Source: Mycobacterium sp. (GTDB taxonomy: Bacteria > Actinomycetota > Actinomycetes > Mycobacteriales > Mycobacteriaceae). Taken from it: a stretch of DNA of 64,000 nucleotides. Under the pieces are notes generated by a model. It ran no database searches, had not been told where the DNA came from, and worked only from the letters and a program-made list of their open reading frames with translations. The translations under genes and the position numbers were made by a program. The DNA lies in NCBI GenBank assembly GCA_021732005.1, contig JAKFVT010000025.1, positions 1-64,000 on the forward strand, given 5' to 3'. Below are positions 1-64,000 of this stretch, in pieces (the first letter of the stretch is position 1; every line of letters starts with the position of its first letter).

Positions 1-121
1 GGGTCATGGACGGGTTCCTTCGGTTCTCAGGACGAGGGGTTTGGCGATTTCTCATCCTGCCGCCGAAGAACCCGTCCCCTAGACACCTCAACCCGTGTCG
101 GCGTCTACAACGTCATGACCC
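1..121 (+). ncRNA. Candidate structured RNA, three-way junction, possibly cut by the window edge
   Basis: No convincing gene covers this stretch, yet it folds well. An 8-bp closing stem pairs 1-8 with 114-121 perfectly. Directly inside it, 9-23 pairs with 63-76 (14 bp, one bulged C at 17), capped by 28-36 with 51-59 (8 of 9 pairs). A third arm pairs 80-87 with 100-107 (7 of 8). Together these make a three-way junction, followed 20 bases later by a strong hairpin terminator. I do not recognise the family; it does not look like tmRNA, RNase P RNA or SRP RNA. The strand is inferred from the downstream terminator, and the RNA may begin before the window. A leader or attenuator of something upstream is the main alternative. 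Confidence 0.4.
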
Positions 122-140
122 GCAACAGCTAGCCGGCGAG

Positions 141-188
141 AACGCAATCAGGGCGAGAAATCACGAAGATTCTCGCCCTGACTGCGTT
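141..188. terminator. Strong bidirectional hairpin terminator
   Basis: Arms 141-159 and 170-188 are complementary over 19 bp with a single G-T wobble-type mismatch, around a 10-base loop. There is no T-tract on either side, as is common for mycobacterial terminators. It lies just beyond the stop codon of the leftward nitronate monooxygenase gene and just after the candidate structured RNA, so it can serve both strands. Confidence 0.7.
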
Positions 189-199
189 GTGAATGCGGG

Positions 200-1333
200 T
201 CAGACGGACGCCGCTTCGTTCAGCTCGTCGAGGCGGGTGGTGGCCTCCAGGTACTCCTGCACCCAGCGCTCGATCACCGTTGCGGTCTTCTCGACCTTGG
301 TGAACTGACCGACGACCTGTCCGATCGGGTTGAACGCGACGTTGACGCTCTCATTGGGGTACTTGTGCGTGGCGGCCACGGCCATGCCGGAAACCATGTA
401 CTGCAACGGCATTCCGAGCGGCTTGGGGTTGCCGTCCTTCTCCCACGCCTCGGTCCAGTCGTTGCGCAGCATGCGGGCAGGCTTGCCGGTGAACGAACGG
501 CTGCGCACGGTGTCGCGACTCTCGGCCTTCGCGTACGCGGCGTGCTGCACGTCGGTGTGCTCGGACTCCTCGACCATGACCCACTGCGAACCGGTCCACG
601 CGCCTTGGGCGCCCAGTGCCAGCGCCGCGGCGATCTGCTGACCGCTGCCGATACCTCCGGCGGCCAGCACCGGCACCGGTGCCACCGCCTTGACGACCTG
701 CGGCCACAGCACGATCGAGCCGATCTCACCGCAGTGCCCGCCGGCCTCGCCGCCCTGCGCGATGATGATGTCCACGCCGGCCTCGGCGTGCTTCTTGGCC
801 TGCGACGGCGAACCGCACAACGCCGCGACCTTGCGGCCCTCGGCGTGGATGTGCTTGATCATCTCGGCCGGCGGGGTGCCGAGCGCGTTGGCGATCAGCG
901 TGCACTTGGGATGCTTGAGCGCCACCTCGACCTGCGGCGTCGCGGTCGCCTCGGTCCACCCCAGCAGCCCCATGGCGTCGTCGTCGCTGTTCTCGACCGG
1001 CACACCGTGGTCGGCGAGAACCTTCTTGGCGAAGTCGATGTGCTCCTGGGGAACCAGGTCGTTCAGCGTCTTCTTCAGCACTTCGGGGGACAGGTCCGTC
1101 GAGTCCATGCCCTCGTATTTGTTGGGGATCACGATGTCGACGCCGTAGTGATGGTCGCCGATGTTCTCGTCGATCCACTTGAGCTCGATCTCGAGCTGTT
1201 CGGGCGAGAACCCGACGGCGCCGAGCACGCCGAAGCCGCCGGCCTTGCTGACGGCCACGACCACGTCGCGGCAGTGGGTGAACGCGAAGATCGGATATTC
1301 GATATCGAGGTCGTCGCAGAGGGGAGTGCGCAT
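200..1333 (-). CDS. Nitronate monooxygenase family flavoprotein (2-nitropropane dioxygenase-like)
   Basis: A 377-residue FMN-dependent TIM-barrel protein of the nitronate monooxygenase/2-nitropropane dioxygenase family, of the type of M. tuberculosis Rv1533. Family signatures visible are the N-terminal YPIF and GGFGVLG segments, the GVDIVIP strand, the AQGGEAGGHCG phosphate-binding loop and the VPVLAAGGI strand. Members oxidise alkyl nitronates or act as enoyl/quinone-type flavin reductases, so the substrate is not fixed by sequence. The ATG at 1333 follows a good AAGGAG ribosome-binding site. A KstR-type operator sits about 36 bases upstream, which suggests a role in sterol catabolism or its redox side reactions. 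The gene ends at a strong hairpin. Confidence 0.85.
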   Translation of the reverse strand: MRTPLCDDLDIEYPIFAFTHCRDVVVAVSKAGGFGVLGAVGFSPEQLEIELKWIDENIGDHHYGVDIVIPNKYEGMDSTDLSPEVLKKTLNDLVPQEHIDFAKKVLADHGVPVENSDDDAMGLLGWTEATATPQVEVALKHPKCTLIANALGTPPAEMIKHIHAEGRKVAALCGSPSQAKKHAEAGVDIIIAQGGEAGGHCGEIGSIVLWPQVVKAVAPVPVLAAGGIGSGQQIAAALALGAQGAWTGSQWVMVEESEHTDVQHAAYAKAESRDTVRSRSFTGKPARMLRNDWTEAWEKDGNPKPLGMPLQYMVSGMAVAATHKYPNESVNVAFNPIGQVVGQFTKVEKTATVIERWVQEYLEATTRLDELNEAASV

Positions 1334-1368
1334 GGACCGGCTCCTTCAAGCGTGGGGCGTAGGCAGAC

Positions 1369-1382
1369 TGAAACGTGTTCTA
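1369..1382. promoter_or_regulatory. KstR operator (exact TnnAACnnGTTnnA match)
   Basis: The 14-mer TGAAACGTGTTCTA fits the published KstR consensus TnnAACnnGTTnnA at every fixed position. It lies 36-49 bases upstream of the start of the leftward nitronate monooxygenase, in the expected promoter position. KstR is the TetR-family repressor of cholesterol uptake and ring degradation in mycobacteria. The match is seen in the sequence; regulation is inferred. Confidence 0.6.
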
Positions 1383-1538
1383 GTTTAGTACGCGCCGCAC
1401 GCGCCAGTTGCAGGTATCCGCCATCGATGCGCGAACGAATGCCTATCGGCGCAATCACCCCAGCGAGAGCCCTTGAAGTCGCCCTGGCGGAGTACCGTTG
1501 GCTGTGTCGGCTCAGCGTCGGCGAGAGGGTGTACAGCC

Positions 1539-1835
1539 ATGGTTATCTCCACACTACGAATGCGGCGCGTCGCGTTGATCGGAATCGCCGCCGCACTGAC
1601 CGCGGCCCTCGTGCCCATCGGCGTTGCCGCCGCGGAAACCGGTCCCGATTGCACCAATGGCGTGGTGCCGCTCAACCCCTACGTGGTGAACTGCGGTCTG
1701 CCGGCACGGGGCAATCACACCATCGGAGCGGCGCCGGACGCCGGGGCGATCATCGCGTGCCGACACAGCCCGATCTGCCTGTCGTACTACGTGAATTACC
1801 CAGGCACACTGATTGTTCCGGGCTACCGGCCCTAG
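1539..1835 (+). CDS. Small secreted protein, unknown function
   Basis: A 98-residue protein with a clear Sec signal peptide: basic MRRVALIG, then an Ala/Leu-rich core, with probable cleavage after GVAAA near residue 34. The mature part is about 65 residues with four cysteines (DC, NCG, ACRH, ICLS), which could form two disulfides. The ATG at 1539 is preceded by a GAGAGG-type ribosome-binding site; ATG 1560 is an alternative. I do not recognise the family. It is convergent with the membrane protein gene ending at 1854. Confidence 0.65.
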   Translation: MVISTLRMRRVALIGIAAALTAALVPIGVAAAETGPDCTNGVVPLNPYVVNCGLPARGNHTIGAAPDAGAIIACRHSPICLSYYVNYPGTLIVPGYRP

Positions 1836-1853
1836 GACTTGATGCCGCTGCGG

Positions 1854-2201
1854 CTAGCTCGTCGAGCCGACTCCTCGTCGGCTGCCGACCAGAAGCGAGC
1901 CGCCCGCAACCAGCAGGCCGATCACCGCCACCGGAATCGACCAGGACCGCCGCTGCGACACCGACGACTGGCACTGCGCCACGAAGTCGGTGTGCGGGAC
2001 GAGCTGGTTCAGGATCGGCACGTTGGCGACGACATTCTTGTCGTTGGCCGCACGCGCCGACGACATATCGGCCGCTACGGCGTTGCCGCAGCCGATGCTG
2101 CCGCCGTTGCCGTCCGGGGTCGACACCGGCACCAGCATCGCGATGACCCCGGTGATCAGCAGCACCGCACCCACCAGTAGAACCACACGACGCACGGACA
2201 T
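1854..2201 (-). CDS. Conserved two-TM membrane protein, unknown function
   Basis: About 115 residues. One hydrophobic helix lies at residues 5-25 (VVLLVGAVLLITGVI) and another near the C-terminus (IPVAVIGLLVAGGSLLV). Between them is an extracytoplasmic loop of about 60 residues with two cysteines (IGCGNAV and AQCQSS) that could be disulfide-bonded. The ATG at 2201 has AAGGAG six bases upstream, so the in-frame ATG at 2219 is probably not used. The architecture is typical of small mycobacterial cell-envelope proteins. No function can be assigned. Confidence 0.6.
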   Translation of the reverse strand: MSVRRVVLLVGAVLLITGVIAMLVPVSTPDGNGGSIGCGNAVAADMSSARAANDKNVVANVPILNQLVPHTDFVAQCQSSVSQRRSWSIPVAVIGLLVAGGSLLVGSRRGVGSTS

Positions 2202-2284
2202 GTCCGTCTCCTTACGCATCCGTCGAATCGGTGCGGGGTCTACCCCGGTGGCGACTCGGTCAAACTCGGCGCGGCGCGCACCTG

Positions 2285-3361
2285 TCAGGGCGCGGCGAAC
2301 AGCTCCACCTCGGAGACCAACGGGAGGTTGAGTGTCGTGCGGATGCCGGGCGGGGCGGCGATCACCGCCGGAATGGCGTTGACGATGCGGCCCGCGCCGG
2401 CGGCGATGGCGGCGTAGTTGTGGTCGCCCTTCTTGCTGGTCGGGCAGATGTCGACGGTGTAGGAGGGCTCGCCGGTGATCTCCACCCGGTAGGAACCGCC
2501 GGGCTGCGCCGGCTGCGCCCAGTCCGGACGCAGATCCTCCCGCAGCCGGGTGACGTGTTCGACGACGATCGCCGCGTGATCTCCGACCATGCCCTTGATC
2601 TCGAAGCGCACCGCGGCGACACCGCCCTTGGGGATGTGGCCGGCGGCGACGTCGAAAGCCTCTGGGGCAGGCTCACGTTCATAGCTCTCGGTGATCGAGT
2701 CGAGTGAAATGTTCAGCCCTGCCGCCAGCTGGCGAATGCCGCAGCCCCAGGCGATGCCGAGCACGCCGGGCTGGAACAGCATCGGCACCTCGTCGAGCGG
2801 CTTGCCGAACCCCATCACGTCGAACATCACGATCGCGCCGTCGTAGGTGGCGTAGTCGGCGATCTCCATGCAGCGCACCTGCTCGATGCTCTGGCAGGTG
2901 CTGGCGAACGCCAGCGGGATCAGGTCGGTGACAAAGCCGGGATCGACGCCGTTGATGTAGATGCTCGAATTGCCAAGGCGGCCGGCTTCTTCCAGCGGTT
3001 CGATGTACTTGTCGGGCATCACGTGCCACGGGTACTGCAACACCACCGGCGCCGAGCCGACGACGTTGATCCCGGCGGCCAGGATCTTGCGGACGTCCTC
3101 CATGGCCTGCGGCATCCGGTTGTCGCCCATCGCGCAGTAGACGGCACATTCGGGCTCGGTGGCCAGCACCGCGTCGAGATCTTTGGTGGCCAGGATCCCG
3201 GTCTTGACGTCCAGGCCGGCCAGTTCACCCGCGTCCTTGCCCACCTTCTCGTCGGCCGACACGCACAGCCCGGTCAGCTCGAATCCGGGGTTCTCGATCA
3301 GCTCGGATAGGGCTATCCGTCCGACGTTTCCGGTGCCGATATGGGCAACGCGGATGGCCAT
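2285..3361 (-). CDS. NAD(P)-dependent dihydrodipicolinate reductase-like oxidoreductase
   Basis: A 358-residue protein with an N-terminal Rossmann fold (RVAHIGTGNVGR, residues 3-14), of the DapB/2,4-diaminopentanoate dehydrogenase-like superfamily common in mycobacteria. It is longer than true DapB (about 245 residues) and is not expected to make lysine. These paralogues are usually annotated as NAD(P)H-dependent amine dehydrogenase-like, with unknown substrates. The start at 3361 follows CAGGAGA; an upstream in-frame ATG at 3406 lacks this support. It is divergent from the FabG3-type dehydrogenase, with a KstR box between them, so steroid or side-chain metabolism is a reasonable context. Confidence 0.75.
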   Translation of the reverse strand: MAIRVAHIGTGNVGRIALSELIENPGFELTGLCVSADEKVGKDAGELAGLDVKTGILATKDLDAVLATEPECAVYCAMGDNRMPQAMEDVRKILAAGINVVGSAPVVLQYPWHVMPDKYIEPLEEAGRLGNSSIYINGVDPGFVTDLIPLAFASTCQSIEQVRCMEIADYATYDGAIVMFDVMGFGKPLDEVPMLFQPGVLGIAWGCGIRQLAAGLNISLDSITESYEREPAPEAFDVAAGHIPKGGVAAVRFEIKGMVGDHAAIVVEHVTRLREDLRPDWAQPAQPGGSYRVEITGEPSYTVDICPTSKKGDHNYAAIAAGAGRIVNAIPAVIAAPPGIRTTLNLPLVSEVELFAAP

Positions 3362-3419
3362 AAGTTCTCCTGACGTTCGGGGCTGCTGTGGGATCAGTAT
3401 GCGCATTCGGCGCCGAAAC

Positions 3420-3433
3420 TGGAACAGGTTCTA
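3420..3433. promoter_or_regulatory. KstR operator in a divergent promoter
   Basis: TGGAACAGGTTCTA matches TnnAACnnGTTnnA exactly. It lies 36 bases upstream of the rightward SDR start (3469) and 59 bases upstream of the leftward reductase start (3361), so one site could control both genes. Having two such exact sites within 2.1 kb strengthens the regulon reading. Confidence 0.6.
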
Positions 3434-3468
3434 CCTCGGTGGTGGCGCTACCGGTAGCCTGTCGGCTC

Positions 3469-4212
3469 ATGGGACGCGTAGACGACAAAGTAGCCATCAT
3501 CACTGGTGGCGCACAGGGGATGGGCGCCGCTGACGCGCGGATGCTGGTCGCCGAGGGCGCCAAGGTTGTGATCGGGGACATCCTCGACGACAAGGGCAAA
3601 GAGCTGGCCGACGAGCTCGGTGAGGCCGCCCGCTACGTGCACCTCGACGTCACCGAAGCGGATCAGTGGAAGGCCGCCGTCGAGCTCGCGATCACCGAGT
3701 TCGGCAAGGTCAATGTGCTGGTGAACAACGCCGGCATCGTTCAGGTCGCGCCGCTGAAGTCACTCGACGTGGAGCGGTGGAAGAAGGTCCTCGACGTCAA
3801 CCTGACCGGCGCGCTGCTGGGTATCCAAGCTGTCCTGCCGTCGATGAAGGAGTCCGGTGGCGGCTCGATCATCAACGTCTCGTCCATCGAGGGCATGCGC
3901 GGCGCCTCATGGGTGCACAGCTACGTGGCGTCCAAGTGGGGCCTGCGCGGCCTGACGAAATCGGCTGCGCTGGAACTGGCGTCGGACAACATCCGGGTCA
4001 ACTCGGTGCACCCGGGCTTCATCCGCACGCCGATGACCAAGCACCTGCCCGAAGACATGGTCAGCGCCCCGCTGGGCCGTCCGGGCAGGCCGGAGGAAGT
4101 GGCCACCTTCATCGTGTTCCTGGCCAGTGACGAGTCGTCCTTCTCGACGGGTTCGGAATACGTGGTCGACGGCGGTCTGATCACCGACGTCCCGCACCGC
4201 GCGATGCCCTGA
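3469..4212 (+). CDS. SDR dehydrogenase of the FabG3 (3-alpha/20-beta-hydroxysteroid dehydrogenase) type
   Basis: A 247-residue classical short-chain dehydrogenase: TGGAQGMG cofactor motif at residues 13-20, NNAG, catalytic Ser in NVSSIEG, and the YxxxK pair in SYVASKWG. The sequence closely follows the M. tuberculosis Rv2002/FabG3 pattern (GDILD, YVHLDVT, PMKE.G.GSIIN, RVNSVHPG, SDESSFSTG), an NADH-dependent 20-beta-hydroxysteroid dehydrogenase. The start ATG at 3469 matches the family start. The KstR box upstream agrees with a steroid substrate. It is followed convergently by the HAD gene with no gap. Confidence 0.85.
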   Translation: MGRVDDKVAIITGGAQGMGAADARMLVAEGAKVVIGDILDDKGKELADELGEAARYVHLDVTEADQWKAAVELAITEFGKVNVLVNNAGIVQVAPLKSLDVERWKKVLDVNLTGALLGIQAVLPSMKESGGGSIINVSSIEGMRGASWVHSYVASKWGLRGLTKSAALELASDNIRVNSVHPGFIRTPMTKHLPEDMVSAPLGRPGRPEEVATFIVFLASDESSFSTGSEYVVDGGLITDVPHRAMP

Positions 4213-5040
4213 TCAGTCCTTGAGGTTGCGGCGGGTCCGCAGCGCCAGCGAGCCGAACGCCGCGCCCAGCGCGGCCCGTCCCAGCGCGGGGAAGTGTCCG
4301 ATCACATTGGCCGCCCCGCCGCGGCGGCCAGGGATCGACGTCCGGAGCACCGGCCAGTCGCTCGCCGCTGCCTTGGCGGCCAGACCCGGCCGCGGATTGA
4401 CCGGTCGGGGATGCCCGACCAGCCGCATCAGGGCGGCGTCCTCGTCGCCGTCGGCGTAGAAGTAGCTGCCGGTCAGGTCGACCTCGTTGGCTTCGCAAAA
4501 CCGTTGCACCGCAGCGGCTTTCTGGCGTCCCCAGACGATCGGCTTGGCGATGTTCCCGGTCAGGCGACCGTCGTCGTCGAGCTCGAAGGTGTTGCAGATG
4601 ACGTCGTCGATCCCCAGCGCGCGGGCCACCGGCTCCGCGTGGATGGTCAACGCCGACGAGCTGAGCGCCACGGTGTGCCCGCGATCCCGGTGCGCGGCGA
4701 CGATCTCGCGCATCAGCGGGTACACCCGCGCCGCCACCTGCTCGGTGTAGAGCCGCTCACCGATCTCATCGAGCTCGGCCAGCGACTCGCCGCGCAGATA
4801 CCCCGCGGCGCGAACCAGCAGCCGCTCGAAGTGCATGCGGCCCAGCTTGTAGCGCAGCGAGGCCTCGATCACCCCGAGCACCTCGCCGATCCGGGCCTGT
4901 CCGCGGCGAACCCGGTCGCTGGCGTGCGCGGTCGCGGTGAAACCGGCGACCAGGGTGCCGTCCAGGTCGAAGAACGCGCCGACGGTCGGACCCGGTGGGC
5001 TCCCGGCGATCTGAGCGAGCGGATCCGATGACAGTGTCAC
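4213..5040 (-). CDS. HAD-IB family phosphatase (SerB/PlsC N-domain-like)
   Basis: About 275 residues. Motif I FFDLDGT with nucleophile Asp, motif II SSSALT, and motif III ADGDEDAAL define a HAD subfamily IB phosphohydrolase. It resembles the N-terminal phosphatase half of mycobacterial PlsC-type bifunctional proteins such as Rv2483c, but stops after that half and carries no acyltransferase HX4D domain. The substrate could be a phosphoserine-like or lysophosphatidate-type monophosphate; this is unproven. The start is uncertain: GTG at 5040 gives the family-like MTLSSDP start, while ATG at 5091 would add 17 residues. It is divergent from the PPOX gene. Confidence 0.75.
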   Translation of the reverse strand: MTLSSDPLAQIAGSPPGPTVGAFFDLDGTLVAGFTATAHASDRVRRGQARIGEVLGVIEASLRYKLGRMHFERLLVRAAGYLRGESLAELDEIGERLYTEQVAARVYPLMREIVAAHRDRGHTVALSSSALTIHAEPVARALGIDDVICNTFELDDDGRLTGNIAKPIVWGRQKAAAVQRFCEANEVDLTGSYFYADGDEDAALMRLVGHPRPVNPRPGLAAKAAASDWPVLRTSIPGRRGGAANVIGHFPALGRAALGAAFGSLALRTRRNLKD

Positions 5041-5096
5041 CACACCATCATGCCGATGCGCGGGAATGCCTCGCTCCGTACCGTGTTGCACGCCAC

Positions 5097-5522
5097 ATGA
5101 AGCTCAACGATGCGGCACGCGCTCTGATCGGCTCCGGTGCCGACGCCACGCTGGTCACCCTCAATCCGGACGGCAGCCCCCAGGTGTCGCTGGTGTGGGT
5201 GGCGGTGCAGCCCGGTGAGGACGGCGACGAGCTGGTGACAGCTCACCTGTCCGAGCACAAGAAGGTTCGCAACGTGCGCCGCGACGGACGCGTGGCACTC
5301 ACCATCGTCTCGACCGAGCCGGGCGCCGTCATGCGGCCGTATCTGTCGGTCACCGGCACCGCGCGCATTGTGGAAGGCGGCGCGCCCGAGGTTCTGCGGG
5401 ACCTCGCCGCGGTGATGATCACCGACGATTCCGTGGTGTTCCCGCCCGACGACGCACCGCCGGGATACCTGACCCGGATCCGGATCGACACCGTCGGCGG
5501 CACCGGTCCCTGGGCGAGCTAA
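5097..5522 (+). CDS. PPOX-class F420-dependent oxidoreductase
   Basis: A 141-residue split-beta-barrel flavin/deazaflavin-binding protein. The N-terminal segment (LIGSGADATLVTLNPDG, QVSLVWV) and the HKKVRNVRRDGRVAL motif are typical of mycobacterial F420H2-dependent reductases of the Rv1155 type. Members reduce enones, quinones or tetrapyrroles. The ATG at 5097 gives the family start; in-frame upstream ATGs would add a His-rich tail without counterpart. The stop overlaps the convergent DMT gene by 4 bp. Confidence 0.8.
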   Translation: MKLNDAARALIGSGADATLVTLNPDGSPQVSLVWVAVQPGEDGDELVTAHLSEHKKVRNVRRDGRVALTIVSTEPGAVMRPYLSVTGTARIVEGGAPEVLRDLAAVMITDDSVVFPPDDAPPGYLTRIRIDTVGGTGPWAS

Positions 5523-6430
5523 CCGTCCTGGCGGGTTTGGGCCGCCGCTTCGAGCTCCTCTTCCCAGGCGCCCTCATCGCGTCCCAGCGCGATCGTGGCC
5601 GCGGCCATGGCACCGAGGGCGACGGCCAGCACGACCGCGACCGGCTTGGTGACCGCGAGGTGCTCGCCCAGCACCACCTCACCGATCAGCACGGCAATCA
5701 CCGGTTCGAGCACCAGCATCGCCGGGACCGAGGCGCGCAGAGACCCGGCGTGGAAGGCCGACTGCTGCAGCAGAGTGGCCACGACGCCGACGACGATCAC
5801 CACGTACAGCACCGGCGAGGTGAGCAGTCGCCCCATGTCTCCCTCGCGCACGGCATGCATCACGAGCTTCGTCAGCACCGCCACCACGCCGAACAGAACA
5901 CCGACACCGACCGCCAGCAGGATCGCCCGGCGCCAGTCCGACAGCCGCATCGCCACCAGCAGACAGCCGGCCACGAACAGCAGGCTGACCCCGGCCACCA
6001 CGACGGCAGGCAACGTCGCGCCGTCGTAGTCGCCCGGCTTGGTCCGGGCCAGCGATACGAACACCGCCAACGCGAGCGTGAGCAGCATCGCCCAGCCCCA
6101 CTCGCCGCGAGACACCCGGCGGTGCGCCAGCCGCGCGCTCAGCGGCAGCGCGAACAGCAACGCGGACACCATGAGCGGGGCGACCAGCAGCAGCGAGCCA
6201 TAGGCCAGCGCGACCGCCTGGAACGCATACCCCGTCACCGCGGACGCGGTGCCGGCCCACCAGAGCCGGCGACGCAACAGCGTCGACACCATCACGGTGC
6301 TGACACCCTGATCGCGGGGGACGTCCATGGTGGCCCGCTGACGGACCACGATGCCGATGGCCGCGAACACCGCACCGGCAAGGGCGGCTGCCACGACGAG
6401 CGCGTGCTGCAGCAATATCCATCCCTTCAC
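5519..6430 (-). CDS. DMT (EamA-like) superfamily transporter
   Basis: A 303-residue integral membrane protein with about nine to ten hydrophobic helices, the size and spacing of drug/metabolite transporter family permeases. The first helix covers roughly residues 5-27. The C-terminal repeat shows the SLRASVPAMLVLEPVIAVL and GEVVLGEHL pattern seen in EamA-type repeats. The tail after the last helix is acidic and cytoplasmic. The substrate is unknown. It starts with GTG and sits alone between two other genes, so context does not help. Confidence 0.75.
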   Translation of the reverse strand: MKGWILLQHALVVAAALAGAVFAAIGIVVRQRATMDVPRDQGVSTVMVSTLLRRRLWWAGTASAVTGYAFQAVALAYGSLLLVAPLMVSALLFALPLSARLAHRRVSRGEWGWAMLLTLALAVFVSLARTKPGDYDGATLPAVVVAGVSLLFVAGCLLVAMRLSDWRRAILLAVGVGVLFGVVAVLTKLVMHAVREGDMGRLLTSPVLYVVIVVGVVATLLQQSAFHAGSLRASVPAMLVLEPVIAVLIGEVVLGEHLAVTKPVAVVLAVALGAMAAATIALGRDEGAWEEELEAAAQTRQDG

Positions 6431-6501
6431 TGGTTGTCCGGCGGCGCATCACCGAATCTAGGGCACGTGCGGATCGGCCGACGTCAGCGACGTCGCGAGT
6501 G

Positions 6502-9258
6502 TCAACGAACCTGCACGACCACCGGTGTGCTGTTGTACCCGGTGACCCTGACCCACGCCGGGGCGGGTCCCGACCCGGGGACCCGGCCCTTGATCTGGAC
6601 GGTCTCGCCCGGGAACACCGTCACATAGTTGTCGTCGTACTGGATCGGCAGGATCTCGTCGGCGAGTGGACCGGAGAGCAGTTCGGCGCGTTCAAAGAAC
6701 GCGATCTGCGGCGTCGGGTTGTGCAGGCTGATGGTGACATCACGGCCGGCGTCGTCGCCGCCGGTGGCACTGACCTCCAGCGGCACCTTCGGCATCGCGT
6801 TCAGCGCGGTCATGTCGGCCCAGCTCACCTGGTTGGAGTTGAACGCCGCGTCGTTGGCCGGCGGACCGACATCGTCGGCCTGCCGGGACTGCCAGTACAC
6901 GTTGTTGGCGACGACAGTGCCGCCGGCGTCGAGCAGCTCGCAGCGGACGAAGAACACCGGGGAGTCGGCGGGTCCGGGGGGCAGCGTCATCGCCTGCACC
7001 GCGCCGCCCGGGTCGACGGCGATGTCGTCGGCAGCCCGCTCGTCGCGCAGTGCGCCGTTGAGGCCGTAGATGCGGACGCGCACGCGCAGGTTCTCGTGGG
7101 TGTCCGGGGTCTGGTTGACGACGGTCACCTTGGCCTGGCGATGGTTACCGGTGGCGTAGGAGTCGAACACGACCGACAGCGGCTGCAGCCCTTTCTTGGC
7201 GCCGTAGTAGGCCCCACCGGGGCGCAGGTAGTAGTCGAAGATGTTGCCGAAGAACGACGGCCAGTGGCTGTTGAGCATCCAGTAGATCGTCATCTTGTGG
7301 CCGTCCCAGCCGTTGGCCGCGAACGATTCGAACTGCGCCCGGGTGGCCTCGTAGTGGGCCAGTTGCGCCTTGTCGGCGAACATCCGGGCGTTGGTGGACG
7401 GGCCGTAGCGGCGGTCGATGACACGCTGGACGTTAGCCAGCCGCGAGTTCTGTGGATCCGACCCGGCGTGGAAGAACCAGGTGTCGTTGATCGGCCAGAG
7501 CTTGTCGGGCGGGATGAACTTCTGCAGGCTCGCGAACGGCGGGATGTGCTCGTTGTCGCCCTGTTCGGCCGACGAGCCGCGGGCCGCGCCGTACTGGCCG
7601 GCGAACCAGTACGACGGCGGACGCCAGGTGTAGGGCCCGGCCATCTGGATGCCGTCCCACAGCTGCTTACCGTCGGCGTCCCGGTTCAGCGACGACACCG
7701 TGTCGACGGTGGCGTTCTGCCAATGCAGATCGGACAGAATCTGGTGGTACTCGGTCAGCACATCGGCCGGCGGGCGGCCGTCGCTGCCGTTGGCCCACAC
7801 GAACACCGAGGCGTGCGAGCGCAGCATCTCGATCTGCGAGCGCATGCTGTCCTGCGAGACGCGACGATCCTCGTCGTCCCACTGCTGCCACTTCTCCCAC
7901 TGGTTGCAGCACATCCAGCCGTACATCAGCGGGATGCCGAGTTCGTCGGCCTGCTCGACGAAGCGCTGCGACGAGATCTTGGACTCCAGCCGCAGCATGT
8001 TCAGCCCGAGGTCCTTGACGTAACCCAGGATCGCGGCGTCGCGCTCGGGGTCGTACTTGTACAGCAGGTCGGGCGTATAGGTGGCGCCGCGAACCAGGAA
8101 GTTCTTGCCGTTGACCTGGAGGTAGAAGTTGCCGCCGGTGCCCAGCTCGGCGAACGAGTCGTCGGAGTCACGGCCCTGGGTGATGGTGCGGATGCCGAAC
8201 TTCTGGGTGGCCACCTCGGTCGCCTGACCGTTCTGGCCGAACTCCAGCTTCAGGTCGTAGAGGTCGGGCCGGCCCATCGTGTACGGCCACCACAGATCCG
8301 GGTGCTCGACGGTCAGCGCCGCGAACTTCTCGGGGCTCAGCGTGACCTCACGCTCCTCGCCGGGCATCAGCGTGACCGGCTCGTCGACGTGGACCGGTGC
8401 CTTGCCGTCGCGGGTGATCGTGGCGCGCAGCAGGCCGCGCACCTTCTCGGTCGAATAGTTCTTCAGCGGCGCGTACACCGTCAGCCGCGCACTGTCGGTG
8501 TCCGGTAGCGGCAGTTGGGTGTTGACCGTGGCGTCGCCGATCGACACCCGCCCGGATGTCTTGAGGTACACCGGTTTCCAGATGCCCGCATTCCGGTCGG
8601 GCACAAACGAGTTGCCGTTGGCCGCATTCTTGTCCGGACCCTGATAGCCCAGGTAGCGCCAGTTGATCCAGTCGTACCAGCTGTCGGCGAGCTCGACGCC
8701 GTTGACGTCCTGGATGGCTCGTTCCGGTGTGACCTTCACGGCGAGGGTGTTGGGTTGGCCCTGCCTGATCCACCGCGTGACGTCGAGTTCGTGGTCGTTG
8801 TACATGCCGACGACTTGCCTGTTGTCCGCGACGCGGCGGCCGTTGAGCCACACCTCGGCGCGGTAGTTGATGCCGGGGAAGTCCAGAACGTAGGTGGGGT
8901 AGTCGGCCGGCGCATTGAACGTCGTGCGATACCACCAGTCCTGCTCGTAGAGGTCTTGCGGAACGTCCTGGAGCAGGTTCTTGCCGTAGTAGAGGTTCGG
9001 GTAGGTGCCGTCGTCCTGCAGGGTTTGCAGGACGGTGGCCGGCATCCGGCGCACGGGGTGCCAGGCGGCGGCGTCGTAGTCGTTGGCCGAGACGGCCGCG
9101 CCGCCGGCGGGCAGCCCCTGCGCCGAGGTGAGGCGCCAGCCGTCGGACAGCTCGATGTCCTGGGCGGGCCGCGGTTGCGGACCGCTGAACACGCGCAGGT
9201 CACCCGCGCACAGCAGCAGGAGCAGGAGGACGGAGAGCGTGCCGAGGGTCTTCGCCAC
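6502..9258 (-). CDS. Membrane-anchored/secreted GH2 exo-beta-D-glucosaminidase-like glycoside hydrolase
   Basis: About 918 residues. An N-terminal hydrophobic helix (LGTLSVLLLLLLCAG) directs export or anchoring. It is followed by a GH2 jelly-roll (DWWYRTTF, VWLNGR), an Ig-like domain and a TIM barrel. The general acid appears as Asp in WANGSDG and the nucleophile as Glu in SSAEQGD. Their 72-residue separation equals that of D469/E541 in the exo-chitosanase CsxA, and Asp as acid is specific to that GH2 branch. It probably removes terminal glucosamine or a related sugar outside the membrane. GTG 9258 is preferred (GAGGAG upstream); TTG at 9276 is an alternative. Confidence 0.8.
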   Translation of the reverse strand: MAKTLGTLSVLLLLLLCAGDLRVFSGPQPRPAQDIELSDGWRLTSAQGLPAGGAAVSANDYDAAAWHPVRRMPATVLQTLQDDGTYPNLYYGKNLLQDVPQDLYEQDWWYRTTFNAPADYPTYVLDFPGINYRAEVWLNGRRVADNRQVVGMYNDHELDVTRWIRQGQPNTLAVKVTPERAIQDVNGVELADSWYDWINWRYLGYQGPDKNAANGNSFVPDRNAGIWKPVYLKTSGRVSIGDATVNTQLPLPDTDSARLTVYAPLKNYSTEKVRGLLRATITRDGKAPVHVDEPVTLMPGEEREVTLSPEKFAALTVEHPDLWWPYTMGRPDLYDLKLEFGQNGQATEVATQKFGIRTITQGRDSDDSFAELGTGGNFYLQVNGKNFLVRGATYTPDLLYKYDPERDAAILGYVKDLGLNMLRLESKISSQRFVEQADELGIPLMYGWMCCNQWEKWQQWDDEDRRVSQDSMRSQIEMLRSHASVFVWANGSDGRPPADVLTEYHQILSDLHWQNATVDTVSSLNRDADGKQLWDGIQMAGPYTWRPPSYWFAGQYGAARGSSAEQGDNEHIPPFASLQKFIPPDKLWPINDTWFFHAGSDPQNSRLANVQRVIDRRYGPSTNARMFADKAQLAHYEATRAQFESFAANGWDGHKMTIYWMLNSHWPSFFGNIFDYYLRPGGAYYGAKKGLQPLSVVFDSYATGNHRQAKVTVVNQTPDTHENLRVRVRIYGLNGALRDERAADDIAVDPGGAVQAMTLPPGPADSPVFFVRCELLDAGGTVVANNVYWQSRQADDVGPPANDAAFNSNQVSWADMTALNAMPKVPLEVSATGGDDAGRDVTISLHNPTPQIAFFERAELLSGPLADEILPIQYDDNYVTVFPGETVQIKGRVPGSGPAPAWVRVTGYNSTPVVVQVR

Positions 9259-9463
9259 CGTCCCCAAACTCCTCAACTCGAGATCCGCGACAGGACACCC
9301 CCGCGCAACCGTTCATCAGCCGCGCGTTCATCTTGGCAGAGCAGTGGCGCAAACGCCGTATCTGGTTCGTGTGCAACAGCGCACGGTGACTCCCGGTCCA
9401 GGTTAGTCGCCGGAGTTCGGCGCAGCGCCGCCGAACTGGGGCGGGCGGATCTACGCTGGGGCC

Positions 9464-10129
9464 ATGACCGACCAAGACCGCGCCGCGGCCCGCCGCGAGA
9501 TCGCCGATGCACTGCTCACCGCGCTCGAGCGCCGCCACGAAGTGATCGACGCCATCGTCGCCTCCGACAACCGGGACTCCGCGATCACCGCCATCACCGA
9601 ACTGCTCGGCACGTCGCGCCGGGGCACCGAGGCCGTGCTGGGACTGTCCTTCGAGCAGGTGACCAGAGATTCGCGGGACCGCATCACCGCCGAACTGCGA
9701 GACCTGAACAGCCAGCTGTCCTTCACCCTCGGCGAGCGGCCGGCCAGCACTGACGAGAGCCTGCAGCTGCGCCCGTTCGCCGACGAATCCGATCGCGACA
9801 TCTTCGCCACCCGTACCCAGGAGGTCGGCGCGGCAGGTGACGGTTCGGGCGCGCCCGCCGGGCTTGTGGACGACGAAATCCGTTCGGCGCGAAGCCGTTT
9901 GACGGCCGAGGAGGCTGCCTGGTTTGTCGCTCTCGACGGCGACGAGAAGGTCGGTCTGGTGTTCGGTGAGCTGCTCGGCGGTGAGGTCAACGTGCGGATC
10001 TGGATTCATCCCGATCACCGCAAGAAGGGCTACGGCACCGCCGCGCTGCGCAAATGTCGCTCGGAGATGGCGGCGGCATTCCCCGCCGTGCCGCTGGTGG
10101 TCCGGGCTCCCGGCGCGGCTCCGCGCTGA
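9464..10129 (+). CDS. GyrA coiled-coil-like region fused to a GNAT acetyltransferase domain
   Basis: A 221-residue two-part protein. Residues 1-95 (ERRHEVIDAIVASDN, TEAVLGLSFEQVTRDSRDRI, AELRDLNSQL) resemble the coiled-coil segment of DNA gyrase/topoisomerase IV subunit A that carries the ILDMRLxxLTxLExxK pattern. Residues 105-221 are a GNAT fold: the WIHPDHRKKGYGTAAL segment holds the acetyl-CoA pyrophosphate loop RKKGYG. The fusion suggests a protein-targeted acetyltransferase or a gyrase-decoy scaffold, but the substrate is unknown. It starts with ATG 9464 and leads a group with 10144 and cinA. Confidence 0.7.
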   Translation: MTDQDRAAARREIADALLTALERRHEVIDAIVASDNRDSAITAITELLGTSRRGTEAVLGLSFEQVTRDSRDRITAELRDLNSQLSFTLGERPASTDESLQLRPFADESDRDIFATRTQEVGAAGDGSGAPAGLVDDEIRSARSRLTAEEAAWFVALDGDEKVGLVFGELLGGEVNVRIWIHPDHRKKGYGTAALRKCRSEMAAAFPAVPLVVRAPGAAPR

Positions 10130-10143
10130 GCCCGGCGTCCGAC

Positions 10144-10608
10144 GTGAACGTCGCCGTGCAGATCGTTCTGCTGGTGGTCGGCATCCTCGCGGTGCTCGGA
10201 CTCGTCGCGGCGGTGATCGTGCTCATCTACCGCGGCAGGTATCGCGCCGCCGCGGACCAGCTCGGCACCGAGCTGGCGGTGGAGACCATCGTGCGCCCGC
10301 TGGAAAGCGGCAACTACCGGGGCGCCACCGCGCCGGGCTTTCCCACGGTGAAGAACAACGGCCGCATCGCGCTGACCCGGCGGCGGCTGGTCTTCGTCAC
10401 CCTGACCGGTACCACGATCAGCATTCCGCTGGACTCCGTCACCGGGTTGCGGCTGGCGAAAGTGTTCAAGGGCAGCGTCGCCGGCGGGTGGACCCATCTG
10501 GTGGTGCGCACCGCGGCCGGTGAGATCGCGTTCTACGTCAACGACACCCAGGCCTGGCTGCACGCGTTGGGGGAGGCCACCGGGCTGACGCCCGATCCCG
10601 TGGCCTGA
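10144..10608 (+). CDS. Single-pass membrane protein with PH/GRAM-like domain
   Basis: A 154-residue protein starting with GTG at 10144. Residues 4-28 form one strong transmembrane helix ([23 protein letters not shown]), followed by a basic stop-transfer segment. The rest reads as a beta-rich PH- or GRAM-like domain ([32 protein letters not shown] and a final helix [12 protein letters not shown]). Comparable domains bind lipids or proteins at the membrane. It lies 14 bp after the GNAT gene and 31 bp before cinA, probably in one transcription unit. Function unknown. Confidence 0.65.
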
Positions 10609-10639
10609 TCGGCCCCGCGCCTGCGTAATCTCGCTCGGT

Positions 10640-11905
10640 ATGAGCGTGCGCGCGGGAATCGTGGTCACCGGCACCGAAGTCCTCACCGGACGCGTCGCGG
10701 ATCGCAACGGTCCCTGGGTCGCTGACCGGCTGTTGGAGTTGGGCGTCGAACTGGCCCACATCACCATCTGCGGTGACCGTCCCGCCGACATCGAGGCGCA
10801 GCTGCGGTTCCTCGCCGCCGAAGGTGTCGACCTGATCGTCACCTCCGGCGGGCTGGGCCCGACGGCCGACGACATGACGGTGGAAATGGTGGCCCGGTTC
10901 TGCGGACGTGAGTTGGCTCTCGACACCGAGCTGGAAGCCAAGATCGCGGCGATCCTCCAACATCTGATGGCCCGATTCACCGGCGTCGACTTCGACGCGG
11001 TGCTCGCGGCCAACCGCAAACAGGCGATGGTGCCGGTGGGCGCCCACGTCCTCGACCCGGTCGGCACGGCACCCGGCGTCGTGGTCCCCGGCTCGCCGAC
11101 GGTCCTGGTGTTGCCCGGCCCGCCGCGCGAACTTCAGGCGATGTGGCCGGCCGCTGTCGCCGACGACGCCTTCCAGCAGGCCATCGCCGGGCGGACCGTC
11201 TACCGCCAGGACACGGTCCGGATGTTCGGGCTGGCCGAGTCGGGACTGGCCGAGACGCTGCGAGAAGCCGAAAGCCTGCCGGGTTTCGGTGACCTGGAGA
11301 TCACCACCTGCCTGCGCCGCGGAGAGGTGGAGATGGTCACGCGCTACGAGCCGCAGAGCGCGCCGGCCTACGAACAGCTGATGGAGTTGGTGCGTAGCCG
11401 GCACGGAGACACGCTGTTCTCCGAAGACGGCTCGCTGGTCGACGATCAGGTTGCTCGGCTCCTGGCGGAGCGGCGCATCGTGACAGCGGAGTCCTGCACC
11501 GGCGGATTGCTGGCGGCCCGCCTGACCGAACGGGCCGGCTCGTCGGCCTATGTCGCCGGCGCGGTGGTGGCCTATGCGAATGAGGCCAAGGCCGATGTGC
11601 TCGGTGTCGAACCCGCGCTCATCGAGCAGTGTGGCGCGGTCTCCCAGGACGTGGCCGAAGCGATGGCGGCGGGCGCGTTGCGCCGATTCGGCGCCGACAC
11701 CGCGGTCGCGATCACCGGCATCGCCGGGCCGGGTGGTGGAACCGAGGACAAACCAGTGGGCACCGTCTGGTTCTGCGTGATGCTGGGCGACGGCACGACG
11801 GTGAGCCGGTCGGTTCGGCTGCCCGGCGAACGCGCCGACGTCCGCGAGCGGTCCACCACCGTGGCGATGCACATGCTCCGGCGGGCACTGCTCGGATTGC
11901 CCTAA
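10640..11905 (+). CDS. cinA: CinA family protein (competence/damage-inducible; NMN amidohydrolase-type)
   Basis: A 421-residue protein colinear with mycobacterial CinA (Rv1901). The N-terminal MoCF-biosynthesis-like domain ([25 protein letters not shown]) is an ADP-ribose pyrophosphatase-type domain in characterised CinAs. The C-terminal PncC-like domain ([21 protein letters not shown]) is an NMN deamidase-type domain that recycles nicotinamide mononucleotide. In mycobacteria CinA has been linked to tolerance of NAD-adduct drugs. The ATG at 10640 matches the family start. Its stop overlaps the small convergent gene by 4 bp. Confidence 0.9.
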
Positions 11906-12159
11906 GCCAGAACACCTTCCGCGTCGGCGACGACGAGCTCAGCGGGATTGCACAGCGCATACATGCGGGCCGCGAGGTCGGCCAGTTCGACGATGATCTC
12001 GGCGCGACCCAAACCGGCGTCGAGGGCTTCGCTGAGCAATAGTTCGATGTCGATGCGGCGATTCTCGACGGCCATTGCGTCCGCCCCGTCGGCGTGCGAG
12101 ATCCGCGCGGCGCGAATCATCCGCCAGGCGTAATTGCGTTCTGCGAGGAGGTCATTCAT
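11902..12159 (-). CDS. Small hypothetical protein (85 aa)
   Basis: A soluble, mostly helical acidic protein without signal peptide or TM segment. ATG at 12159 has AAAGG seven bases upstream; an adjacent in-frame GTG (12162) is an alternative. I do not recognise the family. It converges on cinA with a 4-bp overlap and is divergent, across a 259-bp AT-richer region with a possible DosR site, from the small secreted peptide gene at 12419. Coding is supported by the ribosome-binding site, position and plausible composition only. Confidence 0.5.
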
Positions 12160-12257
12160 CACTTCACCTTTCGACGGCGGCGCGCTGACTTATCCGTCAA
12201 TACACCGGTGAGCCCCATTGCTTACGTCAGCTTCGCTGGTCGTTGCGTTTACCGACA

Positions 12258-12292
12258 GGGACTTCTGGCCCATGCCGACAGGGGCATTGGGC
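12258..12292. promoter_or_regulatory. Possible tandem DosR (DevR) boxes
   Basis: GGGACTTCTGGCCC at 12258-12271 matches the core of the DosR palindrome (GGGACT..AGTCCC) at 11 of 14 positions. A weaker GGGGCATTGGGC at 12281-12292 follows 23 bases later, which is the usual phasing of primary and secondary Dev boxes. The pair lies about 90 bp upstream of the leftward small gene and about 130-160 bp upstream of the rightward secreted peptide gene. Regulation by hypoxia or nitric oxide is an inference. Confidence 0.35.
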
Positions 12293-12364
12293 ATAAGCAC
12301 GGGTCAGTTCGGGCACAAACAACAATTGACGAACCCGCCGAAATTACCGCGATTGACGTAATTG

Positions 12365-12379
12365 CTCACGTACCGTGAG
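12365..12379. repeat. Short inverted repeat upstream of the secreted peptide gene
   Basis: CTCACG at 12365-12370 and CGTGAG at 12374-12379 form a perfect 6-bp inverted repeat around a 3-base centre, 40 bases upstream of ATG 12419. It could be an operator or a short leader hairpin. Nothing else supports either reading. Confidence 0.3.
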
Positions 12380-12418
12380 ACGGTCCAATTCAGCGCGACC
12401 CTAATGGGGAGGGACTCC

Positions 12419-12646
12419 ATGCGAAAATTCATCTTGGGTGTTGCGACGGCAGGAATGATCGCCGGTTCACTGGCCGGCGCAGTCACCGCCAATGCGGCAT
12501 CGACGAACAATGCCACGCCGTCCGGTCCGGGGCATTCACCCATCATCACGGCGCTGGATTGTCAGGGCGGTACCGGAAATATGGGTTGTGGCGCAGGCTT
12601 TTTCTGGCGCGACGGCTGGCGCGGCTGGGGCTGCTACCCCTGCTGA
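12419..12646 (+). CDS. Small secreted Cys/Gly/Trp-rich peptide
   Basis: A 75-residue precursor starting at ATG 12419 behind a GGGGAGGGA ribosome-binding site. Residues 1-26 are a Sec signal peptide with probable cleavage after VTANA. The mature peptide is about 49 residues: a Ser/Thr/Asn/Pro-rich start, then a C-terminal segment with four cysteines and many Gly and Trp (DCQGG, MGCGAG, WRDGWRGWGCYPC). Such composition suggests a disulfide-stabilised extracellular peptide. I do not recognise it. A second secreted-protein gene follows 55 bp downstream, so the two may be cotranscribed. Confidence 0.65.
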   Translation: MRKFILGVATAGMIAGSLAGAVTANAASTNNATPSGPGHSPIITALDCQGGTGNMGCGAGFFWRDGWRGWGCYPC

Positions 12647-12701
12647 TCGTCTGCTCGTAATAACGCGGTATTCATTCCTTTCTGAACGGAAGTCTTCGAA
12701 T

Positions 12702-13229
12702 ATGAACTCTCGTTGTATTGGCGGCCTGACCGCCGCCCTGTTATCGGCGGGTATGACGCTCGGCGCCGGCCTGGCAACCGCCGACCCCGGTGATTACACC
12801 GTCCTGCTGATCGACCCCAATGTGGTGACCGACTCGCTGGCCTACACGGCGGCCCCGCCGATCCTGAATCCCGGCGGCCAGCCCGGTGCCATGACGGTGT
12901 ACACCCACCGCGACGGACGCACGATCACCGACACGGTGTGGGTGCTGGCCGATCCGGCCGCGGCTGCCGGTGCGATCAGTTCCGCGCAGGCCGCCACCCC
13001 CGTCGCCAACCAGAAGTCGGTGGCCGCTCCGGTCGGGCAGGGCGGACAGCTGATCACCGGGACCTCACCGGACGGCACGCGATCGCTGAGTGTCCTGTAC
13101 TTCACCGAGGGCAATGCCGCGACGTCGCTGGAGTTCTCCGGCCCCGTCGCCGACCCGGCGCCCAACGATCTGGTGATCGATTTCGGTCAGAAGCAGGACG
13201 CGTTGATCAAGAGCCAACTCGGCGCGTGA
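12702..13229 (+). CDS. Secreted protein, unknown function
   Basis: A 175-residue protein with an N-terminal signal peptide (residues 1-27, cleavage near LATA-DPGD). The mature part is a small alpha/beta domain with Ala-rich helices (LADPAAAAGAISSAQAATP) and strands such as GTRSLSVLYFTEG. It looks like the small secreted mycobacterial proteins related to LpqN-type domains, but I cannot name the family. It starts at ATG 12702 and ends seven bases before a strong hairpin terminator. It is probably cotranscribed with the Cys-rich peptide gene. Confidence 0.65.
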   Translation: MNSRCIGGLTAALLSAGMTLGAGLATADPGDYTVLLIDPNVVTDSLAYTAAPPILNPGGQPGAMTVYTHRDGRTITDTVWVLADPAAAAGAISSAQAATPVANQKSVAAPVGQGGQLITGTSPDGTRSLSVLYFTEGNAATSLEFSGPVADPAPNDLVIDFGQKQDALIKSQLGA

Positions 13230-13236
13230 CCACGAC

Positions 13237-13274
13237 AGCCCGCGTCGCGCCTGATCATCAGCGCGGCGCGGGCT
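13237..13274. terminator. Bidirectional hairpin terminator
   Basis: Arms 13237-13250 and 13261-13274 pair over 14 bp with one mismatch around a 10-base loop, followed by TT. It separates the convergent secreted-protein gene (ends 13229) and alpha/beta-hydrolase gene (ends 13296). Confidence 0.75.
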
Positions 13275-13295
13275 TTCGCCACCGGGGTTGAATGA

Positions 13296-14210
13296 TCACG
13301 CCTTCTCGTCGCGGTCCCACAAGTCGAGCATCGTGCGCAGGATGTCTTCGGCCCGTCCGAGGCCGGCCAGGTGGCTTTCGCCGGAGAGCGTGTAGAGCTC
13401 GGCGTCGGGGAGCTTGGAGACCACGTGCTGGCCGTGGGCGAACGGAACGATGTGGTCGCGGTCGCCGTGCCACCACCGGACCGGCACCTTGACCTCGTCG
13501 AGCCGGAAACCCCAGTCCCGGGCGAACACCACGATGTCGGCGAGCGGCGCCGCCAGCTGCTTGCGGCTGCCGTTGAGCAGGTCGTCGAGGAACATCGCCT
13601 TGAATTCCGGGCGGACGAGCATCTTGCGGTCACCTTCGGGCGAGATACCCGCATAGATGTACAGCGCCGGCTCGGCCACCGGGCGGATCAACCGAATCAA
13701 GCTGACGGCGGCCAGGCGCAGCGGAGCCCCCGCGACCTCGATGATCGGGGCCGCGAATGTGCCGATTTTCATCAATCCGCCGGCGATTGCCTCCGGTCCG
13801 ACGGTGGGGGCCACCCCGCCGAGCACACCGGCGGCCACAATGCGGTCCGGCATCGCCGTCGCGCAGCCAAGCGTGTACGGGCCGCCGCCGGACAGGCCGA
13901 CGACGGCCATCTTGTCGACGCCGAGGGTGTCGGCGATGATCGCCAGATCTTTCGAGAAGGCCAGCACGTTCTCGTACTGGTAGGGCGTGGAGGAGCCGAT
14001 CCCCGGCCGGTCGACGCCGATCAGTCGAATGTCGTTCTGTTCGGCGAACACTCGCGCTTCCACCGGAATCTGACGTCGAGCCCCCGGGGTGCCGTGCAGC
14101 CAGAACACGGCGCGGCCCTGGGCGCGGCCGAATTCGGCGAAACCGATCTGGCGGTCCTCGGAGACGGCGACGTTGCCTTCCAACTTGGGACGCGCGATAG
14201 CGACAACCAT
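13296..14210 (-). CDS. Alpha/beta-hydrolase
   Basis: A 304-residue alpha/beta-hydrolase fold enzyme. Visible are the oxyanion segment WLHGTPG, the nucleophile elbow GLSGGG (Ser), a late Asp in WWHGDRDHIVP and the catalytic His in GESHLAGL. Substrate specificity (ester, lactone, epoxide) is not deducible. ATG 14210 gives a natural N-terminus; a long in-frame upstream extension to 14483 overlaps the amidase gene and is unlikely. It lies 74 bp downstream of the amidase on the same strand and may be cotranscribed with it. Confidence 0.8.
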   Translation of the reverse strand: MVVAIARPKLEGNVAVSEDRQIGFAEFGRAQGRAVFWLHGTPGARRQIPVEARVFAEQNDIRLIGVDRPGIGSSTPYQYENVLAFSKDLAIIADTLGVDKMAVVGLSGGGPYTLGCATAMPDRIVAAGVLGGVAPTVGPEAIAGGLMKIGTFAAPIIEVAGAPLRLAAVSLIRLIRPVAEPALYIYAGISPEGDRKMLVRPEFKAMFLDDLLNGSRKQLAAPLADIVVFARDWGFRLDEVKVPVRWWHGDRDHIVPFAHGQHVVSKLPDAELYTLSGESHLAGLGRAEDILRTMLDLWDRDEKA

Positions 14211-14284
14211 GGGCACAGTGTCGCACGCGGGACGGCGGCCGCTGCACGGATCGAAGCAAAGGTGGGCGGCGGCAGCAAAGCCGC

Positions 14285-15754
14285 TCAGACAGCGGGCGCG
14301 TCCAGCCATCCGGCCGGGCGTCGCTGCGCCCACGGGATCGCCTGCTCGAGCTGAGCCGCCAGCTGCAGGAGCACGGTTTCTTCGGGAGCCATCAGCTGAA
14401 CACCCAGGGGAAGTCCGTCCTCGGTGGTCGCCAGCGGTAGCGAGATCGCGGCCCAGCCGGTCACGTTGGCCATGGTGGTCCACCCGGTGTGCGCAAACTC
14501 GACATCGAAGAACGCCCGGGTGGTGCCGCGCGGCTGATCCAGGACGCCGTAGTGCGGCGGTGGCGCCAGCAACGTCGGAACCAGCAACACGTCATGGGCA
14601 CCCATTCCCGCGACGAACCGGCGGGTCTGGGCGTGGATGGCCTCGATGGCGTCGGCATAGTCGACGCCGGCAGTGGTGAATCCCTCGCGCATCATCACCC
14701 AGCTGCTGGGCTCGAACTCGTCCTCGCGTGGATCGCGGCCCAGATGGGACTTCGCGAAGTTGTACAGCTGCACATTGCTGACGTTGTGCAGCACGGCGAT
14801 CGCGTCGGCGACGACATCGGGGTCGAACGACGGTGCGCCCGGCTCGATGTGATGGCCGGCCGATTCCAGTGCGCGCCCGGCAGATTCGACGGCGGCCGCG
14901 ACGCGCGAGTCGGTCGGCGGGGCCGGAAACGGGGAGTGCGCGGCGATCAGGATCCGCTGGCGCGGCGGCGGATCACCGATGGCGCGCAGAAAGGCTTGGG
15001 CGGGCGGCGATGCGTTGTACGGATCGCCGGGGGCGCCACCGGTGACCGCGTCAAGGAGAGCGGCGCTGTCGCGGACCGTGCGCGTCAGCGCGTGCTCGAC
15101 GGCCAGTCCCTCCAGCAGCTGCCCGGACGGTGCGAACGAGGTGCGGGCACGTCGGGGTTTCAGCCCGACCAGGCCACAGCACGACGCGGGCACCCGGATC
15201 GAGCCGGTGCCATCGCCACCCGAGGCTGCCGGCACGACGCCGGCGGCCACCGCCGACGCCGACCCACCACTGGAACCACCCGGGGTGATGTCCGGCGACC
15301 ACGGATTGGCGGTGCGGCCGAACAACGACGGCTCGGTGGTGCAGTGATTGCCCCATTCCGGGGTGTTGGTCTTGCCGAACACCACCAGGCCGGCGTCCAG
15401 GTAGCGCTGCACGATCCACGCGGTGTCCGGCGCGATGTGATCGCGCAACGCCCGCGAACCCATCGCCTCGCGGGCACCGGCCAGTGAGGCGCCAAGATCC
15501 TTGAGCAGGAAGGGAACTCCGGCCACCGGCCCGGCGGTCCCGCTGCGCAGCGCGCCACTCTCGTCGAGGGCGACGGCCTGGTCGCGTCCGCGTTCGAACA
15601 GGTCGGTGATGACCGCATTGAGCCCGCGGGTGGCGTCGAGGCGCAGGATCGCCGCGTCGAGCAACTCGGCGGCGGACACGTCTCCGGAAGCGGCTAGTGC
15701 GGCCTGCCCCATGGCATCGAGGTCGGCGAGCTCAGCGGCGAATGTGGGATCCAT
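14285..15754 (-). CDS. Amidase (amidase signature family)
   Basis: A 489-residue amidase-signature hydrolase. The Ser-cisSer-Lys apparatus is visible: Lys in VPFLLKD, and the Gly/Ser-rich GGSSGGSASAVAAG motif with the cis-Ser and nucleophile region near DGTGSIR. The family cleaves carboxylic amides (or aryl-acyl amides) and in mycobacteria has several paralogues (AmiA2, AmiB2, AmiC, AmiD); I cannot assign which. ATG 15754 is preferred; GTG at 15760 is two codons upstream. It precedes the alpha/beta-hydrolase on the same strand. Confidence 0.85.
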   Translation of the reverse strand: MDPTFAAELADLDAMGQAALAASGDVSAAELLDAAILRLDATRGLNAVITDLFERGRDQAVALDESGALRSGTAGPVAGVPFLLKDLGASLAGAREAMGSRALRDHIAPDTAWIVQRYLDAGLVVFGKTNTPEWGNHCTTEPSLFGRTANPWSPDITPGGSSGGSASAVAAGVVPAASGGDGTGSIRVPASCCGLVGLKPRRARTSFAPSGQLLEGLAVEHALTRTVRDSAALLDAVTGGAPGDPYNASPPAQAFLRAIGDPPPRQRILIAAHSPFPAPPTDSRVAAAVESAGRALESAGHHIEPGAPSFDPDVVADAIAVLHNVSNVQLYNFAKSHLGRDPREDEFEPSSWVMMREGFTTAGVDYADAIEAIHAQTRRFVAGMGAHDVLLVPTLLAPPPHYGVLDQPRGTTRAFFDVEFAHTGWTTMANVTGWAAISLPLATTEDGLPLGVQLMAPEETVLLQLAAQLEQAIPWAQRRPAGWLDAPAV

Positions 15755-15805
15755 TGTCACGGATCCTCGCCGCCAGGCCCGGCACCGGCAAGTTGGCGCG
15801 CGGAA

Positions 15806-16243
15806 CTATCCGTTGCCGCCGGGGGTGGCCAGTTCGCTCGACTGGCTCTGCTGGGCGGCGGCATCCTTGGCCGCCTGCTCCTCCTCGGCCGCCTTCTCCG
15901 CCTGGCCCTCCGGGCTGGCCAGCGAGTTGCCTGCCTTGCCCGCGGTGGCAAGCTTCGCGTTGCAGTTCAGGTAGAGCAGCACGGTGTCGGTGACGGGGGA
16001 GAAGTTGTCGCCCTTGAGCCAGTCGGCTTTCTGTGACCGCGTCACCACACAGTCGCCCTGGTTGATCGAGTCGCCGACGGATGTCGCGATGACCGCTTTC
16101 TGCCCGGCGTCGCCGATCGCCTTGGAGGCGTCGGAGTACGACTTGCCGGCGTAGTCGTCGGCCAGCGCGACACCGGATCCGAGCGTGAGGGACATCGCAC
16201 CGAGCGTGAGTGCTCCGAGTCCGAGCCGAACGAGCTTGGTCAT
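15806..16243 (-). CDS. Secreted protein with PASTA-like domain
   Basis: A 145-residue exported protein. Signal peptide at residues 1-28 (LGLGALTLGAMSLTLGSGVALA, cut before DDYAG). The mature start (GKSYSDASKAIGDAGQKAVIATSVGDSIN) resembles a PASTA-type repeat, and the later DCVVTRSQKAD and LLYLNC carry two cysteines that may pair. The C-terminus is an Ala/Gln/Glu-rich tail. A GGAGGAAC ribosome-binding site precedes ATG 16243. Homologous small secreted proteins are common in mycobacteria, without known function. Confidence 0.7.
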   Translation of the reverse strand: MTKLVRLGLGALTLGAMSLTLGSGVALADDYAGKSYSDASKAIGDAGQKAVIATSVGDSINQGDCVVTRSQKADWLKGDNFSPVTDTVLLYLNCNAKLATAGKAGNSLASPEGQAEKAAEEEQAAKDAAAQQSQSSELATPGGNG

Positions 16244-16459
16244 CTGTGTTCCTCCACGGCAGATCCCGACAAGGCAGCGTCACAGGCGCCGGGACGCGAA
16301 AACTGAGAATAAGACGACTTACTGGCAACTAACTGGGTGACAGCTGGTGGCATGCTGGCAGCCGGCAAGGGTCGCGCGGCCCCGTCTCTTTGCCTACCGG
16401 AGCCCGGTCTGTCACGTCGCCGATATCGTCCGGTCGGCCCGGACTAGTTGACTGGCCGC

Positions 16460-17086
16460 ATGTCTGAGACCACGACCGAGCCCGACACCGCCGCCGTCCC
16501 GGCCGCCGACGAGCAGCCGCACGAGCGGACCACCATAGTCATCCGCCACGTCCTCGAGCGTCAGATCGCCGCGGGCCAGGCACTGAGCAGCCAATTGCTG
16601 GATGCTGCAACAGATGTCACGACCGCAATCGCGCACGCACCCGCAGCATTCGCGGGCGCTATTCAGGACGGCGAGACCATCGCCGCGGCCTGGGAGCGCA
16701 CCGGCACCGGCGTACAGGACGTCGTCGACGACGCTCGCGGCCGGCTCCGTGCCGCGGTCGTCAGTTACGTCGGTCATCAGGCCACCTTGCCGGTGGCCGT
16801 CCTCGGCTACGCCGGTGAGGTCGCCGGTTCGGTGGCCTCCGCGCAGGGCACGCTCGCAGGTTCGGCCCTCGACGGTGCGTTCGCCGTCGCGGCCGCCGCA
16901 ACCCAGGGTGACGACGTGCGGGCGGCACTCGGCCGCAACATCGAGGAATTGCGGGCCACCGCGACCGCCGCCCGGGGCGACGTCAGCGAGTCGGTCAAGC
17001 GGGCCGGCCGCGAGGTCCGCGAGGCCGTCGGCGGCGAACTCGAGCCGCTGGTTGCCGCCATCACCGGTGCCGGCGAGGATTCTTGA
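16460..17086 (+). CDS. Ala-rich helical protein, unknown function
   Basis: A 208-residue acidic, alanine-rich protein predicted to be almost entirely helical (for example LERQIAAGQALSSQLLDAATDV and KRAGREVREAVGGELEPLVAAITGA). There is no signal peptide or TM helix. The heptad-like Ala pattern recalls apolipoprotein-, phasin- or HBHA-like amphipathic proteins, but nothing identifies a family. It starts at ATG 16460. The 200 bases after it (17087-17289) show no convincing gene. Confidence 0.6.
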   Translation: MSETTTEPDTAAVPAADEQPHERTTIVIRHVLERQIAAGQALSSQLLDAATDVTTAIAHAPAAFAGAIQDGETIAAAWERTGTGVQDVVDDARGRLRAAVVSYVGHQATLPVAVLGYAGEVAGSVASAQGTLAGSALDGAFAVAAAATQGDDVRAALGRNIEELRATATAARGDVSESVKRAGREVREAVGGELEPLVAAITGAGEDS

Positions 17087-17289
17087 CAGACAACGAACTT
17101 CAGGTGACAAGCGGCACACTCAGGCGTGTGGCGCGGCGGCCGCGGTCGGTCGGCTGGCACAGTGGTGGTGTGGCACAAACACAGCGGACACGATCGGGCT
17201 CCTGGCGGCATCCGTTGTCGCTGGGGTTCGAAGCGCACCGCGGCCTGCTGTTGCTGCGTCTGCGCTGGCACGAGCGGCGCGCGCCCACC

Positions 17290-18231
17290 TCACATACCCG
17301 TGCTGGTGACGCGTCGTCGATATGACGACGGGGTCTCCCCGCAGAACTGACTGAAGGCCCGGGTGAACGACCCGACGCTCTCGAAGCCCACCGCGGTGGC
17401 GGTCTGCTGCACGCTCTGGGTGGGGGCAGCCAGCAGGGCCATCGCGCGCAGCATCCGGGCGTGTAAAAGGTAAGTGCGCCAAGATATCTCGGCTTCACTC
17501 TGGAACTGCCTCCGCAGGGTCCGCTCCGACACTGCCACCGCGCGGCACACCTCGGCGAGCGTCACCGACTGCAGGTGCGCCTTGGTGTAGGCCATCGCCG
17601 CGGCGACCACCGGATCGTCGGAGCTCGGAAGGCTCAGCGGCGCTTCGTGATCCAGCGCCTCGGCCACCAGATTGGCCAGCGTGCGAAAGAAACCGTCGGA
17701 CGCGTCATCGCCGGCTTCCCGGTAGATCGGCCAGCGCAGGGCGTAAAGCATCATCTCCCGGATCAGCGGGGAGACCGCCAGGATCCTGGCGCGGTCGCCG
17801 GCGGTCGGGATGAGTTCCGGGTCGAACATCACCGCCAGAGTCTTGACGGCGGGGTTCATGGTCGCCTGGTGTTCCAGTCCGGCCGGGATCCAGGCGGCCT
17901 GCTGGGGCGGCAGCAGATAGTGCGCCGATGCAGTCTCGACCTCGACGACGCCGCCGATCGCATATTCGATCTGATGCACGTCGTGGAAATGCCAGCCGGT
18001 GACCAGCAGCTCGCCCTCGTACAGATAGCTGCCGGCCAGGACCCGTCCACCACGGCGCAGTTCGACCTGGCCGATGTTGGCCGGTTGAGGCTCCGGCCTG
18101 ATTTTGGCCGTTCCGGCGCCCAGGCCATTGTTGGCCGTTCCGGCGCCCAGGCCATTGTTGGCCGTTCCGGCGCCCAGGCCATTGTTGGCCGTTCCGGCCA
18201 AGTGTCTGGCCGAATGTGCGGAGACGGTCAC
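17290..18231 (-). CDS. AraC-family transcriptional regulator with repetitive N-terminus
   Basis: About 313 residues. The core is an AraC-type cupin (LVTGWHFHDVHQIEYAIGG, PPQQAAWIPAGLEHQ) and a C-terminal double HTH (VTLAEVCRAVAVSERTLRRQF; ATAVGFESVGSFTRAFSQFCG). The N-terminal region translates a 27-bp tandem repeat as three copies of AGTANNGLG. No NTG codon other than CTG lies in frame between the repeats and the cupin, so the repeats must be coding. Candidate starts are GTG 18231, leaderless behind a TACCCT -10 at 18240-18245, or TTG 18201. It probably regulates the divergent amidohydrolase. Confidence 0.8.
   Translation of the reverse strand: MTVSAHSARHLAGTANNGLGAGTANNGLGAGTANNGLGAGTAKIRPEPQPANIGQVELRRGGRVLAGSYLYEGELLVTGWHFHDVHQIEYAIGGVVEVETASAHYLLPPQQAAWIPAGLEHQATMNPAVKTLAVMFDPELIPTAGDRARILAVSPLIREMMLYALRWPIYREAGDDASDGFFRTLANLVAEALDHEAPLSLPSSDDPVVAAAMAYTKAHLQSVTLAEVCRAVAVSERTLRRQFQSEAEISWRTYLLHARMLRAMALLAAPTQSVQQTATAVGFESVGSFTRAFSQFCGETPSSYRRRVTSTGM
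18104..18198. repeat. 27-bp tandem repeat, 3.5 copies, in frame in the AraC gene
   Basis: Units at 18104-18130, 18131-18157 and 18158-18184 are identical, followed by a 14-base partial copy at 18185-18198. The period is a multiple of three, and the repeat encodes a 9-residue unit in the leftward regulator. It also lies within 160 bp of the divergent amidohydrolase start, so it may double as a cis-regulatory spacer. Copy number is likely to vary between strains. Confidence 0.9.
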
Positions 18232-18256
18232 GATTATCGAGGGTACAACTGAGGCC

Positions 18257-19519
18257 ATGAATGTCGACGACCTGATCCTGGTGAGCATTGACGACCACGT
18301 CGTGGAGCCCCCCGACATGTTCCTCAACCACGTCCCCGCCAAGTACAAGTCCGAGGCCCCGATCGTCGTCACTGACGCACACGGCGTCGATCAGTGGATG
18401 TATCAGGGCCGCCCCCAGGGTGTCAGCGGGCTGAACGCCGTCGTGTCGTGGCCGGCTGAGGAGTGGGGCCGCGATCCGGCCGGCTTCGCCGAGATGCGTC
18501 CGGGTGTCTACGACGTCCACGAGCGGGTGCGCGACATGAACCGCAACGGCATCCTCGCCTCGATGTGCTTCCCGACCTTCACCGGATTCTCCGCCCGGCA
18601 CCTGAACATGACCCGCGAAGACGTGACGCTGGTGATGGTGTCGGCCTACAACGACTGGCACATCGACGAGTGGGCCGGCTCGTACCCGGACCGCTTCATC
18701 CCGATCGCGATCCTTCCGACGTGGACGCCGGAAGGGATGTGCAACGAGATCCGCCGCGTCGCGGCGAAGGGCTGCCGGGCGGTCACCATGCCCGAGTTGC
18801 CGCACCTGGAGGGCCTGCCCAGTTACCACGACGAGGATTACTGGGGCCCGGTGTTCCGGACGCTCTCGGAAGAGAACGTGGTGATGTGCCTGCACATCGG
18901 CACCGGCTTCGGGGCGATCAGCATGGCGCCCAACGCGCCGATCGACAACCTGATCATCCTGGCCACCCAGATCTCGGCGATGTGCGCCCAGGATTTGTTG
19001 TGGGGTCCGGCGATGCGTAACTACCCGGACCTGAAGTTCGCGTTTTCCGAGGGCGGGATCGGCTGGATCCCGTTCTATCTGGATCGCAGCGACCGGCACT
19101 ACACCAACCAGAAGTGGCTTCGCCGCGACTTCGGCGACAAGATGCCCAGCGAGGTGTTCCGGGACCACTCGCTGGCCTGCTATGTCACCGACAAGACGTC
19201 GCTGAAGCTACGGCACGAGATCGGCATCGACATCATCGCCTGGGAGTGCGACTACCCGCATTCGGACTGCTTCTGGCCGGACGCACCCGAACAGGTCCTC
19301 GCAGAGCTGAACGCTGCCGGCGCGTCGGACTCCGACATCAACAAGATCACCTGGGAGAACTCCTGCCGGTTCTTCAGCTGGGATCCCTTCGCCCGCACCG
19401 CCAAAGACCAGGCGACGGTGAAGAGCCTGCGCGCCAAGGGCGCTGACGTCGACGTGTCCATCCGGTCACGCAAGGAGTGGGCCGCCCGCTACGCCGAAAA
19501 GCAACTCACCAAAGCCTGA
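18257..19519 (+). CDS. Amidohydrolase-2 (ACMSD-like) family protein
   Basis: A 420-residue TIM-barrel metal-dependent hydrolase/decarboxylase. The N-terminal SIDDHVVEPP carries the DxH metal motif, CLHIGTG supplies a barrel His, and HEIGIDIIAWECDYPHSDCFW contains the late Asp of the ACMSD-like family. Family members decarboxylate or hydrolyse ring-cleavage-type acids. ATG 18257 sits seven bases after TACAAC (18244-18249), which fits a leaderless transcript. It is divergent from the AraC regulator and is its most likely target. Confidence 0.8.
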   Translation: MNVDDLILVSIDDHVVEPPDMFLNHVPAKYKSEAPIVVTDAHGVDQWMYQGRPQGVSGLNAVVSWPAEEWGRDPAGFAEMRPGVYDVHERVRDMNRNGILASMCFPTFTGFSARHLNMTREDVTLVMVSAYNDWHIDEWAGSYPDRFIPIAILPTWTPEGMCNEIRRVAAKGCRAVTMPELPHLEGLPSYHDEDYWGPVFRTLSEENVVMCLHIGTGFGAISMAPNAPIDNLIILATQISAMCAQDLLWGPAMRNYPDLKFAFSEGGIGWIPFYLDRSDRHYTNQKWLRRDFGDKMPSEVFRDHSLACYVTDKTSLKLRHEIGIDIIAWECDYPHSDCFWPDAPEQVLAELNAAGASDSDINKITWENSCRFFSWDPFARTAKDQATVKSLRAKGADVDVSIRSRKEWAARYAEKQLTKA

Positions 19520-19607
19520 CCCCCTTCTCGCAAAGTGCGGAGCTGGATCGCGTCTCGCACTCGCCGCTCTGTGTTCTCGGGGCGGTCCTCGGCGGCCCTG
19601 CGGGGAC

Positions 19608-21008
19608 CTATTTCAGCAAGCCCAGAAGTTGGTTGAAGCACTCCGCCATGGAGGGATGGGTGTAGATCTCGTCGCGTAACGCGGTGGCCGTGATGCCGTG
19701 TCTCATGGCGAGAGCGACGATGTTGATGACTTCTTGCGCATCGTGGCAGAGCAGCGCAGCGCCCAGGATCTCGTCGGTGTGGGCGTCCACCAACACCTTC
19801 ATCATCCCTTCGGTCTCACCGACGATGCGCGCGCGGGCGACGGTCGCCAGCTTGACCACCGAGCTGACCGCGGTGCGCACATCTCGGCCAACAGCTCGGG
19901 CTTGTCGTTCGGTAAGGCCGACCCGGGCAAGCGGGGGCGTCAGGAACAGGCAGCTGGGGACGGCCACGCGGTCAGACGCACGCCGTGGTGCGGTGGCGCC
20001 GTCGAGTTGGTCCAGGACGATGCGGTAGTCGTCGAGGGAGACGTAGGTGAACTGAGGGCCTCCGTTGACGTCACCGACGGCAAAGATGTGCGGGCGGGTG
20101 GTGCGTCGGTAGTCGTCGACGACGATGGCACCGTCTGTGTCGACGTCCACGCCGGCGCGCTCGAGTGCGAGGTTGGCCGTGTTCGGTGCGCGGCCCGCCG
20201 CCACGAGCACGGTGTCGGAGTCGATGACATGCGTCGTTCCGTCGGTGGTGTACTCGACGCGGGCCAGCGGTGTAAGGCCAGGCCGTTGAATGGTCTGCAC
20301 CCTTGAGACATTCGCGCCCACGACCACGGTGACACCGCGATCTCGCAGCAGATCCTGTGCGGCGTCGGCGATGTCGTCGTCCTCACCGCCGAAGACGGCA
20401 GGTCGGTGTTCCAGAACTGTGACCGAGGTGCCGTAAGCGGCGTACATGGACGCGAACTCCAGCCCGATATACCCGCCCCCCAGAACCAGCAGCCGGTCGG
20501 GACGTGATGCCAACCGAAGCAGTTGCGTGCTCGTCACGGCGGCCGGGCAGTGTCGTAGCCCTGGAACGTCGGGTATCACCGGTACCGATCCGGTGCCGAT
20601 GACCACGGTGTGGGCGGTCACCTCTACGACGCCATCCTCGGTGTTCACCGTCACCCGGTGCTCGTCGAGGAAGCGGGCGGCGCCGGTCAGCACCGTGGCA
20701 GTCTCGATCGGATCGAAGGCGGCGCGATTCGTCGCCCGCAGACCGGCGGTGAGGCGTTCGGTACTGGCCACCGCCTGCGCATAGGCCGACGCACCGGTGG
20801 CGCCGTCAGCGCTCCGCTCACCTTGGTACACCATGGATTTGGTGGGGATGCATCCGGTGTTGATGCAGGTGCCGCCATACATCGACGCGGACTCCTCGAC
20901 CAAGACGACCCGCTGGCCGCGGGCACCCAGCGTGGCGGCGAGCGTCTTGCCGCCCTTACCGAATCCGATCACAAGCAGATCGGTCTGCAGAAAAACTTTG
21001 TCGGTCAT
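19608..21008 (-). CDS. RclA-like pyridine nucleotide-disulfide oxidoreductase
   Basis: A 466-residue class I flavoprotein disulfide reductase. The FAD loop GFGKGG, the redox pair in GGTCINTGCIPTK (Cys-x4-Cys), the NAD loop LGGGYIGLE, the second FAD motif AVGDVNGG and the C-terminal HPSMAE replacing the usual HPTxSE are visible. This combination is closest to RclA/YkgC, an enzyme tied to reactive chlorine and copper stress in E. coli, and to mercuric-reductase-like paralogues, rather than to lipoamide dehydrogenase. Start ATG 21008. It stands alone upstream of a degenerate region. Confidence 0.8.
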   Translation of the reverse strand: MTDKVFLQTDLLVIGFGKGGKTLAATLGARGQRVVLVEESASMYGGTCINTGCIPTKSMVYQGERSADGATGASAYAQAVASTERLTAGLRATNRAAFDPIETATVLTGAARFLDEHRVTVNTEDGVVEVTAHTVVIGTGSVPVIPDVPGLRHCPAAVTSTQLLRLASRPDRLLVLGGGYIGLEFASMYAAYGTSVTVLEHRPAVFGGEDDDIADAAQDLLRDRGVTVVVGANVSRVQTIQRPGLTPLARVEYTTDGTTHVIDSDTVLVAAGRAPNTANLALERAGVDVDTDGAIVVDDYRRTTRPHIFAVGDVNGGPQFTYVSLDDYRIVLDQLDGATAPRRASDRVAVPSCLFLTPPLARVGLTERQARAVGRDVRTAVSSVVKLATVARARIVGETEGMMKVLVDAHTDEILGAALLCHDAQEVINIVALAMRHGITATALRDEIYTHPSMAECFNQLLGLLK

Positions 21009-21115
21009 CGGTGGCCCCTGTCGTCATCGAAGTTGGGTGGGTGGGTTTCATTCACGTTCCGGCGCAGCCGAAGTTCTTGACCTGTGTGCCCATATGTGCT
21101 GCTGCCCAGGTCAAT

Positions 21116-21247
21116 TCATCGGCACCGGTGACGGCCACCTGAAGGCGTCACCCGCCCTGCGCCAGCCGTGCGGTCTGGGAGGAGAAACTTGTTGAAGCGA
21201 TCCAACCCGCCGTGTGCCTTCATCGCGGTGTCGATGAGATCCGTCAT
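21116..21247 (-). pseudogene. Remnant of a gene related to the 26389 protein
   Basis: From ATG 21247 leftward the first 20 or so codons read MTDLIDTAMKAHGGLDRFN, which aligns with the start of the 26389 product (MTDLLQKTLQAYGGTDRWN). After about residue 22 the similarity ends and the frame stops at 21116, giving 43 codons against about 239 in the intact relative. A further short unrelated open stretch follows to about 21052. No other gene occupies 21009-21302. I read this as a decayed 5' fragment of a paralogue. Confidence 0.55.
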
Positions 21248-21302
21248 GGCTCTCGTGGGTTGCAGCTTCAGCCCACCGGATCACACGGGCTGCGGGTATC
21301 CG

Positions 21303-24020
21303 TCAGATGACTATGCCTAGCGCGCCATGCAATTGGCTGCGGCTGGTGATTCCCAGCTTGGGAAACACCTTGTACAGATGGGCGGCGACGGTGCGGTGCG
21401 AGACGTAGATGCGGTCGGCGATCTCGCGGTTGGACAGGCCGGCGGCGGCCAGTTGCGCGATCTGGAGCTCTTGAGAGGTCAGGATGGCGGCGGGCCCGGT
21501 TTGGGGAGCGCTCGCCGCGGTGCTCACGCCGGCGGCCCGCAATTCAGCGGCGGCTCTATCAGTGAAGGGTGCGGCCCCTGCGGAGTCGAACGCAGCGAGG
21601 GCCGCGGCCAGGTGGGTTCGCGCGTCGGTGATGCGGCGGCGCCGACGAAGCCACTCGCCATAAAGCAGATGTGTTCGCGCCGTCTCCAGTTCGGCGTCTG
21701 CGTCCTCACCGACCGTCAGCGCGGCAAGGAAGCGCTCCTCGGCTTCGCTATCGGTTTCGGCGAGCACCGCGTGCGCCCGATGCACCAGCATGACCTCCAA
21801 TCCGGAGCCGAGCCGATGCGCCTGCTGCTCGAAATCGGCGAGAAGTGGCCGGGCGAGCTCGGGTCGATTGCACCCGGCGGCCGCCTCGGCGAGGTCGGCG
21901 ATGGCCCATCGCCGGCTGGTCCGATGCTGGGTCATTTTCAGTAGATGACTCAACGCCTCGGTGTGGTTGGCAGAACAGAGCGCCGCCAGGCCTGCCGCCC
22001 AGTGCGCGTCGTCATTCCACAGGATCGCCGGATCCTGGGCCAGCAGCTGTCGGGCCCGGTCGCTGGTCTGGTGGGCCGGCTCGAACTTGCCCTGCCAGAT
22101 CAGTGCACGAGAGAGGGTGGCCGCCGCCGACGCCGCCGTCATCGGCAAGTTCATGTCCTCGGCCATGCGCAACGCGTTCTCGGCCGCAAGTACCGCCGCT
22201 TGGATTCGCCCCTGCAGGATGAGCAATCCTGCTGCCCCGCGCAAACCTTCGCACTCATCGGCGGCCGATCCTGTATGGCGGGATCTGTTCTGGACGTGGT
22301 TCCAGCACGCCAAGGCATGGTGGCGGTCGGATACCGCCTCGGCGGTGAAGGCCAGCGCCATCGACAGCAACGGGGCGTCGGTGACCTCCTCGAGGAGAGC
22401 GGGTAGTCGGGCTCGCAGACTCAGGCCTTCACCGGTGTCGTCGACCAGTGCCAAGGCGATCGCGGTCAGCGGGTCATCGGCGCTGTCATCGAGCCGGCGG
22501 ATGGCGGCCACGATGTCGCGTCGCGGTTCCTCTGCCAGGCCGTGCATGCGGCACTCGATGGCCGCGGCCCACAACAACTCTCGCATTCGGACATCGTCAT
22601 CGTTGAACTTGTCCGCCAGTGCCAAGAGCTCAGCGGCGGGTTGGCCCGGAACCGCCGCAGTGACGTTGAGGACGAACCGGGTGATCGCCAAGGGTTGCGC
22701 CCCGTAATGCAAGTTGGCCAGCGGCTCGGCCTCTTTCAGGATGCTGATGGCTTCGGCCGTCAACCCTGAACTGCGCGCGACTTCCGCCGCCGCGGCCAGC
22801 CGCTGGACCCGGCAGTGCAGGTCGGGGGAGAGCACCGCGGCGCGCCGCAGCGCGGCGGCGGCTTCGGCCCCGGCGCCACGGGCCTGGGCGTGCTCGGCCG
22901 CGTGTTCCAGATCGACGGCCACCTGTTCATCGGGGCCGAAGGCCGCCTCAGCCCGGTGCCACGCCGCCCGGGTCGGATCGGTCACGGCGTCGGCCAGTGC
23001 CCGGTGCACGAGGACGCGCGTTGACAGCGGAGCGGCGCCATAGGCCGTGGAGCGGATCAGGGGGTGGCGAACCCGGATCCGGCCCCCGCCGACGGCGATC
23101 AGACTGGCCTGCTCCAGTGGCGCCAACTGATGAGTGAGATTCAGCCCCATCGCGCTTGCTGCGCTGCTGATTTCGGTTATCGAGCCGTCACTGGCGGAGA
23201 TCAGCAACAGCAGTAGTCGGCTGCCGTCAGACAGCGCCTCGAGCTGGGCCAGAAACGCCCGTTCGACGCGCCGACTGGTGGGCAGCGGTTCGCCGGCGAA
23301 CACCGCAGCGTCACCGCCACGTTCACCGACTGCCGTACACAATTCGATGACCGCAAGAGGATTGCCGTTGGCCTGCCCGAGCACGCGTTGCTGCAGGAAC
23401 GCGTCGACGTGATGCGCCGACTTGCGGACTGTCTCGGTGAACAATTGCTCGGCGTCCCGCGGAGCCAACGGGCCCAGCGAAAGCCGGGGCAGGCCATCCA
23501 GATATGGCGCAGCTCCATCGAGCCCGGTGCGTTCGGCGCACAGCATCATCAGCGGTGCGTTGGTGAGCCGGCGGGCCACGAAGGCCAAAACGTCGAGTGA
23601 GGACTGGTCGAGCCACTGCACATCGTCGACGACGAGGACGAGGCGTCGACGGGCGGCTGCCTCCTCCAGAAGTCCGAGCACCGCGAGGCTGACGAGTAGC
23701 CGGTCCGGGGCCGGGCCCGCGTCCAGCCCGAACGCCGTCATGAGCGCGGTGCGCTGGCGTTGTGGCAACTGATCGGCGTGAGTCAGCACCGGATGGATGA
23801 GTTCGTGTATTCCTGCGAAGCCGACTTCACTCTGGCTTTGTAGGCCCGAGCAGCCGAGTCGGTGATACCCGTTGGCGACCGCCCAGTCGGCAGCCGACGC
23901 CAGCAGCGTTGACTTGCCGATGCCCGCCTCACCGTCGACAACGAGCGCCGCACCGCTGGTGGATATCGCTGCGAGCGTGTCAGTGACGAAGGCCAATTCC
24001 GCTGACCGTCCGAAGAACAC
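21303..24020 (-). CDS. LuxR-family (LAL) ATP-binding transcriptional regulator
   Basis: About 905 residues. N-terminal AAA-type ATPase: FFGRSAEL start, Walker A GEAGIGKST and Walker B LVLVVDDVQWLD. A long central helical repeat region follows, and the last 60 residues form a GerE/LuxR HTH (LTSQELQIAQLAAAGLSNREIADRIYVSHRTVAAHLYKVF). Such LAL proteins are STAND-type signal-activated regulators. The start is uncertain: GTG 24020 gives the common MFFGR start, with TTG 24029, TTG 24056 and 24122 as alternatives. It is divergent from the HxlR gene and likely controls the neighbouring hydrolase genes. Confidence 0.8.
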   Translation of the reverse strand: MFFGRSAELAFVTDTLAAISTSGAALVVDGEAGIGKSTLLASAADWAVANGYHRLGCSGLQSQSEVGFAGIHELIHPVLTHADQLPQRQRTALMTAFGLDAGPAPDRLLVSLAVLGLLEEAAARRRLVLVVDDVQWLDQSSLDVLAFVARRLTNAPLMMLCAERTGLDGAAPYLDGLPRLSLGPLAPRDAEQLFTETVRKSAHHVDAFLQQRVLGQANGNPLAVIELCTAVGERGGDAAVFAGEPLPTSRRVERAFLAQLEALSDGSRLLLLLISASDGSITEISSAASAMGLNLTHQLAPLEQASLIAVGGGRIRVRHPLIRSTAYGAAPLSTRVLVHRALADAVTDPTRAAWHRAEAAFGPDEQVAVDLEHAAEHAQARGAGAEAAAALRRAAVLSPDLHCRVQRLAAAAEVARSSGLTAEAISILKEAEPLANLHYGAQPLAITRFVLNVTAAVPGQPAAELLALADKFNDDDVRMRELLWAAAIECRMHGLAEEPRRDIVAAIRRLDDSADDPLTAIALALVDDTGEGLSLRARLPALLEEVTDAPLLSMALAFTAEAVSDRHHALACWNHVQNRSRHTGSAADECEGLRGAAGLLILQGRIQAAVLAAENALRMAEDMNLPMTAASAAATLSRALIWQGKFEPAHQTSDRARQLLAQDPAILWNDDAHWAAGLAALCSANHTEALSHLLKMTQHRTSRRWAIADLAEAAAGCNRPELARPLLADFEQQAHRLGSGLEVMLVHRAHAVLAETDSEAEERFLAALTVGEDADAELETARTHLLYGEWLRRRRRITDARTHLAAALAAFDSAGAAPFTDRAAAELRAAGVSTAASAPQTGPAAILTSQELQIAQLAAAGLSNREIADRIYVSHRTVAAHLYKVFPKLGITSRSQLHGALGIVI

Positions 24021-24062
24021 GTTTGCCAATCTAGCAGTCTGAGTTTGGCTTGCCAACGCAGC

Positions 24063-24076
24063 TATACTTGTCAGGA
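24063..24076 (+). promoter_or_regulatory. Leaderless promoter of the HxlR gene
   Basis: TATACT at 24063-24068 matches the mycobacterial -10 consensus TAnnnT and ends seven bases before ATG 24076, so transcription should start at or next to the A of the start codon. No good -35 is apparent. Confidence 0.55.
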
Positions 24077-24528
24077 TGCGCACTGATCCGTGGTCCGACG
24101 ACGCGTGTCCGATCGCCCGCACGATGTCGGTGCTGGGTCAGCGGTGGGCGATCCTGATCGTCCGCGAGGCCATGCTGGGCCGGTCCCGGTTCTCTGAGTT
24201 CCGCGCACAATTGGGCGTGGCCTCCGACGTGCTCAGCGCACGCCTGTCCGAGCTGGTGGCGGCCGGCATCCTCGAAGTCGTCGACTACCGCGATCCGGGC
24301 GACCGGACCCGCAGTCGCTACGTGCTGACCGATGCCGGACGCGACCTGGCGCCCGTACTGGCAGCAATGGGGCAGTGGGGCCACAAATATGTAGCCCGGC
24401 CCTACGGCAGCGGTTACCGGTTCGTCGAGGAGGAAACCGGCGAACCGGCCCGAATAGGATTCCGTCGTGCCGACGGCACCTGGGTGCCGACGCGGCGCAT
24501 CGCGCTCACCGACACCTACGCCGGTTAG
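24076..24528 (+). CDS. HxlR-family winged-helix regulator
   Basis: A 150-residue HxlR-type MarR-like regulator. The N-terminal CPIARTMSVLGQRWAILIVREAMLG contains the family cysteine (CP) that often senses electrophiles or oxidants; then FSEFRAQLGVASDVLSARLSELVAAGILE is the winged helix, and DRTRSRYVLTDAGRDL the wing and dimer helix. The C-terminus after residue 100 is a short extension. It is divergent from the LAL gene and overlaps the convergent hydrolase by 4 bp. Confidence 0.85.
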   Translation: MRTDPWSDDACPIARTMSVLGQRWAILIVREAMLGRSRFSEFRAQLGVASDVLSARLSELVAAGILEVVDYRDPGDRTRSRYVLTDAGRDLAPVLAAMGQWGHKYVARPYGSGYRFVEEETGEPARIGFRRADGTWVPTRRIALTDTYAG

Positions 24529-25346
24529 CTGCGGATGAATTCGAGCAGATCGCGGCCGAGCTGCTGTTGGTAGTCACCGTGAATACCATGAGGCGCACCG
24601 GGATACACACGCAGGGTTCCGTATCGCACGCGCTCGATCGCCTGTGAAGCGGCGGCGTGGATGGGCACGATCTGATCATCGTCGCCATGCGCGATCAGGA
24701 TCGGCACGTCGAGAGCCTTCAAGTCTGCGGTGAGATCGGATTCCGAGAATGCCTTGACGCAGTCATACGCCGAGGCGAGACCGGTCTGCATCCCCTGCAG
24801 CCAGAAGTGATCGACCAGCCCTTGTGAGACGCGCGCACCCTCGCGGTTGAACCCGTAGAAGGTCACCGCCAAATCCTTCCAGTACTGCGATCGGTCGGCC
24901 AGCACGCGGACCCGGATGTCATCGAACGTCGACAGCGGGGTTCCGTGTGGATTTGTTGGCGAGGCCACCATCACCGGCGGCACCGCCCCGACGGTGACAA
25001 CTTTGCGCACCCGGCCCGCCCCGTGGCGAACCGCATACCGCAGGACCTCGCCACCGCCGGTGGAATGCCCGACGACCACGGTATCCGACAGTCCCAAACC
25101 ATCGACCAGCGCAGCCAGGTCGGCTGCGTAGGTGTCCATGTCGTTGCCGGTCCAGGTGTGCTCTGAACGGCCGTGTCCGCGGCGATCATGCGCGATGACC
25201 CGGAAACCGTTGTCGGCGAATAGTTTCAGCTCGACGTCCCAGGCATCCGCGGATAGCGGCCAGCCGTGACTGAAGACCACCGTCGGTCCTGTTCCCCAGT
25301 CCTTGTAGTACAGCTGCGCTCCGTCGGAGCCATCGAAATACGGCAT
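24525..25346 (-). CDS. Alpha/beta-hydrolase (non-haem chloroperoxidase/arylesterase type)
   Basis: A 273-residue hydrolase. The oxyanion segment SHGWPLSADAWD, the RGHGRS strand, nucleophile elbow GHSTGGG, acid in HGDDDQIVP and terminal His in PHGIHG match cofactor-free haloperoxidase/arylesterase enzymes. The family start MPYFDGSDG is at 25346; an upstream in-frame start at 25409 adds 21 residues without counterpart. It converges with the HxlR gene and diverges from the 25514 operon across a region with two copies of a GTCAnnTGAC palindrome. Confidence 0.85.
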   Translation of the reverse strand: MPYFDGSDGAQLYYKDWGTGPTVVFSHGWPLSADAWDVELKLFADNGFRVIAHDRRGHGRSEHTWTGNDMDTYAADLAALVDGLGLSDTVVVGHSTGGGEVLRYAVRHGAGRVRKVVTVGAVPPVMVASPTNPHGTPLSTFDDIRVRVLADRSQYWKDLAVTFYGFNREGARVSQGLVDHFWLQGMQTGLASAYDCVKAFSESDLTADLKALDVPILIAHGDDDQIVPIHAAASQAIERVRYGTLRVYPGAPHGIHGDYQQQLGRDLLEFIRS

Positions 25347-25385
25347 ACAGGTCAGTGTGGCGGGCTCTGCCGACCGATGCCATAG

Positions 25386-25451
25386 GTCAGATGACTGGCG
25401 CGACGCCAAAGAAGCGTGCCACAGCCCTGATCGACAACGTAGTCATTTGAC
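25386..25451. promoter_or_regulatory. Two copies of palindrome GTCAnnTGAC in a divergent promoter
   Basis: GTCAGATGAC (25386-25395) and GTCATTTGAC (25442-25451) are both perfect GTCA-n2-TGAC palindromes, 56 bp apart (start to start), between the divergent hydrolase (start 25346) and hydrolase operon (start 25514). They are candidate operators for a dimeric regulator, for example the adjacent HxlR or LAL protein. Inference only. Confidence 0.35.
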
Positions 25452-25513
25452 GGATGGAGCACTTGAGGAGTGGACGGCATTCTAGAACGACCGAAGCCTC
25501 AGGGAGACAACAC

Positions 25514-26377
25514 ATGACGACCGTCGTCAACGACAATGGCGCCGCGTACGCGGCAAACCTGCAGATCGAAGTGGCCGGCGAGCGCTTCGCCTACCGGCGA
25601 TTCGGTTCGCCGTCGGCCAGCTTGCCGCCGCTGGTCCTGCTTCAACACTTCCGCGGGAACCTGGACTACTGGGATCCCGCACTGCTCGACGTGCTTGCCG
25701 TCGATCGCGAGGTGGTCACCGTCGATCTGCGCGGTGTCGGCGGATCCACTGGGGCCAGCCCGGACAATGTCGATGGCATGGCGCGTGATGCGTTGCGGTT
25801 CATCGACGCACTGGGCCTTGCGACGATCGACCTCCTGGGCTTCTCGCTCGGTGGACATATCGCCCAGGAGATCGCGCTGGTACGCCCGCGTCTGCCGCGC
25901 CGGTTGGTACTGGCCGGCACGGCGCCACAGGGTGCGCCGGATCTGCATCGATGGGCGGATGACGTCTACGGCTACGCCTGCGCCGACGACATCACGCCCG
26001 AGGGCTTCATCGCGCTTTTCTTTTCGGGATCGCAGCAGAGCACCCAGCGTGGCTGGGATTACCTGGCCCGCACACACACTCGTACCGCCGACCGCGATCC
26101 CGAGACGACTCTCGCCTGCCGCGACGCCCAGTATCAGGCCTTGATGACCTGGGGAATCCCGGAATCAGCCAAGCTCGAACGACTTTCGGCGATCACCCAG
26201 CCGACCCTGGTAGCCAACGGCGACAACGACACCATGATGTCGACGAAGAACAGTTACCTGCTGGCCGAGAAGATCCGCGGCGCCCAGATCCGTATCTACC
26301 CCGACGCCGGCCACGGCTTCCTCGACCAGTACCCAGAGGACTTCGGCCACCATATCCGCCAATTCCTCGGACACTGA
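25514..26377 (+). CDS. Alpha/beta-hydrolase, first of a paralogous pair
   Basis: A 287-residue alpha/beta-hydrolase. The nucleophile is Ser111 in GFSLGG, the likely acid Asp is in NGDNDTMM, and the His is in DAGHGFLDQYPEDF. It aligns along its length with the 27136 product (YRRFG, LLDVLAVDREVV, GFSLGGHIAQ), so the two arose by duplication. ATG 25514 has AGGGAG upstream. It leads an operon 25514-28882 with gaps of 11, 27 and 31 bp. The substrate is unknown; a lactone or quorum-signal-type ester is possible given the metallo-beta-lactamase-fold partner. Confidence 0.8.
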   Translation: MTTVVNDNGAAYAANLQIEVAGERFAYRRFGSPSASLPPLVLLQHFRGNLDYWDPALLDVLAVDREVVTVDLRGVGGSTGASPDNVDGMARDALRFIDALGLATIDLLGFSLGGHIAQEIALVRPRLPRRLVLAGTAPQGAPDLHRWADDVYGYACADDITPEGFIALFFSGSQQSTQRGWDYLARTHTRTADRDPETTLACRDAQYQALMTWGIPESAKLERLSAITQPTLVANGDNDTMMSTKNSYLLAEKIRGAQIRIYPDAGHGFLDQYPEDFGHHIRQFLGH

Positions 26378-26388
26378 AGGAGACCCCC

Positions 26389-27108
26389 ATGACCGATCTA
26401 CTCCAGAAGACCCTGCAGGCCTACGGCGGAACCGACCGCTGGAACCAGCTGACGTCAGTCAGCGCACACAAACGCTTCGGCGGTGCGATCTGGGACATCA
26501 AACAAGTCCCCGGCATCGTCGACGACGGAGACATCACCGTCTGGATCAAGGATCAGCGCACCTCGCTGTGGCCGTTCACCGCACCCAACCTGAGGACCTC
26601 CTACACACCAGAGCGCGTAGGAATCGAGACACTCGACGGTGACGTCGTCGAGATACTCGACAACCCGCGCGCCTCGTTTGCCGGCCACACCCTCGAAACA
26701 CCCTGGACAACACTGCAGTTGGCCTACTTCACCGGCTACGCCATGTGGACCTACACCGCCGAACCGTTCACCCTGACGTTGCCCGGCGTGCGCACCGAAG
26801 AAGGCGAGCCGTGGACCGAGAACGGGCAGACCTGGCAGCGGCTGCACGTGAGTTACCCCGACACCATCGCCACCCACAGCCCGCACCAGGTGCTGTACAT
26901 CGACGACGACGGCCTGATCCAACGCCGGGACTACCAGGTCGACATCGCCGGCGGCTCCCCGGCGGCCCACTACGTCTCGGACTTCGACGAGATCGGCGGC
27001 ATCGTGGTGCCGCGCACCCGGATGATCTACGTCCGCGATGCCGACAACCACCCCGTGCCGGAACAGCTCGTGGTGTCCATCGCGCTCACCGACATCACCC
27101 TCGACTAG
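26389..27108 (+). CDS. Unknown protein, family shared with the remnant at 21116
   Basis: A 239-residue soluble protein without signal peptide or TM helix. The N-terminal helix LLQKTLQAYGGTDRWNQL is followed by a long run of beta strands (TVWIKDQRTSLWPF, VGIETLDGDVVEIL, QVLYIDDDGLIQRRDYQVD). The fold looks like a lipocalin-, START- or LolA-like ligand-binding barrel, but this is only an impression. It has AAGGAG-type spacing from the upstream hydrolase (11 bp) and is in an operon with two hydrolases and an MBL-fold protein, so it may bind or modify the same substrate. Confidence 0.65.
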   Translation: MTDLLQKTLQAYGGTDRWNQLTSVSAHKRFGGAIWDIKQVPGIVDDGDITVWIKDQRTSLWPFTAPNLRTSYTPERVGIETLDGDVVEILDNPRASFAGHTLETPWTTLQLAYFTGYAMWTYTAEPFTLTLPGVRTEEGEPWTENGQTWQRLHVSYPDTIATHSPHQVLYIDDDGLIQRRDYQVDIAGGSPAAHYVSDFDEIGGIVVPRTRMIYVRDADNHPVPEQLVVSIALTDITLD

Positions 27109-27135
27109 ACAACTCGCCCAAAGGAAGTGGCCACC

Positions 27136-27969
27136 GTGTCAGATTACGTCTCCGACCGCGCCGAGGACCTCTTCACCGAAGAGTCCGACGGAGAGCGCTT
27201 TCACTATCGTCGATTCGGCCGCGCAGGAGCCATTCCGCTGGTGCTGTGCATGCGCCTGCGAGGCACCATCGACCACTGGGACCCCGCACTGCTCGACGCC
27301 CTGGCTGCCGAGCGGGAGGTCATCGTGTTCGACAACCGGGGCACCAGCCTGTCCAGCGGTGTCGCGCCGTCCACGATCGACGGCCTCGCCGACGGTGCCA
27401 TCGCCTTCATCCGCGCTCTCGGCCTCGATCAGGTCGACGTCATGGGCTGGTCGCTCGGAGGAATCGTGGCTCAGGGCGTCGCGCTGCGTGCCCCGGGCCT
27501 GGTGCGTCGATTGATCGTGGCAGGCAGCACCCCGGCGGGCGTTCCCGGCCAACCGACGCCTGGCCCCAAGGTCGGCGAAGTTCTCGCCCATCCCATCAAC
27601 GACGACGAGGACTACCTCTACCTGTTCTTCCCTGAGGCCGAGGCAGCGCGATCCGCCGGCCTGGAGTCCCTGCGCCGCTTGGGCATTCGGCTCGGCCACT
27701 CGCACGCCGTCGTCCAAGACGATACCTACCGCGCACAGATCACAGCCATCGCAGGATTCAAGGGATACTACGAGCGCCTCCCCGAACTGACCCTGCCGGT
27801 CCTCGTCGCCAACGGCGCCCACGACGTCATGATCAATTCTTACGCCACCTACGCCATGTCGCAGAAGCTGCCCGACGCGAAGGTGGTGCTGTACAGCGAC
27901 GCCGGCCACGGATTCCTCTACCAACACATCGAAGACTTCGCCCACGAAGTCAACTGTTTCCTCAACTGA
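27136..27969 (+). CDS. Alpha/beta-hydrolase, second of a paralogous pair
   Basis: A 277-residue paralogue of the 25514 product: the same YRRFG start, DHWDPALLDALAAEREV, nucleophile Ser106 in GWSLGG, acid in NGAHDVMI and His in DAGHGFLYQHIEDF. The oxyanion loop differs (CMRLRGTIDHW in place of LQHFRGNLDYW), which suggests a changed substrate. GTG 27136 has AAGGAAG upstream; an in-frame GTG at 27127 is an alternative. Third gene of the operon. Confidence 0.8.
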   Translation: MSDYVSDRAEDLFTEESDGERFHYRRFGRAGAIPLVLCMRLRGTIDHWDPALLDALAAEREVIVFDNRGTSLSSGVAPSTIDGLADGAIAFIRALGLDQVDVMGWSLGGIVAQGVALRAPGLVRRLIVAGSTPAGVPGQPTPGPKVGEVLAHPINDDEDYLYLFFPEAEAARSAGLESLRRLGIRLGHSHAVVQDDTYRAQITAIAGFKGYYERLPELTLPVLVANGAHDVMINSYATYAMSQKLPDAKVVLYSDAGHGFLYQHIEDFAHEVNCFLN

Positions 27970-28000
27970 CACAGCGTCACTCAGCTATCAGAAGGCGACC

Positions 28001-28882
28001 ATGTCGACGAACTTGACCATCGATGTCTTCACCGGTGGGTACAAACGAATCCCCCACGGTGGGGTGCCAGGCTGGGACCCCAGTCGGCAGGCCACCTGGC
28101 CGGCCTCCACCGCCACGCTGATCTCGGGGAGCGATCATGCCGTTCTGATCGATGCCCTATTGACCACGTCGGAAGGTGAACAGCTGGCACGTTGGGTCAG
28201 CCAAACCACCGACAACGATCTGTCACTGATCTACATCACCCACGGACACGCCGATCACTTCTTCGGCGCCGGTCCGCTACTGCGCCAGTTTCCGCGGGCT
28301 CAGTTGGTGACACACGCCGAAGTACTCGACGAAGCGCGTCAGCAGACGGAGCCCGCGACGATCGCCGCCTGGACGTCCTGGTTCGACGGACAGTTCGATC
28401 TACATCCCACCATCCCAGAAGAACTATCGTCAGACCATGTCGATCTGGACGGCCACACGCTGCGCATCCTCGCCGTTGGCGGCGCCGACGGCGTGACCGC
28501 CACCATCGTGCACATAGCCGAACTCGACACCGTCATCTCAGGCGACATCGCCTACAACGACATCCACATGTGGTTGGCGGGCTCGACGGCGGCAAGCCGC
28601 GCAGACTGGATCGCATCCATCGACACGATCGAGGCGCTACGGCCAAAGACCATCATCACAGGGCACCGCGACCCCGACGCTCCAGACGACGATGCTCAGC
28701 GGATACTCGACCAATCACGGCAATACATAACTGATTTCGACCATGCCGTCACTGTCGCAGATGCAGCCGGTGACGTGGTGGAATCGATGCTGGCGAAGTA
28801 CGAACATTTCGGCAATCCCTACACCTTGTATGCCGCAGCCGCCACCCAGTTCCCAGTACCACCCAACCAGAGTCCCCGGTAA
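28001..28882 (+). CDS. Metallo-beta-lactamase-fold hydrolase
   Basis: A 293-residue MBL-fold enzyme. THGHADH (His81, His83, Asp85, His86) is the zinc signature, with a later His in VHIAE, Asp in ISGDIAYND and His in ITGHRD. The family includes lactonases, glyoxalase II-like and arylsulfatase-like hydrolases. Last gene of the 25514 operon, 31 bp after the hydrolase, with AGAAGG before ATG 28001. By eye its base composition is less GC-rich than the flanking core genes, which hints at an acquired segment. Confidence 0.8.
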   Translation: MSTNLTIDVFTGGYKRIPHGGVPGWDPSRQATWPASTATLISGSDHAVLIDALLTTSEGEQLARWVSQTTDNDLSLIYITHGHADHFFGAGPLLRQFPRAQLVTHAEVLDEARQQTEPATIAAWTSWFDGQFDLHPTIPEELSSDHVDLDGHTLRILAVGGADGVTATIVHIAELDTVISGDIAYNDIHMWLAGSTAASRADWIASIDTIEALRPKTIITGHRDPDAPDDDAQRILDQSRQYITDFDHAVTVADAAGDVVESMLAKYEHFGNPYTLYAAAATQFPVPPNQSPR

Positions 28883-29043
28883 GTCTGAACCGCCCCGGTA
28901 TGTCCACCACCGCGAGGGCATCACGTGGGCCCGGTGCACCGACGATCTCAGCGCAAGAAGTTTGGGATCGGTAGCCGCGAGCCGCATCTGTACTTCTCTC
29001 GTGACGGTGCCACCGAGGCGCCGCGCGAACGAAGGGAACACAG

Positions 29044-29541
29044 GTGAAGCGAATTCTCGCGGTCGGTGTCGGCGTGCTCGGCTGCAGCATGCTGCTCATG
29101 GCTTGCTCCGACAACAACAGCAGCAGCAAGGGCTCCAGCTCGGCGACGGGTGCCGCGCCCACCAGTGTCTCGGTGGCCTCCAGCGGGAAGACGTCGGTGA
29201 AGGTCGAGGGAAATGACCTGCAGGGCCTGGACCTGAACTCCGTGACCTGCGTGAAGCAGGGCGGCACGATCAACATCGCCAGCGGCGCTGTGGGCGGCCA
29301 GCAGGGGCTCGGTGTGGTCATGAAAGACGGTCAGCCGCCGACCGTGCAGTCCCTCGGGATGGTCGTCGACGGCAACGCGCTCGCGGTGAGCGACAACATG
29401 GGCATGAAGACCGGTTCTGCCGACGTGAAGGTGGACGGCAACACCTACACCATCACCGGCGAGGCGGCCGGCGCCGACATGAAGAACCCCATGGCCGGCA
29501 TGATCAGCAAGAAGTTCGAAATCTCCGTCACCTGCAAGTGA
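29044..29541 (+). CDS. LpqH-type (19-kDa antigen family) lipoprotein
   Basis: A 165-residue lipoprotein. The signal sequence ends with a lipobox LMAC, so Cys21 is the likely lipidated residue. A Ser/Asn-rich linker (DNNSSSKGSSS) precedes a beta-rich domain with the LpqH pattern (KTSVKVEGNDLQGLD, SVTCVKQGG, NTYTITGEA, KFEISVTC). The two domain cysteines probably pair. LpqH relatives are abundant cell-surface glycolipoproteins and TLR2 ligands. Translation starts with GTG 29044; a hairpin terminator follows. Confidence 0.85.
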   Translation: MKRILAVGVGVLGCSMLLMACSDNNSSSKGSSSATGAAPTSVSVASSGKTSVKVEGNDLQGLDLNSVTCVKQGGTINIASGAVGGQQGLGVVMKDGQPPTVQSLGMVVDGNALAVSDNMGMKTGSADVKVDGNTYTITGEAAGADMKNPMAGMISKKFEISVTCK

Positions 29542-29567
29542 CGTGACCAACCGTTCGGGCGGCGGGA

Positions 29568-29592
29568 GGCGGACGTGCCGAGCACGTCCGCC
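29568..29592 (+). terminator. Hairpin terminator after the LpqH-type gene
   Basis: Perfect 11-bp arms at 29568-29578 and 29582-29592 with a 3-base loop, extendable outward by a bulged GC-rich stem (29561-29600). It lies between the lipoprotein stop (29541) and the TPR-type gene start (29642). Confidence 0.7.
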
Positions 29593-29641
29593 GTCTCGCC
29601 GTTACCTGTATCGGCGGCCGTGGCCGACTTATGATCCAGCC

Positions 29642-31324
29642 GTGTCCATCACCGGCGATCTGCAGCGGGCCCGCCAGCTCGCCCTTGCCGCCCAGGAAGA
29701 GAAGGCCAAAGACCTCCTGCTGTCGCTGATGCCGCAGATCGAGAACGAGGACCGCGACGACCTCGCACTCGAAGCCTTCGCCCAACTGGGCGAAATCTAT
29801 CTCACCCGAACGGCTTACGACGGCACCCGCGAATGCCTGAAGCGCATGACCGACTGCCTCGCCGCATACCCCGACCGCGGAGCCGAGACCGACCTCATGG
29901 TCGCCCGCTACATCCTGCGAGCACGCTTCCTGCGCACCGGTCTGGCCGCGGCCGCCGGTGAACACGAAGAAGCCGCTCGGGAACTGACCGGACTGCGCGA
30001 CGACGACGCCGCGCAGCGGTTCGCCGACCTGGAGCCCGAACAGCGCCACCTCGCGACGTTGGCCGGGGTGCTGTGCGCGACGGCGCTGTGCGACGACGAC
30101 CTGCACGTGCCGGCAGCGCAGTTGTGGCAGGACGTCATTCCGGTCATCGACGAGCTGGCCGGGGGCACCGACGACGCCGACCAGCTGTTGGTCGCCGCCG
30201 GGCTGGCCTACGGCCGGTTCTGCGTGGAGACCGGCCGACTCGACGAAGGGGAGCAGTGGCTGCGTCGGGCCGGTGCCCGCGCGCAGCGCCGCGAGTGGAA
30301 ACTGTATTGGGCCAGAGCCGAACTCGAGACCGCTGCCGCCATGTGGATGCGCGGCGATCATGAGTCCACCGAACGTTTGGTCGGGTCCGCCTATCCGGTG
30401 ATCGCCGAGCATTCCCGCGCACATGACGTCGCCCGTTGCTGGCTGTATTTCGGGCTGACCCGGCTGGGTGTCGGCTGGCTCAAAGAGGCCGACGAATCCT
30501 GGGGCCACGCCGAGACGCAGTGGCGGGAGTTGGGCCGTCCGCTGTTCGTCCATCGCATTCTGTTGCAGCGCAGCTGGATTTCGGTGTTCCGCGGCCGCTT
30601 CGACGAGGCCGTCGAGCAGGTGGCGGAGGCGCGGCGGTTCCTCGACGGCTGGCCGCGATCGAGTTGGCTGCAGTATGCGCGGCTCGACGACCACCTCGGT
30701 TCGATCTGGCGGGCCGACGCGTTGGCGGACCTGAACTTCGACGGAATCGGCGATCCCTCGGACAGCTGGCAGGCCAACAAGGAGCGGCAGGTCGCCTCGC
30801 TTGGCGTCACTCGGTTCGAGTCGGGAAGCGACCGTCACCGCAGTGCGCTGGCCAAGCTGGAGAAGGCCGCGGAACTCAAGATTCCGGCCGCGCTCGCGGT
30901 CGACTCGGTGCGCTACGCCATGACGGATGCCGACGCGCGCTGGCGGTGGGCGTCCCAGGTCTCGGCGCGCATGCTGGCCGGCGCTTTCTCGGTGGCCTGG
31001 GAGTGGGAGAACGACGAACTGCTCAGCGAACTCATTGAATACCACTGCGCACGAGGCACTTTCGCCAGCGAGCCGCGCGGCGAGGCTGGCGGCTGGGAGG
31101 CGCCTGCCACGGTGACGGTTCCCGTCGAGACCTTCGACGAGGAGGCACTGGCCGCAGGCGGCTACTCGGTCGACGCCCTGACTCAGACGACACTCGGAGC
31201 CTTGCCGCCGCTACAGATGGATCCCGACGGCTCACCGATTCTGGCGCGCTACCGGCTGCTTGCGCAGAACCGCTACGGCCAGGCCGTCACCTCCGGCGGC
31301 CCCGTCTGGTCGACGTGGCCATGA
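29642..31324 (+). CDS. TPR-like helical-repeat protein coupled to a CHAT protease
   Basis: A 560-residue, all-helical protein without TM segments. Residues 1-320 contain TPR-like helix pairs (LALAAQEEKAKDLLLSLM, DLALEAFAQLGEIYLT, DEGEQWLRRAGARA, LKEADESWGHAETQWREL). It begins with GTG 29642. Its stop overlaps the start of the CHAT gene in an ATGA, so the two are translationally coupled. By analogy with TPR-CHAT pairs (for example Csx29-type and other bacterial caspase-like systems), it is probably the substrate, sensor or regulator of the protease. The C-terminal part (about 430-560) does not look like TPR. Confidence 0.7.
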   Translation: MSITGDLQRARQLALAAQEEKAKDLLLSLMPQIENEDRDDLALEAFAQLGEIYLTRTAYDGTRECLKRMTDCLAAYPDRGAETDLMVARYILRARFLRTGLAAAAGEHEEAARELTGLRDDDAAQRFADLEPEQRHLATLAGVLCATALCDDDLHVPAAQLWQDVIPVIDELAGGTDDADQLLVAAGLAYGRFCVETGRLDEGEQWLRRAGARAQRREWKLYWARAELETAAAMWMRGDHESTERLVGSAYPVIAEHSRAHDVARCWLYFGLTRLGVGWLKEADESWGHAETQWRELGRPLFVHRILLQRSWISVFRGRFDEAVEQVAEARRFLDGWPRSSWLQYARLDDHLGSIWRADALADLNFDGIGDPSDSWQANKERQVASLGVTRFESGSDRHRSALAKLEKAAELKIPAALAVDSVRYAMTDADARWRWASQVSARMLAGAFSVAWEWENDELLSELIEYHCARGTFASEPRGEAGGWEAPATVTVPVETFDEEALAAGGYSVDALTQTTLGALPPLQMDPDGSPILARYRLLAQNRYGQAVTSGGPVWSTWP

Positions 31325-32661
31325 CCACGACCCTGGTGCTGCGGTACGCCGACGTCGGAGTGGCGACCTATGCCAGCCTGCGCATCGTCGGCAGGCCGGA
31401 ACGCACCGTGACCTGGGTGGTGCACGAGCCGATCGTGCTCGCCGCGCTGGAGGAATTACGCGGGGCGCTGCCCGATCCCGACGGCGACGAGAGCCTGGCC
31501 GACGCGCTCGACCGGGCGTTGACCCGTGGCCCGTTCGCCACGGCGAAGGGGGAGTTGACCCTCGCCTACATCCTGGGTGTGCTGCTGATATCCGAGCCGG
31601 CGTGGCAGCTGATCGGGGAATGCGTCGCCGATCCGCGCCCGGTCGTGTTCGTCTCACCGAGCGCGCGCCTGGCCCGGATTCCGTGGGCGGCATTGGCGGT
31701 TCCGCTGACGGGGCCGAGTCCCGAGGAGTTGGTCGCCGCCCGCAAGGAGGCGGTCACCTTCAAAGGGACCACCGCGGCCCGCATTCCGTGGCAGCTCGCC
31801 GACATCGACACCGTCACCGAGGGTGTGCGGCTGATGGAGATGGTCGACGTGGTGATGGCGGTACCGCCCAACATCGTGCACGCCCCTCGCACACCGGCAC
31901 GCTGGCAGGAAAGACGCGGTGCGCCAGCACTTCTCGTGGTCGATCCGCGCGTACCGGGCCAGCGGCCCGATTCCGCCCTGGGTTCGGTGCTGGGCCGGCC
32001 GTCGAGCGAGGGCGCGCTGACCCGCCATTTCGGCGAGCTGCTCGCGCACCGCGCGGTGCTGCCCGAAGTCACCGCCCCGGTGGAGTTGTTCCGCCGAACC
32101 GACGCCGACCGGGGCTGGCTGGCCGCACACCTGAAGCTGGCTCCGAGCCGGATGCTGTTCGTCGGTCATGCCAGCGCCGCCGACCGTGCGCACGGCTACG
32201 CCGACCGCGCGGCCCTTCACCTGGCCTGCACGGCTGCGGCGGACGGCGCGGCCGAACCGGTCGGGGATCACCGCCCGCTGCTGGCCTCGGACCTGATGGC
32301 CGCCCAGCTGCCGGTGCCGCCGCGGGTGGCTCTGCTCGCATGCGGTTCCGGCGGTGACTATCAGTTCGACGAAGCGACCGGATTGGTCGCCGCGATGGTC
32401 CTCTGCGGCAGCGAGCTGGTGACCGCCACGCTGTGGTCGCTGCCGACGACGGCGGGCTATCGCCGGTTCACCGGGCGTGCCGAGGATCCGATGGCCGACG
32501 TGGTGATGGCCGTCGACGACGCGCACGAGGCCGACGACGCGGTGTTGAGCGTGAATCGCTGGCAGCGGGCCCAGATGCGCCGGTGGCGCGACGGCGATGC
32601 CACCGCGAGCCCGCTGTACTGGGCCGCGGTGGTCACCTTCGCGGTCGGGGGTGCCCGGTGA
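31321..32661 (+). CDS. CHAT-domain (caspase-like) cysteine protease
   Basis: A 446-residue protein. The CHAT domain occupies roughly residues 100-440: the ARLARIPWAAL segment (about 115-125) matches the P.HRLPW.AL strand of CHAT proteins, the catalytic His is His283 in LFVGHASA, and the catalytic Cys is Cys341 in LLACGSGG. These proteases act by clipping partner proteins after specific residues in conflict or stress-response systems. It overlaps the TPR-type gene by 4 bp. The active site is complete, so it should be catalytically competent. The C-terminal end (GDATASPLYWAAVVTFAVGG) is the usual CHAT closing strand. Confidence 0.85.
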   Translation: MTTTLVLRYADVGVATYASLRIVGRPERTVTWVVHEPIVLAALEELRGALPDPDGDESLADALDRALTRGPFATAKGELTLAYILGVLLISEPAWQLIGECVADPRPVVFVSPSARLARIPWAALAVPLTGPSPEELVAARKEAVTFKGTTAARIPWQLADIDTVTEGVRLMEMVDVVMAVPPNIVHAPRTPARWQERRGAPALLVVDPRVPGQRPDSALGSVLGRPSSEGALTRHFGELLAHRAVLPEVTAPVELFRRTDADRGWLAAHLKLAPSRMLFVGHASAADRAHGYADRAALHLACTAAADGAAEPVGDHRPLLASDLMAAQLPVPPRVALLACGSGGDYQFDEATGLVAAMVLCGSELVTATLWSLPTTAGYRRFTGRAEDPMADVVMAVDDAHEADDAVLSVNRWQRAQMRRWRDGDATASPLYWAAVVTFAVGGAR

Positions 32662-32723
32662 GCGGCGGCGGCCGCGACAGAGGGGCTGTGATCAGCTGCG
32701 GTGTCGATGAACGCGCCGAGCGT

Positions 32724-33383
32724 TTAGGCAGGGGGCACGCACACCGCGATCGCGGACTCGTCCTCCGGGAGGTAGTAGGCGTCGATGATGCTGCCGGGGG
32801 AGACCTTGGCCAGCGCGGCCTCGGGCACCAGGGTGACCTCCTGGGCCGGGAACTGGCCGCCGCCGGGTCGGGTGACGATCAGATCCAGTTCGACCTCGCG
32901 GAGCTCCTCACGCTCGCGGCCGGTGGCCCGCATCCCGGTCACCACGCCGCACGAGCGGGTGCCGAAGCGGATCAGATCGAGCTGGTCGTGGGTCAGCACG
33001 CCGTGGCGCAGCAGTGTGTGGTCGGCGGTGGCCCGCACCGCGATCGCATCGTCGGCCAGCGAGAGCTGCTTGCGGCTGGCCGGGTCGAAGGACACCAGCA
33101 CGATCACGCCGGGGCGCAGGGCGGACAGCACCTCGTCATCCGCGCCGTGGCACAGTCGGCCGGTGAAGCGCTGGCCTGCAACGCTTTCCACTTCGATGAC
33201 GATCACGGGATCGTCGGATCCCGCCACCATCTGCACCGTGCCTACGCCGATCGAGCGCGGGCAGCGGGTACTGCGTGGACGTCGCCTGCGCGGCGGCTGT
33301 CCGGCCAGGCCGGCGGCGACGATGATCGAGGCGAGTGCGATGGCGGAGACGACGGCGATGGCGCCCAGGAGTGCATCAGACAT
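32724..33383 (-). CDS. Membrane-anchored protein with duplicated beta domain
   Basis: A 219-residue protein with one N-terminal TM helix (AVVSAIALASIIVAAGLAG), a basic stop-transfer segment (PPRRRRPRS) and a cytoplasmic part built of two similar beta-rich halves (VIVIEVESVAGQRFTGRL, ALRPGVIVLVSFDP and VELDLIVTRPGGGQFPAQEV, KVSPGSIIDAYYLP). The repeated halves look like small OB/SH3-like barrels. I do not recognise the family. It lies antisense between the CHAT pair and the second unknown pair and may or may not belong to the system. Confidence 0.6.
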   Translation of the reverse strand: MSDALLGAIAVVSAIALASIIVAAGLAGQPPRRRRPRSTRCPRSIGVGTVQMVAGSDDPVIVIEVESVAGQRFTGRLCHGADDEVLSALRPGVIVLVSFDPASRKQLSLADDAIAVRATADHTLLRHGVLTHDQLDLIRFGTRSCGVVTGMRATGREREELREVELDLIVTRPGGGQFPAQEVTLVPEAALAKVSPGSIIDAYYLPEDESAIAVCVPPA

Positions 33384-33449
33384 GGTGTGCAGCGTGCCGA
33401 CAGTCGGCGGCTACCGAACCCAACTTTGCGCTGGCCTTATTCTGTCCGG

Positions 33450-34769
33450 ATGAGCGCCGGCCCGGACACCGTCACAGGTGTCGGCACGTCGCAACCGCGG
33501 CGGGCCGTGATCGACCGTGCGTGGCGGATGATCGGCCCCGGCGTCGAGGTCCTGAGCGGCGACGACGGCGGGCCGCTGCGCAGGACGGTGAAGCGGATCA
33601 TCGATCCGCTGGTGCTGAGGCTGCGCAGCAATCCCGCCTACTCCGCACCGTTCGTCGACGCCGACGTGGCGGCTGAGATGGCCGACGTGATCGGCGACCA
33701 CGCGGACCGGCTGCGTTGGGCCGCAGCATGGTTCGATTTGATGAAGCAGGAACGCCGGCGTCTACGCATCACCACCGGCAATGCCCAGGATCTTTATTTC
33801 CCAGTGTGTTTCGAGCTCGCCGTCACCGACGGGGCGCCCGGCGGGAACGGGCTCGACGTGGCGTCGGCGGCGCTGCGTGCCGTTCACGACGACCGCGACC
33901 GCACCGCCGTGGAGGTGCTCAACGCGCATGTCGCCTCACCGCAGGTGATGGCTCGCCTGTCGGCCCAACTGCATCGCAGCTGGGCTGACGTTCGCGCCGA
34001 CGACAGCATCAGCGGACCGTTCCTGGCCGGCCTGACCACGGTGCTGGGTCCGGCCGAGGGGCATCGCGCCGCCATTGCCCGCCAACGGGTGTGGTCGGCG
34101 CTGATCGCCGATGCGACGCCGCACAACCTCGGCGCCCGCGCCCGCAGTCAACCGTCGGCGTTGCCGTGGTCGCTGGTCGACCTGGGTCTGACCGCGGCGT
34201 TGCCGCTGGGGCCGCCGCCGTTGGCCGGGGGACCGGAGCGCGACCGGCCGCTGGACCGCAGCGTGGTCGACCGGGTGCGGGCCACTCTGCGCCGCGCGCT
34301 GGATCGTGACGAGTTGCCGGACGTGCCGCTGCTGTGCGCCGAGGAGGTCGACCGGGCTTGCGCGCCTTGGGGGTTCCTCGGTGAGGACAATCAGGCCGCG
34401 CTGGTGGCGGGTATCGAGGTGGCCGGCCAGCTGGCACCGCTCGACGAACGGGCCGTGACCACCTATCAGGTGGCGACGATCATCCAGGCCCGGTTGCGCA
34501 AGGAGGCGTACGTGCTGCACGCACGCCGGGTACTGGCCGGTGCCGACCCGTTGCATCCGCGTCAGCGGCGGGTCGTCGAGGACCTTGCGTGCTTCGCCCA
34601 GCCGTACCTGAGTCGGCTGTGGGCGCGGTTGCACGGCCGCGACGTATGGCAGGAACCCTGCGACGATGTCGACGATCTGCGTGCCCTGCTGGAAGGGGTG
34701 GCTCGTTCGGTCAGCCTCGACCACCGGCAGCGGATCAAGGCGATGCTGGAAGTGCAGGTGACCGAATGA
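33450..34769 (+). CDS. Unknown helical protein, first of a coupled pair
   Basis: A 439-residue soluble protein, mostly helical and Arg-rich (RRAVIDRAWRMIGPGVEVL, ADRLRWAAAWFDLMKQERRRL, TTYQVATIIQARLRKEAYVLHARRVL). No signal peptide, TM helix or recognisable catalytic motif was seen. ATG 33450 is the first plausible start after the divergent membrane protein gene. It ends in an ATGA overlap with the 34766 gene. Its neighbourhood to a TPR-CHAT pair recalls the partner genes described in actinobacterial caspase/TPR-associated conflict systems; this is recall plus context, not a demonstrated homology. Confidence 0.65.
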   Translation: MSAGPDTVTGVGTSQPRRAVIDRAWRMIGPGVEVLSGDDGGPLRRTVKRIIDPLVLRLRSNPAYSAPFVDADVAAEMADVIGDHADRLRWAAAWFDLMKQERRRLRITTGNAQDLYFPVCFELAVTDGAPGGNGLDVASAALRAVHDDRDRTAVEVLNAHVASPQVMARLSAQLHRSWADVRADDSISGPFLAGLTTVLGPAEGHRAAIARQRVWSALIADATPHNLGARARSQPSALPWSLVDLGLTAALPLGPPPLAGGPERDRPLDRSVVDRVRATLRRALDRDELPDVPLLCAEEVDRACAPWGFLGEDNQAALVAGIEVAGQLAPLDERAVTTYQVATIIQARLRKEAYVLHARRVLAGADPLHPRQRRVVEDLACFAQPYLSRLWARLHGRDVWQEPCDDVDDLRALLEGVARSVSLDHRQRIKAMLEVQVTE

Positions 34770-35896
34770 GGTTGGTGGCCGACTCCGGGTTGTGGCGGAT
34801 CGGGCCCGCGGTGGCCGCGGTACCGTCGGTCGCGGTGCTCGAGGTCGACGGCGCGGTGCTGGCCTGGACCGTCGACGATTCGGCGGACGCGTCCGGCGCA
34901 CAGATCACCCTGACCGACGCCGCCCGCGCGGACTGGCTGTGGCGGGTACTCGGCGAAGACGGCCACCATGCGCTGGCCGCTGCGACAGCCGAACCGCCGG
35001 ATCGCGATGCCGGAGTTGATCTTTCGGGCGTCGAGATACAGCCCGGCGCCGTGGACGGGTTGCGCCGGCTGGCCGTCGGGCATTGGCTGCGCCGGTGGTG
35101 GCCGGCCAGTGTGCGCGACGGCATCGTCGGCCTCGATCCGGCATTGCTGGATGCCGAGATAGCGCTGCTGACCGCCGATGCCGAGGACTTCGTCGCCGAC
35201 GACGGCCTGGACGCCGACATCGGCGCGCTGCTGGCCCCGCACGCCGGCGCGCTCGCAATGCATCTGCTCGCCGGTGACCCGCGGGTGGTCGAGCTGGTCC
35301 GCAACTCCGTGCGGCTGGCCGAGGAGGTGGGCGTCGACGCGCCGGGCTGGGCCGACCTGAGCGACGCCCTCGAGAACGTTCAGCTGCAGCCGACGGCGGT
35401 GCGCCAGGACGACTATGCGCTGGCCGCCGGCGGCGACACCGGACCGACCCCGACGGGACTGATCGCCCGTGGCGCGGCGTCGATCGCGTGGTCCGGGGTG
35501 CCCAGTGGCGTCTTCGACGCCGCGGAGGACACCGTGAGATGGGCGGTGGCCGCCGACGGCGACCGGGTGACCGCGACGCTGCACACCGCGGTGATCGGAC
35601 CCGGCTCACCAGCCGGTATCCCGGTGGCACTGCGCTGTGGGGACGTCGCCGGCGTGGGCGAACTCGACGGATCGGGCCGTGCGGTGATCCCGCTGCTCGA
35701 TCGGTCGAACGCACCGTTGACCGCCGCGGGCGGATGGGACCAGGACTGGTCGGCCACCGCCGTCACCGTCGGGGCCGAGGTGGCGGAGGCTCCCGACGCG
35801 CGCGAACGGGTCCGGCGGTTCGCCCGGCAGCGACTCGCGCAACCGGGACCTGATGCGTTCCTCGCCGAGACCCTGGCCGCGGAGTCCGACTACTAG
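34766..35896 (+). CDS. Unknown protein, second of a coupled pair
   Basis: A 376-residue acidic protein. An N-terminal beta segment (AVLEVDGAVLAWTVDD), a central helical part with WLRRWWPASVRDGIVGLDPALLDAEIALL, and a C-terminal beta-rich segment (RWAVAADGDRVTATLHTAV, GSGRAVIPLLDRS) are seen. No known motif. It is translationally coupled to the 33450 gene (4-bp overlap), and its stop overlaps the convergent ureohydrolase by 4 bp. Likely forms a complex with the 33450 product; possible accessory or sensor proteins for the CHAT protease. Confidence 0.65.
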   Translation: MRLVADSGLWRIGPAVAAVPSVAVLEVDGAVLAWTVDDSADASGAQITLTDAARADWLWRVLGEDGHHALAAATAEPPDRDAGVDLSGVEIQPGAVDGLRRLAVGHWLRRWWPASVRDGIVGLDPALLDAEIALLTADAEDFVADDGLDADIGALLAPHAGALAMHLLAGDPRVVELVRNSVRLAEEVGVDAPGWADLSDALENVQLQPTAVRQDDYALAAGGDTGPTPTGLIARGAASIAWSGVPSGVFDAAEDTVRWAVAADGDRVTATLHTAVIGPGSPAGIPVALRCGDVAGVGELDGSGRAVIPLLDRSNAPLTAAGGWDQDWSATAVTVGAEVAEAPDARERVRRFARQRLAQPGPDAFLAETLAAESDY

Positions 35897-36936
35897 GCCA
35901 TTGGCGACGGCGGTCCGGGCTTGACGTTGGCCGCGTCGCGGCGGCGGGCCGCCATCCCGGCCAGCGCCTCGAACACCACCCGGTGGGCGGCATTGACCGT
36001 CAGTTCGGCGTGGTCGTACGCCGGGGCGACCTCCACCACGTCGACGCCGACCACGTCGTGCTCGTAGCAGAGTTGCCGAACCATGCGCAGCAGATCGGCA
36101 CTGGTGATTCCGCCCGGCTCAGGTGTTCCCGTGCCGGGCGCATGCGCGGGGTCCAGAACGTCGATATCGACTGATACATAGAGCTTTTCGGCCTTGTCGA
36201 GTGCTTCGGAGACGGCGCGTCGCATCACTTCCTTGAAGCCGTGGTCCCAGATCTCCTGCATGGTGTGCCAGGTCATGCCCTGTTCCTGCATCCACTCGAA
36301 CGTGTCCTGGGGCGGCCAGTACCCGCGCAACCCGACCTGAACGAAATGCGTTCCGGGAACGGCCCCGGACTCGATCAGCCGTCGCATCGGGGTGCCATGG
36401 CTGGCCAGGTTGCCGTCGATGATGTCCGCGGTGTCGGCGTGCGCATCGAAATGCACGATCCCGACATTTCCGTAGCCGTGCACGTCGGCGACCGCCGTGG
36501 CCGACGGCCAGGTGATCGAGTGGTCGCCGCCCAGGACCACCGGCACGATGCCCCGCGATGCGACGGTGTGCACCCGCTCGCGGATGTTGGCGTGCGAGAC
36601 CTCGGTCATCCCGTGCGGGCAATGCGCGTCACCGAAGTCGACGACCTCGAGCCAGTCGAAGATCTCCAGCCCGAGATCCATGTGATACGTGCCGGGTTCG
36701 TAGGCGGTGGCCCGGATGGCCCGCGGACCGAACCGGGCACCCGGCCGGTTGGTGGTGGCGATATCGAACGGGGCGCCGACGATCGCCACGTCCGGGCGCC
36801 AGCTGTCCAACTGCTCCGGCTCCGTCAGGAACGGGCGATGCCCGAACGAGGCCAGGCCCGCGTACGGCAGATCCAGTTGCCCGGCCATGCCGGGAGGCAG
36901 ATCACGCGCGGGCTTGTGGTCATGACCGGAACTCAT
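35893..36936 (-). CDS. Agmatinase/ureohydrolase family enzyme
   Basis: A 347-residue member of the arginase-agmatinase superfamily. The binuclear manganese motifs are complete: GGDHS, DAHADT and SVDIDVLDPAHAPGTGTPEPGG. The length and the GARFGPRAIRA segment fit agmatinase, guanidinobutyrase or guanidinopropionase. It hydrolyses a guanidino compound to urea plus an amine. Its stop overlaps the convergent 34766 gene. No polyamine or guanidine operon genes flank it, so the substrate stays open. Confidence 0.85.
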   Translation of the reverse strand: MSSGHDHKPARDLPPGMAGQLDLPYAGLASFGHRPFLTEPEQLDSWRPDVAIVGAPFDIATTNRPGARFGPRAIRATAYEPGTYHMDLGLEIFDWLEVVDFGDAHCPHGMTEVSHANIRERVHTVASRGIVPVVLGGDHSITWPSATAVADVHGYGNVGIVHFDAHADTADIIDGNLASHGTPMRRLIESGAVPGTHFVQVGLRGYWPPQDTFEWMQEQGMTWHTMQEIWDHGFKEVMRRAVSEALDKAEKLYVSVDIDVLDPAHAPGTGTPEPGGITSADLLRMVRQLCYEHDVVGVDVVEVAPAYDHAELTVNAAHRVVFEALAGMAARRRDAANVKPGPPSPMA

Positions 36937-37018
36937 TGGCCAGACATTACCGCCGCCGAGCCGGCCGGGTTAGCCTCGACGGGAGAGCGTTCCGTAGGAG
37001 TCTGTGGGAGTTGACACG

Positions 37019-37207
37019 GTGAGCGAACCGACCAGAGCTGAGATCGCCCGCGCGTTCGCCCAGCATCGATTCGACGACGTTCTTCCGCACCTGGCCCGCG
37101 ACGTCGTGTGGACGATCGTCGGCTACTCGGTGCTGGAGGGCGCCGACGCCGTCGCCACCACATGCCGTGACACCGCGGGCGGTCTCGCCGCCACCGTCGC
37201 AACCTGA
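37019..37207 (+). pseudogene. C-terminally truncated SnoaL/NTF2-fold gene
   Basis: From GTG 37019 the reading frame gives 62 residues with the start of an NTF2-like (SnoaL) domain: EIARAFAQHRFDDVLPHLARDVVWTIVG, EGADAVATTCRDTAGGLAA. Intact family members are about 110-130 residues and continue with a long beta sheet. Here the frame stops at 37207, only 3 bp before the end of the convergent GGDEF gene. The gene has probably lost its 3' half at that junction. A short functional product is less likely. Confidence 0.55.
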
Positions 37208-37210
37208 GGG

Positions 37211-38335
37211 TCACAGCAGCGGGGTGTCGTACCCGTCGTTGTCGCCGTCGCAGATGCTGAGGTTCGGACTCACCACGTAGCGCGCCTGATTGCCGCCGGC
37301 CCGCCGGGCCTCGTACATCGCGGTGGTGGCCAATGCCACGATCTCGTCGAGGATCTCGTTGGGTGGGTGCTCGACCAGCGGCTGCAGCGGGGTGCTCACC
37401 ACACCGATGCTGGCCGTCATCCCGGCCGGCGACGAGGCGATCGCACCCCGGATCCGCTCGATCAACGGTGACGAATCGGGTGTCGTGAAGCAGTCGGCGA
37501 CAAGGAATTCCGCCTCGCTGACATGTCCGACGATCGCGTCGCGGCGCACCGTCTCACGCAGCGCCTGGCCCGCGGCCACCCGTGCCCGGTTGCCACCGCG
37601 GTTGCCTGCGACGGCGACCATCGCCGCGAAGCTGTCGATGTTTACGACGGCGATCACCAGGTAGCGGTCGTCGCCGCGGTTGCGCGAGGCCAGGAGCGTG
37701 GCCGTCTGCAGATAGAACGCGTCGCGGTTGAGCAGTCCGGTGAGCGGCTCGACCGCATCGGCGCCATCCTCGGCGCCGGTCAGCCACACCACCAGCCGGC
37801 AGGAGAAAGCCGCGAAGACATACAGCAGCAGGATCAATGCGACGCCGGCCAGCGTCAGCGCAAGGTCGGCGCCGGCCATCTGCACAGCCAGGTAGAGCAG
37901 GGTTCCGAGGGCGATGGTCAGGACCGTCGCCAGCAACCGCGGACCGTGAAAGAGCGCGGCGTACCCGATGATCAGTGCGAACGATGAGGCGCCCAGCAGT
38001 CCGTAGAGCGGCACCACCGGAAGGATGGACCCGATGGTGATGGACACCGCCGCGACGACGACCAGCAATGCCGACTCGTTGCGGGTCGGCCAGCGGTGCC
38101 GCAACCAGATGAACGTCGACGCGAAGCACAGTGCGGACACCACGATCAGCAGGGATCGGCTGAACGGCCACTGCAGTGTCGCCGAGCTGCCGATGGTCGA
38201 CAGGGTGATCAGGCCCAGCGTGAAGACGCTGCCGGCGATCACCCGCGAGGTGTAGGTCTGCGCGCCACGGGCCGCGAGCAGGGCAGTCAAGGAGTAGTAC
38301 TGATTCGCGGATCGGGTGGACAACGCCAGACGCAT
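37211..38335 (-). CDS. Membrane GGDEF-domain protein with degenerate active site
   Basis: A 374-residue protein. Six or so TM helices (residues 30-185) form a sensory membrane region, followed by a GGDEF-type domain from about 195 (DAVEPLTGLLNRDAFY). The signature motif is degraded: the expected GGDEF reads SEAEF (273-277), and the metal-binding Asp of the DIDxFK strand is NIDSF. It is therefore unlikely to synthesise c-di-GMP and may act as a receptor or interaction module. It is preceded by GGGTGGGG as ribosome-binding site. It lies near a second, intact GGDEF protein (39385). Confidence 0.75.
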   Translation of the reverse strand: MRLALSTRSANQYYSLTALLAARGAQTYTSRVIAGSVFTLGLITLSTIGSSATLQWPFSRSLLIVVSALCFASTFIWLRHRWPTRNESALLVVVAAVSITIGSILPVVPLYGLLGASSFALIIGYAALFHGPRLLATVLTIALGTLLYLAVQMAGADLALTLAGVALILLLYVFAAFSCRLVVWLTGAEDGADAVEPLTGLLNRDAFYLQTATLLASRNRGDDRYLVIAVVNIDSFAAMVAVAGNRGGNRARVAAGQALRETVRRDAIVGHVSEAEFLVADCFTTPDSSPLIERIRGAIASSPAGMTASIGVVSTPLQPLVEHPPNEILDEIVALATTAMYEARRAGGNQARYVVSPNLSICDGDNDGYDTPLL

Positions 38336-38511
38336 TACCCCACCCTTCGTGATCGCACCGCTGCTGTACGACTTGTCAGCAACGAAATCGCGCTTGCGCT
38401 ACCGATGCCGGGTTCCGAGCCTAGCGAACGCTTTCTGCACTGGCCACCCCCGGTTTTCTCAGTTTTTCCGCAAACGACAATTCGACCCCTGTGGCGAATC
38501 GCCGGATTCGG

Positions 38512-39258
38512 TCACGTCACGACGACGACGGTCAGCTCGTTGCCTGTCCGCTCGACGTGCATCCCGGCGCGGCGTGCCACAGCGGCGACTGCCGCCGCGT
38601 CGCCGGGTTCGGATCGTGACGTCGCGAGCACCCTGGCGAAACGGCCCTTGTGCGCCTTGTTGAAATGCGTCACGACGGTCCGGCGGCCATCCGGGTGTTC
38701 GGCGAGAACGTCGACGCGTACCGCGTCGGGCAGCCGGCCCAGCGCCGCATACGACCCGGAGCGCAGATCGACGATCAGCTCTGTGGCGGCCATCTCCGCC
38801 AGGACCGGCTCCAGAACCGGACGCCACCGAGCCGCGAGCGTGGCGCTGCCGGGCAGTTTGGAGGTGGCCGACAGCCGGTAGGCCGGAATCGGGTCATCGG
38901 CGCGCAGCACGCCGAACAAGGCGGAGCCCACGGCCAGCCGAGCGTGGGCTCGCGCCTTCGCGGCACCGCGCAGCGACTCCACGTCCAGGGCGTCGTAGAG
39001 CACGCCGGTGTAGCGGACGATGGCCGGCAGCGTCGGAGAGGTCAGCAGCGCGGCATTGCGGTCGATCTCGGCGTCCTGGGCGGGGGAGATCCCCAGCGCC
39101 GCCCGGCAGGTCTCGGGATCCGCGGCCAGCGTGACGAGCTCGTCGATCAGGTCCCGGCGCAGCGGACCCAATGCCGGATTGCTCAGACCGTCGAGTCGCA
39201 GCGGGGGGCCGTCCCCGCCACTGCGTTTGGTCTCCGACGGCGGAAGCAGAACGATCAC
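38512..39258 (-). CDS. yaaA: YaaA family peroxide stress protein
   Basis: A 248-residue DUF328/YaaA protein. The family start LLPPSETKR is immediately after GTG 39258, and FNKAHKGRFARVLA is the conserved C-terminal basic motif. YaaA in E. coli lowers free iron and limits DNA damage under peroxide stress, and the fold binds DNA. An upstream in-frame start at 39354 would add 32 residues without counterpart. It lies between the two GGDEF genes and is divergent from the PAS-GGDEF gene. Confidence 0.85.
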   Translation of the reverse strand: MIVLLPPSETKRSGGDGPPLRLDGLSNPALGPLRRDLIDELVTLAADPETCRAALGISPAQDAEIDRNAALLTSPTLPAIVRYTGVLYDALDVESLRGAAKARAHARLAVGSALFGVLRADDPIPAYRLSATSKLPGSATLAARWRPVLEPVLAEMAATELIVDLRSGSYAALGRLPDAVRVDVLAEHPDGRRTVVTHFNKAHKGRFARVLATSRSEPGDAAAVAAVARRAGMHVERTGNELTVVVVT

Positions 39259-39384
39259 GGTCCAGACGGTAGCGGGCAGTGCGCGAAGCCCGTACCGGTA
39301 CCCGGCCGCGACGCTGATAAGTTTGTTGGTCAGTGTTTTGACACACCAGGACACGACTCACCAGCAGCGCATCGAGGGGTATAG

Positions 39385-40665
39385 GTGGCGTCGGCCGAAC
39401 AGCCGAACCCTGACGACGAACTCCGGCAACTGTGGCAACTCATCAACCATCTGCCGGGCATCGTCGGATACTGGGATCGCAATCTCCGCAACGTGATTGC
39501 CAATGATGCCTACCTGCAGTACTTCGCGATGGCACCGCACCAGGTGCACGGCCGGCATATCCGCCAGGTGTTGGGCGAGACCGTCTACGCCCTGAACCTG
39601 CCCTACATCATGGGCGCCCTTGCCGGCCGCGAGCAGCTGTTCGAGCGTGAGTTGGTCGGCCTCGGCGGCGTCACGCGGCGCACCCTGCTCGCCTACATCC
39701 CCAACATCGTCGACGGTGAAGTGCACGGCTTCTACGTCCAGGGCACCGACCTCACCACTGAGGCGCAAGCCGAGCGCACCCTCGACGACGCGCGCCGGCT
39801 GTTCGAGATCAGCATGGCCAACGCCCCGTACGGAAAAGCGGTCGCGATGACCACCGGCCAGATGCTGCTCGCCAACCCGGCGCTGTGCGCGTTGACCGGG
39901 TACGACGCAGACGAACTCGTCGGCCGCGACTACCGCGAGTTCGTTCACCCCGACGACGTTGCCGCCGGTGAGGAGGAGATGGCAGCGCTGCTGGCCGGGA
40001 CGGTCACCCAGGTTTCCTCCGAGCGCCGCTACATCCGCCGCGACGGGAGTGTGATCTGGATGCAGCGCAGCGCGGTCCTGGTGCCGGCCCGGTTGCCGGG
40101 GGCCGAGGACCTCATCATCGCGCAGTTCCAGGACGTCACGGCGCGGCGGATCGCCGAAGCCGAGCTGGCCCGGCTGGCCGTCACCGACCAGCTCACCGGG
40201 CTGTACAACCGCCGAGCTCTGGTCAGTAGCGTCGCGCAACACCAGACCGCCAGGCCGGGGACTCCGGTCGGCATGATCTTCATCGACCTGGACGGCTTCA
40301 AACAGGTCAACGACTCGCACGGGCACGCCACCGGTGACGTCGTCCTCGCCGAAGTGGGCCGCCGGCTGAGAAATGCTGTCGAGAAACCGAATTCGGCGTA
40401 TCGCCTCGGCGGTGACGAGTTCGTCGTCTTGCTTCCGGAGACCGCGCGGGACGCGGAGGTGCGCGCCCTGTCGGTGGCCGTGCGCTCCGCGCTGACCGGC
40501 CGCTACGCCGCCGACTCGAGCGAGTTCGACCTCACCGCGTCGGTGGGGTGGACGTGGGGACACGCCGATACCGCCGAGGACCTGATTCGCAAGGCCGACA
40601 TCGACATGTACCGGCACAAGGCACGGCTTCACCAGTCCGCCGTCCGGAGCGACCGCGACGTCTGA
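39385..40665 (+). CDS. PAS-PAS-GGDEF diguanylate cyclase
   Basis: A 426-residue soluble protein. Two PAS domains (about residues 15-125 and 130-255, the second ending with QFQDVTARRIAEAELARLA) precede a GGDEF domain with TDQLTGLYNRRAL, DLDGFKQVNDSHGH and an intact RLGGDEF (342-346). No RxxD inhibitory site precedes the motif, so product inhibition may be absent. It should make c-di-GMP in response to a PAS ligand. GTG 39385 follows GAGGGG. No EAL or HD-GYP phosphodiesterase is in the window. Confidence 0.85.
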   Translation: MASAEQPNPDDELRQLWQLINHLPGIVGYWDRNLRNVIANDAYLQYFAMAPHQVHGRHIRQVLGETVYALNLPYIMGALAGREQLFERELVGLGGVTRRTLLAYIPNIVDGEVHGFYVQGTDLTTEAQAERTLDDARRLFEISMANAPYGKAVAMTTGQMLLANPALCALTGYDADELVGRDYREFVHPDDVAAGEEEMAALLAGTVTQVSSERRYIRRDGSVIWMQRSAVLVPARLPGAEDLIIAQFQDVTARRIAEAELARLAVTDQLTGLYNRRALVSSVAQHQTARPGTPVGMIFIDLDGFKQVNDSHGHATGDVVLAEVGRRLRNAVEKPNSAYRLGGDEFVVLLPETARDAEVRALSVAVRSALTGRYAADSSEFDLTASVGWTWGHADTAEDLIRKADIDMYRHKARLHQSAVRSDRDV

Positions 40666-40679
40666 TAGACCGTCTGACC

Positions 40680-41351
40680 GTGAAGGCAATCAGCAGCGAT
40701 ATCTGGAATGTGATGTCGACGGCCAGAACCATCAGGCGGTTCACCTCCGAGCCGGTCGACGATGCGACGCTGAGCCGCTGCCTGCAGGCCGCGACGTGGG
40801 CACCCTCGGGCGCGAATGCTCAGGGCTGGCGATTCGTGGTGCTGCGTTCGCCCGAACAGCGGGCGGTGGTCGCCGCAGCGGCTGCCCGCGCCCTGGAGGT
40901 CATCGAGCCGGTGTACGGGATGAGCCGCCCCGCGCCGGAGGACACCGGCAGGCAGGCTCGCAACAACCGCGCGACCTACGAATTGCACGACCGCGCAGGT
41001 GAATTCACGTCCGTGCTATTCGCCCAGCAGCACTATCCGACCGCCTCGGAGTTGCTGCTCGGCGGATCGATCTTCCCGGCGATGCAGAACTTCCTGCTTG
41101 CCGCCCGCGCTCAAGGACTCGGCGCATGTCCCACCGGTTGGGCGTCCTACGGCGGTGCGGAGCTGTTGCGCGAGGCGGTCGGCGTGCCCGACGACTGGCT
41201 GATCGCCGGCCACGTCGTCGTCGGCTGGCCGCGGGGCAGGCACGGGCCGCTGCGGCGCCGGCCGCTGGCGGCTGCGGTCGACCTGGACCGGTGGGACGCA
41301 CCGGCGGAACGCCTGCTGGCCGCTCTCGCGCAGGACGAGCCTCAGCCGTAG
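40680..41351 (+). CDS. Nitroreductase family flavoprotein
   Basis: A 223-residue FMN-dependent nitroreductase-fold enzyme: TARTIRRFTSEPVDDATLSRCLQAATWAPSGANAQGWRF contains the FMN-phosphate Arg cluster and the P-S-G/N-A-Q loop, and GLGACPTGWASYGG the second FMN contact. It reduces quinones, enones or nitroaromatics. GTG 40680 is 14 bases after the PAS-GGDEF stop, so the two are likely cotranscribed. It overlaps the convergent phosphodiesterase gene by 10 bp. Confidence 0.8.
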   Translation: MKAISSDIWNVMSTARTIRRFTSEPVDDATLSRCLQAATWAPSGANAQGWRFVVLRSPEQRAVVAAAAARALEVIEPVYGMSRPAPEDTGRQARNNRATYELHDRAGEFTSVLFAQQHYPTASELLLGGSIFPAMQNFLLAARAQGLGACPTGWASYGGAELLREAVGVPDDWLIAGHVVVGWPRGRHGPLRRRPLAAAVDLDRWDAPAERLLAALAQDEPQP

Positions 41352-42478
41352 GCGAGCAGCAGCGGGACCTGCTGTTCGGCGCTGGTCAGCGAGCCGTGCT
41401 GGCCGATCAGCGCCGACTCCATCGGTTCGGCCGTCCGTCGCACCAGTGCGGCGCGGTCGCGGGTGGCGGCCACCACGTCACCGATGCGCGCACGCACCCG
41501 GTCGTCGACACCGTCGCCGAACCAGCCCGCGGTGATGGCCTCCTCGCGGGAGACCACCCAGGCATGGTCGGCCAGCGCCTCGCGCCAGGTGGCCAGGACG
41601 TCCGCGCCCGCACCGTCGTGCACGTAGACATGACGGGCCCGCGCCTCGCCGCCGATCGCCGCGACACCGTCGAGCAGATCCGTGGCAGTGTCGAGGTCCA
41701 CGGTGGCTGCGCCGTCGACGGCCACCATGCCGTGATCGGCGACCACCGCGAGCAGCCCGCCGGCCGGTAGGGCTTCCACGACGGACTCCACCAGCCGGTC
41801 CACTTGCCGGAGCTCCATCCGCCAGGCCGGCGAGCCGGGTCCGTAGAGGTGGCCCATCAGGTCGAGATCCGCATGGTAGCCGTAGCAGAAACCACCGCCG
41901 CCGATCGTGGCGCGGACTTCGGCGGCCAGATCGCCGAGTCCGATCACCCCGACGTAGCGGCCGCCGCGCAGCACCGCCCGGGTCAATCCCGAGCCGGCGA
42001 ACTCGGCGCCGGAGACCACGCTGACCGCCATACCGGCTGCTACGGCGCGCTCGAAATTGGTTGGCACCGGCTGGATTTCCTCCGGGACCGCTCGGTCGCG
42101 TGCGTCATCGCCCCACGGGTGCGGACGCCACCGCAGGGCGTTGATGATGCCCACCTCGGGCAGCCGGAAGGACAGGCCGACCATGCCGTGACCGCCTGAC
42201 GGCAGCCCGGTGCCCACCGCCGCCAGTCCCGCCGCGGTGGTCGACGGGAACCCCACATGCAGGTTGCGGCCGCGCAGCCCGGCCAGCACCGGGGCATCCG
42301 CGGCGTAGGCGTCGAGCAACTCGGCGCCCAGACCGTCGATCAGCAGCACGCAGGCTCCGGCGACGGGTCCGGCCAATCCGATGCGGGGTTCGAAACCGGC
42401 CACGCCCATCGCCCCCAACACCGAGGGCACCACGTCGGCCAGGTGGGGGGTGTCAGCGTCGACGTGTGGCAGGTTCAC
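41342..42478 (-). CDS. Alkaline phosphatase-superfamily nucleotide pyrophosphatase/phosphodiesterase
   Basis: A 378-residue type I phosphodiesterase/nucleotide pyrophosphatase. Metal Asp in LLIDGLG, nucleophile Thr in FPSTTAAG, and the VADHGMV metal motif late in the chain match the alkaline phosphatase superfamily. No signal peptide, so probably cytoplasmic. The family hydrolyses phosphodiester or pyrophosphate bonds of nucleotides or lipids; specificity unknown. It is 21 bp downstream of modA on the same strand. Confidence 0.8.
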   Translation of the reverse strand: MNLPHVDADTPHLADVVPSVLGAMGVAGFEPRIGLAGPVAGACVLLIDGLGAELLDAYAADAPVLAGLRGRNLHVGFPSTTAAGLAAVGTGLPSGGHGMVGLSFRLPEVGIINALRWRPHPWGDDARDRAVPEEIQPVPTNFERAVAAGMAVSVVSGAEFAGSGLTRAVLRGGRYVGVIGLGDLAAEVRATIGGGGFCYGYHADLDLMGHLYGPGSPAWRMELRQVDRLVESVVEALPAGGLLAVVADHGMVAVDGAATVDLDTATDLLDGVAAIGGEARARHVYVHDGAGADVLATWREALADHAWVVSREEAITAGWFGDGVDDRVRARIGDVVAATRDRAALVRRTAEPMESALIGQHGSLTSAEQQVPLLLAYG

Positions 42479-42499
42479 GGCTTCGAGCCTGCCATGTCC

Positions 42500-43276
42500 T
42501 CAGGGTTTGCCGAAACCGGCTTTCGTCAGGATCTCCTGGCCGGCCGGACCGGTCACCAGATCCACGAATTTGCCTGCCAGAGTGGGATTGCCGGCGTGGG
42601 CGAGGGTGGCGATCGGATAGGTGTTGACCGCGCCGGCCGCTTCGGGGAACGACACCGCCAGAACCTTGTCGGCGGCGCCCGCGGTATCGGTGACATAGAC
42701 CAGCCCGGCATCGGCCTGACCGCTGGTGATCTTGTTCAGCACGTCGGTGACCGAGGACTCCTCGCTCACCGGAGTCAGCGTCACCCCGGTCTTGCTCTCC
42801 ACGTTCTGGGTGGCCGATCCGCACGGCACCTGGGGTGCGCACACCACGACAGTCAGGCCCGGCTTGGCCAGGTCCTGAAACGTCTTGATGCCCTTCGGGT
42901 TTCCGGGAGCGACGGCGATGGTCAAGGTGTTGGAGGCAAAGTTGACCGGCGTCCCGGCGAGCAGCCCGGCGTGGCCGGCTTTGTCCATGTTCTTGGTATC
43001 CGCGGAGGCGAAGACATCGGCGGGGGCGCCCTGGGTCAGCTGGGTCACCAGATCCGAGGAGCCCGCGAACGAGAACTCCACGGAGGCACCGGGATTGTCC
43101 TTGCTGAACTGATCGCCGATCGCGGTGAAGGTCTTCTTCAACGACGCGGCGGCGAAGACGATGATCTTCTGATTCCCCGGCGAGGCCGACGTGGACGACG
43201 GTTGCTGTGACGAGGAACTGCAGCCGGCGACGAGAAGCAGACCGACGGCCAGTGCCGGCATCAGACGTCTGATCAC
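42500..43276 (-). CDS. modA: Molybdate-binding lipoprotein ModA
   Basis: A 258-residue periplasmic-type binding lipoprotein. The lipobox is VAGC after MPALAVGLLLVAG; the mature part starts IIVFAAASLKKTF with the Ser that contacts the oxyanion, and continues with FSFAGSSDLVTQL, GAPADVFASADT and VYVTDTAGAADKV, all typical of ModA. GTG 43276 overlaps the upstream regulator by 4 bp. The permease (modB) and ATPase (modC) genes that normally follow are absent here; a phosphodiesterase gene follows instead. Confidence 0.9.
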   Translation of the reverse strand: MIRRLMPALAVGLLLVAGCSSSSQQPSSTSASPGNQKIIVFAAASLKKTFTAIGDQFSKDNPGASVEFSFAGSSDLVTQLTQGAPADVFASADTKNMDKAGHAGLLAGTPVNFASNTLTIAVAPGNPKGIKTFQDLAKPGLTVVVCAPQVPCGSATQNVESKTGVTLTPVSEESSVTDVLNKITSGQADAGLVYVTDTAGAADKVLAVSFPEAAGAVNTYPIATLAHAGNPTLAGKFVDLVTGPAGQEILTKAGFGKP

Positions 43277-43677
43277 TTTGCTCCTGACGTTTCGACGATG
43301 ACCGTGGTGGCCTTGACGACCGCCACCGCGACGCTTCCCGGTTCGAGGTTCAGGTCCCGCACGGCCGCACTGCTCATCAGGGAGACGACGGTGAACGGCC
43401 CGCACTGGATTTCCACCTGAGCCATCACCGTGTCGGTGACCACTCTGGTGACCAGTCCGGCGAACCGATTGCGGGCGGAGCTTGCGACCGACAGCGGGTC
43501 TTTCGGGGCAGCGGCGGCGCTCTTGCGGGAGTGGGCGGCCAGCGCGGCTCCGTCGACGGTCTTGCGACCGGACTGGTCGCTGCCGGTCGGCAAGTCGCCG
43601 TCGTCGATCCAGCGCCGGATGGTGTCGTCGCTGACGCCGAGCAGCTCGGCGGCCTCTCGAATTCGGAGCATCGGCAC
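43273..43677 (-). CDS. Helix-turn-helix plus Mop/TOBE molybdate-binding regulator
   Basis: A 134-residue protein. The N-terminal HTH (LRIREAAELLGVSDDTIRRWIDDGDLP) is MerR/excisionase-like; the C-terminal half (RNRFAGLVTRVVTDTVMAQVEIQCG, NLEPGSVAVAVVKATTVIVE) is a Mop domain that binds molybdate. It likely controls modA. GTG 43677 lies six bases after a TAGTGT -10 (43684-43689), fitting a leaderless mRNA; ATG 43671 is an alternative. Coupled to modA by a 4-bp overlap. Confidence 0.85.
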   Translation of the reverse strand: MPMLRIREAAELLGVSDDTIRRWIDDGDLPTGSDQSGRKTVDGAALAAHSRKSAAAAPKDPLSVASSARNRFAGLVTRVVTDTVMAQVEIQCGPFTVVSLMSSAAVRDLNLEPGSVAVAVVKATTVIVETSGAK

Positions 43678-43794
43678 GGCCGAACACTAGCCGATATCAT
43701 CCGTATCCGCGGGCTTACACGCTGCTTTCTGCCGCAGGTGCGGACATTATCTGCATCGGTCGGCGCGGCTCCGTGCGCGTCGTAGGGTGTGGCC

Positions 43795-44583
43795 GTGCGA
43801 CTCATGCGCGGTAGTGCCCCGCTGGCGACGGCACTGGCGCTGGGCCTGCTCGCTCCGCAGACCGCCCACGCCGATCCGAATGCGTTGTGGCGGATCGTCC
43901 ATGACCAGTGCGTCGTCGATGTTCAGCAGCACCACGACCCGGCGCCGTGTTCCCGAGTCGACCTCAGCCGCGGCGAGAGCGGCGGCTATGCGGTGCTCAA
44001 GGACATCGTCGGAGACCGGCAATACCTGCTGATCCCGACCGCCCGCATCCCGGGTATCGAAAGCCCCGAGCTGCGGGAACCCAACGCCACCAACTACTTC
44101 GGCGCGGCGTGGCAGTCCCGGTCGTTCGTCGAGCAGCGGGCCGGCGGAACCATCCCGCGAGACTGGATGAGCCTGGCGGTCAATTCGGCGATCGCGCGGA
44201 CGCAGAACCAGCTGCACATCCACATCGACTGTCTGCGCGCCGACGTCCATGACGCGCTGCGCGCGGCGGCCGGTGCCATTGGCGCGACGTGGGCACCGGT
44301 CCCGGTTCCGCTGAGCGGCCACACCTATTGGGCGATGGCCGTCGACGGCACCGATCTCGACGCCAACCCGTTCACCCTCCTCGCCGACGGCCTCGACGGC
44401 GCCCGCGACGACATGGGGGAGTACACGCTGGTGGTCGTGGGCACCACCGACTCCGAAGGCCGGCCGGGCTTCGTCGTCCTGGCCGACCGCGCCGACGACA
44501 CCGGCAACGCCGGCGGTGAAGAGTTGCAGGATCACGACTCCTGCCCGCCGCCCCTTCCCACGACGCCTAGCACCGCCAAATAA
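43795..44583 (+). CDS. cdh: CDP-diacylglycerol diphosphatase (CDP-diacylglycerol pyrophosphatase)
   Basis: A 262-residue exported HIT-like hydrolase colinear with M. tuberculosis Cdh (Rv2289): signal peptide then ALWRIVHDQCVVDV, YLLIPTARIPGIESPELRE, the catalytic QLHIHIDC and the terminal EELQDHDSC. It cleaves CDP-diacylglycerol to CMP and phosphatidate. GTG 43795 is chosen for a GTAGGG seven bases upstream; GTG 43789 and ATG 43804 are alternatives. It converges with the Pro-rich secreted protein gene, 8 bp apart. Confidence 0.85.
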   Translation: MRLMRGSAPLATALALGLLAPQTAHADPNALWRIVHDQCVVDVQQHHDPAPCSRVDLSRGESGGYAVLKDIVGDRQYLLIPTARIPGIESPELREPNATNYFGAAWQSRSFVEQRAGGTIPRDWMSLAVNSAIARTQNQLHIHIDCLRADVHDALRAAAGAIGATWAPVPVPLSGHTYWAMAVDGTDLDANPFTLLADGLDGARDDMGEYTLVVVGTTDSEGRPGFVVLADRADDTGNAGGEELQDHDSCPPPLPTTPSTAK

Positions 44584-44591
44584 CCGACCGC

Positions 44592-45170
44592 TCAGTACGG
44601 CGGCATCTGCCCCTGGCCGGACGCGCCGGCCATCCCGTTGAGGGTGTCCAGAGCATGGCGCAGTTGAAGCTGGGACAGCAACGGTCCCGCGGGTGCCGGC
44701 GGCTGCTGATCGGTCAGCGTCCACGGCTGGCAGCCGTCGGTCTTGAACGTGGCGTCGCCCGGATCGATCTGCACCACCGAGGGTTTCTTGGTCAGCGCGT
44801 TGTCGACGTTGGTCTGGCCGTCGGGTCCGCCGGTGCGCTTCCAGTAGCACGCGCCGCCCTCGACGGGTCCTGCCGACGCGTAGGTGCCCGGCACGATGTC
44901 GACACCGACCTTGTAGGTGCCGTCGGTGTCGATGGTGGACTTCGGTGCACCGGCCGGCGTAGCACCGGGGGCCGGCGTCGCGCCCGGGGCCGGTGTCGCA
45001 CCCGGGGTGGGCGCTGGGGCTGACGCGTCGACCGGACCGGGTGCGGGCCCGGTCGGGGACGGCGTGGGCGCCGGGGTGGTGGTCGGGTCGGCGGCTGCGA
45101 CACCCCCGCCGATGACGCCGGCGGCCACCGCCAGCGCACTGATCGCGATCACATGTGTTATTCGACCCAC
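44592..45170 (-). CDS. Secreted Pro/Ala-rich protein
   Basis: A 192-residue exported protein. Signal peptide with cleavage near VAAA-DPTTT. A linker of about 50 residues is Pro/Thr/Ala-rich and contains repeats of PGATPA. The folded part (GTYKVGVDIVPGTYASAG, GACYWKRTGG, FKTDGCQPWTL) has two cysteines and resembles the small beta domain of mycobacterial and corynebacterial secreted proteins. It begins with GTG 45170. Function unknown. Confidence 0.7.
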   Translation of the reverse strand: MGRITHVIAISALAVAAGVIGGGVAAADPTTTPAPTPSPTGPAPGPVDASAPAPTPGATPAPGATPAPGATPAGAPKSTIDTDGTYKVGVDIVPGTYASAGPVEGGACYWKRTGGPDGQTNVDNALTKKPSVVQIDPGDATFKTDGCQPWTLTDQQPPAPAGPLLSQLQLRHALDTLNGMAGASGQGQMPPY

Positions 45171-45229
45171 GTCAACCAGGGTAACCCGCTGCCGGACCCG
45201 GCCCGTCCAGACTGAGTTAACGTCAGCTG

Positions 45230-46159
45230 ATGCCCAGCTTCACCGACGCCGTCGCAAGCGGGATTCCGGTGCTCACCGACGGCGCGATCGAAACCCGCGT
45301 CATGTTCGAGACAACTATCGCGATGGATCCCGATATCCAGGTCGCCGGACTGCTCGGCGACCGGCAGGGCGAGGCGGCCATGCGGGAGATCTACCGCAGC
45401 TATCTCGATGCGGCGGCCGCGACCGGTGTGCCGCTGATCATCGGCACACCGACGTTTCGGGCGAGCGTCAACCACACCCGTAGCGCCGGTCTCGGCGGCA
45501 CCGAGGCCGTCCGGCGGCTCAACAGCGCCGCGGCCGCCTTTCACCAGGAATTGCTCGACGGCCATAACGGCCCGCCGGTGTGGATCGCCGGGGTACTCGG
45601 CCCGGCCGGCGACGCCTACCGGCCCGCCGAGGCGCCGTCGCCGTCTGCTGCCTTCGAGTACCACCGGCCGCAGATCGACACCCTGGCCGAGGCCGGGGTG
45701 GATCTCGTCTTCGCGGCCACGTTCCCCGCCGTCGGCGAGGCCATCGGCGCGGCCCGGGCGATGGCCCTAACCGGATTGCCGTTCGTCGTGTCGTGGGTGC
45801 TCGGCGCGGACACCCGGGTCCTGGACGGAACCCCGCTCGCCGAGGCGATCCGGCAAGTGGACGACGCCGCGGCGCCCACATACTTCTCGCTGTCGTGCAT
45901 CCACCCGACCGTCGCCGCCCGCGCGCTCGACGCCAGCGGCGACGAGGTCGACCGGATCAACGAGGTGAAGGCCAACGGCTCGACGCTCAGTCCCACCGAG
46001 TTGGTGGCGTTGGATCACGCCGAAAGCGATCCGCCCGCCGAATTCGCCGCCGCTATGGACGCCATCCGACGGAATTATGGGGTAGCCGTCGTCGGCGGGT
46101 GCTGCGGCACCACCGACGAACACATGCGTGCGCTGGGGGCGCTGCTTACCGCACCGTGA
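45230..46159 (+). CDS. Homocysteine S-methyltransferase family protein
   Basis: A 309-residue barrel protein. The zinc-binding triad is visible as Cys in LSCIHP and the pair in VGGCCGT. The start VLTDGAIETRVMFET resembles the MmuM/BHMT-type LDGGMATxLE segment. The family transfers a methyl group from S-methylmethionine or a betaine-type donor to homocysteine. The donor here is not deducible. It starts at ATG 45230 and converges on the STAS gene, 7 bp apart. Confidence 0.85.
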   Translation: MPSFTDAVASGIPVLTDGAIETRVMFETTIAMDPDIQVAGLLGDRQGEAAMREIYRSYLDAAAATGVPLIIGTPTFRASVNHTRSAGLGGTEAVRRLNSAAAAFHQELLDGHNGPPVWIAGVLGPAGDAYRPAEAPSPSAAFEYHRPQIDTLAEAGVDLVFAATFPAVGEAIGAARAMALTGLPFVVSWVLGADTRVLDGTPLAEAIRQVDDAAAPTYFSLSCIHPTVAARALDASGDEVDRINEVKANGSTLSPTELVALDHAESDPPAEFAAAMDAIRRNYGVAVVGGCCGTTDEHMRALGALLTAP

Positions 46160-46166
46160 AGGTCGG

Positions 46167-46598
46167 TCAGGCGGTCTTGCTCAACAGGGGAAGCAACAGG
46201 CGACGACGGCTCAGAACCGCGTCGTCGAACTCATGCTCTGCCTCGGCGACCGAGCCCACGATCGGGAACACGACATCGCTGTCCCTGCGCAAACGGCGGT
46301 TCACCGCGTCGCTGCCGACCACGGCCCATTCCACACCGGCGGCGGCGCAGACATCGTCGATATCGCACAGCAACCGGATCGCCTGCGGGGCAAACGAGCT
46401 CACACCCGACAGGTCCAGAACGAACGGCTTCTCGGCGAGGACGAGCCGCTTGGCGCATTCGGTGACCCGGTCGACGTTCACCGAATCGATCCGACCGCTG
46501 ACCGCGACAACCGTTGCCATATGGCGAGAGTGTGCTCGAACGTGGGCGCCCTCGTAGTCGACAGCGGGGTTGCCGTATCGCGACGTGAAGCTCGTCAT
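46167..46598 (-). CDS. STAS-domain anti-sigma-factor antagonist-like protein
   Basis: A 143-residue STAS domain protein (TVVAVSGRIDSVNVDRV, FVLDLSGVSSFAPQAIRLL, AVVGSDAVNRRL). Mycobacteria have several such proteins that release SigF from its anti-sigma factor. The usual DSSGL helix, whose Ser is phosphorylated, reads FAPQAI here, so phospho-switching of the canonical kind seems absent. The start ATG 46598 is preferred over TTG 46661. A SigF-like promoter lies upstream. Confidence 0.75.
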   Translation of the reverse strand: MTSFTSRYGNPAVDYEGAHVRAHSRHMATVVAVSGRIDSVNVDRVTECAKRLVLAEKPFVLDLSGVSSFAPQAIRLLCDIDDVCAAAGVEWAVVGSDAVNRRLRRDSDVVFPIVGSVAEAEHEFDDAVLSRRRLLLPLLSKTA

Positions 46599-46638
46599 GG
46601 GTGCCTCATTTCGGTCCTGTTGCGTGTGTGACGGGTTG

Positions 46639-46663
46639 TAGACCGTCTCAACTTGACCCAAAC
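46639..46663 (-). promoter_or_regulatory. Possible SigF-type promoter of the STAS gene
   Basis: On the minus strand GTTT (46663-46660) and GGTCTA (46644-46639) are separated by 15 bases, near the mycobacterial SigF pattern GTTT-n15-17-GGGTAT, with a weak -10 half. It would start transcription about 35 bases upstream of ATG 46598. Autoregulation of a SigF network gene would be expected biologically. Confidence 0.3.
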
Positions 46664-46724
46664 GTTATGCCGCAAATTTAAGGTCACCGGGAGCAGTGGC
46701 TAAATCCTTGTTAAGAACCCAACT

Positions 46725-46742
46725 TTCGGGGCCACCCCGGAA
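46725..46742 (-). terminator. Short hairpin terminator after the LLM gene
   Basis: Positions 46725-46731 pair with 46735-46742 (seven pairs, one bulged G at 46739) around a CCA loop, 27 bases beyond the stop of the leftward LLM-family gene. Modest stem, moderate support. Confidence 0.35.
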
Positions 46743-46768
46743 TTCGGGCAACGTCGGCCACCCAACGA

Positions 46769-47731
46769 CTATCGGAGAGCCGGCAGAACCTCGTCTGTAA
46801 GCAGAGTTACGGACTTCCACGCTTCCTCCACCGGCATGCCGCCAACCAGCGGATGCATCACGATCGGGCCGTAGTTTGCGGATCCCCGCACCTCGTCGAT
46901 CAGCTGGTCGGGGGTGAGGAACCGGTACCTGCCGGAGGCCCTGACCTCGTCCAGGGTTTGCACACCCGGAAGGTGCATGGACGACCGCGACGGCTCGTCG
47001 GACCACGCCCCGTAGGTGACCGCCTCCCACAGAATGTGGCTACCGAGTTCGGCCCACGCCCGCTCGGGGTCTTCATGCAGATAGATCATTCCGCGGTTGA
47101 CCGCGGGCGGCATCAGGACGAACGGCTGCAGACCGGCCTCTCGGCACAGCTCGATGTAGTACTCGGCGAGGTCGGGCCGATGGTCGGGCAGGCTCAGCGG
47201 CAGGCCGAACCGCACCGCCCGGCGCACGGTCGCCCGGACGCCACCGCCGACATAGAGCGGAGGGTGCGGCTCGGTCCAGGTGCCCGACACGACACCGGAG
47301 TCACCGGTCCAGGCGGAAAGCATGGTCTCCAGGAGCTGATCCATGAGTTGGCCACGGCGGCCGAAGTCCACCCCGAGGGTCCGGTACTCCTCTTCCCGAT
47401 AGCCGAGGCCGACCGTCGTGTGCAACCGGCCGCGGCTCATGGCGTCGACGAGCGCGATGTCCTCAGCCATGCGCACGGGGTTCCACAGCGGTCCCAGCGC
47501 ACAGTCGATGCTGGCGAAGATGTTGGCTGTGCGGGCCAGGAACATCCCCGCGATCATCACCGGATTGCAGCTCCAGCCGTGGCCGGTGACATGGTGTTCG
47601 TCGACGCTGATCGCCGCAATTCCGTGCCGGTCACCGAACTGAGCCAACTCCATTGCAGCCGAAAGCAATTCACCCTGGACGCCGGGATCTCCTCCTGGAG
47701 AGGCGAAATTGAAGCGGAGAATTGCAAGCAT
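46769..47731 (-). CDS. LLM-class F420/flavin-dependent oxidoreductase
   Basis: A 320-residue luciferase-like TIM-barrel monooxygenase/reductase: AQFGDRHGIAAISVDEHH, CALGPLWNPVRMAEDIALVDAMSRGRL, VGLGYREEEYRTLGVDFGRRGQ and HPPLYVGGGVRATVRRAVRFG are family segments. In mycobacteria such proteins usually bind F420. Substrate unknown. ATG 47731 is preferred; TACAGT six bases upstream fits a leaderless promoter. It is divergent from the Mrr-type gene. Confidence 0.8.
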   Translation of the reverse strand: MLAILRFNFASPGGDPGVQGELLSAAMELAQFGDRHGIAAISVDEHHVTGHGWSCNPVMIAGMFLARTANIFASIDCALGPLWNPVRMAEDIALVDAMSRGRLHTTVGLGYREEEYRTLGVDFGRRGQLMDQLLETMLSAWTGDSGVVSGTWTEPHPPLYVGGGVRATVRRAVRFGLPLSLPDHRPDLAEYYIELCREAGLQPFVLMPPAVNRGMIYLHEDPERAWAELGSHILWEAVTYGAWSDEPSRSSMHLPGVQTLDEVRASGRYRFLTPDQLIDEVRGSANYGPIVMHPLVGGMPVEEAWKSVTLLTDEVLPALR

Positions 47732-47843
47732 CTGAGCACTGTATTGGGGTGATTGCGCCAAACTCGATGCGAACCGGTCACGATTTGGCCGCTGTGCTCG
47801 GTCGCCGGGAAGGACTGTCGGCGGCCGTCGCTACGGTGGCGGC

Positions 47844-48434
47844 GTGCGCGAGGGCTCGGCCGCGGTGACGACGGCATTGCAATGGCTGGGTCTGTGGGTG
47901 GTCGCCACCGCGCTGCTGGGGTTCGTCGGCATGCTGAACAGGCTGGGGTGGGTGCTGGCCGCGCTGAGCGCGGTGGCGGTCGCGGTGAGTGCGTGGCGCG
48001 CGTTGCTGGCCTGGCTGGACCACCGCCGAAACCTCCGGCGCGACGCGCTGTACCGCGCCACCGGGCAGGCGGCCGTCGACGCCATGACCGGCGTCGAGTT
48101 CGAGCACTACGTTGCGGCGGTGTTGCGGGGCCTCGGCTATGCTGTCGAAATCACCAGGGCCACTGGTGATTTCGGCGTCGATCTGATCGCGACAAAGGAC
48201 GACACCCGCACCGCGGTGCAGTGCAAGCGGCAAAACCGGGTGGTCAACGGCTCCGCAATCCAGCAGGTCGTCGCCGGTGCGGCCGTCCATGACTGCACGG
48301 CGACGATGGTGGTCTCCAATCACCGGTACACCAGAGCGGCTCAACAACTCGCCGACGTCCACGGCTGTGTGCTGGTCGACCGGACCCGCCTGGCGCGGAT
48401 GTCGCGGGCTCAGCCGATGAACCGGTCCCGATAG
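47844..48434 (+). CDS. Membrane-anchored Mrr-type restriction endonuclease-like protein
   Basis: A 196-residue protein. Two TM helices (residues 12-30 and 35-57) precede a PD-(D/E)xK nuclease of the Mrr_cat type: Glu85 in GVEFEHYVAAVLRGLGY, Asp113 in GDFGVDLIA and Gln126-x-Lys128 in AVQCKRQ, all intact. The C-terminal VVSNHRYTRAAQQLA segment is also typical. No methylase or specificity subunit is nearby. GTG 47844 is the likely start. Its end overlaps the convergent sulfotransferase by 25 bp. Role in DNA quality control or defence at the membrane is inferred. Confidence 0.8.
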   Translation: MREGSAAVTTALQWLGLWVVATALLGFVGMLNRLGWVLAALSAVAVAVSAWRALLAWLDHRRNLRRDALYRATGQAAVDAMTGVEFEHYVAAVLRGLGYAVEITRATGDFGVDLIATKDDTRTAVQCKRQNRVVNGSAIQQVVAGAAVHDCTATMVVSNHRYTRAAQQLADVHGCVLVDRTRLARMSRAQPMNRSR

Positions 48435-49654
48435 GCGCCAAGCCGCTCGGCGACCTCACCGGCGCCTAGTCCCACATCGGCGAGGTCGTAGATCACCTCG
48501 CCGTAGCGGCCGCGGGGATGCTCGGCGATGAAGTCGGCCATAGCGGCTCGCACCTCGCCGTCGAACGGCTGATCAGCCACCGCGTAGATCGCTGCCAGGG
48601 TGCCCTGCTCGTCGGCCATGAAGTCGGTGAACCGCACATCGATCGACTGGTCGGCCGGGAGCGCGTCGCGGTCGCGCAGGCAGCCGCTGAACAGATCATC
48701 GGCCCGGTCGAGCCAGTACTGCGCGATCTTCACCGGATCCGGCTGGGCGCTGGCCATCCGGGAGGCATAGGCGATCATGGTAACCATCGACCGCGTCACC
48801 TCGACCGGATCACGATGCGTCACAACGAAAGTCGCATCGGGGAAGGTGGCGTACAGGGTGGGGAACTGCTCGAGGTGTTGCGGTGACTTCAACACCCAGC
48901 GGCTCCCGCCGCGCAGCCATTGCATGGCCTGGAGCTGGCGTTTGAGATAGGCGTACGACGGCCCCTGGTCGTGGGACTTGTAGTGCGCGGCGAACGACGG
49001 CAGATAGTAGGTGGTCTCGAAGAGCATGCCGGAGATGTCGTTGGCCAGCAGCTGGATCTCCTCGTGCGCATGGTCGACGGTCATGTCGTGCATCCGCTTG
49101 AACTCCGGCATCATCGTCTCGATCAGGTCGAGTCCCGCCGTGCAGCGGTCGCGTCGTGCTTGATCGTCGTCACCGGGAGCGGGGAAGGGTTCCAGGCTCT
49201 CCCAGTACGGGAGGTACCGCATGTTGGGGTCGGCAGCGATCAGGTTGTGCAGGTGGGTGGTGCCGGTGCGGGGCAGGCCGCAGATGATGATCGGCCGGGC
49301 GATCTCGATGTCCTCGATCTCGGGGTGCTCGGCGATCAGCGCCTCCAGCCGCAGCCGGTTGACCACGTTGCCGACCAGTTGCTCGAAGACCACAGCCACC
49401 CCGACGTCGGAGAGCCCGGCCTCCTCGCGCAGGGACGCGGTCAAGACGTCCAGTCGTTCACGGAAGTCGTCGTCGCCCCACCCGGTCAGCCCGGTGCGTT
49501 CGGTTGCCGCGGCCAGCAACGCCTCTGAGGTCAGCTCGAGGATCGATCCGTAGCCGGCGAGCGCATCCCGCATCGGCTGGGCGGTCTCAGGGAACACCGG
49601 CTGCGCCAGGTCGGTCAACCTGATCGGTTGGGGGCGCTGCACATCGTGGGTCAC
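48410..49654 (-). CDS. Sulfotransferase family protein
   Basis: A 414-residue PAPS-dependent sulfotransferase-like protein (mycobacterial Stf family). The 5'-phosphosulfate loop is IICGLPRTGTTHLHNLI, and the 3'-phosphate-binding segment FVVTHRDPVEVTRSMVTM; WVLKSPQHLEQFP is also typical. It would sulfate a lipid, sterol or glycolipid. GTG 49654 overlaps the upstream DUF1214 gene by 4 bp, so the two are coupled, in a TetR-DUF1214-sulfotransferase operon. Confidence 0.85.
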   Translation of the reverse strand: MTHDVQRPQPIRLTDLAQPVFPETAQPMRDALAGYGSILELTSEALLAAATERTGLTGWGDDDFRERLDVLTASLREEAGLSDVGVAVVFEQLVGNVVNRLRLEALIAEHPEIEDIEIARPIIICGLPRTGTTHLHNLIAADPNMRYLPYWESLEPFPAPGDDDQARRDRCTAGLDLIETMMPEFKRMHDMTVDHAHEEIQLLANDISGMLFETTYYLPSFAAHYKSHDQGPSYAYLKRQLQAMQWLRGGSRWVLKSPQHLEQFPTLYATFPDATFVVTHRDPVEVTRSMVTMIAYASRMASAQPDPVKIAQYWLDRADDLFSGCLRDRDALPADQSIDVRFTDFMADEQGTLAAIYAVADQPFDGEVRAAMADFIAEHPRGRYGEVIYDLADVGLGAGEVAERLGAYRDRFIG

Positions 49655-50730
49655 ACGGCACCGCCAGCTACTCGAGTGACGTCGACAACCCGACACGTCG
49701 GCCGTTTCGGGGTCTCCTCGGGCAGGAACCAGCGCAGCCAGATCAGGCCCTTGGTGCGCCCGGCCGTCGACACCCAGTTCGGATGGCCGGGATCGGTGTC
49801 GCTCACCACGATTCGCCATGACCCGTCGGCTTCGTAGGTGACATGCGCGCCGTTGATGGTGACCCGCTCGTAGGTGTAGTCGTAGGTGTGCAGGAACGGA
49901 TTCCACAGGCACAGATTCCAGAACACGCACTGCGGTGAGGTGCCCTCGATGATCAGCGCCTGGCCGGGCTGCAGTTCGTAGGCGCCCATCGCGTAGGCGG
50001 CGTCACCGGCGGCCCACCCGTAGGTCTGCTGCGGAACGGGGTAGGGCTCGGCGATCTCGTTGGCCGGCTCCACTTTGGTCGGGATGAACGCGCACTGATC
50101 GCCCAGCCACGTGCGTGCGGCGCGCAGCCGACGGATGAGGTCGGCGCGGTCGTCGCGCTTGCGGGCGGGGGGATCGATCGCCTCGATCTTCCAGTGCACC
50201 CGGCGATCGGTTTCCGGGTTGTTCAGGTAGTCACGGGTCAGTGCGACGACGGCATCGTCCTCCAGCTTGAGCCACGCACCTGCTTGCGGGTCGGGGCTGA
50301 TGGTGAAGTCGAAGTTGCCGTCGGCGTCGAATTGCAGGGAGCGGTCGTTCATCGTGCCGACGATGCGGTTGCTGTAATGGCCGTCGTCGGGTCCGCCGTA
50401 GACGGTGATCGACAGGTAGACCGAATCGCCCCGGTTCCCGGTGACCCGGTAGGTGCGGTTGGGATCGATCGGTGCCAGTTGATAGAAGGCGTCCGAGTTG
50501 TCGCCGCCCCACCGCTGATAGGGGCCGATGACGTCGACGAACCGCGGATTGTCCTTATCTCCCCAGACGAAGGCGTCGACCGCCACGCGCAGCAGGCTGA
50601 ACGTCAGCCGGTACCCGTCGAGGATGTCGGCCTCGAGCAGCGGGGGATCACTGGCCAGGAACTTGCGTTCGATCGCGCCGAGTTCGTCGAGCAACTCGTG
50701 GAAAGCGGTCGACAATTCATCGTCTGCCAT
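49651..50730 (-). CDS. DUF1214-domain protein
   Basis: A 359-residue protein whose C-terminal part (TYGWAAGDAAYAMGAYELQPGQALIIEG, YDYTYERVTINGAHVTYEADGSWRIVVSD) matches the DUF1214 beta domain common in mycobacteria and often next to steroid, lipid or sulfotransferase genes. The N-terminal 60 residues are helical. Enzymatic function is unknown. ATG 50730 has AAGGA seven bases upstream; the ATG at 50736 overlaps the TetR stop in an ATGA. Second gene of the TetR operon. Confidence 0.8.
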   Translation of the reverse strand: MADDELSTAFHELLDELGAIERKFLASDPPLLEADILDGYRLTFSLLRVAVDAFVWGDKDNPRFVDVIGPYQRWGGDNSDAFYQLAPIDPNRTYRVTGNRGDSVYLSITVYGGPDDGHYSNRIVGTMNDRSLQFDADGNFDFTISPDPQAGAWLKLEDDAVVALTRDYLNNPETDRRVHWKIEAIDPPARKRDDRADLIRRLRAARTWLGDQCAFIPTKVEPANEIAEPYPVPQQTYGWAAGDAAYAMGAYELQPGQALIIEGTSPQCVFWNLCLWNPFLHTYDYTYERVTINGAHVTYEADGSWRIVVSDTDPGHPNWVSTAGRTKGLIWLRWFLPEETPKRPTCRVVDVTRVAGGAV

Positions 50731-50732
50731 GT

Positions 50733-51356
50733 TCATTCCTTTTCTCGTGCCTGTGCGCCGTGCATGATCAGAGAGCAGAGAGTGTCGACCAGGTGGTCGG
50801 TGTCGGCCCGCCCGTCGACGAGGGCGCCGTAGAACGTGGTGCCTACCAGCACGTTGAACAATGTGTCGGTGTCGACGTCGGCCCGCACCACCCCTTGGGC
50901 GGCGGCGGTCCGAACCAACTCGGCGAGCTCGGCGCGAATCTTGTCGTCGAGCAATTGCTGTGTGCGGATGTGCAATTCGGAGTCTCGGCGGCGTTCGGCG
51001 AGGATGCCCAGAGTCGCGGCCTCGACCACCGGCTCGCGCCAGAACGCCACCGCGCCTCGAACGAATTCCCGCAGATCGGTTTCGAAGTCACCCGACCGCG
51101 GCAATGCAGCTGTGCCACTGTCGATTCCGAAAGCCGCCTCGAAGACAACATGGGCCTTGGACGGCCAGCGGCGGTAGATGGTGGGGCGGCTGACGCCGGC
51201 GGCCCGGGCGATCGACTCCATGGACACCTGGTCGTAGCCGACGTCGGTGAGCAACCGGCGGGTGGCCGCCATGATCGCGGAGTCGGTGCGCGGGTCCCGC
51301 GGCCGGCCTCGCACCGGCTCGGGCACTGCCGCCGCATTGCGATCGGGAGCCGTCAT
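50733..51356 (-). CDS. TetR-family transcriptional regulator
   Basis: A 207-residue TetR regulator. The N-terminal HTH (AATRRLLTDVGYDQVSMESIARAAGVSRPTIYRRWPSKAHVV) is canonical; the C-terminal ligand domain is helical. It begins at ATG 51356 and is followed by the coupled DUF1214 and sulfotransferase genes. A palindrome overlapping its own promoter suggests autoregulation of the operon. The ligand may be the substrate of the sulfotransferase or DUF1214 protein. Confidence 0.85.
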   Translation of the reverse strand: MTAPDRNAAAVPEPVRGRPRDPRTDSAIMAATRRLLTDVGYDQVSMESIARAAGVSRPTIYRRWPSKAHVVFEAAFGIDSGTAALPRSGDFETDLREFVRGAVAFWREPVVEAATLGILAERRRDSELHIRTQQLLDDKIRAELAELVRTAAAQGVVRADVDTDTLFNVLVGTTFYGALVDGRADTDHLVDTLCSLIMHGAQAREKE

Positions 51357-51360
51357 TCGA

Positions 51361-51392
51361 ATTATGTTCCGTTGCGTAACGTAAACTGTCAA
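51361..51392 (-). promoter_or_regulatory. TetR-type operator inside the operon promoter
   Basis: On the minus strand a perfect TTGACA -35 (51392-51387) and a CATAAT -10 (51366-51361) flank a near-palindrome CGTTGCGTAACG at 51370-51381 (10 of 12 symmetric). The spacer is 20 bases, long for SigA, so the exact -10 register is unsure. ATG 51356 lies five bases after the -10, fitting a leaderless or nearly leaderless mRNA repressed by the TetR protein. Confidence 0.5.
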
Positions 51393-51477
51393 GAGTGTGA
51401 CGTCCGGATTGAACCGGTTCACCTCCGGGAATCGTGATTACACAATTAGTGCGTCCCGACGGCCAGGAGGTCACGCC

Positions 51478-51966
51478 ATGAAAGTCATGCTTCGAGCGCT
51501 GGCCGTGGTGCTGTCCGCGCTGAGCATCGCCGTTGCCGCGCCGCCGACGGCCGGTGCCGACGAGCAGCTGGCGTTCACCGGCACCACGCTGACCGGAGCG
51601 CCGTTCAACGGTGCGAGCCTGCAGGGCAAGCCGGCGGTCCTGTGGTTCTGGACCCCGTGGTGCCCGTTCTGCAACGCCGAAGCCCCCAACGTCAGCCAGG
51701 TGGCCGCGGCCAATCCCAAGGTCACCTTCGTCGGCGTCGCCGCACGCTCCGATGCCGGGCAGATGCAGGCTTTCGTGTCGAAGTACAACCTGAACTTCAC
51801 CAACCTCAACGACGTCGACGGGTCCATCTGGGCCCGGTTCAACGTGCCGTGGCAGCCCGCGTATGTGTTCCTGCGTCCCGACGGCTCGTCGACGTTCGTC
51901 AACAACCCCACTTCGGCGATGTCGGAACAGGAGCTCAGCGACCGGGTGAACGCGTTGGTGTCCTGA
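51478..51966 (+). CDS. mpt53: MPT53-type secreted thioredoxin-like oxidoreductase (DsbE-like)
   Basis: A 162-residue exported thioredoxin-fold protein, very close to M. tuberculosis MPT53 (Rv2878c): signal peptide cut near AGA-DEQLAF, then FTGTTLTGAPFNGASLQG, active site WTPWCPFCNAEAP (CxxC), and FVSKYNLNFTNLNDVDGSIWARFNVPWQPAYVFLR with the cis-Pro. It forms disulfides in exported proteins. ATG 51478 is the family start. The partner CcdA-like gene starts 9 bp downstream, as in M. tuberculosis (Rv2877c). Confidence 0.9.
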   Translation: MKVMLRALAVVLSALSIAVAAPPTAGADEQLAFTGTTLTGAPFNGASLQGKPAVLWFWTPWCPFCNAEAPNVSQVAAANPKVTFVGVAARSDAGQMQAFVSKYNLNFTNLNDVDGSIWARFNVPWQPAYVFLRPDGSSTFVNNPTSAMSEQELSDRVNALVS

Positions 51967-51975
51967 GCCCCGACA

Positions 51976-52833
51976 GTGGACGCAAATCTGACCGGCCTGG
52001 CACTGGCCGCTGGGATGGTGGCTGCGCTCAATCCGTGCGGGTTCGCGATGCTGCCGGCCTACCTGACGCTGGTGGTGCGCGGTGAGGACGCCGATCCCGG
52101 CCGCACGGCCGCGGTGGGGCGTGCGCTGGCGGCCACCGCGGCAATGGCGCTCGGCTTCCTCGCGGTGTTCGGTCTGTTCGGGTTGCTGACGGTCCCGGTT
52201 GCGACAGCAGTCCAGCGCTACCTACCCTACGCGACGATCGGTATCGGGATAGTCCTTGTCGCCCTTGGCATCTGGCTGGTCGCGGGCCGGGAATTGGCTT
52301 GGGGGCCGGCCGGACCGAGCTGGCGAGGGGCGCCGACGGCGCGGCTGGCATCGATGTTCGGCTACGGCGCGGGTTATGCGGTGGCGTCGCTGTCGTGCAC
52401 CATCGGGCCGTTCCTCGCCGTCACCGGCGCCACGCTGCGGGCCGGGTCTCCCCTCGACGGCGTGCTCGTCTATGCCGCCTACGCCGCCGGCCTGGCCCTG
52501 GTCGTCGGTGTGCTAGCCGTCGGAATCGCCCTGACCAGTACGGCTTTGGTGGACCGTCTGCGTCGGGTCTTGCCCTACATCAACCGGATCAGCGGCATCG
52601 TGCTGATCGCGGTAGGCGCCTACGTGAGCTATTACGGCCTTTACGAGATCCGGTTGTTCAGCGCGCAGGGGGATCCGGCCGATCCGGTGATCGCGGCCGC
52701 AGGCCGTCTGCAGGGTGCGGTGGCCGGCTGGGTTTATCGCACCAGCGCCTGGACGTGGGTCGTGGTGCTGGCGGTGCTGGTCGCCGCGGCCGCTGTGGTC
52801 CGGGTTCGACGCACCCGTCACCAGCGGCGCTGA
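51976..52833 (+). CDS. CcdA/DipZ-like thiol-redox membrane protein
   Basis: A 285-residue membrane protein with six to seven TM helices. The conserved cysteines are in AALNPCGFAMLP and ASLSCTIGPFLA, the pair of the CcdA/DsbD transmembrane reductase domain. It moves electrons from cytoplasmic thioredoxin to the exported MPT53-type partner encoded 9 bp upstream. It starts with GTG 51976 and ends with a basic tail after the last helix. Confidence 0.85.
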   Translation: MDANLTGLALAAGMVAALNPCGFAMLPAYLTLVVRGEDADPGRTAAVGRALAATAAMALGFLAVFGLFGLLTVPVATAVQRYLPYATIGIGIVLVALGIWLVAGRELAWGPAGPSWRGAPTARLASMFGYGAGYAVASLSCTIGPFLAVTGATLRAGSPLDGVLVYAAYAAGLALVVGVLAVGIALTSTALVDRLRRVLPYINRISGIVLIAVGAYVSYYGLYEIRLFSAQGDPADPVIAAAGRLQGAVAGWVYRTSAWTWVVVLAVLVAAAAVVRVRRTRHQRR

Positions 52834-52900
52834 TCGCCCGAATCGCGCGTCGCGCGTGGATATACTCCGCTGCACGTTCGATGCAGGGGAGAGGGACGCG

Positions 52901-53215
52901 ATGAAGCGACAGTCGATGCGAACCTGGGGGGCTGCCGGGGCGGCAGTCCTGGCGCTCACCGGGGTGCCGGCCGCGATCGTGACGATCCAGCCCAGCGGTC
53001 AGGCCCACGCCGACGTCTGCGCCAGCGCAGGCCGCCGGGTCACGGTCAGCGGGTGTGCCAACCTGTCCGACGTGATGGCGCCCTATGTGCCGCCGCCGTC
53101 GTACTACGCGCCGCTGCCGGAGGACTACCCGCCGCCACCGCCACCGCCGCCCCCGCCGGTGACCGGCTGCGTGGGGTACAACGGCCGCTGGGTCAGCGCC
53201 GGCGGCTGCCGCTAG
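52901..53215 (+). CDS. Small secreted Pro-rich protein
   Basis: A 104-residue exported protein starting at ATG 52901 behind GGGGAGAGGGA. Signal peptide to about residue 37 (QAHA-DVCAS). The mature part has a Cys pair region (DVCASAGRRVTVSGCANLSDVMAPYVPPP), a Pro/Tyr-rich linker with ten consecutive Pro, and a C-terminal TGCVGYNGRWVSAGGC with two more cysteines. TATACT at 52861-52866 is a likely -10. Function unknown; ends at a perfect palindromic terminator. Confidence 0.7.
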   Translation: MKRQSMRTWGAAGAAVLALTGVPAAIVTIQPSGQAHADVCASAGRRVTVSGCANLSDVMAPYVPPPSYYAPLPEDYPPPPPPPPPPVTGCVGYNGRWVSAGGCR

Positions 53216-53237
53216 CCACAACCACACACCACAACGA

Positions 53238-53269
53238 CGAGACCCCGCGGGCATGCCCGCGGGGTCTCG
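53238..53269. terminator. Perfect 32-bp palindromic terminator
   Basis: Positions 53238-53253 and 53254-53269 are exact reverse complements, forming a stem of about 14 bp with a 4-base loop, followed by TTTACT on the plus strand. It separates the convergent small secreted protein gene and katG and can terminate both. Confidence 0.85.
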
Positions 53270-53284
53270 TTTACTGCTGAGGAA

Positions 53285-55453
53285 TCAGGACAGATCGAAC
53301 CGGTCGGCGTTGGTCACCTTGACCCACGCCGCGACGAAGTCCTCGACGAACTTGCCGGCGTTGTCGTCCTGGGCGTAGACCTCGACCAGGGCGCGCAGGA
53401 TCGAGTTCGAGCCGAACACCAGGTCGTTGGCGGTCGCCGTCCACTTGAGCGCACCGGTGGTCCGGTCGGTTCCCTCGTAGACGTTCTCCGAGTTCTCCGA
53501 CGCCTTCCACTGCGTGCCCATGTCGAGCAGGTTGGTGAAGAAGTCGGTGGAGAGCACGCCGACCCGATCGGTGAACACACCGTGCTTGGAGCCGCCGTGG
53601 TTGGCGCCGAGGACACGCAGGCCACCCAGCAGAACGGTCATCTCGGGCACGGTGACGCCCAGCAGATAGGCCTTCTCCACCAGAAGCTGCTCCAGCGGCG
53701 CCTTCTCGCCGATCTGCGCGTAGTTGCGGAACCCGTCGGCCCGCGGCTCGAGAACCGCGAACGACTCCACATCGGTGTCTTCCTGGCTGGCATCGGTGCG
53801 GCCGGGTGCGAAGTGCACGTCGATCGCGTAGCCGGCCTCCTTGGCCGCCTTCTCGATCGCGGCGTTACCACCGAGAACGATCAGGTCGGCCAGCGAGACG
53901 GTCTTGCCACCGGCGTTGAACTCCTGCTGGATGCGCTCCAGTACCGGGAGCACCTTGGCGAGCTCGGCAGGCTCGTTGGCCTCCCAATTGCGCTGCGGCT
54001 CCAGGCGCAGCCGGGCACCGTTGCCGCCACCGCGCTTGTCGGTGTTGCGGTAGGTGGACACCGAGGCCCACGCCGTCTTGACCAGCTGCGGAACCGTCAG
54101 GCCGGACTCGAGGATCTTGGCCTTCAGCGTCGCGGCGTCGGAGGAGTCGATCAGCTCGCCCTGCACCGGCGGAACCGGGTCCTGCCACAGCTGCGGCTCG
54201 GCGACCCACGGTCCCAGGTACCGGGTGATCGGACCCAGGTCGCGGTGCAGCAGCTTGTACCAGGCCTTGGCGAAGGCCTCGTTGAGCTCCTCGGGGTGAT
54301 CGAGCCAGCGCCGGGTGATCGCACCGAACTCCGGGTCGACCCGCATCGAGACGTCGGTGACCAGCATCGTGGGCTTGCGGTTCGGGCCGCCGAACGGATC
54401 GGGGATGATCGCCTCGGCGTCCTTGGCCTGGAACTGCCATGCGCCCGCCGGGCTCTTGGTCAGCTCCCACTCGTAGCCGTAGAGGATCTCCAGGAAGGAG
54501 TTGCTCCACTTGGTCGGCGTGGTGGTCCACACCACCTCCAGGCCGCTGGTGATGGTGTCACCGGCGTTGCCAGAGCCGAACGGGCACTTCCAGCCCAGGC
54601 CCTGCTGCTCGATCGGGGCGCCCTCGGGCTCCGGGCCGACCAGGTCGCCGTCGCCGGCGCCGTGGGTCTTGCCCAGAGTGTGACCGCCGACGATCAGCGC
54701 CGCGGTCTCCTCGACATTCATGGCCATCCGGCCGAAGGTTTCCTTGATGTCGATGGCGGCCTTCAGTGGATCCGGATTGCCTTCCGGCCCTTCGGGATTG
54801 ACGTAGATCAGGCCCATGGTGGTGGCGCCGTACGGCTCCGCCAGCTGGCGCTCACCGGAGTAGCGCTTGTTGGTGCCCAACCATTCGTCTTCCTCGCCGA
54901 ACAGGATCTCTTCGGGCTCCCACACGTCGGGGCGGCCGAAGCCGAAGCCGAAGGTCTGGAAGCCGGCCGACTCCAGCGCGACGTTGCCGGCGAACACCAG
55001 CAGGTCGGCCCAGGAGATCTGGTTGCCGTACTTCTTCTTCACCGGCCACAGCAACCGGCGCGCCTTGTCCAGGTTGGCGTTGTCGGGCCAGCTGTTGAGC
55101 GGGGCGAAACGCTGCATGCCCTGACCGCCGCCACCGCGGCCGTCGTAGATGCGGTAGGTGCCCGCGGCGTGCCAGCTCATCCGGATGAACAGGCCGGCGT
55201 AGCTGCCGTAGTCGGCCGGCCACCAGTCCTGCGAGGTGGTGATGACCGACAGGAGATCGGCCTTCAGCGCCTCGGGATCGAGCTTGGCGAATTCGGTCGC
55301 GTAGTCGAAGTCATCGCCGAGCGGGTTGGAGTACGGCGAGTGCGGGTGCAGCTTGGTGACGTCGACCTGATCCGGCCACCAGTCCTGATTGGTACGGGGC
55401 CCATGTGCTTTCGGCTCCGGCGCGTCGATGACCGGATTCTCGCTCTCGGACAC
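53285..55453 (-). CDS. katG: Catalase-peroxidase KatG
   Basis: A 722-residue haem catalase-peroxidase. Distal site [11 protein letters not shown] (Arg, Trp, His), proximal haem His in [25 protein letters not shown] with the adduct Tyr, and TSGLEVVWT including the residue equivalent to Ser315 of M. tuberculosis. Detoxifies peroxide and, in pathogenic species, activates isoniazid. GTG 55453 has AAAGG seven bases upstream and is preferred to the ATGs at 55468/55480 or TTG 55525. It follows furA by 58 bp as in other mycobacteria. Confidence 0.92.
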
Positions 55454-55511
55454 TTTTTGCCTTTCCATTCCATATTTCATTGGGGTGATTGGGCTGTGAT
55501 CACGTGTGTGA

Positions 55512-55943
55512 TCAGGAAGGTTCAATCGGTGAGCAGTCGGGACACAGTCCCCAGTAGATGACCTCGGCTTCGTCGAGCACGAAACCGTTGTGCTCAGACG
55601 GCGTCAAACAGGGCGCCTCGCCGACCGCGCAGTCGACGTCGCCGATGACACCGCAGGATCGGCACACCACGTGATGGTGGTTGTCGCCCACCCGTGCCTC
55701 GTATCGGGCCACCGAGCCCGACGGCTGGATGCGCCGCACCAGGCCGGCCGCGGTCAGCGCGTGCAGCACGTCGTACACCGCCTGCCGGGACACGTCGGGC
55801 AGGCCCGTTCGGACCGCTCCGAAAATGGTGTCGGTGTCGGCGTGCGGGTGCGTGTGCACCGCGTCGAGTACCGCGAGACGAGGGCGGGTGACCCGCAGCT
55901 GCGCTGTCCGCAGCTGGTCGGAGAGATCCGAGACTGAGGTCAC
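55512..55943 (-). CDS. furA: FurA, Fur-family regulator of katG
   Basis: A 143-residue Fur-family metalloregulator. Winged helix [54 protein letters not shown]; metal sites [13 protein letters not shown] and the C-terminal CPDC. Sequence closely follows mycobacterial FurA, a redox-sensing repressor of itself and katG. GTG 55943 is the start of a leaderless message in characterised mycobacteria. katG follows 58 bp downstream. Confidence 0.93.
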
Positions 55944-55978
55944 GTTTTGATAGTCGTCTCTTTTCTGGAACGAGTCAA
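55944..55978 (-). promoter_or_regulatory. furA promoter/operator
   Basis: On the minus strand TTGACT (55978-55973) is the -35 and CTATCA (55953-55948) the -10, ending just before GTG 55943, with the AT-rich TTCCAGAAAAG tract between them. This is the layout of the characterised mycobacterial furA promoter, where FurA binds the AT-rich tract and translation starts at the transcript's first base. Confidence 0.7.
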
Positions 55979-56010
55979 GAGTTGTCCCGAAACGAATTCT
56001 GCGGACCTGG

Positions 56011-56241
56011 TCAGGGGCTTTGTGCAGGGTCGTTCTTCGGACTGGCGGTGGGGTTCAGCGGCGCGATCGGGGCCGGGCTGAAGCTGTTCGGCCCGGGCAG
56101 GGTCGCCTTGCTGGTGGGCTGCACCGAAGAACTCGACGAAGTGGGTGCCGGAGCGCTGTCCGTGGATCCGCACGCCGGGAACACCACGGCGCCGGCGCCG
56201 GCCAGCGTGACCAGCCAGATCGCTCTCCTGGGACCCTGCAT
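56011..56241 (-). CDS. Small putative lipoprotein
   Basis: A 76-residue precursor: hydrophobic stretch AIWLVTLAGAGAVVFPACGST with a plausible lipobox (FPAC, Cys24), then a Ser/Pro/Thr-rich low-complexity tail (PAPTSSSSSVQPTSK, PIAPLNPTASPKNDP). No folded domain. Lies between the furA promoter and the divergent MTHFR-type gene. Typical of short Ser/Pro-rich mycobacterial lipoproteins; function unknown. Confidence 0.5.
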   Translation of the reverse strand: MQGPRRAIWLVTLAGAGAVVFPACGSTDSAPAPTSSSSSVQPTSKATLPGPNSFSPAPIAPLNPTASPKNDPAQSP

Positions 56242-56371
56242 CGCTGAAAGCTACCGCGTTTGGCGGCGAAGTAAGGCCGCGACCGCGCTTTCTGTATGGT
56301 GATCGGCGGATCGCGTCCGGCGGCCACCTCGGACCGCACCCGAAATCAGTCGTCTCGTCAGGAGCAGTTTC

Positions 56372-57271
56372 GTGCCCCTCAACACCGTTGCGCTCGAACT
56401 CGTGCCGCCCAACGTCGACCGCACGCCGGACGAAATGCTGGAGGAAGCGCGCAAGGTCGTGCAGTTGTCCGCCGAGACCGGACTGGACGGCCGGATCCGG
56501 CACGTGATGATCCCCGGGATGATCGAAGAGGACAGCGGCCGGCCCGTCGAGATGAAGCCCAAGCTCGACGTTCTCGACTACTGGTCGCGTATCTCACCGG
56601 AGCTGCCCGGCGTGCGCGGGTTGTGCACTCAGGTGACCGCTTTCATGGATGAGCCGACGCTGCTCAGCCGGCTGACCGCTCTGCTCGACGCGGGCATGGA
56701 GGGCGTGGCCTTCGTCGGTGTTCCGCGGACCATGAACGACGGCGAGGGCGCCGGCGTGGCACCCACCGACGCGTTGACGATCTTCTCCGAGCTGGTCCCG
56801 AATCGGGGCGCGATCCTGATTCCGACCCGGGCCGAGGAAGCCGGCCGGTTCGGGTTCAAATGCGGCCGGGGCGCCACCTACGGGATGACGCAGCTGCTCT
56901 ACTCCGACGCGATCGTCGGCTTCCTGACCGAGTTCGCCGCCACCACCGACTACCGCCCGGAGATCCTGTTGTCGTTCGGCTTCGTGCCGAAGGTCGAGTC
57001 CCGGGTCGGCTTGATCAACTGGCTGATCCAGGACCCGGGCAATGCCGCCGTCGCCGCCGAGCAGGACTTCGTTCGCACACTCGCCGACAGCGAGCCGCCG
57101 GTCAAACGGCAGCTGCTGGTGGACCTCTACAAACGGGTCATCGACGGCGTCGCCGACCTCGGGTTCCCGCTGAGCATCCACTTCGAGGCCACCTACGGGA
57201 TGTCCCGCCCGGCCTTCGACACCTTCGCCGAGATGCTGGCGTACTGGTCGCCGGCACCCTCCGCATCCTGA
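56372..57271 (+). CDS. Non-canonical methylenetetrahydrofolate reductase-like protein (Rv2172c type)
   Basis: A 299-residue TIM-barrel protein with the mycobacterial Rv2172c pattern: ALELVPPNVD, GLDGRIRHVMIPGMIEED, VAFVGVPRTMNDGEG, FGFKCGRGATYGMTQLLYSD, LLSFGFVPK. Proteins of this type are reported to be the working 5,10-methylene-THF reductase of mycobacteria, feeding methyl groups to methionine synthesis. My assignment is by recall of the family, not by alignment. GTG 56372 follows CAGGAG; TATGGT at 56296-56301 is a likely -10. The MenC-like gene follows 13 bp downstream. Confidence 0.65.
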   Translation: MPLNTVALELVPPNVDRTPDEMLEEARKVVQLSAETGLDGRIRHVMIPGMIEEDSGRPVEMKPKLDVLDYWSRISPELPGVRGLCTQVTAFMDEPTLLSRLTALLDAGMEGVAFVGVPRTMNDGEGAGVAPTDALTIFSELVPNRGAILIPTRAEEAGRFGFKCGRGATYGMTQLLYSDAIVGFLTEFAATTDYRPEILLSFGFVPKVESRVGLINWLIQDPGNAAVAAEQDFVRTLADSEPPVKRQLLVDLYKRVIDGVADLGFPLSIHFEATYGMSRPAFDTFAEMLAYWSPAPSAS

Positions 57272-57284
57272 CGGTTCGCGGCCC

Positions 57285-58241
57285 ATGAAGGAAATGATCG
57301 ACTTCGACGGCGCACCGATTTTCGCGATCCCGGCGCGCGAGGGCTATCGCGGCTTCGGTGGCTGCGAGGGAATGCTCCTCGAAGGTCCGCAAGGGTGGGG
57401 TGAGTTCTGCCCGCCCCGCACGGGCAGTGATCTGGTGGCGGCCCGCTGGTTGACCTCGGCCATCGAAGGCGGAACCGTCGGCTGGCCGGACCCGATCCGC
57501 GGCCGGGTGCCGGTCGCGGTCGCGGTGCCCGCGGTCGGAGCCGAGGAGGCGGCCGCGATCGCCGTCGCCGGCGGGTGCCAGACGGCCGACGTGATGGTCA
57601 CCGGTCTGCCCGGCGATGCCGACCGGCTCGCGGCGGTGCGCTCAGCACTCGGACCGGACGCGTCGATTCGCTGCCTGGTCGACGGGTGGTGGGACGTCGA
57701 CACCGCCGCCGAGACGATCCCCAGGCTGGACACGGCGGCCGACGGTCTGCAATTCGTGCAGCAGCCGTGCGCGACCGCACGGGAACTGGCCGCGCTGCGG
57801 CGCCGGATCGACGTGCGGGTGGCGGTCGACGTCTCCGACCTCAGCAGTGACGGGCTGACCATGTCCGACGTCGCCGACATCGTGGTGCTGGACGCCGCCC
57901 CGCTCGGCGGCGTGCGCCGGGCCTTGCGGTTCGCCGAGAAGTGCGACCTACCGGTTGTGGTGTCCGGCGCCGGTCAAACCAGCATGGGGCTGGCCAGCGG
58001 CTTGGCGTTGGCCGGTGTGCTGCCCGAGCTTTCCTTCGCCTGCGGGCTCGGCACCGCCGCGGCCCTGGCCGGCGACATCGTGCCCGCAGGACGCGCATTG
58101 ATCACCGCCGACGGGTATCTGCCGGTGGCACCCTCGGCCCCGGCTCCCGACCCGGCGCGCCTCGCGGAATTCACTCTCGATGACGCCGAGCGCATCGCGT
58201 GGTGGCACGAGCGGCTGCGGACCGCGCGAGAACTTCTCTGA
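57285..58241 (+). CDS. MenC-like enolase-superfamily protein, probably catalytically dead
   Basis: A 318-residue protein colinear with mycobacterial o-succinylbenzoate synthase: EGPQGWGEFCPP, VAVPAVGAEEA, QQPCATARELAALRRRIDV, APLGGVRRAL, SFACGLGTAAAL. The catalytic set is mostly gone. The KxK strand reads ADVMV (101-105), the E of EQPC is Gln (near 159), the D-E-S metal strand reads DVS (182-184), and the last Lys reads LDAAPLGG (Asp203). Only the Asp in LVDGW remains in place. It may be a pseudoenzyme. Cotranscribed with the MTHFR-type gene (13-bp gap). Confidence 0.7.
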   Translation: MKEMIDFDGAPIFAIPAREGYRGFGGCEGMLLEGPQGWGEFCPPRTGSDLVAARWLTSAIEGGTVGWPDPIRGRVPVAVAVPAVGAEEAAAIAVAGGCQTADVMVTGLPGDADRLAAVRSALGPDASIRCLVDGWWDVDTAAETIPRLDTAADGLQFVQQPCATARELAALRRRIDVRVAVDVSDLSSDGLTMSDVADIVVLDAAPLGGVRRALRFAEKCDLPVVVSGAGQTSMGLASGLALAGVLPELSFACGLGTAAALAGDIVPAGRALITADGYLPVAPSAPAPDPARLAEFTLDDAERIAWWHERLRTARELL

Positions 58242-58257
58242 GTCTCCGAGTCGCGCG

Positions 58258-58443
58258 TCAGCGCCGCGGGCGCCAGGCCGCGACGGCCAGCACGACGCCG
58301 ACCAGCACGACGATCGGGCCCAGCACCGACCACGTCGTGGTGTTGCTCATCGGGCTGCCCTGAACCGCTCCGAAACCCTGCAGTGTGAACAACAGTCCGA
58401 ACAGCGCGACCAGCACGCCGAGACCTCCGACAACGTGACGCAT
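58258..58443 (-). CDS. Small two-TM membrane protein
   Basis: A 61-residue protein of two TM helices (GGLGVLVALFGLLFTLQGFG and VLGPIVVLVGVVLAVAAW) with a short loop, of a type common in actinobacteria. ATG 58443 follows AAGAAGGG, two bases beyond the MOSC stop on the same strand; probably cotranscribed with that gene. Function unknown. Confidence 0.65.
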   Translation of the reverse strand: MRHVVGGLGVLVALFGLLFTLQGFGAVQGSPMSNTTTWSVLGPIVVLVGVVLAVAAWRPRR

Positions 58444-58445
58444 GG

Positions 58446-59426
58446 TCAACCCTTCTTTCCGCTGGGCATGGCCGCCGACACCGCACGCATGACGGCCCGC
58501 TTCACTGTTGCCGCACCTCCGCCGGCGGTGGCGCTCAGCGCGGTCCGGTTCGGCGGATTCAATTGCAGCACATCACCTTCGGCGATTCGGCCGGCGCGCG
58601 TGACATTGCCGTAGACGCCGAAGCAGCGGCGGGTGTGCGCGGCGATGGTGCGGGTGATCTCCTTGTCCCGCTTGAGTTCGGGTTGTTCGTGGGAGGGCAT
58701 CACGCAGCGGATGGTCGGGATCATCGGTGCAAGTTCGGCGTGTGGGGCGTGCAGTCGTCCGCCGCACCACTCCCATTCCGGATGGGCCGCCGTACTGGGG
58801 GAGTCCACGACGAGCGTCGGGCGGAACCGTCGCACGTCGAAATCGGAGTCCGGCGCCAGTGACCCGAGGGAGGCCAGGCTCTGCTCGGTGATGATGTGTA
58901 CGGGATAGGCGTCCACATAGCTGCCGACCGGCGTCGCGTAGCGGCTGATCTCCGCGAGCTTGCGCACCGGGAACATCGACAGATCGGGCAGCGGCTCGTC
59001 GTCCTCGAGTCCGAAGATCGTGCGCAGGTCGGTCTTGGTGGCCATCGGTCCGCGGTATTCGTTGCGACGGTCGATCGGGGGCAGTGGCCGAAGTTCCACC
59101 TCATGGTCGAGGTAACGCGAGAGTGCCTGGTGCACAGCCCGATCCGAACTCGACACTTCGGTACCGTCCGGGAATCCGATCAGCACCTCCGGCGCGTGTC
59201 CGGGCCCGGCGTCGGGGCCCGGTGGTTGCGCGTAGCGCGCCGTCAACCACAACAGGCCGGGCAGTCGCTTGGCACTGGTGGTGGCGTCGGACTCGACGTC
59301 ACGCACCGCCCAGGTCCGGTCGGCGTGCACGCCCAGGTCACCGACTTCGGCCTCGGCCACCCGCTCGCCCTGCATGGACTTCACCGGATAGCGCCAGATC
59401 GAGGTGATACGGCCGGCGGGAATCAT
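58446..59426 (-). CDS. MOSC-domain protein
   Basis: A 326-residue protein with an N-terminal MOSC_N beta-barrel (GRITSIWRYPVKSMQGE, GVHADRTWAVRD) and a C-terminal MOSC domain (DFDVRRFRPTLVVDSP, HTRRCFGVYGNVTRAGRIAEGDVL). The Cys in TRRCFG is at the position that binds molybdenum in mARC-type and YiiM enzymes. These act as N-reductases or sulfur carriers. Substrate unknown. No Moco-biosynthesis genes are beside it, although modA is 15 kb away. Confidence 0.8.
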   Translation of the reverse strand: MIPAGRITSIWRYPVKSMQGERVAEAEVGDLGVHADRTWAVRDVESDATTSAKRLPGLLWLTARYAQPPGPDAGPGHAPEVLIGFPDGTEVSSSDRAVHQALSRYLDHEVELRPLPPIDRRNEYRGPMATKTDLRTIFGLEDDEPLPDLSMFPVRKLAEISRYATPVGSYVDAYPVHIITEQSLASLGSLAPDSDFDVRRFRPTLVVDSPSTAAHPEWEWCGGRLHAPHAELAPMIPTIRCVMPSHEQPELKRDKEITRTIAAHTRRCFGVYGNVTRAGRIAEGDVLQLNPPNRTALSATAGGGAATVKRAVMRAVSAAMPSGKKG

Positions 59427-59443
59427 CCACTCAGCCTAGAACC

Positions 59444-60451
59444 TCACTCCGCCGGTGAACGGCGAAGTGTCCGGGACGCCACGATCAGCGCGGACAAGCT
59501 GACCACCAACCACAGCCCGAGCACGATGAACGGCAGCGGCCGCTGGTTGTGCGGGAAGTAGGTCGCGGCGTGTATCGCCGACACCGTCGCGCCGCTGGGC
59601 AACGCGTGATTGAAGAACGCGAAAGGCTGCGGCAGCAGCGACGCCGACACCGCCCCGCCCGACGAGGTATTGCCCAGCAGGATGAACACCAGCCAGGTCG
59701 GGATGATCGCCCACCGGTGGATCAACACCAGCATGGTCGAGTTGAACGACGCGGCGATCGCGATTTGGACCGCGATCAGCAACCACAGCTGGGGGAACGG
59801 TGTGCTCAGCGCGCCCAGCACCGGGCCGGTCACCACTGCCAACGCCGCACCGCCGACGACAGCGAGCACCGCCATGCTGAGCAGCCAGCGTCGCAAGGTG
59901 AGCGTTTTGACGTTGGCCCGCAGCTGGAACATCGTGATGAAGCCCAGGATCGTGGCGGCGATGACGAGATAGAAAGTGGCCAGCCCCGCCGGGTCGGACG
60001 GCGGCAGCGGATGCAGGTCGACGATCGGCAGGATGAACTGTCCCGGCTGCGTCTGGTCCAGCTGGATCAGCGCGCGCGTCCCCGACGGATCGCTGGCGCT
60101 GGACAACAACAGCTGCGGCGGCTTCGACGTGGCGTCGATGGCCGCAGTGATGCGTTGCTGATTGATCGCGGTGACCGCCGCGTCCCGCGTCGCGTACTCG
60201 TGGACGTCGAACTCATTGGGGTTGGTGCGCAACGCTTTCTCGAACGGTGCGGTCTCAGCCGTCAATCCGATGACGCCGACGGGAAGGTTGCGCGGGGAGG
60301 GCCGGCCCAACGCCACGGTGTAGGCCGCGGCGAAGCTCGACGCCAGCACGATGGCGATCGCGAGCACCGTGGCGACCTTGCGGATCTCCAGGGGGATGCG
60401 CCGAAATCCGCGCAGCGGAGCGTCCGGCGATTCCTCGGTCACTGCGGCCAC
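59444..60451 (-). CDS. YhgE/ABC-2-like membrane protein
   Basis: A 335-residue protein: one N-terminal TM helix (residues 27-47), an extracytoplasmic domain of about 115 residues (LPVGVIGL, ATRDAAVTAINQQRITAAID) and five C-terminal TM helices. This layout matches the ABC-2/YhgE/DUF3533 family, whose members take part in export of lipids, proteins or drugs. No ATPase gene is nearby. It starts with GTG 60451. It is divergent from the qcrB gene. Confidence 0.7.
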   Translation of the reverse strand: MAAVTEESPDAPLRGFRRIPLEIRKVATVLAIAIVLASSFAAAYTVALGRPSPRNLPVGVIGLTAETAPFEKALRTNPNEFDVHEYATRDAAVTAINQQRITAAIDATSKPPQLLLSSASDPSGTRALIQLDQTQPGQFILPIVDLHPLPPSDPAGLATFYLVIAATILGFITMFQLRANVKTLTLRRWLLSMAVLAVVGGAALAVVTGPVLGALSTPFPQLWLLIAVQIAIAASFNSTMLVLIHRWAIIPTWLVFILLGNTSSGGAVSASLLPQPFAFFNHALPSGATVSAIHAATYFPHNQRPLPFIVLGLWLVVSLSALIVASRTLRRSPAE

Positions 60452-60631
60452 AGCACTCCTCGTCCTGAAGATGGCAGATCAACCTACCTCGGTGGCCCGG
60501 TCGCTGACCGGAAGCGCCGGGAAGTCTGACGTAAGAATGACCAACCGTCCCGACGGCCATCCGCGACGCACGCGGCTCCGAACCACTCACGCCTGCTCAG
60601 TTCAGCCAGGGCGCAGCTTCGGAGGATCGCT

Positions 60632-62257
60632 ATGAAATCAGCCGCCACGCTCGCCGCATCCCAAGGCGATGCGATCGACTCTCGCTACCACCCGTCGGCT
60701 GCGGTTCGGCGGCAGTTGAACAAGGTCTTTCCCACCCACTGGTCGTTCCTGCTGGGCGAGATCGCGCTGTACAGCTTCATCGTGCTGCTGCTCACGGGCG
60801 TCTATCTGACGTTGTTCTTCGACCCGTCGATGACGGAGGTCACCTACAACGGCGTGTACCAACCACTGCGCGGCATCGAGATGTCGAAGGCGTACGCCTC
60901 CACCCTCGACATCACCTTCGAGGTGCGCGGCGGCCTGTTCGTCCGCCAGGTACACCACTGGGCGGCGCTACTTTTCGCCGCGGCGATCATGGTTCACCTC
61001 GCGCGGATCTTCTTCACCGGCGCCTTCCGCCGGCCGCGCGAGGCCAACTGGGTGATCGGGTCACTGCTGTTGATCCTGGCCATGTTCGAAGGGTTCTTCG
61101 GTTACTCGCTGCCCGACGATCTGCTGTCGGGCACCGGAATCCGGGCCGCGCTGTCCTCGATCACGCTGGGGATTCCGGTGATCGGCACCTGGATGCACTG
61201 GGCGCTGTTCGGCGGCGACTTCCCGGGCGACGTCCTGATCCCTCGGCTCTACGCCATCCACATCCTGATCTTCCCCGGAATCATGTTGGCGCTCATCGGT
61301 CTTCACCTCGCGCTGGTGTGGTTCCAGAAGCACACCCAGTTCCCCGGCCCCGGCCGCACCGAGAAGAACGTCGTCGGCGTGCGGGTCATGCCGGTGTTCG
61401 CGGTGAAGTCCGGTGCGTTCTTCGCGATGACGGTCGGCATCCTCGGCTTGATGGGCGGCCTGCTCCAGATCAACCCGATCTGGCAGCTCGGCCCGTACAA
61501 GCCGGCGCAGGTGTCGGCGGGCAGCCAACCCGACTTCTACCTGATGTGGACCGACGGGCTGATCCGGTTGTGGCCGGCGTGGGAGATCTACATCGGCAAC
61601 CACACCATCCCGGCGGCGGTGGCGGTCGCCGTCCTGATGGGCGTCATCTTCCTGGTCCTCATCGCCTACCCGTGGATCGAGAAGCGGTTCACCGGCGATG
61701 ACGCGCACCACAACCTGCTGCAGCGGCCACGGGACGCTCCGGTGCGAACGGGCATCGGCGCCATGGCGATCGCCTTCTACATCGTGCTGACCTACAGCGC
61801 GATGAACGACATCATCGCCTATCAGTTCCACATCTCGCTGAACGCGACGACGTGGATCGGCCGGATCGGGATGGTGGTGCTGCCGCCGCTGGTCTTCTTC
61901 ATCACCTACCGCTGGGCCATCGCATTGCAGCGCAGCGACCGTGAGGTGCTCGAGCACGGCGTCGAGACCGGCATCCTCAAGCGGCTGCCGCACGGCGCGT
62001 ACGTCGAGCTGCATCAGCCGCTCGGGCCGCTCGACGCCGATGGCCACCCGATCGCGCTGGAATACCAGGGCGCCCCGGTGCCCAAGCGGATGAACAAGCT
62101 CGGCTCCGGCGGCGCACCCGGTCGCGGCAGCTTCCTCACCGCCGACCCCGCCGACGAGGACGCCGCGCTCAGCGAGGCGGCCCACGCCGCCGAGCAGCGG
62201 GCACGCACCGCGCTGATGGAACGTCAGGCCATCGACGGGTCCTCGAACGGGCGGTGA
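60632..62257 (+). CDS. qcrB: Stand-alone cytochrome bc1 cytochrome b subunit (QcrB-like)
   Basis: A 541-residue cytochrome b, nearly colinear with M. tuberculosis Qcr[49 protein letters not shown] (haem b His), [16 protein letters not shown] (haem b His), and FYLMWTDGL, including the Thr matching Thr313 of the Q203 site. The conserved C-terminal cytoplasmic tail is present. In mycobacteria qcrB normally ends the qcrCAB operon beside ctaE. Here neither qcrC nor qcrA is adjacent. GGAGG precedes ATG 60632. It may be a second copy or a displaced sole copy. Confidence 0.85.
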
Positions 62258-62281
62258 CGACGCCTCCTGGACAATCGAGCG

Positions 62282-63214
62282 ATGATGCGCGCCGTTCGCT
62301 CGATCCAGGGGTCCGCCACCGTCGTCGACGTCGACGAGCCCACGGGTGACTGGCCGGTCCTCGAGGTTGGATCGGCCAGCATCTGCGGCAGCGACCTCGG
62401 CATGCTGTCGTTCGGCCTGCCGGTCACGATCGGTCACGAGATCGCCGGCGCAGTGGACGGCCGGACCTACTGTGTCGAACCGACAGTGGGCTGCGGGCAG
62501 TGCGATCAGTGCCGTGGCGGGTCACCGCAGCGGTGCCGGGGAAGCGCACCGCACGGGCTGCTCGGGGTCGCGTTCGACGGCGGCCTCGCCGACCGGGTCC
62601 GGGTGCCCGCCGAGTGCCTCGTGCCACTGCCCGACGGTCTACCCGTCGCCGACGCCTGCCTGGTGGAGCCGCTGGCGGTCTCCTGGCATGCGTTGCGCAA
62701 GGTTGGCGCCGACGTGACCGATCGGATCCTGGTCGTCGGTGGCGGAAGCGTCGGGTTGCTGGCCGTCGCCGCGGCCCGCGCCATGGGCCTCGACGTCGAC
62801 CTGCACGCCCGCCACCCGCATCAGATCGACGCAGGCGAGCGACTCGGCGCCGGGACACCGAAAGGCGAGTACGACGTCGTCGTCGAGGCGGTGGGCTCCG
62901 ACGAGGCGGTGGCGGACAGTGTGCGGCGGGCCGCTCCGGGCGGCCGGATCGCGATAGTCGGTGTGTCGCACGGCAACCGAGCGGTACCCGGCATCCCGTG
63001 GATGCTGAAGGAACTTACGCTGACCGCCTCGATGTGCTACGACCGCGGGCGTGACAACCGCGAATTCGTCGACGCGGCAGCAGCATTGGCCGCAGATCCG
63101 GAGATCGCGGCGACCGTCGTCACGCACCGCTTCCCGCTTGCCGACGCGGCGGAGGCGTTCCGGGTTGCGTCCGACCGGCGAAGCGGGGCGATCAAGGTGG
63201 TGTTGGAACCCTAG
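62282..63214 (+). CDS. Zinc-type medium-chain alcohol/polyol dehydrogenase
   Basis: A 310-residue MDR enzyme, somewhat shorter than the usual 340-350. Catalytic zinc Cys in SICGSDLG, His in GHEIAG, structural zinc region GCGQCDQCRGGSPQRC, Rossmann loop VVGGGSVGLLA and a threonine dehydrogenase-like FDGGLADRVRVP segment. Polyol or threonine dehydrogenase activity is likely, substrate unknown. Its stop overlaps the convergent glgP by 4 bp. ATG 62282 or 62285. Confidence 0.8.
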   Translation: MMRAVRSIQGSATVVDVDEPTGDWPVLEVGSASICGSDLGMLSFGLPVTIGHEIAGAVDGRTYCVEPTVGCGQCDQCRGGSPQRCRGSAPHGLLGVAFDGGLADRVRVPAECLVPLPDGLPVADACLVEPLAVSWHALRKVGADVTDRILVVGGGSVGLLAVAAARAMGLDVDLHARHPHQIDAGERLGAGTPKGEYDVVVEAVGSDEAVADSVRRAAPGGRIAIVGVSHGNRAVPGIPWMLKELTLTASMCYDRGRDNREFVDAAAALAADPEIAATVVTHRFPLADAAEAFRVASDRRSGAIKVVLEP

Positions 63215-64000
63215 AGCGTCACCGGCATCGCGCCGACATGCCAGATCTCGTCGGAGTATTCGGCGATCGCGCGATCCGAGGAGAACTTGCCGCTACGGGC
63301 CGCGTTGAGGATCGACATCCGAGACCAGCTGTCGGTGTCCTGCCACGCGGCGCTGACCCGGGCCTGGCAGTCGACGTAGGAGCGGTAGTCGGCCAGCACC
63401 AGGAACGGGTCGTGGTGCAGCAGGTTGTCGACCAGCGGACGCAGCACCTCGGTGTCACCGTGCGTGAATGTGCCGTCGACGATCAGCTCGAGGACTTCGG
63501 CCAGCTCCGGGTCGCGTTCGACGAAGGCGGTCGGCCGGTAGCTGTCGGCCTTGAGCTGCTCCACTTCGTCGACGGTGAGACCGAACAGGAAGAAGTTCTC
63601 CGGCCCGGCTTCCTCGCGGATCTCGACGTTGGCGCCGTCGAGCGTCCCAATGGTCAACGCGCCGTTGATCATGAACTTCATGTTGCCGGTGCCCGAGGCT
63701 TCTTTGCCCGCGGTGGAGATCTGCTCGGACAGGTTGGCCGCCGGGTAGATCAAATGCGCGTTCTTGACGTTGAAGTTGGGCAGGAACACCACCCGCAGGA
63801 ACCGGTTGACGTCGGGGTCGTTGTTGACGGTGGCGCCGACCGCGGTGATCAACCGGATCATCCGCTTGGCGATGAAGTACCCCGGCGCCGCCTTACCACC
63901 GAAGATGAACGCCCGCGGGGCGATTGCGAATCCGGGGTTGCGCTTGAGCCGGTTGTACAGCGTGATGATGTGCAGCACGTTGAGGTGCTGGCGCTTGTAC
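63211..64000 (-). CDS. glgP: Glycogen phosphorylase, C-terminal part (runs off the right edge)
   Basis: Only the last 260 or so residues are in the window, on the minus strand; the 5' part lies beyond 64000. The conserved glycogen phosphorylase C-terminal sequence is unmistakable: LNRLKRN-like YNRLKRNPG, VFLPNFNVKNA, and EASGTGNMKFMING containing the pyridoxal phosphate Lys. It releases glucose 1-phosphate from alpha-1,4-glucans. The stop overlaps the MDR gene by 4 bp. Confidence 0.9.
   Translation of the reverse strand, partial: YKRQHLNVLHIITLYNRLKRNPGFAIAPRAFIFGGKAAPGYFIAKRMIRLITAVGATVNNDPDVNRFLRVVFLPNFNVKNAHLIYPAANLSEQISTAGKEASGTGNMKFMINGALTIGTLDGANVEIREEAGPENFFLFGLTVDEVEQLKADSYRPTAFVERDPELAEVLELIVDGTFTHGDTEVLRPLVDNLLHHDPFLVLADYRSYVDCQARVSAAWQDTDSWSRMSILNAARSGKFSSDRAIAEYSDEIWHVGAMPVTL

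Follow-up and report, generated by a model that had tools for sequence, protein, structure and literature searches.

The overlap of a gene for a CHAT protease with a gene for a long TPR-like protein in a Mycobacterium genome raises the question of what such a protease does there and with which partners. Bacterial caspase-like CHAT proteases are mainly understood as parts of CRISPR or mobile defence systems. In the current work, this locus was analysed within a window, being the whole stretch of DNA of 64,000 nucleotides, which is derived from a genome of 5.76 Mb close to Mycolicibacterium rhodesiae. In most sampled representatives of the Mycobacterium-type genus to which the window belongs, and in actinomycetes of the Nocardia, Rhodococcus and Streptomyces types, one such protease is a fixed, mostly chromosomal component, always accompanied by two orphan families (named P3 and P4). 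Neither CHAT and TPR nor their combination is new; for a constant set of four actinomycete genes that includes the two orphan families, no match was obtained in the libraries and papers searched. No description of this four-gene set was found in a literature search with incomplete coverage of subscription papers.

The TPR-CHAT gene pair

The features of the pair and its upstream region are as follows:

29630..29635, + strand: TATGAT, putative -10 box for leaderless transcription; the TPR start codon follows after 6 nt
29642..31324, + strand: TPR scaffold protein gene (GTG start, 560 aa; conserved C-terminal tail)
31321..32661, + strand: CHAT cysteine protease gene (446 aa from ATG 31321; Pfam PF12770, E 8.7e-9, over the curated cut-off)
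32167..32169, + strand: codon of catalytic His283, in the FVGHAS motif of CHAT
32341..32343, + strand: codon of catalytic Cys341, in the LLACGSG motif of CHAT

The TPR stop and CHAT start codons share a canonical four-base ATGA overlap, and the two overlapping genes are located where the original prediction had placed them. The open reading frame list starts CHAT at GTG 31315, whereas the overlap points to ATG 31321, a start that yields the numbering His283/Cys341 of that prediction. A junction of this stop/start type (NTGA) in the correct frame is present in 97 of the 118 loci in which TPR and CHAT are separate genes. The GTG start of the TPR gene at 29642 is independently supported by a TANNNT motif ending exactly 6 nt upstream, which is retained at this spacing in 90 of 93 mycobacterial-type homologous upstream regions.

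The CHAT protein had been described as a complete protease, and both the Pfam match and the two catalytic codons agree with this. All 25 aligned homologues match Pfam CHAT and carry the His and Cys without exception, and the pair was observed in 128 of 129 homologues overall, the lone deviating sequence (in locus L077) being a copy read across a frame break. From its sequence, CHAT is highly likely to be an active protease. The opposite proposal, namely that it is a dead pseudo-protease acting as a scaffold only, has a precedent in related conflict systems, where inactive forms make up about 70% of the caspase domains that occupy the vWA effector position (PMC7159879), yet it is made very improbable here by a catalytic pair lost from a single, frame-broken copy. 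Frame breaks in otherwise intact CHAT or P3 genes were noted in L073 (9316-10628 and 12786-14095) and L077 (7975-9329), both from genomes of genus g11, and could be assembly errors or inactivation.

When searched alone, the window TPR protein matched no Pfam family. The earlier assignment as TPR-like is nevertheless correct, since 15 of 20 homologues match Pfam TPR_12 and the TPR profile matches kinesin-light-chain TPRs (E 2.4e-12). Natural TPR-CHAT fusions were observed as one open frame of 1004 codons in L201, in L202-L204 (about 1010 aa if counted from the likely start codon) and in L218 on a Streptomyces megaplasmid (978 aa); together with the profile match, these suggest that TPR repeats and CHAT behave as one unit. 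Across lineages, the TPR protein is best conserved in its C-terminal domain and tail, which carries the motif A..RYG...W.TWP (R544 in 121, Y545 in 123 and W559 in 112 of 124 sequences), and the fusions join at this same domain and tail. As both the best-kept part and the fusion joint are located there, the TPR tail probably docks on CHAT. Regulation of CHAT by the TPR protein is very probable.

Composition, distribution and inheritance of the cassette

Downstream of the pair, the window contains a second putative promoter and three further genes:

32724..33383, - strand: P5 (one predicted membrane segment and two small beta-barrel-like repeats; not a core member)
33438..33443, + strand: TATTCT, second putative -10 box for leaderless transcription; the P3 start codon follows after 6 nt
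33450..34769, + strand: P3 (439 aa; orphan family predicted to be all-helical; the cassette member with the highest conservation)
34766..35896, + strand: P4 (376 aa, orphan family; ATGA overlap with P3)

TPR, CHAT, P3 and P4 are all present in 120 of 120 loci with a complete region. P3 loci holding fewer than four genes represent contig-end cuts, pseudogenes or remnants, or L205, where an open frame occupies the TPR place and its TPR is too diverged to score in the search. When loci were instead retrieved around CHAT homologues of the window's family, 27 of 34 also held P3 and P4 homologues, the other seven being two loci truncated by the end of a contig, a single fragment of CHAT and four CHATs that are only distantly related (among them a second copy in genome G022). 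An independent search with a plasmid-borne CHAT as query covered 200 genomes of the order and detected CHAT in 29, each of them P3-positive; the CHAT-negative genomes among those listed are P3-negative. The view of the locus as an undescribed system is thus retained with respect to its conserved catalytic residues and to TPR and CHAT, which occur together everywhere in other genomes; its extent of two genes is not, as P3 and P4 (33450-35896) had been missed.

A pattern scan for P3 across GTDB returned 335 loci, the best 80 of which are all mycobacterial, and the P3 of M. rhodesiae DSM 44223 and Mycobacterium sp. ENV421 is 95-96% identical to that of the window. Of 250 genomes sampled from the order, 39 contain P3, as do 22 of 297 of the class, whereas in a 247-genome sample of the phylum it was found in none outside the class Actinomycetes; in these samples of order, class and phylum the cassette is therefore found only in Actinomycetes. 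Of the 29 members sampled from the window's genus, 23 have the cassette and six lack it.

The arrangement of the genes varies. In the window and most mycobacteria the order is TPR-CHAT, an inverted P5 and then P3-P4; Nocardia- and Rhodococcus-type genera, as well as four other families, have P3-P4-TPR-CHAT; L201 and L074 have TPR-CHAT-P3-P4 with no P5 between; and L205 and L207 have overlapping junctions throughout the operon. Since the order differs and the four members stay the same, the unit is not a mere inherited order. Traces of decay were also seen: L216 (about 9083-9537) and L217 (about 9656-9814) hold P3 remnants, and L094 (9756-10040) a CHAT remnant, in each case with no other cassette gene left, from which it follows that the whole cassette was lost together.

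Pairwise distances are correlated among the four genes (r 0.87-0.93) and less so with rpoB (0.38-0.59). All four are under purifying selection (dN/dS 0.07-0.26), weakest in P4 (0.20-0.26), and are therefore not chance open reading frames. In a tree of P3 plus CHAT, the window's genus groups with g11, family f3 and one genus of f14, and the Nocardia and Rhodococcus types group with f33, f34, f15 and the other f14 genus, these branches being fully supported. Families f1 and f14 come apart in the cassette tree on strongly supported branches, whereas the rpoB tree keeps every family whole, a conflict that implies either block transfer between families or two ancient types sorted as a block. Within the window's genus the two trees agree, and after the block movement or ancient split the cassette is, judging from these trees, inherited vertically.

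On this comparative evidence the four genes are one co-inherited unit, and it is very likely that TPR, CHAT, P3 and P4 also form one functional unit. The alternative, that CHAT-TPR and P3-P4 are two independent pairs merely staying adjacent, could draw on the inverted gene that parts them in the window and on their separate promoters: TANNNT precedes P3 as well, 66 of the 86 homologous upstream regions having it at that spacing, and with two separate leaderless promoters in mycobacteria the two pairs could be produced separately. The 6-nt spacing matches that of leaderless SigA-type transcripts, the sigma assignment being presumptive. Against such independence stand the occurrence of the same four genes in two orders, their contiguity and overlapping junctions in other lineages, and their matched evolutionary distances, joint absence and joint decay, which leave it extremely unlikely.

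A proposed protease switch and its relatives

Neither partner of the TPR-CHAT pair has a recognisable domain. Among homologues that share 35-91% identity with window P3, about 85 residues are invariant, many of them Arg, Lys, Trp or Asp, and the predicted structure of P3 is all-helical (pLDDT 80.8, pTM only 0.62). The P4 model (pLDDT 83.9, pTM 0.80) comprises short strands at the N-terminus, a helical middle, a flexible linker at about 209-227 and a C-terminal beta region; residues 209-227 form its sole long segment of pLDDT below 50, around the motif DDYALAAG (215-222), while a second conserved motif, AE.LAAESDY, is C-terminal (tail AESDY or DSDF). Searches of Pfam, NCBIfam and PADLOC assigned no family to P3, P4, P5 or the window TPR protein; Foldseek of the P3 and P4 models against the PDB returned nothing below E 0.2, and PDB profile searches with CHAT, P3 and P4 gave no useful match. 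Judged by these models, P3 and P4 are protein families of unknown fold.

The closest worked-out relative of the TPR-CHAT pair is Csx29, a TPR-CHAT protease that is inactive, through a misplaced catalytic pair, until target RNA binds, and that upon activation makes a single cut in Csx30, a partner encoded alongside (PMC10028731). By analogy, the cassette is best read as a switch (compare Craspase) in which a split TPR-CHAT would be the protease unit, P3 would sense the cue or activate the protease, and P4 would serve either as a regulator or as the substrate; that it represents an undescribed actinomycete four-protein protease switch of this composition is favoured with moderate confidence. What P3 and P4 do, what is sensed and what results from it are inferred as follows. 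CHAT would be kept inactive by the TPR solenoid; a cue would be sensed or relayed by P3, which is the best conserved of the four and has many invariant Arg, Lys, Trp and Asp residues; activated CHAT would then make a limited cut, most likely in P4 or else in an unlinked host protein; and the cleavage product would alter the state of the cell, for example in a stress, dormancy or envelope response. The chances that P3 acts upstream of CHAT are about even, and P4 as the CHAT substrate is a more tentative proposal; the absence of a recognisable domain in either makes both the sensor and the substrate role guesses. A candidate cut region in P4 is the flexible linker directly before the invariant DDYALAAG motif. 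Such a linker is weak evidence of a cut site, since the Csx30 cut fell outside its predicted inter-domain linker, and a conserved cleavage site in P4 is not established, as the linker sequence varies among homologues.

Craspase or CASP (type III-E, with Csx29, Cas7-11, Csx30, Csx31 and CASP-sigma) likewise joins a TPR solenoid to an active-type CHAT His/Cys pair and has partner proteins encoded alongside, a likeness extended by the TPR-CHAT fusions among relatives of the window pair. The cassette differs in that no CRISPR array in the window and no PADLOC-recognised Cas gene accompanies it, its TPR and CHAT are usually separate genes, and its partners are two orphan families. The conflict systems built on EACC1/EACC2-caspase and MoxR-vWA (VMAP, iSTAND) similarly place a caspase-fold protease in a conserved multi-gene unit and are enriched in actinobacteria and other complex bacteria. 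In contrast to MoxR-vWA, there is no MoxR, vWA or NTPase among the four cassette genes (no Pfam match in TPR, CHAT, P3, P4 or P5), and unlike in both types, the cassette CHAT has no swappable C-terminal effector and the membership is fixed, not shuffled. SAVED-CHAT and CalpL-type proteins (type III ancillary proteases) also use a CHAT or other protease as ligand-triggered effector, but the cassette protease has no SAVED or CARF match (Pfam gives CHAT alone in 25 of 25 homologues, and PADLOC none) and no type III locus is nearby. As regards a gasdermin pore protein next to CHAT, as in bacterial gasdermin-caspase systems, P3, P4 and P5 gave no Pfam or PADLOC match, and the P3 and P4 models none in the PDB.

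Also related are CHAT loci on Rhodococcus plasmids (p4 of DN22 and pNSL1), whose CHAT is about 30% identical to that of the window, where a gene likewise ends at or overlaps the CHAT start and the TPR protein shares the C-terminal domain of the cassette TPR. These loci are plasmid-borne, however, and hhalign does not identify the genes next to their CHAT as P3 or P4 (probability below 1%). In each (L221, 5019-12443; L222, 24-10585), a related CHAT is encoded together with a large TPR protein and two orphan genes, the partner genes being strongly diverged between the two plasmids. A faint visual likeness between the C-termini of a plasmid partner and P4 was dropped, as profile comparison of the partner genes with P3, P4 and TPR detected no homology.

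Possible stress, conflict or envelope role

The original prediction had taken the layout as the signature of a conflict or stress system and had reported no obvious CRISPR or phage-defence neighbour. The latter statement agrees with PADLOC checks of the cassette region and its nearest neighbours and with a repeat check of the window; the former, as far as conflict is concerned, found no backing, as the cassette showed no association with defence models, CRISPR, phages or viral contigs and is stably inherited in most sampled genus members. With PADLOC 2.0, none of 25 CHAT homologues and none of the five cassette-region proteins matched a curated defence model; no CRISPR-like repeat array was detected in the window, and no P3 in phage and viral collections. 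Among the ten nearest neighbours, PADLOC gave one weak CARF-model match, to a LuxR regulator (21306-24122), which was discarded as it covers only the C-terminal HTH.

An anti-phage or abortive conflict system, in which P3 or P4 would sense an invader and CHAT would cut a host protein or activate a toxin-like partner so that growth stops, nonetheless deserves weighing. CHAT/TPR proteases serve defence elsewhere (PMC10028731, PMC9729208), tree comparison indicates that the cassette moved between families, it resides on some Streptomyces megaplasmids, its CHAT has relatives with other partners on Rhodococcus plasmids, and six of the sampled genus members do without it. These points are offset by the defence searches just described, by a cassette tree that follows rpoB inside the genus and by conserved -10 elements of housekeeping type, so that a conflict role is possible but unsupported and, on balance, rather unlikely. 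Stress or regulatory proteolysis suits the cassette at least as well, and a role mainly of this kind rather than an anti-phage one is slightly favoured, given the lack of a PADLOC, CRISPR, phage or viral link and the presence in most genus members. A stronger version, an actinomycete-specific programmed-proteolysis system in which the split TPR-CHAT and two new-fold families govern a cell-fate decision (e.g. dormancy or self-killing) in mycobacteria and filamentous relatives, is speculative and rather unlikely as it stands.

The neighbourhood suggests a further possibility, that of an envelope-stress module in which the cytosolic protease cassette acts with P5, a 19-kDa lipoprotein and membrane-anchored PQQ-like propellers. 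The lipoprotein gene of the window is:

29044..29541, + strand: 19-kDa lipoprotein antigen (Myco_19_kDa; Pfam PF05481, E 2.4e-32; not a core member)

This gene is a recurrent neighbour in most of the family's cassette loci, P5 adjoins the cassette in several families, and other loci contain membrane-anchored propeller-like proteins with weak PQQ_2 matches. But these neighbours vary by lineage and some are absent (P5 is missing from L074 and L202), and P5 outlasts the decayed cassette in L216, from which it follows that it has a role of its own; an envelope module is accordingly quite unlikely. As a fixed component of these actinomycetes, the cassette opens a defined protease pathway to experiment in genetically tractable organisms, and it yields hypotheses on the function of the uncharacterised P3 and P4 families, which occupy over 300 genome loci.

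Several neighbours deserve mention in their own right. In L219, a protein encoded next to the cassette has a match to DUF3592 (compare P5). The membrane-anchored propeller-like proteins are located in L205 (10536-11666), L207 (7875-9155) and L212 (15562-17699), from families f14, f15 and f34, with the weak PQQ_2 matches in two of those tested. On the Streptomyces megaplasmid, the fused TPR-CHAT gene of L218 is followed after about 2 kb by a gene (12105-15845) for an nSTAND1 NTPase of 1246 aa that carries WD40 repeats; this NTPase is not a constant neighbour. In the window, an agmatinase gene (35893-36936) adjoins a gene for a GGDEF-family protein (37211-38335, - strand; Pfam E 3.6e-12), which carries the signature SEAEF in place of GGDEF and is for this reason probably a degenerate diguanylate cyclase.
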